The notes under the pieces are model-generated. The model had not been told where the DNA came from, searched no databases, and worked only from the letters and a program-made list of their open reading frames with translations. Positions 1-46,873 of a stretch of DNA of 46,873 bases are shown here, in pieces. A program made the translations under genes and the position numbers. Source of the stretch: Pseudonocardiales bacterium (lineage in GTDB: Bacteria > Actinomycetota > Actinomycetes > Mycobacteriales > Pseudonocardiaceae); NCBI GenBank assembly GCA_019241525.1, contig JAFAWY010000126.1:1-46873 (forward strand), in the 5' to 3' direction. How positions within the stretch are numbered: the stretch's first letter is position 1; the number at the start of each line of letters is the position of its first letter.

Positions 1-1
1 C

Positions 2-130
2 GGTTTCTCCGTCGTGAAAGGTTTGGGCTTGGTCGCCTCCTTTCTATCGACCGGAGAAGCCGTTGCCTATCATTTGATGCAGCGTGTCGCCAGCTTTCCG
101 AACAAACGACCGCCGACTATCCTAAATTGA
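2..130 (+). CDS. C-terminal end of an unidentified protein (partial)
   Basis: An open frame enters from the left edge and stops at TGA 128-130, giving 42 residues that begin GFSVVKGLGLVASFL and end with PTILN. The composition looks protein-like and no other frame across the edge is better. I do not recognise the family. The gene is cut by the window edge, and its stop lies 57 nt before the DUF397 gene on the same strand, so the two could be co-transcribed. Confidence 0.4.
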   Translation, partial: GFSVVKGLGLVASFLSTGEAVAYHLMQRVASFPNKRPPTILN

Positions 131-187
131 GTTTTGCATAAGCCTCACAATCTCGCTACTCAGTGAGATCGAGAAGGGGGTTTAACA

Positions 188-406
188 ATGCGACACCTAA
201 CCTGGCACAAAAGCAGCTACAGCAGCGACCAAGGCGGCAACTGCCTCGAAGTGACCGACCTCAAAGGACACCGCGCCATCCGAGACAGCAAAGATCCAAC
301 CGGGTCCATGCTGACGTTCACCCCAGCGCAATGGGCCGCCTTCACACCGGAGTACAAGCCGGCGAATTCGACTGACCCACTCAACCGGACATCCCACGAC
401 CATTGA
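188..406 (+). CDS. DUF397 domain-containing protein
   Basis: The 72-aa product matches the DUF397 pattern: a WHKSSYS start (residues 5-11), GGNCLEV (17-23), RDSKDPTGSMLTF (36-48) and a W-x-AF motif near residue 55. The start is supported by an AAGGGGG Shine-Dalgarno at 173-179. DUF397 proteins are small actinomycete proteins often found next to XRE regulators or anti-sigma-like ATPases, and their biochemical role is unknown. Here the expected XRE partner is not adjacent, though an XRE/TPR regulator lies at 9.4-10.8 kb. The family call is firm; the function is open. Confidence 0.85.
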   Translation: MRHLTWHKSSYSSDQGGNCLEVTDLKGHRAIRDSKDPTGSMLTFTPAQWAAFTPEYKPANSTDPLNRTSHDH

Positions 407-459
407 GTCAGATGGGAGACGTTCACTTGTCCGGCAAGGCGGCATCGGCTGGTCCGGAG

Positions 460-1990
460 CTATCCTCGCCACCACTGGATGCGTTGTTCGGCAGCGACTC
501 GTTGTCCTGGGGTTAGTGAGGGCGTAATTCTCAATTCGCCAATGAGTTGGGGAGTCAGTAGCAGGCGGGCAATTTCACGTCGGGTGCTCATCGGGGCGCT
601 GGCCCAGCGGCGGGCGACATCGGCACCGGGCTCAATCAGGCCGCGGAGCGCGCTGGGAGTAGCAAGTTGTTTTTCCTGTTTTTCCAGGCGCTGAATCTCG
701 GCGAGGATCGCGGGCTCCGATCGCGCGGCCAGCGCGACGCTCAGCCTGCCCGCCGCGACCGCCTCGGCGAGCTCGTCGTGTCGCGCCCGCACCGTGGCCA
801 GCGCATCCCGCAACATCGCCAGCTCCCGATCACCGTCGTGCTCACCCGCCCGCAGAGTGTCGATCACCTCCGGGCGCGCCAGATAGGCCAGCATCACCTG
901 CTCGGCGATCTGATCCACCTCCGCTTGCGGGATCAGGACACAGCCCTTGGCGCGGCAGAAATACCGCGGGTACCCGCCCCGGTAGGTCACCGCCAGGCCA
1001 CCCTCACAGCGCCCACAGCGGGCGATCAACGACAGCAGATGCTTGCCCCGACCGGGGCGGCAGGTTTTGCGTTCCGGGGCGGACAACAGCCGCTGCACCG
1101 CCAGCCACTGCGCGCGGGGCACCAGCGGCGTCCATTGGCCCTGGTACATCTCGCTCACCGAAACCGGGGCGTGCCGCTCTCGACTGTGCGGACCAGCTTT
1201 CGGGCGGTGGGCACGCAGCGCGGCGTAGGCAGGACACAGCGCCAGCGAGCGCAGATGCTGCGGGGAAAACACCAGGCCGGAACGAGTTCCGGATACCTCG
1301 TGTCGCAAAGTCCCGGGCGATCGAATGCAGACTGTGCCCGGCCACCAGACGCCCAAACAACTCCGCCACCACCGCCGCCTCAGCCGGTTCCGGTTCCTGG
1401 GCGATCAACTGCCGGGTCTGCGGATCAAACACCCGCCGATACCCATAGGGAATCCGCCCACTCGGCCGACCGGCCACCGCATTGGCCGCCACCGCCCGCC
1501 GGGCCCGCGCCGAGATCTTCGACGACTCATACTCCCCGTCCACGGCATCTTCCAGCAGCGACCGGCGGTCTCGCCCATTGGCCGGGTCATAAGTCCGGCT
1601 GTGGGTATACACATGAATACGCACCCCACGGCGCTCACACCACTCCAGCAAGCTGACCCACTCACTGACCCGGCGGCTGCCTCGACTGCTCTCCCAAACC
1701 ATCAACACCTGCGCGCCAAACCGATCCTGCGCCAAATCCGCGATCAACCGATCGAAACCATCCCGGGACTTCCGCGCGTACCTAGACGCACTTGCCGACG
1801 CATCTCGATACGACGCCTGATCCAACGACCAACCCTGCTCCGCAGCCAGGCGCTGGTGATCGGCGTGCTGCTCATCCAACGACCGAGCCCGACCCGAACG
1901 ATCCAGCGATACCCGCAAGTAGTCCCGGGCCCGTATAGAGTGTTCCCGCTGGTCAGCGATGACAGTTGTCGGCACGGGCAGAGAGTACAA
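460..1990 (-). pseudogene. Large serine recombinase/integrase, interrupted by a frameshift
   Basis: Two overlapping minus-strand frames together make one serine recombinase. The upstream frame (from a TTG at 1990) carries the resolvase catalytic region: the YLRVSLDRSGRARSLDEQ start, VWESSRGSR, and a recombinase-domain segment GRIPYGYRR. The downstream frame carries VFSPQHLRSLAL, a Cys zinc-ribbon (CGRCEGG and CRAKGC) and a C-terminal coiled coil. The frames meet at about 1286-1293. Removing one base from the CCGG there gives the continuous family-like sequence RGIRTRSGLVFSPQHL. The gene is therefore either inactivated by a +1 frameshift or carries a sequencing error. It would have integrated or excised a mobile element; no clear att repeats were found beside it. 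Confidence 0.85.
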
Positions 1991-2039
1991 CTAGTAAGGT
2001 CTCTGCATCCAGAACGCGGTGGAGGAGGAGGGGGGTTGG

Positions 2040-2411
2040 TCAGGAGGGGAGCCGGCGGCGTCCGGCCAGGCCTAGGTCGGAGCGGTGATACCAGGACAGC
2101 TCGGGTTCACCCTCGAGCCAGCACAGCCGTACCGACTCCCCATCCAGTTCGGCCGGGAAATCGATCAGGACGGGCGCCAGACCTTTGACCTCGATGCCCT
2201 GGTCGGGGAACCACTCGAGTATGTGGTCCAGCCGGGCCTGCAGCGCTTTCATCTCGGCCAGACCACCAAGCGCCGACGAGCCGAAGCGATGCAGGTCCAC
2301 GGACAGCTCGGTGAGGTCTGCCCTTGCCTCAATCAGCGCATCGACTCGCCGGCGCACCTCGGGCAACAAATCCCGGGCGGCGGGCACGGCAAACAGTCGA
2401 CGATCACTCAC
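2040..2411 (-). CDS. DUF2203 family protein
   Basis: The product of about 123 aa begins VSDRRLFAVPAARDLLPEVR, with a helical centre and the C-terminal block GIEVKGLAPVLIDFPAEL followed by VRLCWLEGEPELSWYH, the typical DUF2203 ending. The GTG at 2411 is chosen because homology-like sequence begins there. A TTG at 2450 overlapping the bfr stop would add 13 unconserved residues, and neither start has a good Shine-Dalgarno. It follows bfr directly and is probably co-transcribed. DUF2203 proteins are uncharacterised; a link with iron storage is only inferred from position. Confidence 0.8.
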   Translation of the reverse strand: MSDRRLFAVPAARDLLPEVRRRVDALIEARADLTELSVDLHRFGSSALGGLAEMKALQARLDHILEWFPDQGIEVKGLAPVLIDFPAELDGESVRLCWLEGEPELSWYHRSDLGLAGRRRLPS

Positions 2412-2446
2412 TCCGCCACCGTAGTGGTCCCCGTGGAAGGTTCCCG

Positions 2447-2932
2447 TCAACCGTTGGTTGGCGGCCGCTCCACGAGCTGGCTGAGGTAGAGCTGCTCACC
2501 GAGCTTGCCGATCAGTTCAAGGTTGGTCTCAAGGTAGTCGATGTGCTCTTCTTCGTCTTCGAGGATGTCTTCGAAGATGTTGGCGGTGGTGACGTCACCC
2601 TTCTCGCGGCACAACGCGATCGCGGGGCGCAGTGCGTCCACGGCCTCTATCTCGACAGCCAAGTCCGCCTCGAATTGCTCTTTCACGGTCTGCCCGATGC
2701 GCAGCGGTAGCAGCTTCTGATAGTTCGGCAAACCTTCGAGGAACAGGATCCGATCGGTGATCCGCTCGGCATGTTTCATCTCGTCAATGGACTCGTCACG
2801 AGTGTGCTCAGCGAGCTTGGTGAACCCCCAGTTCGCCTGCATCTTGGCGTGCAGGAAGTACTGGTTGATGGCGGTCAGCTCGCGGGTGAGTTGCTCGTTG
2901 AGCAGGGCGATAACCTCGTCGTCGCCGCGCAT
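2447..2932 (-). CDS. bfr: Bacterioferritin
   Basis: Bacterioferritin of 161 aa, the usual length for this family. It stores iron as a ferric mineral inside a 24-mer and binds haem between subunits. Visible ferroxidase ligands are in the first helix (LTRELTAINQY), in DEMKHAERI with its Glu and His, and in EDEEEHIDYLE. A Met of the haem-binding type lies in HAKMQANWGF. The ATG start has a GGAGGGGG Shine-Dalgarno. A DtxR/IdeR-like box lies about 75 nt upstream (3007-3025), and bfd is encoded just upstream on the same strand. Confidence 0.95.
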   Translation of the reverse strand: MRGDDEVIALLNEQLTRELTAINQYFLHAKMQANWGFTKLAEHTRDESIDEMKHAERITDRILFLEGLPNYQKLLPLRIGQTVKEQFEADLAVEIEAVDALRPAIALCREKGDVTTANIFEDILEDEEEHIDYLETNLELIGKLGEQLYLSQLVERPPTNG

Positions 2933-3006
2933 AGCAGAATCGAACCCCCTCCGGGTCGGGTCGCGATGATCAGCAAACCGTACCCATGTGTCAACGGCTT
3001 GTCATT

Positions 3007-3025
3007 TCAGGTGAGGCTGCCCTGA
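3007..3025 (-). promoter_or_regulatory. Putative DtxR/IdeR iron box upstream of bfr
   Basis: The 19-mer TCAGGTGAGGCTGCCCTGA agrees with the IdeR/DtxR consensus TTAGGTTAGGCTAACCTAA at 14 of 19 positions, including the central AGGCT. It lies between bfd and bfr, upstream of the bfr start, as in mycobacterial IdeR-controlled ferritin genes. In those systems IdeR activates or represses ferritin genes according to iron. Binding here is inferred. Confidence 0.55.
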
Positions 3026-3063
3026 GCGGGGGATATAAAGATCGTCCGGTCTAAACGTGCGAA

Positions 3064-3258
3064 TCAGGCGCTGCGTTGCAAAGAGCTGCTCATCTCGCTG
3101 GCGCCGGTACCTAGCAACGCAAGGATCTTACCGACGCAGGTCCCGCACCCGCTTCCGGCTTCGCAGCGCTTGACGACGTCTTTGACGGTCCGGGCACCGT
3201 CAGCGATGCACCCTTGTACCACAGTCTCGGTCACCGCGCGGCAGATGCACACATACAT
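3064..3258 (-). CDS. bfd: Bacterioferritin-associated ferredoxin-like (2Fe-2S) protein
   Basis: Small BFD-like [2Fe-2S] protein of 64 aa. The four cluster cysteines are visible as YVCICRAV (two near the N-terminus) and SGCGTCVGK (two near residue 40), with the ICRAVTE and TVKDVVKRC segments typical of the family. It delivers electrons to bacterioferritin to release stored iron. The ATG at 3258 is preferred because family sequence starts at MYVCICR; a longer frame to 3291 would run into the iron box. It is encoded upstream of bfr on the same strand, 131 nt from it. Confidence 0.9.
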   Translation of the reverse strand: MYVCICRAVTETVVQGCIADGARTVKDVVKRCEAGSGCGTCVGKILALLGTGASEMSSSLQRSA

Positions 3259-3283
3259 GGCTTCGTCGCCCTTGATCGAGTAG

Positions 3284-3302
3284 TTAGGCAAGGCTAAGCA
3301 CA
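3284..3302 (-). promoter_or_regulatory. Putative DtxR/IdeR iron box upstream of bfd
   Basis: The 19-mer TTAGGCAAGGCTAAGCACA matches the DtxR/IdeR consensus at 14 of 19 positions, including TTAGG and AGGCTAA. It lies 26-44 nt before the bfd start codon, a typical operator position. Together with the box before bfr it suggests that both genes answer to iron. Confidence 0.55.
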
Positions 3303-3429
3303 GCAGATCATCGGGCTGGCGTCTAGTGCTTCGCCCATCCAGACGCCATGACGGACGTGCCGCTCGACGAGCGGTTGATCGGCTTGGTGTTGGTAAGCCG
3401 GGAGACGGGTGGCTGACCCGATTAGTTGC

Positions 3430-4743
3430 TCAAGAGCTCATCAACGCTGGGGTGGGACGACGGCCGATGCCGCGGACCTCGACGCCGACCCGGCGCAGCA
3501 CGTCCGCGTCGAGCAGGTTACGGGTGTCGACGACGATGCGGCGCTCGACCAGTTCAGCGATCCTGCCCCAGTCCAAGAGCCGGAACTCGGGCCATTCGGT
3601 GAGCACTACCAAAGCAGCAGCACCGGAAGCGACCTTGAACGGATCATCGGTGACCTGCAGGTCGTCCGTCATACCGGGCACCGCAACGGGGACTGCGGGA
3701 TCGTAACCGATCAGATCGGCACCTTCGGCAGCCAGTAGCGCGGCCACCGTCAGGGCTGGTGAGTCTCGCAGGTCGTCGGTGCCAGCCTTGAACGTCAACC
3801 CGAGCAGCCCCACCCGTTGGCCGGCCAGCGACCCGCCGACGGCATCCCTGACCTTGTCCACCATGCGGTGCTGCTGACGAGTGTTGGTGTCCAGGCTGGC
3901 TTGCAGCAATGGGAAGTCGAAATCCACTGCGGCGCACACCTGCAGCAGCGCGTGGGTGTCCTTGGGCAGGCAGGACCCGCCCCAGCCAGGCCCAGCCTGC
4001 AGGAACGCTTGCCCGATCCGCCGGTCGTAGCCGATGCCCTCGGTAACGTCCAGCACGTCGGCCCCGGATCGCTCGCACAGCTCCGCGATCGCGTTGACGT
4101 AAGACAGCTTCATCGCAAGGAAGCAGTTCGCGGCGTACTTGACCATCTCCGCGCTGGCTGCATCGGTGAGCACGGTCGGCGCTCCAAGCCGGGCATACAA
4201 CGCTGCGACCCGCTCAGCGGCGTCCTGCGCATCACACCCCACGACGATGCGGTCTGGATTGAGGAAGTCGTGGACCGCAGAACCTTCCCGGAGGAACTCC
4301 GGATTGCTGACCACAGCCACGTCTGGACGGTCTAACAGTTGGGCGGTACGCGCCGCGGTGCCTACCGGAACAGTCGACTTGTTGACCACCACACAACCCG
4401 TCGGCAGCAGGGCTCGGACCTCGGTGATGACCGCCTCCACTGCCGAGAGATCCGCACCGCCGCCGTTTCCCATGGGAGTCGGTACGCACAAGAACACCAC
4501 CTCGGCCTCCTCGACCGCCGCGGCAGCTCCCACCACAAACTGCAACCGGCCAGCGGCCAAGCCCTCGGCGACGAGTTCGGGTAGGCCCGGCTCGAGGATC
4601 GACACTTCCCCCGCAGACAGTCGGGCCACCTTGCGCTGATCCACGTCGGCGCATATCACCCGGTGCCCCAACGAGGCCAAACAGGCGCCGGTGGTCAAGC
4701 CCACATATCCGGAACCGATCACCGCAATGCGCCGTACGAACAT
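3430..4743 (-). CDS. UDP-glucose 6-dehydrogenase
   Basis: The 437-aa enzyme oxidises UDP-glucose to UDP-glucuronate with two NAD+, feeding capsule, cell-wall or glycan synthesis. The N-terminal Rossmann motif IAVIGSGYVGLTTG lies at residues 6-19. VFLCVPTP and NKSTVPVGT follow, the catalytic cysteine is in GGSCLPKDTHAL (about residue 256), and the C-terminal domain has LTFKAGTDDLRDSP. The length is normal for the UDP-glucose/GDP-mannose dehydrogenase family. It is downstream of the nuclease gene with a 63-nt gap and may share its transcript. No glycosyltransferases are nearby to indicate the end product. Confidence 0.93.
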   Translation of the reverse strand: MFVRRIAVIGSGYVGLTTGACLASLGHRVICADVDQRKVARLSAGEVSILEPGLPELVAEGLAAGRLQFVVGAAAAVEEAEVVFLCVPTPMGNGGGADLSAVEAVITEVRALLPTGCVVVNKSTVPVGTAARTAQLLDRPDVAVVSNPEFLREGSAVHDFLNPDRIVVGCDAQDAAERVAALYARLGAPTVLTDAASAEMVKYAANCFLAMKLSYVNAIAELCERSGADVLDVTEGIGYDRRIGQAFLQAGPGWGGSCLPKDTHALLQVCAAVDFDFPLLQASLDTNTRQQHRMVDKVRDAVGGSLAGQRVGLLGLTFKAGTDDLRDSPALTVAALLAAEGADLIGYDPAVPVAVPGMTDDLQVTDDPFKVASGAAALVVLTEWPEFRLLDWGRIAELVERRIVVDTRNLLDADVLRRVGVEVRGIGRRPTPALMSS

Positions 4744-4806
4744 GTGCCTCTCCCCTCGCGTTGCTTACGTAGAGTGCCCACCCATGGTGACATACCGCAA
4801 CCGGGT

Positions 4807-6444
4807 CTACAGATCACCTGCGTAGGGCACGTCGTTAACCGCCTCGGAACTCATCCATAACCGCAACGCATGGGTGGCACGGACGTCGTCGGAGTTATAG
4901 GTAAGCAACCGGGCTCGCTGGTCTAGATCGGGTGCGTTGCCACCCAATCCAACCGCGTCTGAATACCAGCGCATGGAATTCTCGCCGCTTGCCTCCGGGT
5001 CGTGCCAAGCGAAGCCCGCCGCTGGGGCGATTGTCTTGAGGCCCTTGCCGTGCGCACACAGGAATTCCGCGCTGACCACCCCGTACAGATCAACCCACTG
5101 ATCGGAACCGATGAACTCCTGCACTTCGGCAGTGGTGGGGACACCCGGTGCGCCGGCGAAGCGAGCCGCTGACGACAGCAGCCAGCGGTTCTCGGCCTGC
5201 TCGTTGTAACAGAAGGCGGCGAAACTTCGTCCGCACTCGGCGGCACGGCGGCGAACGGCGGTCAACCAGCGCCAGAATTCGGCGAAGGATCTCGCCTCAT
5301 CGCGGGTCGGCACCGGCTCCCAAGTGACAAAAGCCTGGTAACCACGACGCAATCCGATGTCTGCACCGGATAGCAGGCAACCCCACAAGTAAGCGCCAGC
5401 TTCGTCGAAGCTTTCCATGTCCACGTCGATTTCGACATCGGCGCGGGGCACGGTGACACGGCGGTTACGCCGCACCAGGGTGAGGTCCTGCTGCCAAGCC
5501 CGGGCCAGCAGCACCGCGTCACGCATCGATGTACCAGCCATCGGCACCGGCGCCTCGCCGGCGGGGTCCAGCGCGGCTAGTGCATCTACGGTCGACACGC
5601 CGGCCGCTCGCAACGCCACCGCGTCCTCCCCCCGCAACACCATGCTGACGTCACGGGCTTCCCGCAGCACCGGCCCGCAGGTGGGCCACCACGGGCAAGA
5701 ACGGCATTCGGTGACCCGGGAAGGCAGCGCCAGCGGCGGCCCCGCGGTGGCAGCAGCCCGGGCGACGGCTAGCCGGTCGGCGAACCGAGCGTCGTACTCA
5801 TTCATCGCGGTACGCCCGCCAGGCCAGCCTGGCACGTCCAAGGCGTGCCAGACCACCGCGTCGGCCTCAAGCCCGATCACCCCGCCGGTAGGCCGACCGC
5901 GGGCCGCCAGCCCAGCGGCCTGCAACAGCCGTACCGCATGGGCCAGCCGCAACTGATCGCGGGATTGCGCGCGGACCTTGCGGGTTGGGTCGGTGCGCGC
6001 GGCGGTGAGCCGCAGCTGGGTCAGCGCGCTGGTGCGGGCTCCGCCGCCGGGATCGGTGACCTTGTGCCGTACGACCATCACCGGGAGGTAACCACCGCGG
6101 TGCCGCACGAGCAGGTCCACACCACCACGCCGCCCGCTGGCTGGGTCCGCAGGCAGCAACCCACCCCAGACCAGCGGCGCCTGCCCGTGGAGCAGAGCCA
6201 GCGTGGCAGTGACCCGCTGTTCGGCGGGCAGCTCCGCGGGCACCTCAGCCCAGTCGGTGGCGTGGTGTTCCGCCAAGCGGTCAGCGACCCTGCGTCGGTG
6301 CGCGGCGGCGTCCGTAATCCGCCGCTGGGTGGTCGCATCAAGGGCAGCGCGGGGTTCGTCGGCTGCTGCGGGGTCATGCTCCAGATGCACCCGGCGACGG
6401 CATCGGGTTACCACAGCCGCGTCGAGCAGTACTGCCGAGTCCAC
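4807..6444 (-). CDS. TM0106-type RecB-like putative nuclease
   Basis: The 545-aa protein has an N-terminal RecB/Cas4-like nuclease region and a C-terminal RNase H-like region. The first part contains a GGVDLLVRH motif and YLPVMVVRHK. A cysteine cluster CRSCPWWPTCGP at about residue 245 probably binds an Fe-S cluster. A helix-hairpin-like stretch follows (AAGVSTVDALAALDP). The second half has an acidic DVEIDVDMESFDEAG motif, FCYNEQAENRW and a terminal YNSDDVRATHALR. This order is that of the TM0106-family RecB-like nucleases of actinomycetes, whose cellular role is not settled. Confidence 0.88.
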   Translation of the reverse strand: MDSAVLLDAAVVTRCRRRVHLEHDPAAADEPRAALDATTQRRITDAAAHRRRVADRLAEHHATDWAEVPAELPAEQRVTATLALLHGQAPLVWGGLLPADPASGRRGGVDLLVRHRGGYLPVMVVRHKVTDPGGGARTSALTQLRLTAARTDPTRKVRAQSRDQLRLAHAVRLLQAAGLAARGRPTGGVIGLEADAVVWHALDVPGWPGGRTAMNEYDARFADRLAVARAAATAGPPLALPSRVTECRSCPWWPTCGPVLREARDVSMVLRGEDAVALRAAGVSTVDALAALDPAGEAPVPMAGTSMRDAVLLARAWQQDLTLVRRNRRVTVPRADVEIDVDMESFDEAGAYLWGCLLSGADIGLRRGYQAFVTWEPVPTRDEARSFAEFWRWLTAVRRRAAECGRSFAAFCYNEQAENRWLLSSAARFAGAPGVPTTAEVQEFIGSDQWVDLYGVVSAEFLCAHGKGLKTIAPAAGFAWHDPEASGENSMRWYSDAVGLGGNAPDLDQRARLLTYNSDDVRATHALRLWMSSEAVNDVPYAGDL

Positions 6445-6497
6445 GACGTCACATTATGTCGTCACACCGACAACGCAGCGCCGCGGTGGCAATAGAA

Positions 6498-6561
6498 CCC
6501 GACATGGAGACATATCGGGGCACACGGAGGCTGTCCCACCCCGATATGTCTCCATGTCGGG
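6498..6561. repeat. Perfect 23-bp inverted repeat (long hairpin)
   Basis: The left arm at 6498-6520 starts CCCGACATGGAGACAT. The right arm at 6539-6561 is its exact reverse complement, and the loop is 18 nt (6521-6538). It lies between the 96-aa gene and the nuclease gene, both on the minus strand. There is no T-run on either side, so it is not a classical intrinsic terminator. It could be a processing hairpin, an operator or a small repeated element. Confidence 0.85.
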
Positions 6562-6614
6562 GTCTGGCGGTGTGTCCGGTCAGGTGAGGTGTTTGCGCCT
6601 GGTGGCATGTCGGC

Positions 6615-6905
6615 TCAGGCGGCGCGGGTGGGGACATGGCCGAGAGCATCGAGGGTGACCAGCGCGCGCTCGACACGATGCCGCAGCTCCCGGCGGCTGA
6701 TCCAATGGCGCAAGTAGTACCGGTGATCCTCGGCGAGCGTCACCAGCACCGCGAGCGCTTCGGCAAGCTCATCACGTTGGTCGAAAGGCAGCTGGCGGAC
6801 GAGCTCCAGTTGCGCATCCACCACGCCGTCCAGAAAGTCGGCGTCCCGCGCCACTGCGCGGTGCTGCCGCCAGCTCAACCTGTGCTGCCTTGCCACCATG
6901 TACAC
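6615..6905 (-). CDS. Hypothetical helical 96-aa protein
   Basis: I do not recognise this family. The product is rich in Arg, His and Leu and looks all-helical (RQLPFDQRDELAEALAVLV, then HRVERALVTLDALG). A second Met two codons in (position 6899) is an alternative start. It follows the isocyanide-synthase-like gene by 81 nt on the same strand and may be the last gene of that operon, with the 23-bp inverted repeat after it. Confidence 0.5.
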   Translation of the reverse strand: MYMVARQHRLSWRQHRAVARDADFLDGVVDAQLELVRQLPFDQRDELAEALAVLVTLAEDHRYYLRHWISRRELRHRVERALVTLDALGHVPTRAA

Positions 6906-6986
6906 CGCCTGCCATCGTTTCCAGTTGCCCGAACCATCGCCACGCAGCCGGCGCGCGTTAGCGGCCGCGACACATTCCCGTCACAA

Positions 6987-8462
6987 TTAGCGACTCCGGA
7001 GCCGTGCTGTGGCCAGCAATTCGGGATCGACCTGTCGCCGCCTGTTCATGTATCGGGTCCGTGCGAAGGGCACCATCAGCAACGGCTGCTCATCGCCGAT
7101 GAGGTCGCAGTACACCGGCAGGAAGCCCCGATGGTCCAGGCTCACCAGGAACTCAGCACACAGCAAACCACGGCCATCCAGACATCCCGTGCCATGCCAT
7201 GGCAATAGCGTCGAGCCACCAAGGTAGGAGAAACCACTACATCCTGGCCGGGAGGCAACGGTGGCCAGCCGCACGTGTGGCGGGAACTGCTCGGCGACGC
7301 CCACCGCTGCATCGGCCAGGGAAGCTGCCAGGAAGTTCGCGGCGTCCTGCCACGCGCAGGAGATCACCTCTCGGCGGGCTGCGGCCAGTTCCAAGGGCAG
7401 GTCGGGAGATGTAAATCGGTCGGGCCAGGCGAGCACCTGGCAAGCCCACTGCCGGGCGTCGGTGCCCGAGCAAGCCGGCACCGGAACGGAGTACACCAGC
7501 GAGGACACGATCTCCTGGAATAACGGCAGGCCAGCCAGTAGCGTCGGCGGCAACGTCTCGGCCAGCCGCTGGTCGATGATGGCAGCGCTGCGCAGCGCGC
7601 GCGGGCTGCCAGCCAGCATCGAAATCAGTTCCTTGTAGGTGCGGCGGTATTTTTCCCGGGTATTCCATTCCCGTGGACCGAGGACTCGCGCAACGAAACG
7701 GGACTGATCACAAAACCGCACCGAGTTGCCCAGCCCTACCAATTGGGCGTAGCGCTTGAGCTGGCGCCGGTAGCGTCGCATCTCCGCCCAGCCACGCGGG
7801 CGCGAGTAGCCACCGTCATTGAGCACCACCACCCGCAGGCCAGGTGGGTATACCGCAGTGAAGGCACCTTCGAGCTCTTTGAGCCGCAACAACGCCCCGA
7901 CTTCAGCGAGGTCAGGCCACGGACCGGCGGTCTTGAGGCCGTTGTCATGCTGTTTGAATGGGAAACCAATGGTCAAGATCGTGATCGGCTGACCAGATTC
8001 AACGAAAGGCAGCATCTGCGCCCGTGCCGTTTCCAGCGGGAAGCACGATCGCGAGCCCTTGAGGAACCGGGATCGGGTCAAGATGCGGTGTAGCGCCACG
8101 ACCACGTCGTGCGGGCGCTGCGGTGGCCGGTCAACCGCCCCGCAACCCGTCGAGGCAGCCATATATGCCAAAGCCTTCTCAGTCAGTCGCGCCGACGCGG
8201 CAGCGGAGTTGGCGCGCAGGGTGTCCAGCAGCAGCTCGAGTTCTTCGCCGTCTAGCCGGACCGGCCAGTGGTCCGTCCAGCTCGACGTGCGCATCAGGTG
8301 CAGAGGCAGCGAGCGCAACGAGCGGGCGTGGGAGATGGACAGCGAAGGGCCGGCGATGGGCAGGACGCTCTGAGACGAACTTTCAAGCGGCCCTGGACCC
8401 GTGATCGGCGGGGCGAGAGCTCCCGCCACCGATGGGCGGGCCGGCGACACAAGGTCCGACAC
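6987..8462 (-). CDS. Isocyanide synthase-like protein (DIT1/PvcA family)
   Basis: The protein has 491 aa from the GTG at 8462. The core resembles the PvcA/DIT1 isonitrile synthases, which turn the amino group of Tyr or Trp into an isocyanide using ribulose-5-phosphate. Visible family blocks are ILTIGFPFKQHDNGLKTAG (residues about 162-180), PDLAEVGALLRLKEL (183-197) and YPPGLRVVVLNDGG (205-218). The usual FPFK-SPN is altered to FPFK-QHDN. About 60 N-terminal residues are low-complexity, so the true start may be further in. No Fe(II)/2-oxoglutarate oxygenase partner (PvcB/IsnB type) is adjacent. Family membership is likely; substrate and activity are unknown. Confidence 0.75.
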   Translation of the reverse strand: MSDLVSPARPSVAGALAPPITGPGPLESSSQSVLPIAGPSLSISHARSLRSLPLHLMRTSSWTDHWPVRLDGEELELLLDTLRANSAAASARLTEKALAYMAASTGCGAVDRPPQRPHDVVVALHRILTRSRFLKGSRSCFPLETARAQMLPFVESGQPITILTIGFPFKQHDNGLKTAGPWPDLAEVGALLRLKELEGAFTAVYPPGLRVVVLNDGGYSRPRGWAEMRRYRRQLKRYAQLVGLGNSVRFCDQSRFVARVLGPREWNTREKYRRTYKELISMLAGSPRALRSAAIIDQRLAETLPPTLLAGLPLFQEIVSSLVYSVPVPACSGTDARQWACQVLAWPDRFTSPDLPLELAAARREVISCAWQDAANFLAASLADAAVGVAEQFPPHVRLATVASRPGCSGFSYLGGSTLLPWHGTGCLDGRGLLCAEFLVSLDHRGFLPVYCDLIGDEQPLLMVPFARTRYMNRRRQVDPELLATARLRSR

Positions 8463-8491
8463 TAGACGTCCGGCTTGTCCAGCGCATTAGT

Positions 8492-9391
8492 TCAGCGCCG
8501 GACGGTCCGCCAACGCTCGAACCGCCGGCCGGCCCGCAGGCTGGCCATCCGGCGGTCGAACTCAGCTTGCACAGCCGGCGGTGACCCGGCTCGGGGAAAC
8601 ACCCCGGCGATCAGCTTGAGGTCACGGATACCGTGCAGTATCTCGAAACCGTCCCAGTCGCGTACGTCAAACCCGTAAGCCTCGATGAAATCCCGCTCGT
8701 CAGCGGCAGGTTTGCCGAGCCGCACGTTGCCCACCACCACGGGGGTAAGGTCCCATTCGGGTGGCCCGACTGCGCATGAATCGAAGTCGCACAGCACCGG
8801 GCGATCGGGTCCGGGGATGACATTCCCGAGATGCGCATCGCCATGCACTACGGCCGTCGGCAGAGGGAACTGCAACGCAGCCACTGCAGCGGCCAGCTCC
8901 GCGCTGCGGCCCAGCAGGAAGTCCCGGTCAGCCGCGGGCATCATCGTGGTGTGCCGTACCCGGTTGTCGAAATCGGTTAATGGATCCCACTGCGGTAAGG
9001 CCCGGCACGGCAGCGGCACCGCGTGCACCGCCCGCAGCAGGTTCGCCAGATCGATACCACCCGGACGGGGCCCGATCGGCCGAACTGCCTGCCACACCGT
9101 GGCCACGTGCTCGCCGACCCGCACGGGCTGGGGAATACCTGGCAACAACCGGATTGCCGGCACATCATGCTCGGCGAACACCGTCGCGGCAGCTACCACC
9201 AACTTTGCCCGCGGAATATACGAAGGCAACGTCACCAGCCGGACCACCACCGGATCCCGGCGCAGGCGGAACACCGCGTTGTTGACGTTACGAAGTAACC
9301 GGGCTCCTGCCGCATCCAAGCCGAGATGGGCGCACACCGCCTGCAGCCCAATAATGAGCCGCTCGTCACAGCCTAGAGACGGCGCCGCCAC
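8492..9391 (-). CDS. Aminoglycoside phosphotransferase (APH)-family kinase
   Basis: The 299-aa protein has the APH/choline-kinase fold. The N-lobe segment is LRNVNNAVFRLRRDPVVVRL. The catalytic loop AVVHGDAHLGNVI is near residue 195 and the metal-binding motif LCDFDS near 214. It phosphorylates a small molecule, possibly an antibiotic or a metabolite; the substrate cannot be read from sequence. It follows the XRE regulator by 15 nt on the same strand, so the two are almost certainly co-transcribed. Confidence 0.88.
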   Translation of the reverse strand: MAAPSLGCDERLIIGLQAVCAHLGLDAAGARLLRNVNNAVFRLRRDPVVVRLVTLPSYIPRAKLVVAAATVFAEHDVPAIRLLPGIPQPVRVGEHVATVWQAVRPIGPRPGGIDLANLLRAVHAVPLPCRALPQWDPLTDFDNRVRHTTMMPAADRDFLLGRSAELAAAVAALQFPLPTAVVHGDAHLGNVIPGPDRPVLCDFDSCAVGPPEWDLTPVVVGNVRLGKPAADERDFIEAYGFDVRDWDGFEILHGIRDLKLIAGVFPRAGSPPAVQAEFDRRMASLRAGRRFERWRTVRR

Positions 9392-9406
9392 GGCCCTCCA
9401 TTTCTC

Positions 9407-10774
9407 TCAGACGGTTCGCTGCTGCCGGATGAGGTAAGCCAGCTCACGGGACTCGGGATTGGTAGATCGCCGGCCGGCCTCAATCTCGAGTGGCTTCATC
9501 CGGTCGCTTACCCGCTGGGATTTCACTGCTGCCGCTGCCAGTAAAGCCTTGCGGCCCACGTGCACGCCGTGGTCGACGTCGCCCTGGCGCAGGTGGGCCG
9601 TGGCCAGCATGGTGAGGGTAAACGCTGCACTGCGGCCCATCAAGTCGTCGTAGCGGGCCAGCGCCTGCCCGAATGCGGGAATTGCGACAGCGGCGTGGCG
9701 TGGGTCGAAGGCGGCCAGCTCATTGTGCACAGTGCCGATCATGGCGTACATGTCGGTGTCGTTATAGAACCTCGCCCAGTCCGGCGCCTCGTTCAGATTT
9801 GCCCGGGCCAGCTCGTCACGGGAGCGGCCGAGCAGCTTCTTTGCCTGGACGTCGTCACCCATCATCGCGTAGGCCCAGGCCTCGTTACCGCACAGCACCG
9901 CAACGGCCAACTCCGACCCAGAGTCCTGGGCCGCGATCTGACCGAGCTGGAACCACTTGAGGGCGTCATTAGGCTCGCCATGGTGCAGGTACACCCGACC
10001 GATCCGGTACATGATGTTGGACATCAGGCCGGAGTCACCGGATTGTTTGGCGAACTCCAGAGCAGTAGCGAAATGGCTACGTGACGAATCGAGCAAGCCG
10101 ACGTCGAAGCTCGTCCAGCCAGCCAGATTTTGCAGATCGCCCAGCGCCCGGAACAGCCGCAGACGGACATCATCGGAACTCGACGCGCCCAGCAGGCGCT
10201 GCGCCCAGGACAGCTGCGCGACAACCGCGTCCCGGCACGCTCCGCCGCCAAACTGGTAGTCCAGCGCACGCATCGCTCTTGTGGCGGCCTCTACCTGCTT
10301 GACGTCCGTCATACCGATTTTGTTCGGTGCAGGCGTCTGGGCTGGACTAGGCAGCCACTGCCCGCGGTCTGCCCCCAGCACTGCGGTGCCGAACATCACG
10401 GCAGCTCCATGCGCCAGGAGCTTCCGGCGCTTCACCGACTCATCCTCCTCAGCCGCCGCATGGTCGGGGAGTCCGACCATGCTCGTTGCTGTCGCCGGGT
10501 CGTAGGCCAAGCCCATGTACCCCCGGGGGATACCGAGGCCGTCGGCAATCCGCGCGAGTACGTCGTAAGCCATGACCTGGCGACCCTTGAGGATCTCCGA
10601 AACCTCTGACTGGGATTGTCCGGTCAAAGCTGCGATGTGCCGTTGCGAGATACCTACCCGCCTGAGTAGGCGGTAAACCGAGCTGATGTCGCGATCCGCC
10701 AGCGCGCGCTTCATCTCTGGTTCGTTCCACCGCTCCAGAGACAGCCGGCTGTCGTGCTGACCGGTCGTGTTCAT
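9407..10774 (-). CDS. XRE-family regulator with C-terminal TPR-like domain
   Basis: The protein has 455 aa. An N-terminal helix-turn-helix is seen in VGISQRHIAALTGQSQSEVSEI (start RRVG), followed by KGRQVMAYDVLARIADGLGIPRG. A twin-Arg-like stretch RRKLLAHGAAVMFGTAVLGA is near residue 115, and helical tetratricopeptide-like repeats follow (for example MYRIGRVYLHHGEPNDALKW). This architecture is common among actinomycete regulators. The ATG at 10774 is chosen for its AAGGGGG Shine-Dalgarno; the longer frame to 10819 lacks one. It heads the run with the APH kinase and the isocyanide-synthase-like protein and probably controls it. Confidence 0.88.
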   Translation of the reverse strand: MNTTGQHDSRLSLERWNEPEMKRALADRDISSVYRLLRRVGISQRHIAALTGQSQSEVSEILKGRQVMAYDVLARIADGLGIPRGYMGLAYDPATATSMVGLPDHAAAEEDESVKRRKLLAHGAAVMFGTAVLGADRGQWLPSPAQTPAPNKIGMTDVKQVEAATRAMRALDYQFGGGACRDAVVAQLSWAQRLLGASSSDDVRLRLFRALGDLQNLAGWTSFDVGLLDSSRSHFATALEFAKQSGDSGLMSNIMYRIGRVYLHHGEPNDALKWFQLGQIAAQDSGSELAVAVLCGNEAWAYAMMGDDVQAKKLLGRSRDELARANLNEAPDWARFYNDTDMYAMIGTVHNELAAFDPRHAAVAIPAFGQALARYDDLMGRSAAFTLTMLATAHLRQGDVDHGVHVGRKALLAAAAVKSQRVSDRMKPLEIEAGRRSTNPESRELAYLIRQQRTV

Positions 10775-11099
10775 CTCGCCCCCTTGCCGTCCGACGGGCG
10801 ACGTGTGCAGAGTAGGCATGCTGGTCGTCGCTGGTGAAGCCCACTTCGGCCAAGCTGATCGGCGCTACCTATCAGTATGTGCCGCTCACCGTCATAGCAT
10901 GGCCGATCAGCGCAGCACAGCCCATGGCCTGTTTAATCCACCCCCGCGCTCTGCCTACCTTGTTCGGGCGCCACTTCCCAAATTGTGTGTGGCGACTTAT
11001 CGGGACTGAAGTTCTCGGGACGCGGCTGTAGCGAGCTGCCCCTCCGGGGCGCAGACCGCTGGGGCGGCAAACCGAGCACGGAAAGGTGGAGTTGTAGAG
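10775..11099. other. Divergent intergenic region with a 9-bp inverted repeat
   Basis: No gene is convincing here. It separates the XRE regulator (minus) from the 137-aa gene (plus) and should hold both promoters. CTGATCGGC at 10855-10863 and its complement GCCGATCAG at 10902-10910 form an inverted repeat that could be an operator. Confidence 0.4.
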
Positions 11100-11513
11100 G
11101 TGGACCAGGTTCTGGGCCAGATCCTCCGGCAGGCGGTATGGGAGCGGCTCGACATGCTCAACGAGCTGGCGAACAGTGCTGACAATGGTTCCCTGATGTC
11201 GGTTGCGCGCAGTGAACTGCCCCGACTGACTCATGGGTGGCGGGCGTTGCTTGCCGCACATGCGCCGGATTCTCGGGGCCGCTGTTCGGAGTGCACTGGC
11301 CACTGGCGATCTCGCGCGGCGTCGTGCAGCGTGTGGCAAGCCGCACATGAACACCTCGTTTCCGCGGAGACCGTGCCTTCGCAGGCCGTCTCCGCGGAAT
11401 CCACGACCGCCAAACCAGTCCTTTCCGGATTCCAGGCGTTCTCTCAAGCCAAGACCAGCCAACCCCGGTGGCAAGTGCGTCAGCCGGCATCCATGTTTGC
11501 TGCTGCACGCTGA
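11100..11513 (+). CDS. Hypothetical protein with a small Cys/His motif
   Basis: The 137-aa protein starts at GTG 11100. The middle holds WRALLAAHAPDSRGRCSECTGHW and then CSVWQAAHEHL, a pattern I associate with uncharacterised actinomycete proteins encoded near XRE regulators. The CxxC, Cys and His residues suggest a small metal site. The C-terminal third is low-complexity. It is divergent from the XRE regulator, which may control it. The function is unknown. Confidence 0.6.
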   Translation: MDQVLGQILRQAVWERLDMLNELANSADNGSLMSVARSELPRLTHGWRALLAAHAPDSRGRCSECTGHWRSRAASCSVWQAAHEHLVSAETVPSQAVSAESTTAKPVLSGFQAFSQAKTSQPRWQVRQPASMFAAAR

Positions 11514-11527
11514 CTGCCGCCCGAACC

Positions 11528-11779
11528 TCAACTCCATAGAGCTGGCGGGCTCGCACCGTTCGTGGGACTCCCCCCCTCCCACGAAAGCTGAGCAGCCGCC
11601 ATGTGGCCGGTGATCCGGCGAACGTCCGTGCCCCCGACCGAGATGTCGAAGGATTGCCGGCCACAACCACACTCTCCCGCTGGCGGCGTTGCACGGCGCA
11701 CGCGTCGCCGGTGGGAGCGCCACAACTCAATAAGTTGCTCATCCCGCTCTTCATCGAGTGGAGTGCCGCGCCGGTGCAC
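11528..11779 (-). CDS. Possible small hypothetical protein
   Basis: A frame of 83 aa from GTG 11779 has an N-terminal charged helix (LDEERDEQLIELWRSHRRRV) and then ATPPAGECGCGRQSFDISVG and VRRITGHMAAAQLSW. Codon third positions are GC-rich and the sequence is more protein-like than overlapping frames, but the Shine-Dalgarno is weak. It would converge with the 137-aa gene. No family is recognised. Confidence 0.4.
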   Translation of the reverse strand: MHRRGTPLDEERDEQLIELWRSHRRRVRRATPPAGECGCGRQSFDISVGGTDVRRITGHMAAAQLSWEGGSPTNGASPPALWS

Positions 11780-12377
11780 CGTCGTTGCCTGACCGACTGT
11801 CCACCGTCAACGTTGCTCCGATGATCGCCGGATCCCACCGCCCGGTGCCTGGTGACTTAACCAGCGCATCGCAGGCTCGGGAGATCCCCCGTCCGGCGCC
11901 GGACACGTGGAGCGCAGGCACCCTTAAGTGGGGCGGGGTCGTTCGAGAGGAACGACCCCGCCCCACAATTTTTTGCTCGTCATCCCCGCAGTCAGCTCTC
12001 GTCACGTCCGTTGCGTCGGAATTCTCGCGGGTAAGTTCATGACGACGTCTACGGTAACCATCCCCGACCTTCCATTCCGGTATTTTCCTTCGAGGTGTCG
12101 CCGCGGTTGGTATTCCGAGGTCGGCACCAGGTCTTTGTCGCGCCGTATCAGCCCGCGATAAGTCGACCTAGGCAACGAGGATCAGATTCGCCATGAGGTG
12201 TCCCTGCCATGGAGACCCGTGGCTAGGCCGTCGGTCACCAGCTCATCGACCCGATTAGTCCGAGGCGAGAGCTGAGTCTGCGAGTTGGCGCTAGAGCGCA
12301 TGGACGGCGGCAGATCGCCATCACCGGCAAGCGGGCACGGCACACCACGGACACGGGGTGGCGCGGCAGGACAAGCG
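11780..12377. other. Intergenic stretch with one strong terminator
   Basis: No convincing gene. Short frames on both strands look random. The only clear element is the terminator at 11928-11974. Confidence 0.4.
11928..11974 (+). terminator. Rho-independent terminator
   Basis: A perfect 17-bp stem (11928-11944 with 11950-11966) with a GAGAG loop is followed by AATTTTTT. The T-run is on the plus strand. It ends a rightward transcript, perhaps that of the 137-aa gene, although 415 nt separate them. Confidence 0.85.
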
Positions 12378-12995
12378 CTAGTGAACAGCGAGTAGACGGT
12401 CGTAGACCATCTCGTACACCCACCTGGTCGTGAAGTTTGTGGGTGTGGTCGCGACCGCGCGGGTGCGCCCGACGTGTACTACGTCGACAGCGTCCGGGTC
12501 GACATCGTGAGGTCCGGCAGCGGCCAGCACGGTGGGGCCGTAGTACTCGGCGTGGCTCAGGCATTCGACGTTACGAGCGATGTGCGCAGGCAGCAGGAGC
12601 GCGGTCGGGCACAGCCCAGCGAACGGTGCGGCTCCGGTGAGCCCGGTGCGCCAGTGCCGTGCGGGCGCGATGATGCCGTCCAGGTGCACCGCGGGCGGCG
12701 GCACGAGATGCCGCATCTCGGGCCAGTCCCAGGTGGATACCGATACCCGGTCGGTCACCGGCCGCCAGCCTGATTTCATCCGGCGCTCGTGCACCTCGCC
12801 CAGAAGGCTGGCGACGACCACCACCCGGCGGCCGAGCAATACCACCGGGGGCAGCACAACGCCGTCCCAGCCCAGCGCGCTGGCAGCAGCCCGGGCGAGA
12901 TGATCCGGCGCAGACAGGACCTCGACGGTGTCAGGGGCCCAGATCCGCGGACCGAACGCGGTCCCCCGAGCCTCGACGAGTGATTCGGGTGCCAC
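12378..12995 (-). CDS. Hypothetical protein
   Basis: The 205-aa product has regular codon use. It has hydrophobic strands (GVVLPPVVLLGRRVVVVASLLG), a Trp-rich middle (STWDWPEMRHL) and a charged C-terminus ending YDRLLAVH. I do not recognise a domain. It lies alone between a terminator and the divergent thpR gene. Confidence 0.6.
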   Translation of the reverse strand: MAPESLVEARGTAFGPRIWAPDTVEVLSAPDHLARAAASALGWDGVVLPPVVLLGRRVVVVASLLGEVHERRMKSGWRPVTDRVSVSTWDWPEMRHLVPPPAVHLDGIIAPARHWRTGLTGAAPFAGLCPTALLLPAHIARNVECLSHAEYYGPTVLAAAGPHDVDPDAVDVVHVGRTRAVATTPTNFTTRWVYEMVYDRLLAVH

Positions 12996-13356
12996 CGGGG
13001 CGATCTCCCCTCGTTTACCTGCGGGTTGCGGATCGTATGGATCTGAAATCCGCTGTGGTCAGCCGCGGGAGCAAGTAGCGGCGCTGGCAATAAGGACTAC
13101 CAGGAGGTCCACGTTCAGTGGCGTAGGCGCGGCGGCTGCGGCGTCCGGCGGCTGTCCTCCTGCGCCGACTGGTCGGACGGATTCAGTCCTCGATGGCAGG
13201 GCTTCGCGACCAGCGGTAAGCGGGTACGCCGGACGGCAACGCTACCCTGTGGACCACCTTTACCTGGCGATTCCGTCACACGATCCGCCAGTTTCGGCCG
13301 TCGAATTGTCTCGTCCCCACCCAGCCTGGGTGGTCTGACGCTGCCACGATGGCCCG
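12996..13356. other. Divergent intergenic region
   Basis: 361 nt between the 205-aa gene (minus) and thpR (plus). It should hold both promoters. No clear operator or RNA structure was found. Confidence 0.35.
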
Positions 13357-13938
13357 GTGCGGTTGTTCGTAGCGCTGACACCACCTGACGAGGTCACCGA
13401 AGCGCTACGAGTTACCACCGCCGCACTGCGCGAGCTGGCGCCGAAGTTACGGTGGACTCGCCCTGAGCAGTGGCACGTGACGCTGGTCTTCCTCGGTGAG
13501 GTCGACGATGGGCTGGTTGGTGAGTTAAGCCGCCGGCTGGAGCGGGCAGCCACTCGGCACCCCCCGCTGTCGCTGTCCCTTGGCGGCGGTGGCCGGTTCG
13601 GCAACCGGGTGTTGTGGACCCAGGTACAGGGCGATCGCGACAACCTGCGCCGGCTGGCCGGCTCCGCGGCGGCCGCCGCCCGGCGAAGCCGTCTGCCGGT
13701 GGAAGACAGGCCTTACCGGCCGCACGTCACGCTGGCTCGGGCACCGGGACAGGCCGATCTCCGGCCGTTGGTTCAGCGGCTGGCCTGCTGGGAAGGGCCG
13801 CCGTGGGTGGCTGGTCAGCTGCATCTGGTGCGAAGCCACCTCGGCGCGGCCCCAGATGGTTCCGCGCTGCATGAGCCGATCGCCGGCTGGCCGCTTACCG
13901 GGAGGGCGCCAGGAACCAAAAGTAGCGTTCCGGACTGA
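13357..13938 (+). CDS. thpR: RNA 2',3'-cyclic phosphodiesterase
   Basis: The 193-aa member of the 2H phosphoesterase (LigT/ThpR) family hydrolyses 2',3'-cyclic phosphate RNA ends. The two HxTx catalytic motifs are HVTL at about residue 40 (EQWHVTLVFLGE) and HVTL at about residue 123 (YRPHVTLARAPG). The N-terminus MRLFVALTPP is typical. The start is GTG at 13357. The last 25 or so residues are unconserved. It is the last conventional gene before the gene-poor island. Confidence 0.92.
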   Translation: MRLFVALTPPDEVTEALRVTTAALRELAPKLRWTRPEQWHVTLVFLGEVDDGLVGELSRRLERAATRHPPLSLSLGGGGRFGNRVLWTQVQGDRDNLRRLAGSAAAAARRSRLPVEDRPYRPHVTLARAPGQADLRPLVQRLACWEGPPWVAGQLHLVRSHLGAAPDGSALHEPIAGWPLTGRAPGTKSSVPD

Positions 13939-14507
13939 TCGCGCTATCCCACCTCCCCAATCGCGGAAGTGCATCCACCATTGTCCGGAGCGAGACGCCC
14001 GCAGCGCGCAAATCGAGAAAAAAATGGGCGCAGACAGCTCGCGACAAACTGTCGGGAAACCACGCCACGAATTGAGACGCCGGCGTAAGCCCCCGCGCCG
14101 GACTCCGACCCACGACCAGCCTCACTGGGTCCACGCAGACGCCCGCCGGCTTCTAGGTGGTCGTGGCGCATGTGTCCGCTCGAACCGGGGTCGAATGCGC
14201 CGAACTTCAGGTATCCAACGATCGCGAGCGTACGTACCTGGTGAGGCCTTGTCCGTAGTCCCGCGGTGTTCAATGCATACACACCACGGTCACTCGCTGC
14301 TCCCGCAGTACGCGCGCCGCCCTTGCGGCGACCACCCTAGGTACCCCGTGACGAGCACAGATGACCGTACTTCAGAGCACCGGCGGCAGTAGACAACGTC
14401 CGCACAGCGCTGCGCAATACGTGTCGACGACCTGAAGTCTCGGTAACAATATGGTTGCCGTCTCAGTAGTCCCGAGCCAGTTTTGGGCTCAGTGATGAAA
14501 TGCAAAG
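13939..14507. other. Gene-poor stretch at the island's left end
   Basis: No frame has convincing coding character, Shine-Dalgarno or recognisable motif. The base composition is less GC-biased than in the flanking genes. It may be decayed DNA. Confidence 0.35.
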
Positions 14508-14554
14508 TTAAGTGGCATATGCATGTTGTCAGTCGATCCAGTGCTGTTATTGTT
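14508..14554 (+). promoter_or_regulatory. Island-type promoter of peptide gene 1
   Basis: TTAAGTGG (14508-14515) lies 18 nt before the -35 hexamer TTGTCA (14526-14531). A -10-like ATTGTT or TATTGT (14548-14554) follows 16-17 nt later. The same layout precedes all six peptide genes of the island. Confidence 0.6.
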
Positions 14555-14622
14555 TTGAATTAGCTGAATCGGAGAGTTTCAATCCGACGAAGCACATGTA
14601 GACGACTCCGAGGAGGACATGA

Positions 14623-14868
14623 ATGTTTGATGCATTGAGCTTCGCCGAGATCGACGGGCAGCACGCCGAACTGCTTCCCGCCCGTACCGTCCTATCCCTG
14701 TTCAGCACGGGCGGCGGCGGTGGCGGCCAAAAGGGTGGCTGCAACCAAACCCAGGTCGGCGCTGTCAACGTGGGTCTTAACGGCACCCAGGTGGCGGCTC
14801 TTCAGGACATCCTCAACGTCATTCCGATCCTGGGCGCGAACAACTCTACCTCCAACTGCAGCGGCTAG
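14623..14868 (+). CDS. LLPART-leader small peptide 1
   Basis: The 81-aa product has the shared N-terminal block ALSFAEIDGQHAELLPARTV (residues 4-23), then LSLF and a Gly run with GGQKGG, then a hydrophobic tail with ILNVIPILGANN and a Cys near the end (two Cys in all). GAGGAGG lies 6 nt before the ATG, so initiation should be strong. It is a monocistronic cassette with its own promoter and a 20-bp hairpin after the stop. No signal peptide or TM helix is clear. I infer a leader-plus-core peptide (secreted or modified), but a structural or regulatory small protein is possible. No known family comes to mind. Confidence 0.82.
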   Translation: MFDALSFAEIDGQHAELLPARTVLSLFSTGGGGGGQKGGCNQTQVGAVNVGLNGTQVAALQDILNVIPILGANNSTSNCSG

Positions 14869-14886
14869 TGTGATCGCGGGTTATAT

Positions 14887-14931
14887 ACGTTAAAGGAGGG
14901 ATGGCCGCTCAGGCCATCCCTCCTTTAACGT
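14887..14931 (+). terminator. Hairpin terminator after peptide gene 1
   Basis: A perfect 20-bp stem (14887-14906 with 14912-14931) has a 5-nt loop GCTCA. The right arm contains CCTCCTTTAACGT. It begins 19 nt after the stop. There is no long T-run, but its strength and position argue for termination or transcript stabilisation. Confidence 0.75.
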
Positions 14932-15433
14932 CAGCGCTCGGTCGCCTAACGAATCGAGCGCGCACGCCGGGTCGTGGGCAGTCTGAGACCTGCTGACGAA
15001 GGTGAGTACCAATGCGCAGCCGGCCCGGCCGGCAAACTTAAAAAAACGAGCCACAAAAGATGGCTCTTGCGCAATCGGCCGCCGAATACTCACGGGAAGG
15101 GTGCCGCAGTACAGCACCCTTCCCATACGACCCGGCCGATCAGGCGTGTGCGCATGGAACCGGCAGGTTACTCCTTTGACCTCCTGAACTGGGTGGTCAG
15201 CGAGCAGTCCTGGCCTGTGACGGTCGCCATGCGACCGGAGGACGCAGCAGGCCACCGGCGGTCGAAGGTCCCGCGCAGCGCCAATGTTCTCCATACGGGC
15301 AGTACGATTGGCTACTGTTTAATCCCGTCCGTCGCCCTGTTGTCAATGACGAGGAAACGCGCGACCAAAATAGCCGCGCGTAAAAGTCTATCAGGGCCAG
15401 ATCAAGAGGGGTCACAAGGCAAGCGATTGCAAA
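14932..15433. other. Gene-poor stretch with one extra hairpin
   Basis: No convincing gene. GGGAAGGGTGC (15094-15104) pairs with GCACCCTTCCC (15114-15124), with a 9-nt loop. It resembles the cassette terminators and may mark the end of a lost cassette. Confidence 0.4.
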
Positions 15434-15468
15434 CGGAAAGGGTGGCCGCTATGCGGCCACCCTTTCCG
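15434..15468 (-). terminator. Terminator of peptide cassette 2
   Basis: A 15-bp perfect stem (15434-15448 with 15454-15468) has loop CTATG. In the minus direction it is followed by TTTGC. It lies 178 nt after the stop of peptide gene 2, so the transcript has a long 3' region. Confidence 0.7.
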
Positions 15469-15510
15469 CGCCGACAATCACGCCTGCGCTCAGCGCACGA
15501 CGGTACTGCA

Positions 15511-15528
15511 CGACTAAAATTATAGTCG
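15511..15528 (-). ncRNA. Conserved 3' hairpin of cassette 2
   Basis: CGACTA (15511-15516) pairs with TAGTCG (15523-15528). Cassette 6 has the same hairpin at 20227-20245 with CGACTC/GAGTCG, one compensatory pair change, flanked by the identical AGTCGGCTGCCCCAG. This points to selection on the RNA fold in the 3' untranslated region rather than to a separate gene. Confidence 0.5.
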
Positions 15529-15645
15529 GCTGCCCCAGCACCGCACTTAGCGTCATGCCGGCCATGCCGGTGCCGCTCCCTAGCCAACGACACCGAATAA
15601 CATACCCAATCAACTAAGCTGCCATTGATCAGGCAGATGCCGCCA

Positions 15646-15909
15646 TTAGTGGCAAGGACCACCGTTAGCATTGCCGCCGTTGCCGCCCCAGGCGTTAGCA
15701 GCGAAGTTCTCCTGGTCGTGCTGCAGAATGATGTTCAGGGCCTGGACTCCGATACCGCCGTAAGCAGCGCCACCGTTACCACCGACGCCGCCGTTGCCAC
15801 CACACTGACCGCCGCTCTTGGCAATGCCCATCAGGGACAGGACAGTGCGTGCGGGAAGCAGATCCACGCGCTGAGCGTCAATCTCAGCAAAGCTCAATGC
15901 ATCAGACAT
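15646..15909 (-). CDS. LLPART-leader small peptide 2 (Gly/Asn-rich core)
   Basis: The 87-aa product begins MSDALSFAEIDAQRVDLLPA and continues RTVLSLMGIAK. Its core is a Gly/Asn tract (GGQCGGNGGVGGNGG, about residues 34-48), a central hydrophobic VQALNIIL, and a C-terminal AANAWGG..GGPCH. Two cysteines bracket the core. The core of peptide 6 is closely similar, so the two are paralogues. The Gly-Cys-Asn composition recalls modified peptides such as microcin B17 precursors, but no modifying enzyme is nearby and this is only analogy. GAGGAGG precedes the ATG. Confidence 0.85.
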   Translation of the reverse strand: MSDALSFAEIDAQRVDLLPARTVLSLMGIAKSGGQCGGNGGVGGNGGAAYGGIGVQALNIILQHDQENFAANAWGGNGGNANGGPCH

Positions 15910-15977
15910 CTAAAATCCTCCTCGGAGTGGCCTATAATTGCTTCATCGGATGTCGTTTCCGATTTCAGCTAATCCCA

Positions 15978-16023
15978 ATCATGGCGAGCAAAAGGCGACC
16001 TGACAACATGCATTTACCCCTAA
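15978..16023 (-). promoter_or_regulatory. Island-type promoter of peptide gene 2
   Basis: Read on the minus strand: TTAGGGG (16023-16017), 17 nt from its start to TTGTCA (16006-16001), a 17-nt spacer and CATGAT (15983-15978). A further block, GGTAAGTA followed by TCAAAAA, near 16056-16072 is shared with cassette 6. Confidence 0.65.
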
Positions 16024-16159
16024 ATATGCAACGCACCACGTAGCCGAAAGACGTCGTTTTTGATTACTTACCTCGGGATGAACGATTACTGAGAACTGAG
16101 AACGCTGTACCTAGCTCTCGTTGCTCGCAGAGACTTGCAATCGAGTGGCCCCACCCATG

Positions 16160-16327
16160 TTATTGCTGGTCAGCAGGCACGCCGGCGACGAACCAGATGG
16201 TCGGACGCGGTACACGGTGCGACGTGCGCACTGCCCGGGCCGACCGCATGGTGACGGTGATAAGGGCGAGAAGACGTAGGAGCGCAGCGGTGATTACGTA
16301 GCCTCGCCTGGCGACGGCACCTAGCAT
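16160..16327 (-). CDS. Possible 55-aa hydrophobic protein
   Basis: This short frame has AGGAGGT a few nucleotides before ATG 16327. The product starts MLGAVARRGYVITAALLRLL and continues with a hydrophobic ALITVT, then a basic tail RSARAVRTSHRVPRP. It could be a single-pass membrane peptide. No family is recognised and it lacks the LLPART block. The Shine-Dalgarno is the main evidence. Confidence 0.35.
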   Translation of the reverse strand: MLGAVARRGYVITAALLRLLALITVTMRSARAVRTSHRVPRPTIWFVAGVPADQQ

Positions 16328-17563
16328 CCGGCGACCTCCTGCCGCTCGAGCGCTCCAGTACACGATGATCTTTACTGCGCGCAATTGTTGAGATGCCTGT
16401 TTATTTCAATGTGTCCGGCTACCTGGTCGTCCGTATAACCAGCTGGATCGGTTTCCGTATCGAGGCCGGTAGCAGCTCACCCGCCGGGCAGGGCTATCGG
16501 TCACTGCTGGAAGGTGCCACCGACCTAGCTGGGTAGCCACGGTGAACGCGTCACCCCTGAGGTAAAGGGCAAATCGCCATGGTGATTGGCGCGGCGCGTG
16601 CAGCAGCACTGCCGAGCAGGGACAGCACCAAGAGGTAGCCGGCGCAGCAGAGTCGGCGTTTCCACCGACGCGCATCCTCGCCACCCGTGTCAGCCCGGAG
16701 GCGCAGGTGGACTGCTGCGGTGCCGGCTTGATGGGCTCAGCCAGGGTGTTAACAGGAGCAGGAGCGCAGCTTGTTCGCTGGCTGCCGGCATTCCGAGGCG
16801 GTGCCTTGCCGAGCATGCGGCAGAACTCGGATGCTGAAGAAGTGATCGCGCTGTAGGCGGTTAGCGGGCATTTCGCGGTCAAGGCGGCGCCCAGAATCTT
16901 GGCCAACACGAACGCCGCGCTGCCTGCAGCGCGGCGGGAACCACTTGCTGGGCAATTAACCCACCGACGGGATCGGCCGCATGCGCTGGGTCTGCTCGGC
17001 CAGCAGCTTCAGCAGCTGGCGCCGGCTCGGTCCCGCTGCGCTGTTCTGCAGTACGACCGCAGCCAGCGTAGGGAGGCAGGGTGAGGGCGTGTCACCTGCT
17101 GAAGGTAACGCGAGCGGCCGCAATACTGCGATGCTCGAACATCCGGTCACCTGAGGAAAGGTGGCACTGTGCCATGGTAATGGAACCGCGTACCGCGCAC
17201 ACGGTGCGTTCCGAAGCAGGTCGTGCCACGCCTGGGCTCTGCGTTGGGCGGGTGAAATACCCAGCATCGATGCGGTGAGCCAGATAGCCGGTTTGCGATT
17301 CGCATCGCCGGCTGTCGCAGGAGAGCAGAAGAAAACCAACACTACGGTCGACGCCTTGCCCGTGCCATCGAATACCGCACGAGGGCCGTATGGTGCGCAC
17401 AGAGGCGATACAAGCACAGACGATCGGTTAACTGCTTGGCTCCCGTGCGAGCCACGCAAACCCGGTGCGTGCAGCAGCAGTGATCGCTCTCGACATGCGA
17501 GGGCTCAGCGTTGCAACGGCACTTGATGGCGGTCGCGCTCCACTGAAACTGGCCCCACGGCAA
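16328..17563. other. Gene-poor, possibly decayed stretch
   Basis: Several frames exist but none is convincing. A minus-strand segment near 16570-16680 reads like a signal-peptide or TM stretch (RRLCCAGYLLVLSLLGSAAA) without a start codon, and segments near 16960-17010 look protein-like (RRQLLKLLAEQTQRM). The pattern suggests remnants of genes broken by frameshifts. Confidence 0.35.
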
Positions 17564-17622
17564 GATCACGTTTTGGGTGCCTTCGACAACGAATTGTCGC
17601 GGTAGACACGCAAAACGTGATC
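17564..17622. repeat. Nested palindrome
   Basis: GATCACGTTTTG (17564-17575) pairs with CAAAACGTGATC (17611-17622). Inside the loop, CGACAA and TTGTCG (17584-17599) form a second hairpin with a CGAA loop. It lies 134 nt beyond the stop of peptide gene 3 and could end that transcript, or be an operator or recombination site. Confidence 0.6.
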
Positions 17623-17755
17623 AACACGCCGGGGGACTCGACGTCCAGGGAAGTGCCGTTTGCAGCCCAGACGCTCGCGGCGAGCAACGGAGTGACACAT
17701 CACGACCGTCACCGAGCTGCGATCAGCGACGACCAAGTCAGCGGGCAGACCACAG

Positions 17756-18058
17756 TTACGGTGTAGCAGCCTCCGCCCCTGGTGCTGCTGCCCCTCCACC
17801 GGTGCCGGCTGCCCCTCCGCCAGCGGCCGGCGTTCCACTGGACAGGATTGCCGCCGGCTGGCATATCACGCTCTGCTGCTCTGGGCTCCCACCGATGAGA
17901 CCAAGTACAGCAGGCACAGCTGCAGTGTGAGTCGTGGTGCAGGCATCGGCGACGACAGAACCGTTGTTGTCGATGCTAAAAAGAGACAGGACGGTACGTG
18001 CGGGCAGCAACTCCACCCGCAGCCTGTCGATTTCGGCGAAGTTCAACGTGTAAGACAT
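17756..18058 (-). CDS. LLPART-leader small peptide 3 (Ala/Gly/Pro-rich core)
   Basis: The 100-aa product from ATG 18058 begins MSYTLNFAEIDRLRVELLPA and continues RTVLSLFSIDNNG. The variable part has two cysteines (ADACTTTH and VICQPA), a hydrophobic VPAVLGLIGG and an Ala/Gly/Pro-rich end (TPAAGGGAAGTGGGAAAPG). The start at MSYTL is chosen because the paralogues start there and GGGGGGAA precedes it; a longer frame to 18106 has no homology. Its 5' leader resembles that of peptide gene 4. Confidence 0.78.
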   Translation of the reverse strand: MSYTLNFAEIDRLRVELLPARTVLSLFSIDNNGSVVADACTTTHTAAVPAVLGLIGGSPEQQSVICQPAAILSSGTPAAGGGAAGTGGGAAAPGAEAATP

Positions 18059-18140
18059 TTGAGTTCCCCCCAGTTGCGGCGTCCGTGTAGGCACAGAACA
18101 GAACACCTAATCGAGACATTAGCCGTCCGGCTTAATCCAT

Positions 18141-18186
18141 ACCATAACAGCGAGAAAACCACCTAACAACATAATCCGACACCTAA
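18141..18186 (-). promoter_or_regulatory. Island-type promoter of peptide gene 3
   Basis: On the minus strand: TTAGGTG (18186-18180), then TTGTTA (18169-18164) starting 17 nt further on, a 17-nt spacer and TATGGT (18146-18141). Its -10 is the closest of the set to the sigma-70 consensus. Confidence 0.65.
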
Positions 18187-18389
18187 GAGTTCCACGCATG
18201 TTCGGATAATGACATCGGGCGAAGGCTGGTGTGACGGACAAGAAGCCTGCTGCTTACCTACTCTTGGCTCACATGCTACTTAAATTCCTCGGTATCACTA
18301 TACCCATGATGGATGGTAGCCGTTAATGAACACATCTGATTTTGCGTTATCCGCGTCTGCCGGGCGCCCCTCACGCCGAGAAGACAGAC

Positions 18390-18420
18390 CAAGGGGTGGC
18401 CGCGACGCGGCCACCCCTTG
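18390..18420 (-). terminator. Terminator of peptide cassette 4
   Basis: A 14-bp perfect stem (18390-18403 with 18407-18420) has a 3-nt loop, and the stem contains GGGGTGGCCGC. It resembles the hairpins after cassettes 2 and 5/6, which all contain GGTGGCC or GGCCACC. It lies 160 nt past the stop of peptide gene 4. Confidence 0.65.
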
Positions 18421-18580
18421 CATCTACACGGTCACAGCGTCGCCCTCAGCGACTTCATCGATGGATGGAACGACCGCTGCCAACTCTTTCCCCGAAGCAA
18501 GGCCGCCACAGTCTCGTCAACTAAAACGATCACCGAGGCTACGGACCCTGCGCGTGTGTAGTTGCGTCTACCGGCACACT

Positions 18581-18784
18581 TCAGTACTTGGTCACCGTCG
18601 GCAGGCAGGTGAAGCTAGCGAACGTGCCGCCCGTCGACAACAAGAAACCTGGCGACTGGCTAGCGACGCTCTGGCAGGTCACGTCAGGGCTGTCGGTAAG
18701 GCTGAACATGGACAGGACGGTGCGTGCGGGAAGCAGCTCTACGTGCTGCCCGTCGATCTCGGCGAAACTCAGTGCGTCATACAT
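18581..18784 (-). CDS. LLPART-leader small peptide 4 (shortest)
   Basis: At 67 aa it is the shortest of the set. It begins MYDALSFAEIDGQHVELLPA and continues RTVLSMFSLTD. The variable part has two cysteines (DVTCQSVA and FTCLPT) and a Phe/Ser-rich middle (GFLLSTGGTFASF) and lacks the Gly-rich tracts. GAGGAG precedes the ATG. The leader RNA shares TCGATTAGGT and GACGCCGCA with peptide gene 3, so the two are probably an older duplicate pair. Confidence 0.8.
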   Translation of the reverse strand: MYDALSFAEIDGQHVELLPARTVLSMFSLTDSPDVTCQSVASQSPGFLLSTGGTFASFTCLPTVTKY

Positions 18785-18866
18785 CTACGTTCTCCTCACA
18801 GTGCGGCGTCTAGATGAAGTACAGAAGGGGACCTAATCGACCGCATCGCCGATTCGGCTAACTCCT

Positions 18867-18913
18867 ACCCTCGCAAGAATAAGAACTCCTGACAACACTC
18901 ATTCGCCACTTAA
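18867..18913 (-). promoter_or_regulatory. Island-type promoter of peptide gene 4
   Basis: On the minus strand: TTAAGTGG (18913-18906), TTGTCA (18895-18890) starting 18 nt further on, a 17-nt spacer and GAGGGT (18872-18867), a weak -10. An inverted repeat CACTTA..TAAGTG at 18953-18970 lies upstream and repeats the TTAAGTG word. Confidence 0.6.
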
Positions 18914-18970
18914 CTTTACATTCCACCACTGAACCGTGTGCCAGTATCTGAGCACTTAGACAGTTAAGTG

Positions 18971-19708
18971 CTACTACAGACATTTCTGCAACTTCGGTAC
19001 CTACGACCCGCCGCCGTACAGCATTTTCCCACTGCTGTTCATCCACGAGGGCACGGTGATATGCGGTCAAAAGCTACGCAGCGAGAGGCCGCCGCGTGCG
19101 GCCAATACCGCGGAGAGCAGTGAACACGCGTAGCCGACGTAGGCGCATATTCCCATCCTACGGAGAAGAAACTCGCCCGTTACAGAGGATGGCCGCAACA
19201 ACCCCTAGCATTCCAGCGCCCTGGTACCGATTTTCGCAGACGGATGCGTCTCGGCTACCGAGTTCCCACGCTATTCGTACCCACCCGCAGCACTTGATCC
19301 GCCACATCGGTAAAGATTCCAACGACATCAGGCAGCAAGAGGCGCGACAATGATCAGGCCGGCAACGGTAGGCGAATAAATAGACCCAATTTTTGTGAGC
19401 TACACGCGCAACGCGCCCAGTTGCGACCCAGCGCGGTCCAGGTCTTCGACCGGCCAGCGTGCGAGGCGGTAGACGTAGAGGTGCTCGATACCGGTCTAGC
19501 GCGTAAGCCAAGACACCCGCGCGAGATTAGCCACCGGAGAAAACTACTACCCGTAGGGACGCCATTTCACCAGCCAATATACAAGCGCATGGCATCCGGG
19601 CGAGGCTTGCGCAGGGCCACAGTAGGTAGTGGCTCGCTGGAAGCGTGCGTGACAGAGTGTACTTAGCGAGAATGGGCCGCATAAGCTAGGTGGGCGAATG
19701 TGCAACCT
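18971..19708. other. Gene-poor stretch
   Basis: No frame has a convincing start, Shine-Dalgarno or motif. Base composition is mixed. I see no repeats or hairpins of note. Confidence 0.35.
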
Positions 19709-19754
19709 TTAGGTAACCGGCACGGTTGTCGGCTCGCCTGCTGTTCGTCAGGGT
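19709..19754 (+). promoter_or_regulatory. Island-type promoter of peptide gene 5 (weak match)
   Basis: TTAGGT (19709-19714), then TTGTCG (19726-19731) starting 17 nt further on, a 17-nt spacer and CAGGGT (19749-19754). The geometry is that of the other five, but the hexamers are the poorest match. Confidence 0.45.
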
Positions 19755-19871
19755 GTGTGTAGCCACGTCGGGCGATGCTGCCCGACGGGGTTTCCCGGCC
19801 CGCAGGGGCCACTGTTCGGCGCCCACTGGAGCCCACTGCCCGGCTCACTGGGCCATTGTGAGGGGGACTAC

Positions 19872-20114
19872 ATGCCTGAGGCACTGAGCTTTATCGAAAT
19901 CGAGCGGCAGCACCTGGAGCTGCTTCCCGCGCGTACGGTCATGTCCATGTTTATGGCCGACGGCACGGCTGGCAACAAAGGTACCACTGGCGGTAGCGGT
20001 AACACCGAAAGCGCTCCGAGCACCACCACCACCGACCCGATGAGCCAGCAACTCGCTGGTGTCATGCAGATTTTTGCAAAGCTGCCGATCGTCGGTAAAC
20101 TTGCCGGTCAGTAA
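19872..20114 (+). CDS. LLPART-leader small peptide 5 (cysteine-free)
   Basis: The 80-aa product begins MPEALSFIEIERQHLELLPA and continues RTVMSMF. The variable part starts with a Gly/Thr/Ser-rich linker (TAGNKGTTGGSGNTESAPS) and ends in a hydrophobic helix (LAGVMQIFAKLPIVGKLAG). It has no cysteine, unlike the other five, and Met replaces Leu in the TV[L/M]S core. The start is at MPEAL, with GAGGGGG upstream; the longer frame to 19755 is unconserved. The amphipathic tail would suit a membrane-active or export-associated peptide, but that is inference. Confidence 0.8.
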   Translation: MPEALSFIEIERQHLELLPARTVMSMFMADGTAGNKGTTGGSGNTESAPSTTTTDPMSQQLAGVMQIFAKLPIVGKLAGQ

Positions 20115-20144
20115 GTGGCGGAGTGGAGATACCAGTATTCAGGT

Positions 20145-20175
20145 GCAGGGGTGACCGTAGTACGGCCACCCCTGC
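20145..20175. terminator. Shared hairpin between convergent cassettes 5 and 6
   Basis: GCAGGGGTG (20145-20153) pairs with CACCCCTGC (20167-20175), with further CCGTA/TACGG-like pairing inside. It lies between the convergent peptide genes 5 and 6 and could serve both. There is no T-run on either strand. Confidence 0.6.
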
Positions 20176-20226
20176 GCTGCTGGCGACAACGGCACGCGCT
20201 CAAGTAGATCGCGTGGCAGTACTGCA

Positions 20227-20245
20227 CGACTCGAGGGCGGAGTCG
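20227..20245 (-). ncRNA. Conserved 3' hairpin of cassette 6
   Basis: CGACTC (20227-20232) pairs with GAGTCG (20240-20245). It is the counterpart of 15511-15528 with one compensatory pair change. It sits 122 nt past the stop, against 118 nt in cassette 2. Confidence 0.5.
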
Positions 20246-20366
20246 GCTGCCCCAGTACTATCCCAGCGTTGTGCCCGCATGGCCGATGCCGTTTCCTAGC
20301 CAACGACACCGACTATCATCAATGGCTCGACTGGGCTATCTGCCATATGGTCTACAGGGCCGCTAT

Positions 20367-20630
20367 TCAGTGGCAGGGGCCGCCATTAGCATCGCCACCC
20401 GCCCCGCCCCAGGCGTTAGCAGCGTAGTTGTCCTGGTGCGGGTAAAGGATGATGTTGAGGGCGTTGACCCCGATACCTCCGGCCGCCTTACCACCGTTGC
20501 CGCCGACGCCACCGTTTCCGCCACATTGGCCGCCCGCCTTGGCAATGCCAATCGTGGACAGCACGGTACGCGCGGGGAGCAGTTCGGCGTGCTGGCCGTC
20601 AATTTCGATCGCGTGCAATGAATCAGACAT
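20367..20630 (-). CDS. LLPART-leader small peptide 6 (Gly/Asn-rich core)
   Basis: The 87-aa product begins MSDSLHAIEIDGQHAELLPA and continues RTVLSTIGIAK. Its core GGQCGGNGGVGGNGG is identical to that of peptide 2, followed by VNALNIIL, AANAWGG and the same GGPCH end. The leader region has diverged more than the core (AIEID for FAEID), which suggests selection on the core. GAGGAGG precedes the ATG. It converges with peptide gene 5. The start at MSDSL is chosen by paralogy; the frame continues upstream to 20684 without support. Confidence 0.85.
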   Translation of the reverse strand: MSDSLHAIEIDGQHAELLPARTVLSTIGIAKAGGQCGGNGGVGGNGGKAAGGIGVNALNIILYPHQDNYAANAWGGAGGDANGGPCH

Positions 20631-20698
20631 GCAGATCCTCCTCGGAGTAGTCTCGAAATGCCCCGTCGGAGAAGGCATTTCCAATTCGACCGATGTCC

Positions 20699-20744
20699 AT
20701 CATGGCGACAATTAGAGGCTTTGACAACATCAATTCACCCCTAA
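20699..20744 (-). promoter_or_regulatory. Island-type promoter of peptide gene 6
   Basis: On the minus strand: TTAGGGG (20744-20738), TTGTCA (20727-20722) starting 17 nt further on, a 17-nt spacer and CATGAT (20704-20699). It is nearly identical in layout and sequence to the promoter of peptide gene 2. Confidence 0.65.
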
Positions 20745-20794
20745 TCCACAGGGTCGTCACGTAGCCGTGGATCAACCTTTTTTGACTACTTACC

Positions 20795-21301
20795 TGGTCG
20801 TGGGAAGTTATTTAGATAGGCAAGGCCGCGTGCCTACCACGAAACATTCACAAAGGTGTTGTTCCGGCCGGCTCAACCGGCATTTTCCCTGATCAGGGTC
20901 GCGCTGCAACACATCTAAGTAGTGGCGCGCGGCCCTGCGACACAACAAGGAGCCGCGTTTGGGCCAATCCCGCCCCTGCCATCGTAGGGACAAGGATACG
21001 TAGGTGCGATGCGGTGCTCACCTAGGATCACCTGTCCTTCCGCAACGCCCCACATATCACGGCGTGCACGCCTTCGGTGTTAACTTTTTGCAGGTCAGCG
21101 ACTTGCCCCTGGAAGTCCGCGGTCGTTAGAAGGCCACCCGCACGACGGCAAACCTGGCGCAAGCACGAGCGACCAAGCGGTAGTACCGAGTAGAGAGCGC
21201 CGACGCCACCAGCTCCAGCATCCCCGCCCAGCCGGGCACATGGACACAAACCACCGGGCCCTCGCTCACCGCGAAGGCCACCACGCCCAGAAGAAATGAA
21301 G
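20795..21301. other. Gene-poor stretch at the island's right end
   Basis: No convincing gene between the upstream block of cassette 6 and tRNA-Leu. I saw no duplicate of the tRNA 3' end in the window that would mark an attachment site. Confidence 0.35.
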
Positions 21302-21384
21302 TGGGCGAGGGGGGAGTTGAACCCCCACGTCCTTACGGACACACGGACCTGAACCGTGCGCGTCTGCCATTCCGCCACTCGCCC
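21302..21384 (-). tRNA. tRNA-Leu (anticodon CAG)
   Basis: An 83-nt type II tRNA on the minus strand. The acceptor stem GGGCGAG/CTCGCCC, the D-arm AGTGGCGGAATGGCAGACGC, the anticodon stem CACGG/CCGTG with loop TTCAGGT (anticodon CAG), a long variable arm and the T-loop GGTTCAACTCC are all readable. CCA is not encoded. It decodes CUG, the main Leu codon in GC-rich genomes. It sits at the boundary between the peptide island and the fhaA operon. Confidence 0.95.
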
Positions 21385-21529
21385 AAGTGGCACCCCAAGT
21401 AACCGGGGCAGCCTAGCACGTGCACTATGCCGCCACGCCAAGCAGCTACCCCGAACCGTTGGCCTTGCCGGATACCATCGGGACAGCCCTATCCGTAGAC
21501 CCTGCCAGCAGCGCCGAGAGGAGGTCGCC

Positions 21530-22528
21530 GTGGGTAAGGTGCAACGGTTCGAGCGCCGGTTGCAGGGTATCGTCGGCGACGCCTTTGCCAGGGTCTTCGG
21601 CGGCAGCGTGGTGCCGCAGGAGGTGGCGCAGGCGCTCCAGCGCGAAGCTGACGACAATGCGCGTCCACTCGCGGGGGGGCGAGTGCTCGCACCGAATCGC
21701 TACACCGTGACGCTCGGGGCGGCCGACCACGACCGGCTGGCCGGAGACGAGCAGCGGGTGATCCGGATGCTCAAGGGAGGCATCCGGGCATACCTCGGGG
21801 AGCAGGGCTGGGATGTCTATGGAGACGTGGTGGTGACTCTCAAAGTGTCCGGGATGCTGCACACGGGACAATTCCGCACCAGCTCGTCTGTCGATCCCGA
21901 TACACCGCAACCTCGCACCGCAGGAGACGGCGCCATGAGCGACGCTATGAGCCAGCCGCCGGTCGAGCCGGCCGAGGAGGCCCAGCGCGGCCAATACCGC
22001 CACGATGGTGCGGCCGCAGCGGCGGCCGCACCGTACTACGGTCCGCCGTCCGGCTATGGTTATCCAGGCTCCCGATATACCGGTGATGCGGGCTCAGCCG
22101 ACAATGCGGGTAACCCTAGCCATTACGGATATGACCAGCCCGCTAGTTACCAGCCAGGCTATCCGCAGGGCGACTATCACTATGGGAACTACGCCGACCA
22201 GCAGCCGCCGTACGGTTACGGCCAGGACGGTGACCATAAGCTGTCGGCTGCGCTGATCCTCGATGACGGGTCGAATCGCTATTACGAACTCACCGAGGGC
22301 AGCATTGTGGTGGGCCGCGGCCACGATGCCCAGTTCCGGCTGCCCGATACCGGAGTGTCCCGACGGCACCTGGAGATCACTTGGGACGGGCAGACAGCCC
22401 GCCTCGCCGACCTAGGATCGACCAACGGCACGACGGTCAACGGCACCCCGGTGCAAACCTGGCAACTCGTCGATGGCGATGTGGTGCGGGTGGGGCAGTC
22501 CCGGCTTGTCTTCCGGACCCGAAGTTGA
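21530..22528 (+). CDS. fhaA: FHA domain protein FhaA (DUF3662-FHA)
   Basis: The 332-aa protein has an N-terminal DUF3662 domain (from MGKVQRFERRLQGIVGDAFA to about residue 120), a Tyr/Gly/Pro-rich disordered linker (for example YGPPSGYGYPGSRYTG) and a C-terminal FHA domain (GRGHDAQFRLPDTGVSRRHL and DLGSTNGTTVNG). It binds phosphothreonine partners of PknA/PknB and in mycobacteria influences peptidoglycan synthesis through MviN. The GTG at 21530 is preceded by GAGAGGAGG, fixing the start. It is the first gene of the kinase operon. Confidence 0.94.
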   Translation: MGKVQRFERRLQGIVGDAFARVFGGSVVPQEVAQALQREADDNARPLAGGRVLAPNRYTVTLGAADHDRLAGDEQRVIRMLKGGIRAYLGEQGWDVYGDVVVTLKVSGMLHTGQFRTSSSVDPDTPQPRTAGDGAMSDAMSQPPVEPAEEAQRGQYRHDGAAAAAAAPYYGPPSGYGYPGSRYTGDAGSADNAGNPSHYGYDQPASYQPGYPQGDYHYGNYADQQPPYGYGQDGDHKLSAALILDDGSNRYYELTEGSIVVGRGHDAQFRLPDTGVSRRHLEITWDGQTARLADLGSTNGTTVNGTPVQTWQLVDGDVVRVGQSRLVFRTRS

Positions 22529-22668
22529 CCGTCTATGGGTAACGGCAGGCAGAGAAATAACCATGATTAACATTGACGACCACGCGACCTAACCCTAATG
22601 GACCTGGGCGAAGGGCATCGAGCCCGAAGCCATCGAGCCCAAAGTCATCAAGCAGAGACGACCCAAGC

Positions 22669-23124
22669 GTGCCGGAGCTGGTGCTGCAACTGACCAGAGC
22701 GGGCTTTTTGCTCCTGCTCTGGTTGTTCGTCGTCGCTGCACTACGCATCGTGCGCTCTGACCTCTTTATAGCGTCTGGGCTGCGGGCCAGCCTGCCCATG
22801 TCGCGCCGCGTGGCTCGCGCAGAGCGTAACCGGACGCCGCGCCAACTGGTCGTTACCGCGGGTGGGCTGGCGGGTACGCGCATCTCCCTGGACGGCAGGC
22901 CCATCCTGATCGGCCGAGCAGACGACTCCACCTTGGTGCTCGACGACGATTACGCGTCCACCCGGCACGCCCGCCTCGGCTTTCAGGGCGGAGACTGGTT
23001 CGTGGAAGATCTGGGCTCTACCAACGGCACCTACCTGGACCGGGCTAAGGTCACCGGACCTACCCGGGTGCCGCCGGGAGTTCCGATCCGCATCGGTAAG
23101 ACGGTGATCGAGCTACGTTCATGA
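22669..23124 (+). CDS. fhaB: FHA domain protein FhaB/FipA
   Basis: The 151-aa protein has one N-terminal membrane helix (AGFLLLLWLFVVAALRIV, about residues 11-28), a basic linker and a C-terminal FHA domain (GRADDSTLVLDDDYASTRHA and DLGSTNGTYLD). The family links Ser/Thr kinase signalling to the division machinery (FipA in mycobacteria). The GTG at 22669 is chosen because homology starts at VPELVLQLTRAG; the Shine-Dalgarno is weak. The operon order (fhaA, fhaB, pstP) is the standard one. Confidence 0.9.
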   Translation: MPELVLQLTRAGFLLLLWLFVVAALRIVRSDLFIASGLRASLPMSRRVARAERNRTPRQLVVTAGGLAGTRISLDGRPILIGRADDSTLVLDDDYASTRHARLGFQGGDWFVEDLGSTNGTYLDRAKVTGPTRVPPGVPIRIGKTVIELRS

Positions 23125-23139
23125 CTTCGCAAGACCTGC

Positions 23140-23190
23140 GCGAGACCTGCTGGCAGGGTCGAGCCATCGCACGCGAGACCTGCTGGCAGG
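23140..23190 (+). repeat. Tandem 18-nt repeat between fhaB and pstP
   Basis: GCGAGACCTGCTGGCAGG occurs at 23140-23157 and again at 23173-23190, 33 nt apart. A degenerate third copy (CTGCCGGCAGG) follows near 23203. Each unit contains CCTGC..GCAGG, so it can form a small hairpin. The repeats fill the 97-nt gap before pstP, where the gene spacing is otherwise tight. Confidence 0.75.
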
Positions 23191-23221
23191 CTCAAGCCTT
23201 TGCTGCCGGCAGGGCTGAGTC

Positions 23222-24595
23222 ATGACTTTAGTGCTTCGCTACGCAGCCAAGAGCGACCGCGGCCTGGTCCGGCAGAACAACGAGGATTCGGTCTATGCGG
23301 GCCCTCGCCTGCTGGCGCTGGCTGACGGGATGGGCGGGCATGCGGCTGGAGAAGTGGCATCCAAGGCAGTCATCGCGGCGTTCGCCCCGCTGGATGACGA
23401 TGATCCCGGAAACGACTTACTTGACCAGCTACATGACGCGATGATGGCGGGTAACGCAGCGATTAGCGAGCTGGTCCGAGAAGACCCGGAACGCGAGGGT
23501 ATGGGCACCACGCTGACCGCGGTGCTGTTCGGTGGTAACAAGATCGGCTTGGCCCATGTGGGGGATTCGCGTGCCTACCTGCTGCGCGACGGCGTCTTCA
23601 GCCAGATCACCCGTGACGACACCTTCGTGCAATCGCTGATCGACGAGGGCCGGATCTCTGCGCACGAGGCCAGCCACCATCCCCAGCGGTCGCTGCTGCT
23701 CAAGGCGCTTACCGGGCACGAGGTGGAACCGTCGCTCACCGTGCGGGAGGCCCGCGCCGGGGACCGTTACCTGCTGTGTTCGGACGGGTTGTCCGACGTC
23801 GTCAGCTCCGAAAACCTCGCCGACGGCCTGACCTTGCCTGATCCGGAAGCCTGTGCCGACCGCCTGATCGAGCTGGCGCTGCGGGGCGGCGGTCCGGACA
23901 ACATCACCTGCATCGTGGCCGACGTGGTGGACGTCGAGTACGGCGAGGATGCGCCCATCATCGCCGGCGCGGCAGGCGACGGCGTCGAGCAACCGCAGCC
24001 CGACTCTGCAGCGTCTCGCGCGGCGACGACCACGCTGCCACGTCCCGCTCCGGTGCAGCCCGAACGGATCGAGCCTGCACCGCCAGATCCGCAGATGCTG
24101 CGTCGCAAGCGAAAGCGCGCCCTCATCGGCCTGGCAGTGCTCGCCACCCTGGTGGCGGCCGTCACCGCAATCGGTGCGATTTTGGTCATGGGGCAGTACT
24201 ACGTGGGGGCTGCCGCCAACGGCGAAGTGGCCGTCTATCAGGGGGTCCGTGGCGAGTTCCTCGGACTGCCATTGCATTCCTGGGCCGAAGGCAGTTGCCG
24301 AGAGGGCGCCCGCGGTTGCGAGGCGGTGTACCTGCGTGACCTGCAACCGTACGCTCGGACCAACGTACGCCGCGGCATGATCAGCAACTCTGGCCTGGAC
24401 GGAGCCCGGGAAATTATCGGCCGGCTGCGCACCAATGATCTGCTGCCGCTGTGCTCGCAAAACAGCACCGCCACCCAACCCGTCGTCACCACAGATCCGA
24501 ACTCGCCGGCCATGACTGGCACGCCGACGACCACCGGCACACCGTTGCCGGATAAGCCTTCGGAGCCTGGAGTGGACTGCCGGATGGCCCGCTGA
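23222..24595 (+). CDS. pstP: Serine/threonine protein phosphatase PstP (PP2C)
   Basis: The 457-aa protein is a membrane-anchored PP2C phosphatase that dephosphorylates PknA, PknB and their targets. Catalytic motifs are RGLVRQNNEDSVY (residues 14-26), LADGMGGHAAGE, GLAHVGDSRAYLLR, LCSDGLSDV and GGPDNITCIVADV. A linker is followed by one TM helix (ALIGLAVLATLVAAVTAIGA, about residues 300-320) and an extracytoplasmic domain with cysteines and a Thr/Pro-rich end. Its stop overlaps the rodA start (TGATG). Confidence 0.96.
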   Translation: MTLVLRYAAKSDRGLVRQNNEDSVYAGPRLLALADGMGGHAAGEVASKAVIAAFAPLDDDDPGNDLLDQLHDAMMAGNAAISELVREDPEREGMGTTLTAVLFGGNKIGLAHVGDSRAYLLRDGVFSQITRDDTFVQSLIDEGRISAHEASHHPQRSLLLKALTGHEVEPSLTVREARAGDRYLLCSDGLSDVVSSENLADGLTLPDPEACADRLIELALRGGGPDNITCIVADVVDVEYGEDAPIIAGAAGDGVEQPQPDSAASRAATTTLPRPAPVQPERIEPAPPDPQMLRRKRKRALIGLAVLATLVAAVTAIGAILVMGQYYVGAAANGEVAVYQGVRGEFLGLPLHSWAEGSCREGARGCEAVYLRDLQPYARTNVRRGMISNSGLDGAREIIGRLRTNDLLPLCSQNSTATQPVVTTDPNSPAMTGTPTTTGTPLPDKPSEPGVDCRMAR

Positions 24596-26034
24596 TGGCC
24601 GACGCCGTTCCCGTCCAGGACACCGGCGCAGCGCCGGGGGCGCTGCCGCCGACCAAGCGCGGACTTGAGCTGATCATGCTCGCCTTCGCAACCGTCGTGG
24701 TGACTACGGCGCTGGTGCTCGTGGAGCTCAACCAGCCGCAGGGACTTACCCGGTCGGTGCTCTACGACGGAGCTGCCTACCTGGCTCTGTTCAGCGCTGC
24801 CCACATCGCGGTGCGGTACCTGGCGCCCTACGCCGACCCGTTGATCTTGCCGTGCGTCGCGTTGCTCAACGGGTTGGGTCTCGTGGTCATTCACCGGCTG
24901 GATTTAGCTGACGAGACGACAGCCGCTTCCGCAGGAAACCCACCGCCGGTGGGCAACCTGCCGCACCAGATCGCCTGGACGGCACTGGGCCTTGGGCTTT
25001 TCGTCGCGGTACTGGCGGGAGTCCGTGATCACCGCCAGCTAGCTCGTTACGGCTACACGTGCGGGCTGGTGGGGCTGGGGACACTTGCCCTTCCGGGGCT
25101 GCTGCCCGCAGCTCTGTCCGAGGTCAATGGTGCCAAGATCTGGCTGCGCTTCGGGCCATTCACCATCCAACCGGGTGAGTTCGCCAAGATCCTGATCATG
25201 ATCTTCGTCGCTGCGTTCCTGGTGACCAAGCGGGACTTGTTCACCACGGCGGGCCGCAGCCTGTTGGGCATGGAGTTACCGCGGGCGCGCGACCTCGCCC
25301 CGCTGCTGATGGCCTGGGGGCTGTCCCTGGCTGTGCTCGTACTGGAAAAAGATCTTGGGACCTCGCTGCTGTTTTTCGGCATCGTGCTGGTGCTGATCTA
25401 CGTCGCCACCGAACGGGCTTCCTGGCTTGTCATCGGCCTGATGTTCTTCCTAGGCGGCGCGGTCATGTCCGACCTGCTGTTCCGACATGTGCATCGGCGG
25501 GTGACGGCCTGGATCAACCCCTTTGCTGATTACGACGGCGCTGGTTACCAGATGGCTCAGTCGCTGTTCGGCCTGGGCACCGGTGGCGTCTTTGGCACCG
25601 GCCTGGGTGCCGGACGTCCCGACCTGGTGCCCGAAGCCCACACCGATTTCATTACCGCCGCCATCGGCGAGGAGTTGGGTTTCGTGGGTTTGGCTGCGGT
25701 GCTGTTTATCTATCTGCTCGTGGTGATGCGCGGCATGCGCGCGGGCCTTACTGTTCGGGACACCTTCGGCAAGCTGCTCGCCGCGGGGCTGTCTTTCGCA
25801 ATCGGGCTGGAGGTGTTCATTGTGGTGGGCGGGGTGACCAAGTTGATCCCGCTAACCGGGCTCACCGCCCCGTTCCTGGCCTACGGCGGCTCCTCGTTAC
25901 TGGCCAACTACATCCTGGTGGCACTTCTGTTGCGAATCTCCCACGCAGCCCGCGCACCGGCCGGCGCATCCGGGCCTCGCAAGCCGGTGGCCCCGCTCGC
26001 TGAAGCCCGCACCGAGATGGTGCAGCGCCCGTGA
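24595..26034 (+). CDS. rodA: FtsW/RodA/SpoVE-family peptidoglycan polymerase
   Basis: The 479-aa polytopic SEDS protein has about 12 membrane segments. Family motifs include WLRFGPFTIQPGEFAKI, LVLEKDLGTSLLFFG, the NPFADYDGAGYQMAQS loop, GEELGFVGL and FLAYGGSSLLANY near the C-terminus. It polymerises glycan strands from lipid II together with its cognate transpeptidase PbpA, whose gene overlaps it (GTGA at 26031). Translation of pstP, rodA and pbpA is probably coupled. Confidence 0.96.
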   Translation: MADAVPVQDTGAAPGALPPTKRGLELIMLAFATVVVTTALVLVELNQPQGLTRSVLYDGAAYLALFSAAHIAVRYLAPYADPLILPCVALLNGLGLVVIHRLDLADETTAASAGNPPPVGNLPHQIAWTALGLGLFVAVLAGVRDHRQLARYGYTCGLVGLGTLALPGLLPAALSEVNGAKIWLRFGPFTIQPGEFAKILIMIFVAAFLVTKRDLFTTAGRSLLGMELPRARDLAPLLMAWGLSLAVLVLEKDLGTSLLFFGIVLVLIYVATERASWLVIGLMFFLGGAVMSDLLFRHVHRRVTAWINPFADYDGAGYQMAQSLFGLGTGGVFGTGLGAGRPDLVPEAHTDFITAAIGEELGFVGLAAVLFIYLLVVMRGMRAGLTVRDTFGKLLAAGLSFAIGLEVFIVVGGVTKLIPLTGLTAPFLAYGGSSLLANYILVALLLRISHAARAPAGASGPRKPVAPLAEARTEMVQRP

Positions 26035-27506
26035 ACACCCCGCTTCGCCGTGTTGCGATGGCCGTCATCGGCATGATCGTGCTATTGCTGGCCAACGCGA
26101 CCTACATCCAGGTGGTCAGCGCTGACACCTACCGCACCGACCCGCGCAACCGGCGGGTGTTGCTCGATGAGTACAGCCGCCAGCGCGGGCAGATCATCGC
26201 CGGCGGCCTGCCGCTGGCCAACTCGGTCGAGACTGGCGGCCAGCTGCGGTTCCTGCGTACCTACCTCAACGGCCCACTGTATGCCCCGGTTACGGGGTAT
26301 TACTCGTTGCGCTACGGATCAGGCGGCGTGGAGAACGCGATGGATGCGGTGCTCAACGGTTCCGATGGCCGACTGTTCGTGCGACGGATCTCCGACCTGA
26401 TCACCGGCCGGGAACCAAGTGGTGGAAGCGTGGAGCTGACCATCAACCCGGCTGTCCAGAAAGCTGCCTACGAGGGTCTGACCCGTAAGGGATATACCGG
26501 CGCCGTGGTGGCGATCAAGCCGAGCACCGGCGAGATCTTGGCAATGGCCTCCACCCCGTCTTACGACCCGAACCGGCTGTCGTCGCACGACGGCGCGGTG
26601 CAGGAGGCGGCATGGAATGCAGACACCTCGCCACAGAATCATTCCCCGCTGACCGACCGTGCAGTAGCCGCGACCTATCCCCCAGGATCAACGTTCAAGC
26701 TGGTGGTCACCGCGGCCGCGCTGGAATCAGGCAGGGCCACCCCGAACACCCCCCTCCCCGCGGCGTCTGCGTTGCAGCTGCAGGGCACCACGACGTTGCT
26801 GCACAACTTCGCCGATCAACCCTGTGGTGGCGGCACTACCGCCACACTGACCCAGGCGCTGGTTCGCTCCTGCAACACCGCTTTCGCCCAACTGGCCACC
26901 ATCGTCGGAGAGAACGAGCTGCGCAAGCAGGCCCAGGCGTTGGGTATCGGGCAGCAAGACCTCACCATCCCGATCCCGGTTGCACCTTCCACCGTCGGCG
27001 CAATTCCTGACATCGCTGCCTTGGAACAGTCCGGCATCGGGCAGCGTGATGTTGCGCTCAGCCCATTGCAGAACGCCATGGTCGCCGCCACGATCGCCAA
27101 TGGTGGGGTGCGGATGAAACCGCAACTGGTGCGCAACATCCTGGGTCCGGACCTGTCCGTGCTGGAACGCTTCGCCCCGGAGCAGGCCGGAGTCGCGATG
27201 TCACGGTTCACCGCCTCTGAGATCCGGGACATGATGGTCGCTGCCGAAAACAGCTACCGGAACGACGGCAAGATCAACGGCATCACGATCGCCGCGAAAA
27301 CTGGCACCGCCGAGCACGGCGCCGACCCCAAGAACACTCCTCCGCACGGTTGGTACGTGGCTTTCGCACCCGCGAATAACCCGCAGGTCGCGGTCGCCGT
27401 GGTGGTCGAGGACGGCGGGGATCGCAACCTCGAAGCTACCGGTGGTTCCCTGGCCGCGCCGATCGGCCGGGCCGTCATCGGTGCTGCCCTGCAAGGAGCC
27501 CGCTGA
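26031..27506 (+). CDS. pbpA: Class B penicillin-binding protein PbpA
   Basis: The 491-aa transpeptidase has a single N-terminal TM helix ([20 protein letters not shown]), a dimerisation/pedestal domain and the transpeptidase domain. The three active-site motifs are STFK (in [10 protein letters not shown], about residue 223), SCN ([10 protein letters not shown]) and KTG ([10 protein letters not shown], about residue 423). It cross-links peptidoglycan as the partner of RodA. The GTG start overlaps the rodA stop. Confidence 0.96.
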
Positions 27507-27586
27507 TGTTCCGGAGGCTGGTAGCGGGCGCGGCAACAGCAGAGACACCGCGGACGATTCCCTCTGTGGTGGGCTTATGGGATTGA
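27506..27586 (+). CDS. Possible 26-codon minigene coupling pbpA to pknA
   Basis: The ATG at 27506 overlaps the pbpA stop (TGATG) and has AAGGAG at an ideal distance (27492-27497). The frame encodes [20 protein letters not shown] plus six residues, and its TGA (27584-27586) lies just past the pknA ATG (27577). A ribosome leaving pbpA could read this frame and restart at pknA. It may be a remnant of an older pknA start rather than a functional peptide. Confidence 0.35.
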
Positions 27587-28956
27587 GCAGCGGGCAGTTG
27601 CTGGCACGGCGGTACCGGCTGGGCCGGCGCATCGCCATCGGCGGGATGGGCGAGGTGTGGCAGGCTGACGACACCCGGCTGGATCGCCAGGTTGCTGTCA
27701 AGGTGCTCAAGCCGGAGCTGTCCGGTGACGCGGAGTTCCGGCACCGCTTCCAGGCCGAGGCGCGGATGACGGCGTCGCTGAACCATCCCGGAATTGCTGC
27801 CGTGCACGACTACGGCGAGGTACCCGACTTCTGTGGGACACCCGCACCCGGGCCGAGCGGGACACCCCCACCCGGGCTGGCTTATCTGGTGATGGAGCTG
27901 GTGGACGGGGAGCCGCTGAACGCGATTCTGGCCCGACAGAACCGGTTAGGTGCGGAGCGCACGCTGGACATTCTGGAGCAGGCCGGTCGTGCGCTGCAGA
28001 CGGCGCACGAGCGCGGCGTGGTTCACCGCGACATCAAGCCAGCAAACATCCTCATCACCCCCACAGGCACGGTGAAACTGACCGATTTTGGTATCGCCAA
28101 GGCGGTCCACGCAGCACCCCTGACGCGCAACGACATGGTCTGGGGCACCGCGCATTACATCGCTCCGGAGCAGGCCGCTGGCCACGGGACCGGTCCGGCC
28201 GGCGACGTCTACTCGCTGGCGGTCGTGGGCTACGAATGCTTAGCCGGCCGCCGCCCGTTCTCCGCCGACAACGCGGTCAGCGTCGCGCTGATGCATATGC
28301 ACCAGCAACCGCCGCCGCTTCCTGCGGACGTTCCCCAAAACATTCGGAGATTGATCGAATCTGCCCTGACCAAGAACCCGCGCCAGCGTTACGGCACCGG
28401 CGGCGAGTTCGCCGACGCTGTTGCAGCCGTGCGCAACGGTTGGGAGCGGCCACCTAGAGAGCACAGCCCTGCGACTGCCGTGCTACCTCGTCCTTCGCAT
28501 CCCGAACGTCGCACTGCTGGAAGGATCGCGCTGGCCGCGCTCGGCGCTTTTGTCCTGACGCTTGGTGGCTACCTGGTGCACGACGCGCTGCAATCGCCGG
28601 CCACGCCGTCGGCCGTGGCCGCCGGTGCACCGAGCGTCCCGGAAGTGGTCAGCCCTCCCACACTGCCCACTTCACCGCAGGAACTCACGAAGGGGCAACC
28701 TGACCCGGAGTCGAATAACCGGGACGACGCGCCCCCGGAGGTGCTGATCATTCCTACCGATTATTGGGGCCAGTCGGGCAGCGACGCCGCCGTCGCCGCA
28801 AAAGTCCGTGGCCTGATACCGCGCGTGGTCGATGGCAACGGCGATCGGGTCGATCCGAACCTGCGTTCCCAGTGCCGGATTACCGCGGTCAGCCCACTGA
28901 CTGGCTTCGTAGCCCGCGGATCGACCCTCGAGCTGACCTGCCGGAGGGCACAGTGA
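27577..28956 (+). CDS. pknA: Serine/threonine protein kinase PknA
   Basis: The 459-aa kinase begins [20 protein letters not shown]. The Gly loop IGGMGEVW, Lys in VAVKVLK, catalytic loop [10 protein letters not shown] and LTDFGIA are all intact. After the kinase domain (to about residue 285) come a linker, one TM helix ([20 protein letters not shown]) and a short Pro-rich extracytoplasmic part ending in one C-terminal PASTA-like stretch. A small insert ([17 protein letters not shown]) sits in the N-lobe. PknA controls cell shape and division in actinobacteria. Confidence 0.95.
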
Positions 28957-29078
28957 GCAGTCGACACCTGTCAGGTGACAGTCGGCAGGGGGGCATGATG
29001 GGGTCCGGCTCGGGCCCCCACACGGCCACGGACGCGGCGGCGGCGCGGGTCACGAACGAGGAGCGGGACGGCGCACCC

Positions 29079-31028
29079 ATGACCATTCCCCGGCTACTGT
29101 CGGATCGCTACGAGCTGGGCGAGACACTCGGCTATGGCGGCATGTCCGAGGTGCACCGCGGGCGCGATGTCCGGCTAGGCCGCGATGTCGCCGTCAAAGT
29201 GCTGCGCGCCGACCTCGCCCGTGATCCTCAATTCCAGCATCGCTTCCGGCGGGAGGCGCAAAACGCGGCCGCCCTGAACCACCCGGCGATCGTGGCGGTC
29301 TACGACACCGGTGAGACGGAGTCAGAGTACGGGCCGCTGCCCTACATCGTGATGGAGTTCGTCGATGGCCGGACATTGCGCGACATCATCAAGACTGAGG
29401 GTCCGCTAGACCAACAGCGAGCCATGGAAACGATGGCCGATGTCTGTGCCGCCCTGGATTTCAGCCACCGCAACGGCATCATCCACCGCGACGTCAAGCC
29501 GGCCAACATCATGATCAACAATGCTGGCGCGGTGAAGGTGATGGACTTCGGCATCGCCCGGGCCCTGTCCGACGGGCAAGGCGTCACCCAGACCGCCGCG
29601 GTGGTCGGCACCGCCCAATACCTGTCCCCAGAGCAGGCCCGCGGCGAACTGGTGGACGCCCGATCTGACGTCTACGCCGCCGGCTGCGTGCTCTACGAGC
29701 TGATCACCGGCGACCCGCCTTTCACCGGGGATTCCCCAGTCGCGGTGGCTTACCAGCATGTCCGCGAAGACCCGTCGCCGCCGTCGTACCTGAACCCGGA
29801 GATTTCCCCCGCATTAGACGCCGTGGTGCTCAAGGCGATGAGCAAGAACCCGGCCAATCGTTACCAATCGGCTGCGGAAATGCGCTCGGATCTGGTCCGC
29901 GTGCTGAACGGTCAGCGGCAGCTGGCGCCGGTGGTCATGACCGACGCGGACCGCGACCGCATGCTTGACTCGGGTCCCACCGTGGCCCTACGACCCACGC
30001 GAGCCAGCCGGCGGCGCCCCGAGCCGAGTGGTGGGCCGATCGAGCCACGGCGGTCTGGGCGGGGGCTGGGCATTCTCACCACAGTGGTGATCACCGCCAT
30101 CATCGGAATGATCCTGCTGCTGTTCACCGATGTCTTCGGCGGCGCCCCTAAGCCCACTCCACTGCCTAATGTGGTTGGCGAGCCGGTGGTTCAGGCCGAG
30201 CAGGCACTCACCGCCGCTGGTTTCCAGACCGAACGCCATCCGGTCGAGTCGAACCCGCAGGACATCGACCGGGTGGTGGCGATGAGCCCGACCGGCCAGG
30301 CGGTGAAGGGCACCACAGTACGGCTGGATATCGGTGCCGGCCCCGCTGAGGTTGAAGTACCCAACCTCCTGGGGCTAGACCGTATCCAGGCTCAGTCGTC
30401 GCTGCAGCAAGTAGGGCTGGTGCTCTCCCCAGACCAGCGCCAACAGGTGGTCCAGGACGACAAGGATGTCGGCCGGGTGCAGGTGCAGGATCCGCCCGCC
30501 GGTCGCAAGCTGGCCAAGGGTAAATCAGTCATCATCACCGTTGGTGTGCCACCGGAGACATTCGGTGTGCCCGACGTCGTCGGCACCAGCATCGACCAAG
30601 CTCAGCGCAACATCGCGGTGGCCCATCTCACCGCACAGATCCAGGAGGTCGACTCCTCGGTGCAACGGGGTCTGGTCCTCAAGCAGAACCCAGCCGGCGG
30701 TACCACTGTCAAAGCGGGTAGCACTGTGACGCTCACGGTCTCGCGGGGCAACCAGCTTCAGATGCCGAACCTGACCGGGCTGACCCCGAACCAGGCGCTG
30801 ACCGCTCTACAGCGGATGGGGTGGACCGGGACTCTTCATCAGGTCTTCACCCAAGTGAACGATCCCAATCAGATCGGCCTCATCGTCGCGCAAGACGTGC
30901 CTACGGGCACCGGTTTCGCTCGTGACCAAACCATCACCGTCAATGTCGGTCGGAACAACACCACCAGTAGCACCACCACAACCACCAGCTCAATCTTCGA
31001 AACCCCGGGTGGTTTCGGCGACCGCTGA
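29079..31028 (+). CDS. pknB: Serine/threonine protein kinase PknB with PASTA repeats
   Basis: The 649-aa kinase begins MTIPRLLSDRYELGETLGYG. Catalytic motifs are GYGGMSEVH, VAVKVLR, IHRDVKPANIMI, VMDFGIA and the autophosphorylated loop GVTQTAAVVGTAQY. A TM helix (GILTTVVITAIIGMILLLF, about residues 330-348) leads to four PASTA repeats, recognisable as PNVVG, PNLLG, PDVVG and PNLTG, which sense muropeptides or lipid II. A GTG at 28953, overlapping the pknA stop (GTGA) with GGAGGG before it, would add 42 unconserved residues and is a real alternative start. Confidence 0.96.
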   Translation: MTIPRLLSDRYELGETLGYGGMSEVHRGRDVRLGRDVAVKVLRADLARDPQFQHRFRREAQNAAALNHPAIVAVYDTGETESEYGPLPYIVMEFVDGRTLRDIIKTEGPLDQQRAMETMADVCAALDFSHRNGIIHRDVKPANIMINNAGAVKVMDFGIARALSDGQGVTQTAAVVGTAQYLSPEQARGELVDARSDVYAAGCVLYELITGDPPFTGDSPVAVAYQHVREDPSPPSYLNPEISPALDAVVLKAMSKNPANRYQSAAEMRSDLVRVLNGQRQLAPVVMTDADRDRMLDSGPTVALRPTRASRRRPEPSGGPIEPRRSGRGLGILTTVVITAIIGMILLLFTDVFGGAPKPTPLPNVVGEPVVQAEQALTAAGFQTERHPVESNPQDIDRVVAMSPTGQAVKGTTVRLDIGAGPAEVEVPNLLGLDRIQAQSSLQQVGLVLSPDQRQQVVQDDKDVGRVQVQDPPAGRKLAKGKSVIITVGVPPETFGVPDVVGTSIDQAQRNIAVAHLTAQIQEVDSSVQRGLVLKQNPAGGTTVKAGSTVTLTVSRGNQLQMPNLTGLTPNQALTALQRMGWTGTLHQVFTQVNDPNQIGLIVAQDVPTGTGFARDQTITVNVGRNNTTSSTTTTTSSIFETPGGFGDR

Positions 31029-31073
31029 TCGTGTTGGTGGCTCTTCAAGGACCGCCAACCATCAACGCGGGAG

Positions 31074-31718
31074 TCAGTGCACCGCTGCGGCGGACGCGAG
31101 CTTGCGCATCCCAGTCTCAAGTTCCAGTACGCGCGGCTCGTCCACTTCGTCGCCAGCGATCCGCAACCAGTTGGCCAGCAACCGGTGGCCGCCGTCGGTC
31201 AGCACCGACTCCGGATGGAACTGCACCCCGTGCACCGGTAGCTCACGGTGCCGCAACGCCATCACGATCCCGGTGGCGGTATGGCCGGTGACCTCGAGCT
31301 CATGAGGGATGGTCTCGGGCAGCACGGTCAGCGAGTGATACCGGGTGGCGATGAACGGCTGCGGCAGCCCAGCGAGTACCGCGGCGCCGTTGTGGTAGAC
31401 CTCAGACGTCTTGCCATGTAGCAACTCTGGAGCCCGATCCACAGTGGCTCCCCAGACCGCTCCGATCGCTTGGTGGCCAAGACAGACTCCGAGCAATGGG
31501 CGGCTGTGCTCGGCACAGTCCCGGACGACGTCCATGCTTGCTCCGGCGCGTTCCGGTGTACCCGGGCCGGGACTGATCAATACTGCGTCCGCGGCAGTGA
31601 CGTCACCGGGCAGCACCACGTCATTGCGCCGCACGACGCACTCAGCACCCAGCTGCGCCAGATACTGCACGAGGTTGTACACAAAACTGTCGTAATTATC
31701 GATCACGAGGATGCGCAC
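31074..31718 (-). CDS. trpG: Anthranilate/aminodeoxychorismate synthase component II (glutamine amidotransferase)
   Basis: The 214-aa class I glutamine amidotransferase begins MRILVIDNYDSFVYNLVQYL. The oxyanion GPGTP, nucleophile Cys in GVCLGHQAIG (about residue 78) and His/Glu in VHGVQFHPES are present. It supplies ammonia for anthranilate or 4-amino-4-deoxychorismate synthesis. The synthase component I is not adjacent, as is usual for this locus. It converges with pknB. Confidence 0.93.
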   Translation of the reverse strand: MRILVIDNYDSFVYNLVQYLAQLGAECVVRRNDVVLPGDVTAADAVLISPGPGTPERAGASMDVVRDCAEHSRPLLGVCLGHQAIGAVWGATVDRAPELLHGKTSEVYHNGAAVLAGLPQPFIATRYHSLTVLPETIPHELEVTGHTATGIVMALRHRELPVHGVQFHPESVLTDGGHRLLANWLRIAGDEVDEPRVLELETGMRKLASAAAVH

Positions 31719-31761
31719 GCCAGTTAGCGTAACTGGCCGCTACGCGTCATCTCACAAGCCG

Positions 31762-31920
31762 TCACGACCCCGTGGTGACGGCATTAAACGGAAGTCGGGG
31801 CTCAACCCAGGGAAACACCACGAACAACAGCAGGGCTATCACTGCGGCGACAAGGACCACGGCCTGCATCACCTTGACCGCAGACGAGCCGGGGAGCTTC
31901 CGCCAGATCCAGCTGTACAC
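31762..31920 (-). CDS. Small single-pass membrane protein upstream of trpG
   Basis: The 52-aa product from GTG 31920 has an N-terminal WIWRKLPGSSAVKV, one TM helix (VMQAVVLVAAVIALLLFVVF) and the tail PWVEPRLPFNAV. GAGGAGG precedes the start. A protein of this kind is found between trpG and the class E sortase in many actinomycetes. It lies 10 nt after the sortase gene and is surely co-transcribed with it. The function is unknown. Confidence 0.8.
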   Translation of the reverse strand: MYSWIWRKLPGSSAVKVMQAVVLVAAVIALLLFVVFPWVEPRLPFNAVTTGS

Positions 31921-31930
31921 ATGGGCCTCC

Positions 31931-32740
31931 TCACGCGCCGGTCAGCTCAGCAGGCTGTTCACCGTTGACTTTGCGGTACGACGCATCCAGCACGCCGTGC
32001 ACGATGAGTCGCTGGCTGGCGGAGAACTGCGGGTGGCACGTGGTGAGGGTGATCAGCCGTTCCGAACCGGCGCGACCCGGATGTCCCGGCACTGGAGCAA
32101 TGACGTCAACCTGCGACGGCAACACCACTGTCTTGCCCACCACGTCGGCGTATCGACCAGGTAGTGGTTCCACGCCCCGGCACTGTGGCTGCCTTCCCTT
32201 GCCTGCTGCCCAGCCGGTCACCTCGCCCTGCAGGGGCAAGACCCGGTAGACATACCAGTGATCGGCGGTCTCCACGACGATGGCGTCACAGGACGACAGC
32301 TGATCCAGCGAGTTAAACGGAGAGCCCTTGCCGACGCGGTGCCCCGCCACCGAGAAGTTGCCCACCTGCCCCGGCAATGCGGTGCCCAGGTAATGACCTG
32401 GACCAGCGGCGAGGGTGTCGGTGTCGGTGCCTTCCAGGACCGTAAAGACGAAATCGGGTCCGAATGCCGGCACGTAAAGCTTGGCGATACCGGCGCCCTT
32501 GCCCGGCCGGTCCACCAGGCCACGCCCGTTGTGCCAGCTGTCATCGAGCTTGGCGGTGGCCTGGCGCTGTTTTTCGGCCGAGGACCAGTTGGTGAAGTAG
32601 GCCTCGTAGAACACGAAGAGCAGGACCACCAGGCCGAGGGTCAGGAGCACCTCACCGAACCCTCGAATCGCCGTCCGTACCGGGTCCGGCCGCCGGTGTG
32701 AAGAGAGGGAGTGCCTTGGTTTGGTCAGCACATGGCTCAC
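31931..32740 (-). CDS. Class E sortase
   Basis: The 269-aa protein has one N-terminal TM helix (GEVLLTLGLVVLLFVFYEAYF, about residues 29-49). The sortase barrel has the catalytic His in FSVAGHRVG, the Cys in ITLTTCHPQFSASQRLI (about residue 241) and the Arg a few residues later. Class E sortases of GC-rich actinomycetes attach proteins with an LAxTG signal to the wall. The protein at 36160-37737 carries such a signal (LAETG). It is in an operon with the 52-aa membrane protein and probably trpG. Confidence 0.93.
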   Translation of the reverse strand: MSHVLTKPRHSLSSHRRPDPVRTAIRGFGEVLLTLGLVVLLFVFYEAYFTNWSSAEKQRQATAKLDDSWHNGRGLVDRPGKGAGIAKLYVPAFGPDFVFTVLEGTDTDTLAAGPGHYLGTALPGQVGNFSVAGHRVGKGSPFNSLDQLSSCDAIVVETADHWYVYRVLPLQGEVTGWAAGKGRQPQCRGVEPLPGRYADVVGKTVVLPSQVDVIAPVPGHPGRAGSERLITLTTCHPQFSASQRLIVHGVLDASYRKVNGEQPAELTGA

Positions 32741-32896
32741 GAAACCTCCTCATGGGCACTGTGGGCGGGGCACGCCAGACCGTAGTAGGTGTAGGTAACT
32801 CGTTACTGCCCGGGCCGTCTCGCGGGTGCCGCACCGCTGCCGGCTCGTGGCCGCGCTAGGTTACCGTGTTGAGCAGCGCCATCCGCCAGACGAGGA

Positions 32897-33169
32897 ATGA
32901 CCATGCCGAAGTCGAAGGTCCGCAAAAAGTCGGTCTACACCCCGCCGCCCGAGGCGATGGGTCCGGCGAAAGTTCACGTTGCTGGCCCGTCGCATCCGGT
33001 TTATGTCGGCGTCATGCTCGGGCTGATGGTGCTCGGCTTGTTGTGGCTGGTAGTCAATTACCTGGCTATCGACAAGATCCCCATGCTGAGCAACCTGGGA
33101 AATTGGAACTTCCTGATCGGTTTTGCGTTGATGGTCAGCGGCCTGTTGATGACCATGCGCTGGCGCTGA
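32897..33169 (+). CDS. crgA: Cell division protein CrgA
   Basis: The 90-aa protein begins MTMPKSKVRKKSVYTPPPEA, typical of CrgA. Two TM helices follow (VYVGVMLGLMVLGLLWLVVNYL and LIGFALMVSGLLMTM regions) with the WNFLIGFALMVSGL signature near the end. It works at the septum, recruiting or restraining FtsZ and PBPs. A second Met two codons in is an equally possible start. Confidence 0.94.
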   Translation: MTMPKSKVRKKSVYTPPPEAMGPAKVHVAGPSHPVYVGVMLGLMVLGLLWLVVNYLAIDKIPMLSNLGNWNFLIGFALMVSGLLMTMRWR

Positions 33170-33222
33170 CCGTCCCTCGCGACGGATGGCGACGAACAAC
33201 ACCGCTGCAATTTCATCCCCAC

Positions 33223-33244
33223 TGTGGATGACCGTTGTGGACAA
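33223..33244. promoter_or_regulatory. Two DnaA-box-like sequences
   Basis: TGTGGATGA (33223-33231) and TGTGGACAA (33236-33244) are the complements of TCATCCACA and TTGTCCACA. The second is the preferred actinomycete DnaA box. They lie 13 nt apart in the same orientation, between the convergent crgA and rhomboid genes. Two boxes do not make an origin; they may titrate DnaA. Confidence 0.45.
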
Positions 33245-33305
33245 ACGCCTGGCGCGACGGCCGACCGAGTGCGCACAGCTGCGCGACACACCCGACGGAC
33301 AGGTG

Positions 33306-33340
33306 AACGCGACACGCCCGGCGCGAAAACGCGACACGCC
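33306..33340. repeat. Short direct repeat (13 nt, two copies)
   Basis: AACGCGACACGCC occurs at 33306-33318 and 33328-33340, with a degenerate copy near 33280. The repeats lie in the gap between crgA and the rhomboid gene. Confidence 0.6.
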
Positions 33341-33352
33341 GCAATAGTGGGC

Positions 33353-34096
33353 TTAGCGCGAGCGGGGCAGGTAGAGCATCGCCGCGGTGACGGCAGCACC
33401 GAAGGCCAGGCCGCCGAGGTGGCCCAGGATGGAGATGTTCGGCACCACCAGGCTGATGACCACATTGAGCAAGATGATGGTCAGTGCCGGGCGCGGGCTG
33501 AGCCGCAGTTTCATCAACACCACGGCCAGGCCTCCCATCAGGCCGAAGACCGCGCCTGACGCGCCAGCCGTGTGGCTTGCGGGGTTTTCGAATGCCAAGA
33601 CCACCAGCGATCCGCCGAGCAGCGAGACCAGGTACACCACCAGGAAGCGAAGGGTGCCCAGCACCTGTTCGAGATCCCGGCCGATCACCCACAAAGCGAT
33701 CATGTTGAACGCCAGGTGAATGGGGCCGATGTGCAGGAAGCCTGACGTGAGCAGCTGCCACCAGGCACCGTGAGTCACCGCGCTTGGCTGTAGCGCCCAC
33801 TCTTGAAACAGCGGCGCATCAGCGTTATTGGCCAGGCTGGCGGCCTCTACGACGGTGATCAGGAAGATCGCGACGTTGAGCACGATCAGTGTCGGAACCG
33901 CCAGCAGCCGTTCGGTTGGCCTGGTGCGCAGCCGTACCGGACTGGCACCGGCTCCAGCGACGCAGTCCACACATTGATAGCCCACTGACGCTTCGCGCAG
34001 GCAGTCTGAACAGGCAGGGCGGTTACAGCGGCTACAGCGTACTGCGGTTGCACGGCCCGGGTGCCGGACACACACAGGGCCGGCCATCGCAGTCAT
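33353..34096 (-). CDS. Rhomboid-family intramembrane serine protease
   Basis: The 247-aa protein has an N-terminal Cys/His zinc-binding region ([16 protein letters not shown], then CSDCLREA and CVDC), followed by about six TM helices. The catalytic Ser is in [13 protein letters not shown] (about residue 170), the His in [11 protein letters not shown], and [13 protein letters not shown] is the typical second helix. It cuts membrane proteins within the bilayer; its substrate is unknown. It overlaps the end of ppiA by 4 nt, so the two are co-transcribed. Confidence 0.94.
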
Positions 34097-34641
34097 ACTC
34101 CAGCCGGCTCGATGGTCACGTGCTCAATCACGATGCTCTGCACGGGACGATCCCCTCGAGTCGGGGTACCGGCGATGGCATCGACCACGGATCGGGACTG
34201 CTGGTCGGCCACCTCGCCGAAGATGGTGTGCTTGCGGTTGAGATGCATCGTGGGGCGCACGGTGATGAAAAACTGGGAACCGTTGGTGTTCGGGCCTGCG
34301 TTGGCCATCGCCAGCAGGTACGGCCGGTTGAACTGGAGATCGGGATGGGTCTCATCGGCGAACCGGTAACCGGGCCCGCCTCTACCAGTACCGGTCGGGT
34401 CACCACCTTGGATCATGAAACCTGCGATCACGCGATGGAACATTGAGCCGTCATAAAACGGTCCGGAAAGTTCGCCTTTGGCGTTGCGCTGAGAATAGTC
34501 CTTGCTACCTTCGGCAAGACCGATGAAGTTGGCCACCGTCTTCGGAGCATGGTTGGCAAACAGGGTGAGGCGGATGTCTCCCTCACTGGTGTGCAGGATC
34601 GCCTGCGTCTCGTTGGTCGGCCGTTGCGTCACCAGACCCAT
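34093..34641 (-). CDS. ppiA: Peptidyl-prolyl cis-trans isomerase (cyclophilin)
   Basis: The 182-aa cyclophilin has [16 protein letters not shown], the active-site Arg in [33 protein letters not shown] and HTIFGEV. The ATG at 34641 ([20 protein letters not shown]) gives the length usual for actinomycete PpiA; the frame runs to 34788 without homology. No signal peptide is seen, so the enzyme is cytoplasmic. It assists protein folding by isomerising prolyl bonds. Confidence 0.92.
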
Positions 34642-34752
34642 CCTGCCATCAGCCACGGTGGGTTGCGGATCGACCTGGATAGGCACGATCCTCTCCATCA
34701 ACGTCATCGAGCAGGCCGGCGGCCGCGAACCAAACACAAGGATGTGACCGAC

Positions 34753-34998
34753 GTGAACGCTACGGGCCCCCAACCCGCTCGACGCCACTGGCCGTGGGTA
34801 GTCACTGTGCTTCTCGGGATCGTAGGCGTCGTCAGCGCCGTATTGCGTAACCGCTGGCAGTCGTCGAAATCATATCGGTTTGCTCTCCGACCGGACGATC
34901 AGTTGGTGTTGCGGTACCGAGAAGAGGTTGCCGCCGGCCGCTCGCCGATCGGCAACGGGGTGGTCCGAGCTCACCATCGTCCGGCTGCCGACGACTGA
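34753..34998 (+). CDS. Hypothetical small membrane protein
   Basis: The product of about 81 aa has one N-terminal TM helix ([19 protein letters not shown]) and then [27 protein letters not shown] and a basic tail. An AAGGA at 34738 suits the GTG at 34753 better than the GTG at 34744. It is divergent from ppiA. At this place many actinomycetes encode a membrane protein with a PH domain; this one is far too short, so it may be a truncated relative. The function is unknown. Confidence 0.55.
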
Positions 34999-35162
34999 CC
35001 CGGCGAGCTGCGCCATCATCGTCATCGGACACACCTTTCGAAGTTCCGGCAATCGCCTAGCTCGCGCCGGTATCTTCAACGCTGTGTCGGTCGTGTTGTC
35101 GGGCCAAGGCCCGCCCGCTCGGGCTCCCGCGATGACTTCATAGACCTACGCGCGCGACCAAG

Positions 35163-35735
35163 CTATAGACCTAAGGTCGCGATCACCTGCTCAGCGATGC
35201 GGCGGGCACCGATCGTTTGCCGCTGATTGGTCGTGATCACTACCGCGGTGCCCTGCTTAGCCACCGCGAACACCGCTCCCTCAGCGGTCGGCTGCGACCC
35301 GCCAGACCATCCACCGGGTAGCTCCACGAGGTCGGACGTCGCCACGGGAGCTGCGGCATCGACGGTAGCTCCGGCCGCTCGCGGCGTGCTCACCACAATC
35401 CAGGTCCGCAGTTGCACGGCATCGTGATAGGTGAGGAAAAAGCAAGCCGGGTAGGGCTGACCTGGACCTGTCGCCGAGATCCGCACCCTGGTGACCCGTT
35501 CGCCATTGGCCGACTCCACTGACGTAGCCGGCAGGTAACGGCACGGTCCATCAGCGACCGGCTGCGGGGCGGGCAGCGCCACAGCAGGCGGCTGAGTGCC
35601 CGATGAGCCGGCTGATCCCGCCGAGCCCTTCCCTCCGGGAGTCTTCGCTAGCCCACTGCAGGCCACGAGCGCGACGGCGAGCAAGCCAGCCGCGCCCATG
35701 AGCATGATCGGCTGGTGACCGCGCCCTGACGCCAT
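35163..35735 (-). CDS. DUF2020-like lipoprotein
   Basis: The 190-aa exported lipoprotein has signal LMGAAGLLAVALVACSG with the lipobox LVAC (Cys about residue 26). A Gly/Ser/Pro linker follows, then a domain starting GPCRYLPATSVESANGERVT with PACFFLTYHDAVQLR, typical of DUF2020 proteins of actinomycetes. The two domain cysteines probably pair. The role is unknown; it should sit on the outer face of the cell membrane. Confidence 0.82.
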   Translation of the reverse strand: MASGRGHQPIMLMGAAGLLAVALVACSGLAKTPGGKGSAGSAGSSGTQPPAVALPAPQPVADGPCRYLPATSVESANGERVTRVRISATGPGQPYPACFFLTYHDAVQLRTWIVVSTPRAAGATVDAAAPVATSDLVELPGGWSGGSQPTAEGAVFAVAKQGTAVVITTNQRQTIGARRIAEQVIATLGL

Positions 35736-35854
35736 AACGGCAGGTAGTCAACCATGAGCGGGACCGATCTCGCGCCACAGGGTGCCGATCACGGCGCGCA
35801 TCCGATTGCTCCAAGTGTGCCGGATGACCAGTTGTGACAACACATCGTCACGGT

Positions 35855-35873
35855 AGGTAACAGAACGTTACCT
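35855..35873. promoter_or_regulatory. Perfect inverted repeat upstream of the LAETG protein gene
   Basis: AGGTAAC (35855-35861), spacer AGAAC, GTTACCT (35867-35873). It lies about 290 nt before the start of the wall protein and has the size of a dimeric repressor or activator site. Which regulator binds it is unknown. Confidence 0.5.
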
Positions 35874-36159
35874 AGTTTGGGTGATCGGACGCCTGTTCCT
35901 CAGTATCTTGTCGGCAATTCGCCACGTCCTGGGGGTTTCGATCAGGGCACCAGTCACCGTTCGGGGAATACTCGGGCCACCGGACGTATCTGCGCCGACT
36001 CTCACCTCGTTGACCCGGTACCTGGATGCGCGGAGATCACCCACCCCCCGGGTGAGCTTCGCAGTGGCTATAGCCAGGTACGAGGGATCCACGGCACCCG
36101 AGGGGGCCGCCGTACCGCCCTCTCGCGGAGAGATCTCGAACGAGGAGGAACACCGGAAC
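35874..36159 (+). promoter_or_regulatory. Long, structured 5' region of the wall-protein gene
   Basis: No convincing start codon precedes ATG 36160, leaving an untranslated region of up to 290 nt. It can form several helices, for example TCACCC..GGGTGA near 36036-36054, the palindrome GGCTATAGCC near 36066 and CTCTC..GAGAG just before the Shine-Dalgarno. A riboswitch is possible, since cell-wall genes of actinomycetes can be under c-di-AMP riboswitches, but I could not match the consensus with confidence. Confidence 0.3.
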
Positions 36160-37737
36160 ATGACGTCACGCACGCCCAGGAGGCATCGCCGCCTGGCTCT
36201 CATGGCCGCCGGTACGGCAGCCGCGATGGTTTTGCTGCCGGGTGCTGCCTCGGCGCAGGTGGTCCACTCAGCGCAGCAGTTCATGAGCAGCCCCAGTGGG
36301 CCGGGAGTCCCTGGTGGGCCGGGAAGGCCTGGAGATCCGGTGGTGCCTCATGACCCTCACGGACCAGGACTGCCACCCACCCCATCCGCAGGTGATGTGC
36401 CAGGCGTGCCTGGCCTTCCCGATCTTAATGGTCTCGTCCCCGGTGGCCAGCCGGGATTGACCGGATCGCATGACCACGACGGTCACCACGGCGATGGGCC
36501 CCACGGTGACGACGTCAAGCGAGACGACACCCCGAACAGTGACCAGATCGACGACCCGCGCCCGCCTGACCACGCCTCAGGTGAAGTCGGCAAGGTCGAT
36601 CTGCTGAAGTCGCGCCTGCTGGACATCACCAGGTATGACGCCAGCATCGAGGACAATGGTCAGTCGCACGCCGACTCCACCGTGCTCGGTTTGGGTGGTA
36701 GCCGGATCGTCGGTTCCAGCGCGGACTCCCGCGACCACCACCGGTCCGGCGACAACGGTGATGCTCTCAAGCTGTGCAGCTCCACCGGTGGGCTGCTCTG
36801 CCTGAGCCTGCTCTACCACAACACGGTGGCTACCGAGGACCACGACAACTCTCTCGCCGCGGCTCGCGGTGGCGTCGCGGCCCTGTGCCTCCTCAACAAG
36901 GGCAGGGACCACAAGGATGTCACCGCCTCGTACGAGTGCAACGGGCTCCTGTCCTTGGGTGTTGCCGAAGGCCTCGGTATCGCCGAGCGGGACAAGGAAC
37001 ACGGTCACACCAAGGCCGATTCCGCCAACGAGCTGCTGAACCTCTGCATCGGTAAGCGCGACAAGCTGACCACCCCGTGTGAGGGGCTCGGCGTCGAGGC
37101 GGTCCACTCCGACTCCAGGTCGCGCTCGGACAAGCCGGACACCGATCGTCACTCGTTCCTGCTAGGCATCGACAGCAACGGTAAGTCGACCTACCTGCTG
37201 GACGCTCCGTTCGGGTTGGCTCTGCCCGACCACTGCGGTGACTCTGCGATCCTGTGCTTGCTGCTCAACCAGGGCAAGTCGGTCATCTTCCACAACCCCA
37301 AGGGCGCCGGTAGCGCGCAGGAGGCACTGCGCCTCGACGTGCTCAACCGGGTGCTCCTGGTGGTCTTGGGCCAGTCTGAGACTCTCGCTCACGAGACCAA
37401 TGACAACGGTCCCGATCACCACAACAACGGTGACCACTGCGACGACCACGGCAACAAGGGCGACGAGCACGGAGACCACAAGGACGGGGACCACGCAGAG
37501 CACGGAGACCACGGGGACCACGCAGAGCACAAGGGCGACGAGCACGGAGAGCACTGCGAGGACCACGGCAACAAGGGTGAAGAGCACGGCAACGGCGAGA
37601 ACAACGGTGGCGGCCCTCAGCTGGCTGAGACCGGTGCTGATGTTGCCGGGCTGCTGGCCGGTGGATTCCTGCTCACCGGACTGGGCGCGCTGACCGTGGC
37701 GGGTGCCCGCCGTCGGGCTGGCAAGCACACCGTCTAG
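36160..37737 (+). CDS. LAETG-anchored cell-wall protein with His/Asp-rich stalk
   Basis: The 525-aa protein has a signal peptide (LALMAAGTAAAMVLLPGAASA), a Gly-Pro-rich collagen-like part (GPGVPGGPGRPGDP) and a domain with four cysteine pairs (CSSTGGLLC, then C..C at spacings of 15, 9 and 9). A strongly hydrophilic stalk rich in His, Asp, Glu and Gly follows (DHGNKGDEHGDHKDGDHAEH). It ends in the sorting signal LAETG, a TM helix (AGLLAGGFLLTGLGALTVAG) and an Arg-rich tail. LAxTG is the class E sortase signal. GAGGAGGAA precedes the ATG. The stalk could bind Zn, Ni or Cu; that is inference. A terminator follows at 37765. Confidence 0.85.
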   Translation: MTSRTPRRHRRLALMAAGTAAAMVLLPGAASAQVVHSAQQFMSSPSGPGVPGGPGRPGDPVVPHDPHGPGLPPTPSAGDVPGVPGLPDLNGLVPGGQPGLTGSHDHDGHHGDGPHGDDVKRDDTPNSDQIDDPRPPDHASGEVGKVDLLKSRLLDITRYDASIEDNGQSHADSTVLGLGGSRIVGSSADSRDHHRSGDNGDALKLCSSTGGLLCLSLLYHNTVATEDHDNSLAAARGGVAALCLLNKGRDHKDVTASYECNGLLSLGVAEGLGIAERDKEHGHTKADSANELLNLCIGKRDKLTTPCEGLGVEAVHSDSRSRSDKPDTDRHSFLLGIDSNGKSTYLLDAPFGLALPDHCGDSAILCLLLNQGKSVIFHNPKGAGSAQEALRLDVLNRVLLVVLGQSETLAHETNDNGPDHHNNGDHCDDHGNKGDEHGDHKDGDHAEHGDHGDHAEHKGDEHGEHCEDHGNKGEEHGNGENNGGGPQLAETGADVAGLLAGGFLLTGLGALTVAGARRRAGKHTV

Positions 37738-37764
37738 ATGCCCAGCAGTACCTGAAAACACCTT

Positions 37765-37799
37765 CAGTGGGGGTCGGCGCAATACGCCGACCCCCACTG
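37765..37799 (+). terminator. Hairpin terminator after the LAETG protein gene
   Basis: A perfect 15-bp stem (37765-37779 with 37785-37799) has loop CAATA. It begins 28 nt after the stop. No T-run follows. Confidence 0.75.
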
Positions 37800-37839
37800 G
37801 CATGTCTACCCTCCTGTCCCCACTACGATCGGCGCCCTC

Positions 37840-38445
37840 ATGGATACCTTGATCTCCAAGCTGCCCTGGATTGCGCGTATACCCGGGATGGACCGGATGC
37901 GCAGCCGACCGATCCCCGCCCTTATCGGTGTGGTTGCCCTGTTGCTCGCTGTTGTCTGTGGCGTGATCGCCTTGGTGCTTCACGGTGGCAGCAGCAGCGG
38001 CAGCGCTGTCGACACCCACGAGGTGGTCAACTCAGCCGGCCAGTACCGCTTTGAGGCTCCGGACGGGTGGACAACCACCCAAGACGGCCGTACCACCACT
38101 GTCACCAGTCCTGACAAGGACACCGTGGTCACCCTCGGCGCCGGTCGGGTCGGGCCGATCCCCATGGCCGGCACTCTGTTCTTCCAGGAAGTCGCCAGCC
38201 ACTACAAGAACGTGCAGGTGATCCCGCCCGAAGCCAAGACTGTCGGCTCACGGACTGCTCTGGTTTACGGCGGCGTTGGCGATAACGAGAAGAACACCAG
38301 CATCCGTTTCCTGGCGATCACCGTCGAGAACAACCCGACTAACTATGCGATCGCGGTGTTCACCGCGGCTGATTCCGATCCCAAGGTAGTGCTCCCACCG
38401 GTCAACCGGATTGTGGACAGCTTCCGGCCCCAAACCGGCCGCTGA
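37840..38445 (+). CDS. Hypothetical membrane-anchored extracytoplasmic protein
   Basis: The 201-aa product has a cytoplasmic N-terminus, one TM helix (IPALIGVVALLLAVVCGVIALVL, about residues 25-47) and an external domain that begins with YRFEAPDGWTTTQDGRTTTV and ends in VNRIVDSFRP. This pattern resembles secreted PsbP-like/LpqN-type domains of actinomycetes, but I would not assign it. It converges with the CopC/CopD gene with a 1-nt gap. Confidence 0.7.
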   Translation: MDTLISKLPWIARIPGMDRMRSRPIPALIGVVALLLAVVCGVIALVLHGGSSSGSAVDTHEVVNSAGQYRFEAPDGWTTTQDGRTTTVTSPDKDTVVTLGAGRVGPIPMAGTLFFQEVASHYKNVQVIPPEAKTVGSRTALVYGGVGDNEKNTSIRFLAITVENNPTNYAIAVFTAADSDPKVVLPPVNRIVDSFRPQTGR

Positions 38446-38446
38446 C

Positions 38447-40231
38447 CTAGTGCGCGTCGAAGGGGACGGTCACGGTGGTCTCGTCGATATCCGAAGTGCG
38501 CACGGTGATCCGCAAAGTCCAGGCGCCGGGGTACGGCAACTGGACCCCCATGGCCTCATACATACCGGGCTCGGTACGGCTCAGTGGTACCGGGAAGGGG
38601 CCGAGCAAACGGGCGGTCAGGGTGAGCTCTGATCGCAGCTCTGCAACGTCGCGTCGGGCGCCGGAGGGATCCTCAACGGTGACGTGGATGGTGTTGGGGC
38701 CGCTAGCGGCCGGATCGACGTCAACGGCGAGTTCCCCTCGGCCGCCTGGGCCGCCGGTGTCGTAATCGATGACGTGGTGCGCAGGGCCTGGCGGCGGGGC
38801 AGTCGCCGTGCGGCCAGGTTCTGCGTTGACCAGCAACGCGGTCAGACCCAGCACTACCGCGCCGAGCACCGCCTCGGCGAGCACGCTTCGTCGTAGTCTG
38901 TCTTCTCCCAGCACACCGTGGCGACGGCGCGCTGCCACACCCGCCGCGCCGTCAACCGCCCGGGTCGCTGCGCCGACCCCCATCAGCACTCGCTGATGCT
39001 GGATCACCCATCGATGGGAGATCGCCGCGGCGCCAAGCATGAGCCCCACGGTTCCCAGCTTGATCAGCAGGAGCCGGCCGTAGTCGGTGGAGCCGAACGC
39101 CCCCCAACTGCCGAGTTGGCGCCACGACTGGTAACTGCCCGTGCCGATAACAAGCATGATGGCGCCAGTCGCGACTGACGAGAACTGAACCACCGCGCGC
39201 TGCGGCAACGCCGGCGCTTCGGGGCTTGTGACAGCCGATGGCCGCAACAAGACCACGAGGGTAACCAGTCCACCGAGCCACCCGCCCATGGCCAGCAAAT
39301 GCACCACATCAATGGGCAGCGCCAGTACTGGTTGGAGCCCCACTGACGCATGGTCCGCAGCCGCCCAGGTGGCCGCCAGGCTCGCTGCCAACACCACACC
39401 GGCGGCGCCGAACCAAGCCCGGCCCCGCCGCCTCAGCTGACTCAGCCAAGCGCACAGCAACACCACGTAGCCACCCGCCAGCGCCAGCAGCACCAGCCGA
39501 ACGGTCAACGCGGTGCCGAGCCTGCTGGCCAGGGTCTCGGAGACGATGTCCGGGTCGGCCACCTGATCGAGACTCAGCCCGTTGGCATAGGGCCCTTGCA
39601 GCAACAGCGTCGCCATCGCAGTCGCCAGCAGGCCGCTCCAGCCGGCCAGCATGACGCGGCGAGCGCCTCTGCTGGCAATAGCTTCAGGCCAGCAGAGTAA
39701 GACAAAGCAGACTGACCCGATGAGCAACGCAAATGACCCGAAGGCCGCGGCGCGGACGATGGCGTAGATGACCCCGGTGATCTTGCTGCCGAACGACTGC
39801 GAAGCAGTCATCGCCCGGTCCGGCGGTGCTCGACTCGGCGAGGGGTGACCCACCGAGAAAGTGAAGGCGCCCGCCACTGGGTGCGAGTCGGCGGAAATCA
39901 CCTGCCATGCCACGGTGTACGTGCCCTGTGGCGATTGCTGAGAGACCAGCTGGACGCCCACAGTCGAAGCATTGCCGAGGTGGGTGGCATGACCATCATC
40001 GACTCTGGCGCCTTCAGGACCGAAAACCTGAACACCGGCCGGCACAAGCACCACCGGTTCACTGAACGTCAGCGACACGGTAGCTGGCATGGTTGCGACT
40101 ACCGCACCTTGCCCAGGCTCAGTCGCGAGGAGCGCCGCGTGGGCCGAAGCCGAGCCGGCGCCGACGAGCAGCACGAGCACCGCGCAGATCATGGTCAGCG
40201 CACAGGCCCGCAGCGCTCGCTGACCCGACAC
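38447..40231 (-). CDS. CopC/CopD copper resistance fusion protein
   Basis: The 594-aa protein has a signal peptide ending ASA, then mature HAALLATEPGQGAVV with the N-terminal His typical of CopC copper sites, and DSHPVAGAFTFSVG. A CopD membrane domain of about eight TM helices follows (for example FGSFALLIGSVCFVLLCW and VVHLLAMGGWLGGLVTLVVLL with its His). The C-terminal extracytoplasmic domain looks YtkA-like. It takes part in copper handling, probably import. It follows ycnI by 9 nt. Confidence 0.92.
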   Translation of the reverse strand: MSGQRALRACALTMICAVLVLLVGAGSASAHAALLATEPGQGAVVATMPATVSLTFSEPVVLVPAGVQVFGPEGARVDDGHATHLGNASTVGVQLVSQQSPQGTYTVAWQVISADSHPVAGAFTFSVGHPSPSRAPPDRAMTASQSFGSKITGVIYAIVRAAAFGSFALLIGSVCFVLLCWPEAIASRGARRVMLAGWSGLLATAMATLLLQGPYANGLSLDQVADPDIVSETLASRLGTALTVRLVLLALAGGYVVLLCAWLSQLRRRGRAWFGAAGVVLAASLAATWAAADHASVGLQPVLALPIDVVHLLAMGGWLGGLVTLVVLLRPSAVTSPEAPALPQRAVVQFSSVATGAIMLVIGTGSYQSWRQLGSWGAFGSTDYGRLLLIKLGTVGLMLGAAAISHRWVIQHQRVLMGVGAATRAVDGAAGVAARRRHGVLGEDRLRRSVLAEAVLGAVVLGLTALLVNAEPGRTATAPPPGPAHHVIDYDTGGPGGRGELAVDVDPAASGPNTIHVTVEDPSGARRDVAELRSELTLTARLLGPFPVPLSRTEPGMYEAMGVQLPYPGAWTLRITVRTSDIDETTVTVPFDAH

Positions 40232-40240
40232 AGACTGCTC

Positions 40241-40936
40241 TCAACCAGCGGTGGCGCGACGCCGGTTCACCAGGCCGATGATAATCCCGACGAGGCCCAG
40301 GGCGATCCCCACGACGCCAAGCACCACTCCCCATGTGCCCATGGAAGAGGGCACCTCACCGGTCGTGCTCACGACCGCCTGAGTCGCATTGGCCGGGGTC
40401 AGCTTCACCACCGGCGCCGGGTGTTCCGGTTCGGCAGCACCTTCCGCTGGTGGCGGGTCGATCCACCGCACCACTTCACCGTTGTCATAGGTTTGCAACG
40501 CTTTGAAGACCAGCTGGTTGGTATCGGTTGGCAACGGCCCTAGGGAGACGTCGAACTCTTCGAAGGATCCAGGCGGGATCTTTCCACCGCTCCACGTGAT
40601 CCTCGAGACCGCCTCGCTGATCTCCCCGTCATCAGTTTTGATCGGCTTGTCCAGCTTGACCTTCTGTACGGTGGCCGCCCATCCGGGAACAGCCCGGGTC
40701 TCCACCGACACAATGGGGTGATCGGTCGGGAAATTGACTTCCAGCTGGGTCGTCGACGCGGCGTCGCGCTCGTTGGGAACGCGGAAGGAGATCTTGGTAT
40801 AGCCGCCCTGCTGGGCAGTGCTGGGGTTGGCGGTGACGTGCGCCGACGCAGCGCCAGCGAGTGTCACCAGCGCTAACGCGCACAGAGCGCCGATCACACC
40901 GACCCGGCGGCCCAGCCAACAAACGATCTTCACCAT
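40241..40936 (-). CDS. YcnI family copper-binding protein (DUF1775)
   Basis: The 231-aa protein from ATG 40936 has a signal peptide and mature N-terminus HVTANPSTAQQGGYTKI. The N-terminal His and the Trp in SRITWSGG are the known Cu(II) ligands of YcnI. VPNERDAASTTQLEVNFP and PPGSFEEFDVSLGPLP are family blocks. A C-terminal TM helix (GVVLGVVGIALGLVGIIIGLV) anchors it outside the cell. GGGAG precedes this ATG; the frame extends to 40966 without support. Confidence 0.92.
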   Translation of the reverse strand: MVKIVCWLGRRVGVIGALCALALVTLAGAASAHVTANPSTAQQGGYTKISFRVPNERDAASTTQLEVNFPTDHPIVSVETRAVPGWAATVQKVKLDKPIKTDDGEISEAVSRITWSGGKIPPGSFEEFDVSLGPLPTDTNQLVFKALQTYDNGEVVRWIDPPPAEGAAEPEHPAPVVKLTPANATQAVVSTTGEVPSSMGTWGVVLGVVGIALGLVGIIIGLVNRRRATAG

Positions 40937-40962
40937 GATGCTCCCAGAGGTAACCACAGCCG

Positions 40963-41658
40963 TCACAGCATCATCAGCAGCATGCAGCTCATTCCGATAC
41001 CCATGACGACCTCAGTCGAACCGAGCAGATGAGGCGACACCACGACACCGCGCGCTCCCTGACCGGGTAACGCAGCGCCAGCAGCCATCCCAGCCAAGGT
41101 GTTCACTGGCACAGCGAGCCGGGCGGCCAACCGCACCACGAAGATGAGGAAGTATCCGACAAACAGCCAGGTCAGTACCGTGAATGCGAACCCGCTGGCG
41201 CCCGTCTGCGCCATGTCGACGCCATGGCTCATATCACCCATGTCCTGGGCGAATCCCGCTCCCGGGTCTAGCGGTACACCCGCTCCCGTGCCTTGCCATC
41301 CCGACATGGCCGCGAACATGTACACCATGGCCACGCCGCCGATCAGCAGGTGCAGCTCATGATGACCGCTGGGTTTGGCCAACCACAGCTGACCTGTGCG
41401 TAGCCAGCGCCGGATCAGCCGGGCGGTGACGTATCCAGCCACCATGACGAACAGTAGCTGCCAGCACACGCGAGGTAACAGATCAATCTGCGGCACCATC
41501 ATCGCGACCATGCCCAGGCTCATCACCCCACGCGCGACATCTACCCCCCGCGCCGATGTGCCAGGTTCAGAGATGAATATCCGGATCAGGTAAAAGATGG
41601 TCAGCGCGGCGAACACCCCGGCAAAAACCCAGTGCACCCATTCTGCACCGCCCACCAC
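40963..41658 (-). CDS. DUF5134 domain-containing membrane protein
   Basis: The 231-aa polytopic protein has about six TM segments (VHWVFAGVFAALTIFYLIR; MVAMMVPQIDLL; LLIGGVAMVYMFA; LTWLFVGYFLIFVV; VVMGIGMSCMLLMML). Several Met and His residues lie in or near the helices. DUF5134 proteins commonly accompany copper genes in actinomycetes. It is the first gene of the ycnI-copCD group, with a 26-nt gap. A metal-transport role is inferred from context. Confidence 0.85.
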   Translation of the reverse strand: MVGGAEWVHWVFAGVFAALTIFYLIRIFISEPGTSARGVDVARGVMSLGMVAMMVPQIDLLPRVCWQLLFVMVAGYVTARLIRRWLRTGQLWLAKPSGHHELHLLIGGVAMVYMFAAMSGWQGTGAGVPLDPGAGFAQDMGDMSHGVDMAQTGASGFAFTVLTWLFVGYFLIFVVRLAARLAVPVNTLAGMAAGAALPGQGARGVVVSPHLLGSTEVVMGIGMSCMLLMML

Positions 41659-41744
41659 TCACTCCATCCGCATGAGACCAGCACTCCGGCACCCCACCTC
41701 TGGAAGGCATAGTCGGGTGCTACCCGCGGATAGTTCCCGAGTGA

Positions 41745-41924
41745 TCAGCTATACAGGTCGTCCTCATCGAGGGACGGAACCTCGTGATGCTGCTCGGCGA
41801 AGTCAGCTGGGTCGGTTTCGAGAGGCGGCTGCGTCACCCTGTCCAGTTCCTCGTCGTCGGTGTCGAGATCGGTCACTGGACGCTGCTGTTCGGCTGTGTC
41901 GGCGTCGGGGTCCTCGATACCCAT
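41745..41924 (-). CDS. Small acidic protein with two internal repeats
   Basis: A 59-aa product from ATG 41924, with AAGGAGCAGGAG just before it. The sequence is strongly acidic (DLDTDDEELD, DEDDLYS at the end) and has two imperfect repeats: EDPDADTAEQQRPV near the N-terminus and ETDPADFAEQHHEV in the second half. Small acidic actinomycete proteins with such AEQ repeats are known to me only as hypothetical proteins. It is divergent from the GNAT gene. Confidence 0.7.
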   Translation of the reverse strand: MGIEDPDADTAEQQRPVTDLDTDDEELDRVTQPPLETDPADFAEQHHEVPSLDEDDLYS

Positions 41925-42068
41925 TTCTCCTGCTCCTTACCTTCTGGACGTCTTACACGGCGATCTATTAGATGTGTCTGCCAGGATCGTTTTCCGCCTG
42001 CTCATTACCCGTTCCTCGGCGGTCTCGTGCGGCACGACACAAAGCCAGTTTGGTGGCACCCTACGGGG

Positions 42069-42590
42069 GTGAACCAGATCGATGCCGTTCGGCTGGTGCT
42101 GCAACCGATCTGTCTGCCGGTGGCGCGCATGCTTCTCGTGGGGGAAACGCCTCAGGGGTTGCGCTTCGCTCCTGGTTACCCCTCCCGCTTCACGCATGAC
42201 GTTATGGAATCAGTGCTCGAGGCGCGGGGTCCCGGCCGGTTCGGACCGTATTTCATGATCCGGAAGACCGACGGGATGATCGTCGGCGAGATCGGATGCA
42301 GTGTCGAAGACGTCTACACCATGGGCAAAGTCGGCTACTCCGTTGTCGAGCCCTGCTGGGGCCAGGGCTATGCGACCGAAGCCTTGCGGGCGTTGCTTGG
42401 CTATGTGCTCGCCGAACCCGACATGCGCCGCGTGGTCGCGGAAACGATGGTGGACCACGTCGCCAGCCGCCGCGTCATGGAGAAGGCCGGCATGACGTAC
42501 TGCGGCGAGCGGCTGGACGACGAGTACGGCGAGCTGGTCAATCTGGTCGTCTACGAGGCCTTCGCCCACCGCACCGTTCCTACCAGGTGA
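42069..42590 (+). CDS. GNAT family N-acetyltransferase
   Basis: The 173-aa enzyme of the RimJ/RimL type has IVGEIGCS, VGYSVVEPCWGQGYATEALRALL (the acetyl-CoA-binding loop GQGYAT), VVAETMVDHVASRRVMEKAG and the final GMTYCGERLD. The GTG at 42069 fits the family length. It transfers an acetyl group to an unknown amine. It converges with the P450 gene, with an 11-nt overlap of the 3' ends. Confidence 0.88.
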   Translation: MNQIDAVRLVLQPICLPVARMLLVGETPQGLRFAPGYPSRFTHDVMESVLEARGPGRFGPYFMIRKTDGMIVGEIGCSVEDVYTMGKVGYSVVEPCWGQGYATEALRALLGYVLAEPDMRRVVAETMVDHVASRRVMEKAGMTYCGERLDDEYGELVNLVVYEAFAHRTVPTR

Positions 42591-43719
42591 CCGGTAGCTG
42601 GCTGACTGCGCCGGCCACCGCGTCCCGGACAGGATGGATGTCCTCCAAGGGCACCGCAAGGCGCAGGGTGGGAAAGCGTTCGAACAGGCGGACGAATAGG
42701 TACTGGAGCTTCAGCCGGGCCAGGTGCGCACCAAGGCAGAAATGTGCGCCGTGGCTCAGCGATAGATGGGGGACACGCTCCCGGGTGATGTCGAAGCGTT
42801 TCGAATCGGGAAAGACTGCCTCGTCTTCGTTGGCCTCCTGCACAGCGAACAGCACGGTGTCGCCGGCGCGAATGGTGACGCCGTCAACGTCGATGTCGAC
42901 GGCGGCATAGCGGGTCAGTCCACCACGCCGAGTGGCTCGCTGGCGCTCAACCGGGCTGGCGAAGCGGAAGATCTCTTCCACGGCTGAGCTGGCCAGAGCA
43001 GGCTCTCGTTGCAGCGCCTCGCGTTGATCGTCATGGGTCAGCAGCAGCAGCACTCCCCGATCGATGATCGCCACCACGGGTGCGTGCCCGGCGAACAGGA
43101 GTCCCGCGGCCAGGTGCGCGATCCCGTCATCGGTCAGCGCCGGGTCGAGCTCAGCGGCACGCAACAGATCGGCAATGACGTCGTCGCTCGGCACCCAGCG
43201 TTTGCGCTCGATGAGGGTGCCCAGGTAGCGCCAGAGCGATTGCAAGCCGCCGCGGGCGACCGCGGGCTTACTGACTTGCTTCGCCTCGAGCTGCCACCGG
43301 AGGAAATCTGCGCGATCCTGCTCGGGCACCCCCAGCAAGTCGCACACCACCAACGCGGGCAATGGGTAGGCGACGAGAGAATGGAAGTCAGCTGGCGGGC
43401 CGGTGCGTTCCAGGTCGTCGAGCAGCCCGTCGACGATCGCCCGGATGCGGGGCCGGAGATCTTCCATCCGCCGGGCTGACAGCGCGGGTGTCAGCAGTTT
43501 TCGCATCCGCTGCAGGTCCGCCAGCTCGCCGTCAGGATCGGGGATCGGTCCGCCGAACCAGCCTGGCTGGGTGAGACGGACCGGATGCCCTGGGTTGGGA
43601 TGCGACCGGCTCAGCCGTGGATCGGCAAGGAGGTCGCGCACCCTCTGGTGGCCTGAGATGAGCCACGCCAACCGGCCCTGCGTATCGCTCACCTGCTGGA
43701 TCCCGTGCGTGGGTGTCAT
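42580..43719 (-). CDS. Cytochrome P450
   Basis: The 379-aa bacterial P450 has the haem motif LSHGAHFCLGAHLARL (Cys about residue 330), the ExxR in EEIFRF and an I-helix LLFAGHAPVVAII. The usual Thr after AGHE/D-T is absent here (AGHAPVV). The N-terminus is short: it begins close to the helix that precedes LADPRLSRSHPN. It hydroxylates or couples an unknown substrate; no ferredoxin or biosynthetic partner gene is adjacent. Confidence 0.92.
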   Translation of the reverse strand: MTPTHGIQQVSDTQGRLAWLISGHQRVRDLLADPRLSRSHPNPGHPVRLTQPGWFGGPIPDPDGELADLQRMRKLLTPALSARRMEDLRPRIRAIVDGLLDDLERTGPPADFHSLVAYPLPALVVCDLLGVPEQDRADFLRWQLEAKQVSKPAVARGGLQSLWRYLGTLIERKRWVPSDDVIADLLRAAELDPALTDDGIAHLAAGLLFAGHAPVVAIIDRGVLLLLTHDDQREALQREPALASSAVEEIFRFASPVERQRATRRGGLTRYAAVDIDVDGVTIRAGDTVLFAVQEANEDEAVFPDSKRFDITRERVPHLSLSHGAHFCLGAHLARLKLQYLFVRLFERFPTLRLAVPLEDIHPVRDAVAGAVSQLPVTW

Positions 43720-43827
43720 TCATCGCCCTTCGGGGTCTTGAGGGAGGCTGCGCGCAGTGTAAAGGTCAGCCGCCAGCACCCTGAAGTGTTCGAAGCGGCC
43801 GCGCTGCGTGGATGGCCGCGAATACGG

Positions 43828-43863
43828 CAGCTCCGCCACCCGGGGCGATGGGTGGCGGAGCTG
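43828..43863 (-). terminator. Hairpin terminator after the IniB-like gene
   Basis: A 14-bp perfect stem (43828-43841 with 43850-43863) has an 8-nt loop. It begins 25 nt beyond the stop of the IniB-like gene. No T-run follows. Confidence 0.7.
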
Positions 43864-43888
43864 GGATTGGGATGCCGGGTTGCGGCAA

Positions 43889-44947
43889 TTAGCCGTTGTG
43901 GGACAGCAGGTCGAGGTCGTTGTCGTGGATCGGGACATTGACCGCAGGGTTGACTCCGACGTTGAGCAGGCCCTCCTGGTGACTCGAGGAGATCGCCGAG
44001 TCGCTGTTGCCGGAGTCCACCGTGTTGAAGGAGTCGTCGATGTGCTGGTGGTTGGAGTTTCCGACGTTGTCGAAGCTGTTCCCAGAGTTGTTGAAGGTGT
44101 CGCCGGAGTGGTCGACGCTGTTGCCGGAGTCCCTGATCGTGGTGTTACCCGAGTGATCGTAGGTGTCGCCGGAGTGGTCGACGCTGTTGCCGGAGTCCCT
44201 GATCGTGGTGTGGATGTCGTCGTGGCTGTCGTTCACCGTGCCGCCAGTGGTGGCGAACTCGCTGTTGCGCGGCTCGGTGACATTGCCGTGGGCGTTGTCG
44301 CCGGCGACCCCGCCGCGGTCGGCAACATTGTTGCCGTTGAACGAGCCGCTAATGGAGTGGTCGTCTGAGTCGTTGAACGAGCCGCGAATGGAGTGGTCGT
44401 CCGAGTAGCGAGTATTGCCCACGTTGTTGTCGTCACCAACGATGTTGTGATCACCGGTAACCGCGGTGCCGTCGAAGTCGCGCCCAGCAGCCACGGAGTG
44501 ATCGGTGGCGGTGACGGAGTGGTCGTCAAAGTTCTGGGACAGCACGCCGTCGTTCCAGATGCTCTGGTTGACCGACTTGTCGACCACTGTGTCGTGGCTG
44601 TCGGTGTAAGCGTAGTTGTTGGTGATGTACTCGAGCTGCTGGATCACGCCGGCGTGCGGGTCGGGCCGGTAGTCGTGGTCGTGCCAGCCGTCGTTGTGTT
44701 CGGAACGGTGACCTTCGGAGTGCTGGACCACCGCGGTGTTGCCCAAGTTGTATTCGCGTGGGCCCACCAGCGCGACTGGGTGGTATTCGGTCACGTAGGA
44801 CATCGCGTCTGAGATGTCCTCGCTGCACACATTGCTCAGGCCGGCATCGGCCAATGCCCGGTCAGGATCGGCCAGAAACGCTGCTTTGGCGTCGCTGTCG
44901 CGCAGCAGGTTGAGGATGAAGTCCAGCAGGCTCTGGGTCATGGACAT
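43889..44947 (-). CDS. IniB N-terminal domain-containing repeat protein
   Basis: The 352-aa protein has an N-terminal helical domain, SLLDFILNLLRDSDAKAAFL then DPDRALADAGLSNVC, as in IniB-type proteins. The rest is a long Asn/Asp/Ser/Gly-rich repeat array (DSGNSVDHSGDT, DDHSIRGSF, VTGDHNIVGDDNNVGN), probably a beta-solenoid. No signal peptide is seen. The ATG at 44947 has GGGGAG upstream. It is divergent from an Hsp70-like gene, a pairing seen in several actinomycetes. In mycobacteria iniBAC responds to cell-wall stress; equivalence here is inferred. Confidence 0.82.
   Translation of the reverse strand: MSMTQSLLDFILNLLRDSDAKAAFLADPDRALADAGLSNVCSEDISDAMSYVTEYHPVALVGPREYNLGNTAVVQHSEGHRSEHNDGWHDHDYRPDPHAGVIQQLEYITNNYAYTDSHDTVVDKSVNQSIWNDGVLSQNFDDHSVTATDHSVAAGRDFDGTAVTGDHNIVGDDNNVGNTRYSDDHSIRGSFNDSDDHSISGSFNGNNVADRGGVAGDNAHGNVTEPRNSEFATTGGTVNDSHDDIHTTIRDSGNSVDHSGDTYDHSGNTTIRDSGNSVDHSGDTFNNSGNSFDNVGNSNHQHIDDSFNTVDSGNSDSAISSSHQEGLLNVGVNPAVNVPIHDNDLDLLSHNG
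44095..44211. repeat. 51-nt perfect direct repeat inside the IniB-like gene
   Basis: Identical 51-nt copies lie at 44095-44145 and 44161-44211, offset 66 nt (22 codons). They encode TTIRDSGNSVDHSGDT twice. The lack of synonymous changes indicates recent duplication or gene conversion within the array. Confidence 0.8.
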
Positions 44948-45212
44948 GACCGTCACGCTCCCCTTGTGTGTCGGGCCGGGCGGCATGTCCGCCGGCTGTG
45001 ATGGCGCAAAAGCTATGCCCCCGGCAACGGCCCGCCATCGGGGATCGCACCGGGTTGGCTGTGCTCCGCATTAGGGGATTGACATCGCTCGAGATTGGGG
45101 GGTTGGGGGGTGCGCAGGATCGCTAACAGCACGTCTTGTAGTGGCGATACGCAGGCCAGGCATCGTTGAAGATCGCCTCAAGGACGGCATCTACAGGGGG
45201 AGGCGTACGCCG

Positions 45213-46873
45213 ATGGGCTACTGGCTGGGGATCGACGTGGGTGGCACGGCCACGGCAGCGGCGGTGTCCCGAGGGGACGGGCCGGCTGAGGTGGTGGCCT
45301 GGGGCAACGGCTCGGCAACGATGCCATCAGTACTGTATTTGGGTGATCAGGGCCAAGTGGTGGTGGGCGAGGCCGCTCAGCGGCAAGCGCTGACCGATCC
45401 GGATCGGCTCGTGCGCGCGTTCACCGGGCGCATCGGCGATGAGGTGCCGATGGTCATCGGTGGCCAGGCCTACACCGCGGCACAGCTGGCCGCGATGCTC
45501 GTCAGCTGGGTGGTCGACCAGGTCGCCGTGCAGCAAGGAGGCCCGGCGGTGGCCATCGTGGTGACCCACCCGGCGAGCTGGGGGCACTACAAACGCGCGG
45601 TGCTGGCCGCAGCCCTGGCCGACACGGGGCTGGATGAGGTCGAGCTGCGCTGCGAACCCGAAGCCGCCGCTGCTGCCGCCGGCTTCGGGCAGACCCTGGC
45701 GGTCTATGACCTGGGAGGCGCCACGTTCAACGCCACCGTGATTCGCACCGGCCCCGCCGGTGAGACCATCGTGATGGGCAGCCCGCAAAGATTGCCGCAG
45801 CTCGGCGGAGCCGATTTCGACGATGCGGTGTTTGGACACGTGCTCGCTACGGTTCCGGCACTGGCCCAACTTGACCCCGAGAACCCGGCCACCCTTGCCA
45901 GCACTGCCGAGCTGCGCCACGCATGCACCCGCGCCATCCAGATGCTGTCGGCGGATACCGAGGTCACCATCCCGGTGACTGCGCCTGGGATCAGCACACA
46001 CGTCCGACTCCACCGCGCCGAGTTCGACGACATGATCCGCCCTTATCTCGGCGAAACCCTCCATGCCCTGCGCCGCGCGCTGGACACCGCCCAGTTGCAA
46101 CCGCAGGACCTGGACGCCGTGATGCTCGCCGGCGGAGCGGCCCGCATCCCTCTCGTCGCGCAACTTGTGTCCACCGAACTTGAGCAGCCCGTCACCATCG
46201 ACGCCGATCCCGCGACTACCATCGCCCGCGGCGCGGCCATCCTGGCCGCCCGTACCGTCGACTTCCCCGCAACCGTCGCTGCGCGCTGCGCTGAGTCCGA
46301 CAACACCCTCCCAGCCGCACGACCCGCCGCATCACTGCACCAGCCCCCTCCGCCGTCCCTGACCGCCATCCCCCTCGACGTAGCACCGGCCGTAATCCAG
46401 CAGCGCCGCGTGACGTCACGGCGGGTGAAACGAGCTGCTCTCGCCGGATCGCTGGCACTCCTGGCTGCCGCGGCTTCGGTGCCCTACTTGATGTATCGCA
46501 GCAATCCAACCCCTCAAGCGGTCGCCGGACCGGCTAGCGCTCCTGCAGCAGCCGCAGTCAACACAAACCAGCCGGCTTCGAAAGAAAACTCCACCGCCGT
46601 TCCAGTCGCGGCGGCGATCCAGCCAGCCGCTGCTGCCGCGAATGAAGGCGCCACCCCAGCACGCCCCGCGGCACGCCAGGGCACTGCTTCCGGTACGACG
46701 ATCCCGGTCAAGAGCTCTGGGAGTGGGGGGACGACGTCGGTGCCGGGAACGGGCAGTGGTGGGGGCACGACGTCGGTGCCGGGTACCGGCAGTGGTGGGG
46801 GCACGACGTCGGTGCCGGGTACCGGCAGTGGTGGGGGCACGACGTCGGTGCCGGGTACCGGCAGTGGTGGGGG
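45213..46873 (+). CDS. Hsp70 family protein with repeat C-terminus (partial)
   Basis: The first 553 codons are present; the gene runs off the window. The N-terminal ATPase domain resembles DnaK: YWLGIDVGGTATAAAV (phosphate 1), AVYDLGGATFNATVI (phosphate 2) and VMLAGGAARIPLV (adenosine). A basic stretch and TM helix follow (AALAGSLALLAAAASVPYLM, about residues 410-430), then an Ala/Pro-rich part and 12-residue GTTSVPGTGSGG repeats. There is no substrate-binding domain of the DnaK type. GGGGGAGG precedes the ATG. Partnership with the divergent IniB-like protein is inferred. Confidence 0.88.
   Translation, partial: MGYWLGIDVGGTATAAAVSRGDGPAEVVAWGNGSATMPSVLYLGDQGQVVVGEAAQRQALTDPDRLVRAFTGRIGDEVPMVIGGQAYTAAQLAAMLVSWVVDQVAVQQGGPAVAIVVTHPASWGHYKRAVLAAALADTGLDEVELRCEPEAAAAAAGFGQTLAVYDLGGATFNATVIRTGPAGETIVMGSPQRLPQLGGADFDDAVFGHVLATVPALAQLDPENPATLASTAELRHACTRAIQMLSADTEVTIPVTAPGISTHVRLHRAEFDDMIRPYLGETLHALRRALDTAQLQPQDLDAVMLAGGAARIPLVAQLVSTELEQPVTIDADPATTIARGAAILAARTVDFPATVAARCAESDNTLPAARPAASLHQPPPPSLTAIPLDVAPAVIQQRRVTSRRVKRAALAGSLALLAAAASVPYLMYRSNPTPQAVAGPASAPAAAAVNTNQPASKENSTAVPVAAAIQPAAAAANEGATPARPAARQGTASGTTIPVKSSGSGGTTSVPGTGSGGGTTSVPGTGSGGGTTSVPGTGSGGGTTSVPGTGSGG
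46731..46873 (+). repeat. 36-bp tandem repeat encoding a Gly/Thr/Ser/Pro array
   Basis: Four units start at 46731, 46767, 46803 and 46839; the last is cut by the edge after 35 nt. Each encodes TTSVPGTGSGGG. Units 2 to 4 are identical as far as seen and unit 1 differs slightly. The array continues beyond the window, so its length is unknown. Confidence 0.95.

Follow-up and report, generated by a model that had tools for sequence, protein, structure and literature searches.

The window, as we call the whole stretch of 46,873 nucleotides analysed here, comes from a soil actinomycete and carries six small open reading frames at positions 14623-20630, on both strands. The sequence-only reading had described six genes for proteins of 67 to 100 residues within 6 kb, and open reading frames of that kind are indeed located there. 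The start assigned to genes 3, 5, and 6 is the methionine immediately before the shared N-terminal block, not the start of the longest open reading frame. The genes and the DNA element upstream of each are given in Table 1.

Table 1. Leader genes and upstream elements in the window. Gene coordinates include the stop codon; "leader" stands for the shared N-terminal block, a putative leader peptide.
Feature	Positions	Strand	Length	Description
Gene 1	14623..14868	+	81 aa	Leader MFDALSFAEIDGQHAELLPARTVLS, Gly/Asn core with two Cys
Gene 2	15646..15909	-	87 aa	Leader, Gly-rich core, GIGVQALNIIL strand, two Cys 50 apart
Gene 3	17756..18058	-	100 aa	Leader, two-Cys core, Ala/Gly/Pro tail
Gene 4	18581..18784	-	67 aa	Leader, short two-Cys core
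Gene 5	19872..20114	+	80 aa	Leader, Gly/Thr core without Cys; fast-evolving core
Gene 6	20367..20630	-	87 aa	Leader, core in common with gene 2
Upstream element, gene 1	14489..14620	+		R1 match, E = 7.6e-9; in training set
Upstream element, gene 2	15913..16043	-		R1 match, E = 8.0e-14; not in training set, orthologue is
Upstream element, gene 3	18064..18196	-		R1 match, E = 1.5e-9; in training set
Upstream element, gene 4	18789..18932	-		R1 match, E = 4.9e-17; in training set
Upstream element, gene 5	19709..19815	+		Weak R1 match, E = 1.1e-5; not in training set
Upstream element, gene 6	20633..20764	-		R1 match, E = 2.6e-12; in training set

The LLP of the block starts at residue 17 in all six peptides, and L5, E9, I10, an acidic residue 11, and LLPARTV[L/M]S are invariant in 6/6, just as had been read from the letters. 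A whole-genome search with a block profile, which was built from 18 genome copies including the six themselves, matched the window genes at E = 1.1e-18 to 5.9e-15. With gene 1 as a single-protein query, which excludes the others, the remaining five were matched at E = 5.1e-10 to 5.2e-7. By these comparisons the similarity of the block among the six is far beyond chance. The idea that the six genes form an isolated island was dropped after the search with the gene 1 protein. Searches of the six peptides against Pfam and NCBIfam gave no usable match (one Pfam match, PF22606 to gene 2, lay below cut-off at 16.8 bits versus 27), and the block motif was absent from a text search of the open-licence PMC literature. 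Both results agree with the earlier statement that no described family carries this motif.

Downstream of the block the peptides diverge. A constant leader followed by variable, unrelated cores had been proposed for these genes. The first part is supported, since the block is leader-like and, as shown below, occurs beside an RRE-M50 protease in many actinobacteria; "unrelated" is only partly right. Genes 2 and 6 have 49 of 60 core residues in common, and theirs is a core class found repeatedly within the genus. A two-Cys pattern may be common to genes 3 and 4 and Streptomyces plasmid peptides, a weak likeness seen by eye; a BLASTP comparison of a 16-residue piece of gene 4 with the plasmid core gave no match. 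Over the family, cores are 35.6% Gly and reach about 120 residues. Two cysteines are present in 29 of 145 cores, one in 7, and none in 109. Paired cysteines are a weak sign of export, because 16 of the 29 two-Cys cores belong to one crude group and the spacing is below 20 residues in 12 of the 29.

The same block profile identified 18 dispersed copies in this genome and the family in 11/11 genomes of the genus, with 5 to 26 copies each. A match in genome G013 (E = 0.0024) looks like chance. Each of the six window genes has an orthologue in another genome of the genus, Centralia_MAG_342 (loci L058, L128, and L046); the gene 4 protein is identical there, and the gene 1 orthologue is 97.5% identical. 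Summed over the orthologues of these two genomes, dN/dS was 0.023/0.130 for the leader and 0.064/0.326 for the core, with the fast core of gene 5 (0.36/0.28) as the exception. As judged from these substitution values, the family is under purifying selection.

An upstream element of ∼150 bp is common to 17 of the 18 copies in this genome, the copy without it being on contig C54. At E ≤ 0.026 the R1 search of the genome returned 18 sites, of which 17 lie ahead of leader genes and one ahead of a decayed copy. The element of gene 5 stops 56 bases 5′ of the start codon. Because it was not found in 12 loci from other genera, the element is a genus trait at the sensitivity of the search. Sigma-70-like sites numbered 4 versus 2.1 expected by chance; three of the four fall in the element that genes 1, 2, and 6 have in common. 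Terminator-like sites numbered 7 versus 5.1, no better than chance.

Across genomes the leader is accompanied by an HExxH metalloprotease that is integral to the membrane and whose N-terminal domain is PqqD/RRE-like. Of 66 distinct protease genes, 65 have a leader gene immediately upstream, 53 by a strict same-strand rule and the rest by eye. Among the 13 misses of the strict rule, 11 have a leader variant recognized by eye, one has LLPDRAVM, and the last is a protease with only 187 bases of upstream sequence. A relaxed automatic rule, devised after the misses had been seen, scored 58/66 upstream versus 2/66 on the opposite strand and 1/66 downstream; the by-eye step had no control of its own. 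Leader arrays are also present in 2/2 loci from outside the class (L307 and L308). Such RRE-M50 proteases occur in 52 of the 360 good class genomes that were sampled and, under a stricter limit, in 23 of 296 sampled from the phylum. Leader type changes 4 times on the protease tree, the minimum possible, compared with a mean of 28.9 in shuffles (0/200 as low), and one host family (f1) holds two leader types, which are placed in different protease clades. Leader type thus tracks the protease tree and not the host family.

This genome has two protease genes, on contigs C140 and C54. Twelve of the 18 leader-gene copies, including all six in the window, are on contigs without a protease gene, so that the leader is their sole tie to the protease. 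Because the window contig has none, the window genes would be processed in trans. The seven neighbours of the two proteases that were scanned with NCBIfam are helicases, an MFS transporter, a LuxR regulator, RmuC, a sigma factor, and YchF, with no ABC transporter among them.

Residues H199, E200, G202, and H203 (H-E-x-G-H) and D295 and G296 (D-G) are invariant in 39/39 protease rows, and the hydropathy profile contains five strong hydrophobic segments. The N-terminal part aligned to PqqD domains in hhalign at 89.0% (E = 2.3e-6); none of 20 column shuffles exceeded 2.79%, and the membrane part reached 0.13%. Pfam PqqD matched 7 of the 39 proteases, and a PDB search gave a PqqD match only at E = 0.36. 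The AlphaFold model of the protease was too poor (mean pLDDT, 46.8) to serve as a query for a fold search; its N-terminal part follows the order strand-strand-strand-helix-helix-helix, but at a pLDDT of about 42 to 64. At the profile level, then, the N-terminal domain, which spans about 95 residues in the C140 protease, is RRE-like. The NCBIfam daptide protease model matched 39/39 proteases (best E = 1.7e-34), and the LiaK/YydH model likewise matched 39/39. Scores were below cut-off in both cases checked: 101.9 and 100.7 bits versus 300 for two proteases with NF041824 (daptide protease), and 43 (this genome's protease) and 43.8 bits versus 225 with NF058609 (epipeptide protease).

From the family, its linkage to and co-inheritance with the protease, the RRE-like profile, the zinc motifs, the purifying selection, and the shared upstream element, all seen at the level of sequence, we infer binding, cleavage, export, processing in trans, and a payload function as follows. 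The block would be a cytoplasmic leader peptide bound by the PqqD/RRE-like N-terminal domain of the protease. The multi-pass membrane metalloprotease (HExxH … DG, of the M50/site-2 kind) would then remove the leader and the core would leave the cell, as with MpaP in daptides and, it is thought, EpeP in epipeptides, here without a modifying enzyme. We regard this sequence of leader binding, cleavage, and export of an unmodified core as likely. In most actinobacteria the protease is immediately preceded by its own one to four leader genes. In this genus such genes have multiplied and dispersed, accompanied by a shared upstream element, and the majority of the copies, including the window six, would be served in trans by the C140 and C54 proteases. 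The payloads would be small proteins that are for the most part rich in Gly and frequently carry two Cys, and are most likely cell-surface material, laid down with a Gly-rich lipoprotein encoded 3′ of the protease. The whole points to a system, so far undescribed, in which small proteins are trimmed and delivered, probably to the cell surface. More tentatively, and with somewhat less than even confidence, we propose a phylum-wide non-RiPP route in which an LPx[RK] leader is read by an RRE-M50 protease and small proteins, unmodified and self-assembling, are thereby delivered to the surface, and which in this uncultured genus has become a scattered regulon with up to 26 payloads served in trans.

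One potential alternative is that these are true RiPPs, in which modifying enzymes encoded elsewhere would be guided by the leader as well, turning the cores into modified natural products, possibly antimicrobial. An RRE-like domain and an M50 protease are RiPP hallmarks (PMC10036551 and PMC10885120), many copies that combine a constant leader with variable cores fit, and two further PqqD-domain genes are present elsewhere in this genome (contigs C84 and C81). However, the seven scanned neighbours include no RiPP or other modifying enzyme, the long Gly-rich cores are unlike compact modified cores, and the mpaB, mpaC, mpaD, and mpaM genes that stand beside mpaP in the annotated daptide locus have no counterpart among those seven, nor were they seen at the other loci, which were inspected by eye only. 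We therefore consider modified products unlikely. The bacteriocin role suggested by the sequence-only reading is not supported: no immunity gene or modifying enzyme was seen beside this genome's two proteases, and the cores look like Gly-rich material. Double-glycine bacteriocins have a GG cleavage site and a C39 peptidase ABC transporter; the conserved leader end here, LLPARTV[LM]S, has no GG, and the seven scanned neighbours include no ABC transporter.

It is highly unlikely, in our judgment, that the dispersed copies retain the block for some other reason, as a segment that stays inside the cell or docks to the membrane, while the protease serves only its neighbours. The 12 of 18 copies that are not linked to a protease speak for this explanation; yet linked and unlinked copies have the same block and the same upstream element, and the block varies among clades in step with the protease. 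A role in signalling, with the cores as peptide signals read back by a LuxR-type AAA regulator, would be in keeping with the upstream element common to the copies and with a regulator with AAA and GerE domains whose gene, in three genera, is close to that of the protease (L166, L246, and L247). We give it very little probability: pheromones are short, but these cores are long, Gly-rich, and repetitive and are encoded in many parallel copies in each genome, and the inspected gene lists of class-wide systems with other leader types contain no such regulator beside them.

If the export of unmodified cores is the correct reading, a leader and one membrane protease would be a general actinobacterial way to send out small proteins, and one that annotated genomes miss. 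Two Streptomyces plasmids, for example, have every leader gene and the protease annotated as "hypothetical protein". Natural-product pathways are where RRE domains and M50 leader proteases are familiar; in the present case no modifying enzymes are visible with them, and their neighbours are structural-looking proteins.

Secreted repetitive surface proteins that are Gly-rich or amyloid-prone include chaplins, curli, and PE_PGRS proteins. They use Sec or ESX signals and other motifs, and their likeness to the cores is compositional only. Among the papers searched for a named RRE-M50 system of this kind, only daptides, epipeptides, and pearlins came up. With PqqD/RRE proteins the protease shares the N-terminal part that aligns to PqqD domains, here a candidate domain by profile and fused to the protease itself. 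Epipeptides resemble the present system in their membrane M50 protease, EpeP/YydH, which is thought to cut and export them (PMC7026026 and PMC10885120) and whose LiaK/YydH model matches here; unlike in epipeptides, no radical SAM epimerase is found among the seven neighbours scanned. Daptides resemble it in gene order. In MpaP an N-terminal RRE is joined to an intramembrane protease of the site-2 type, which takes off the daptide leader (PMC10036551, Nat Commun 2023), and the annotated MpaP also has peptide genes directly upstream, so that both systems place a small array of leader peptides before an RRE-protease fusion. The proteases are homologous, ours being a distant relative of MpaP (29% identity over 323 columns with the annotated protein). 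In contrast to daptides, the ELExMEAP leader motif and C-terminal Thr occur in 0/6 window peptides, which end in G, H, P, Y, Q, and H; the leader here is LLPARTV or its cousins LPDKEV, LPDREAM, and LPGREAL, and the payloads are larger and mostly Gly-rich, with their genes scattered through the genome.

All six small open reading frames described by the sequence-only reading were found in the window. LLP begins at residue 17 in 6/6 peptides, and the positions that had been called invariant proved to be so. A single-protein search with gene 1 matched genes 2 to 6 at E = 5.1e-10 to 5.2e-7, together with 12 more copies elsewhere in the same genome (G000) at E <= 5e-4. A profile built from 18 blocks finds 18 copies in G000 at nine sites: six on contig C102 (the window), five on C140, two at different places on C109, and one each on C79, C51, C54, C33, and C70. 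Orthologues of all six window genes are present in Centralia_MAG_342, a second genome of the genus, where 2.6 kb of the island and the flanking tRNA-Leu region gave an 83.6% alignment to one contig. Between these orthologues both the leader (dN/dS, 0.023/0.130) and the core (0.064/0.326) are under purifying selection, the core of gene 5 being the exception. The genes that follow the tRNA-Leu resemble an FHA/PstP/RodA/PBP/PknAB cluster by the look of their sequence.

Coordinates of features in the window and elsewhere in G000
Contig	Position	Feature	Remark
C102 (window)	14895-14933	GC-rich palindrome downstream of gene 1	GGxTGGCCGC...GCGGCCAxCC type, by eye
C102 (window)	15437-15468	GC-rich palindrome downstream of gene 2	Same type, by eye
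C102 (window)	18389-18421	GC-rich palindrome downstream of gene 4	Same type, by eye; the only one of the three in the terminator scan
C102 (window)	21301-21384 and 21530-31025	Island flanks	Island between a presumed RNA 2',3'-cyclic phosphodiesterase gene and a tRNA-Leu, the latter followed by genes resembling the FHA/PstP/RodA/PBP/PknAB cluster
C127	6888-7100	Upstream element before decayed leader (locus L257)	MSDALGLAEIDEPEIERLAADIPSPRR
C84	66253-66450	PqqD-domain gene	Away from all leader copies
C81	23224-23400	PqqD-domain gene	Away from all leader copies

The leader copies in G000 also share an upstream element, whose conserved TTGNCA is followed at some distance by GCCGAATCGGC. A model of this element, built on sequence only from 40 upstream regions, found 18 sites in the 4.7-Mb genome at E <= 0.026, the next-best site having E = 0.32. 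Seventeen of these sites precede leader genes, and one precedes a decayed leader on C127 that is likely a relic copy. Eight of the 18 sites were in the training set; the ten outside it lie before leader genes (nine) or the decayed copy (one). No match to the element was obtained at the C54 copy or at 12 loci from other genera.

At E <= 0.01, the leader profile was positive in all 11 genomes of the genus, with 5 to 26 matches each (175 in total), and in 2 of 30 other genomes. One of these, G021, has four matches (best, 4.6e-7); the single match in the other, G013 (E = 0.0024), looks like chance. Named records bearing the block, reduced from 113 stretches through 80 confirmed to 77 loci, are metagenome-assembled Pseudonocardiales, Pseudonocardiaceae, or Actinobacteria; the window thus most likely comes from an uncultured genome of Pseudonocardiaceae type. 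Contigs C167 of genome G002 and C53 of G003 are identical in content, with leaders and protease at the same coordinates, and are possibly shared or mis-binned.

The leader genes of G021 adjoin the gene for a protein of 436 residues that contains HEFGH and RLDGYY. Homologues of this protease occur in 14 of 41 genomes: all 11 of the genus, G021, G033 (E = 5.5e-87), and G040, where the match is weak and partial. G000 encodes two, one directly 3' of the five-gene array on C140 and the other directly 3' of the single copy on C54. The NCBIfam daptide protease and LiaK/YydH models each matched 39/39 homologues, with scores, seen for two proteases, below the curated cut-offs (101.9 and 100.7 versus 300 bits and 43 and 43.8 versus 225 bits, respectively). 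Alignment of the N-terminal part to PqqD domains, using 23 of 30 fetched PqqD loci, gave 89.0% (E = 2.3e-6), whereas 20 column shuffles reached no more than 2.79%. Among the 39 homologues, Pfam reported PqqD in 7 (best, 7.4e-4) and M50 in 13; the sole relevant PDB match was PqqD 3g2b (E = 0.36). The only structure model of the protease, from 12 close rows, gives the N-terminal part three strands followed by three helices, as in an RRE, at a confidence too low to be evidence (mean pLDDT, 46.8). In-frame TGA codons lie within the protease matches of loci L227 (G580) and L228 (G591). The two further PqqD-domain genes of G000 (see the table) mark possible RiPP clusters.

How tightly are leader and protease linked? 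The 111 full-length protease matches in our loci reduce to 66 distinct proteases. Our first rule placed a leader-like ORF upstream in the same orientation in 53/66 and on the opposite strand in 2/66, the latter being real divergent peptide genes (G021 and G464). Thirteen proteases were missed: 11 carry leader variants by eye (LLPARSVM, ALPDKEV, ELLPGREAL), the C54 copy reads LLPDRAVM, and locus L187 has 187 bases upstream only. A relaxed automatic rule, devised like the by-eye check after the misses were known, gave 58/66 upstream, 2/66 on the opposite strand, and 1/66 downstream. Across the phylum, the protease was found in 23/296 genomes (E <= 1e-30), of which 18 belong to other classes. Four loci were inspected: the pair from other classes have two and four upstream leader genes, and the other two hold proteases already counted. 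One 10-kb stretch (L249, G432:C1) interleaves three proteases with leader genes, and that genome has four copies. Two Streptomyces plasmids, L271 (NZ_CP102333.1) and L272 (NZ_CP107797.1), carry leader genes and protease, none of which is annotated beyond hypothetical protein.

In a tree built from 65 of the 66 proteases, leader types form clades: LPARTV (31 rows; support, 100/99), LPDKEV (22; 100/100), and LPGREAL (5; 100/100). LPDREAM (6 rows) needs two changes because a row with an unknown leader sits inside it. Overall, leader type changes four times, the minimum possible, with eight labels missed by rule and two odd ones assigned by hand. Near-copies inflate this clustering; independent of them is the split of family f1, which holds LPARTV proteases plus four LPDKEV proteases (L237-L240) that cluster with those of other orders. 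On this split, the tree is not simply taxonomic.

Gene order in the genus is leader array, protease, lipoprotein, and regulator with AAA and GerE domains; such regulators also stand beside a leader gene in G630 and G586. In the lipoprotein, a Gly-rich linker accompanies a DUF2807 domain, which was matched at E = 2.2e-29 and 2.6e-29 in two scanned examples. A secreted partner, recognized by CxxC...AxAxQ motifs derived from the very sequences seen, forms a C-terminal extension of the protease in 22/22 of the LPDKEV class (L181 of G033, L184-L202, and others), is a separate gene just downstream in 5/6 LPDREAM and 4/5 LPGREAL loci, and appears in 0/32 LPARTV loci. When seven genes neighbouring the two G000 proteases were scanned along with two window genes, NCBIfam identified no RiPP enzyme; other loci were judged by eye. 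The cores of 145 distinct genus members consist of 35.6% Gly, 11.3% Ala, 7.3% Asn, and 7.3% Ser, and three or more consecutive GGx occur in 76. Cysteine is absent from 109, single in 7, and present twice in 29; 5/6 window peptides have two. Several core classes recur. Cores, lipoprotein, and secreted partners together point to payloads that would be surface material.

The leader-protease system is real and widespread and, as far as our searches reach, undescribed: the parts of open-licence PMC text covered describe neither this leader nor an RRE-M50 pair without modifying enzymes. It would belong with the known systems in which a membrane M50 protease removes the leader in an RRE-dependent way. 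According to the literature, MpaP takes off daptide leaders, YydH/EpeP is presumed to be responsible for both cleavage and export, and TglG and TmoG are further M50 proteases (PMC10036551, PMC7026026, PMC12710340, PMC10885120, PMC7470986). Unlike the surroundings of the G000 proteases, an annotated daptide locus lines up mpaB, M, D, C, four peptides, and mpaP consecutively, and its peptides have ELVELEMQELEALEAP leaders and a C-terminal Thr. Because defining features of daptides and of epipeptides were tested for and found lacking, we rejected both assignments and class the system as neither.
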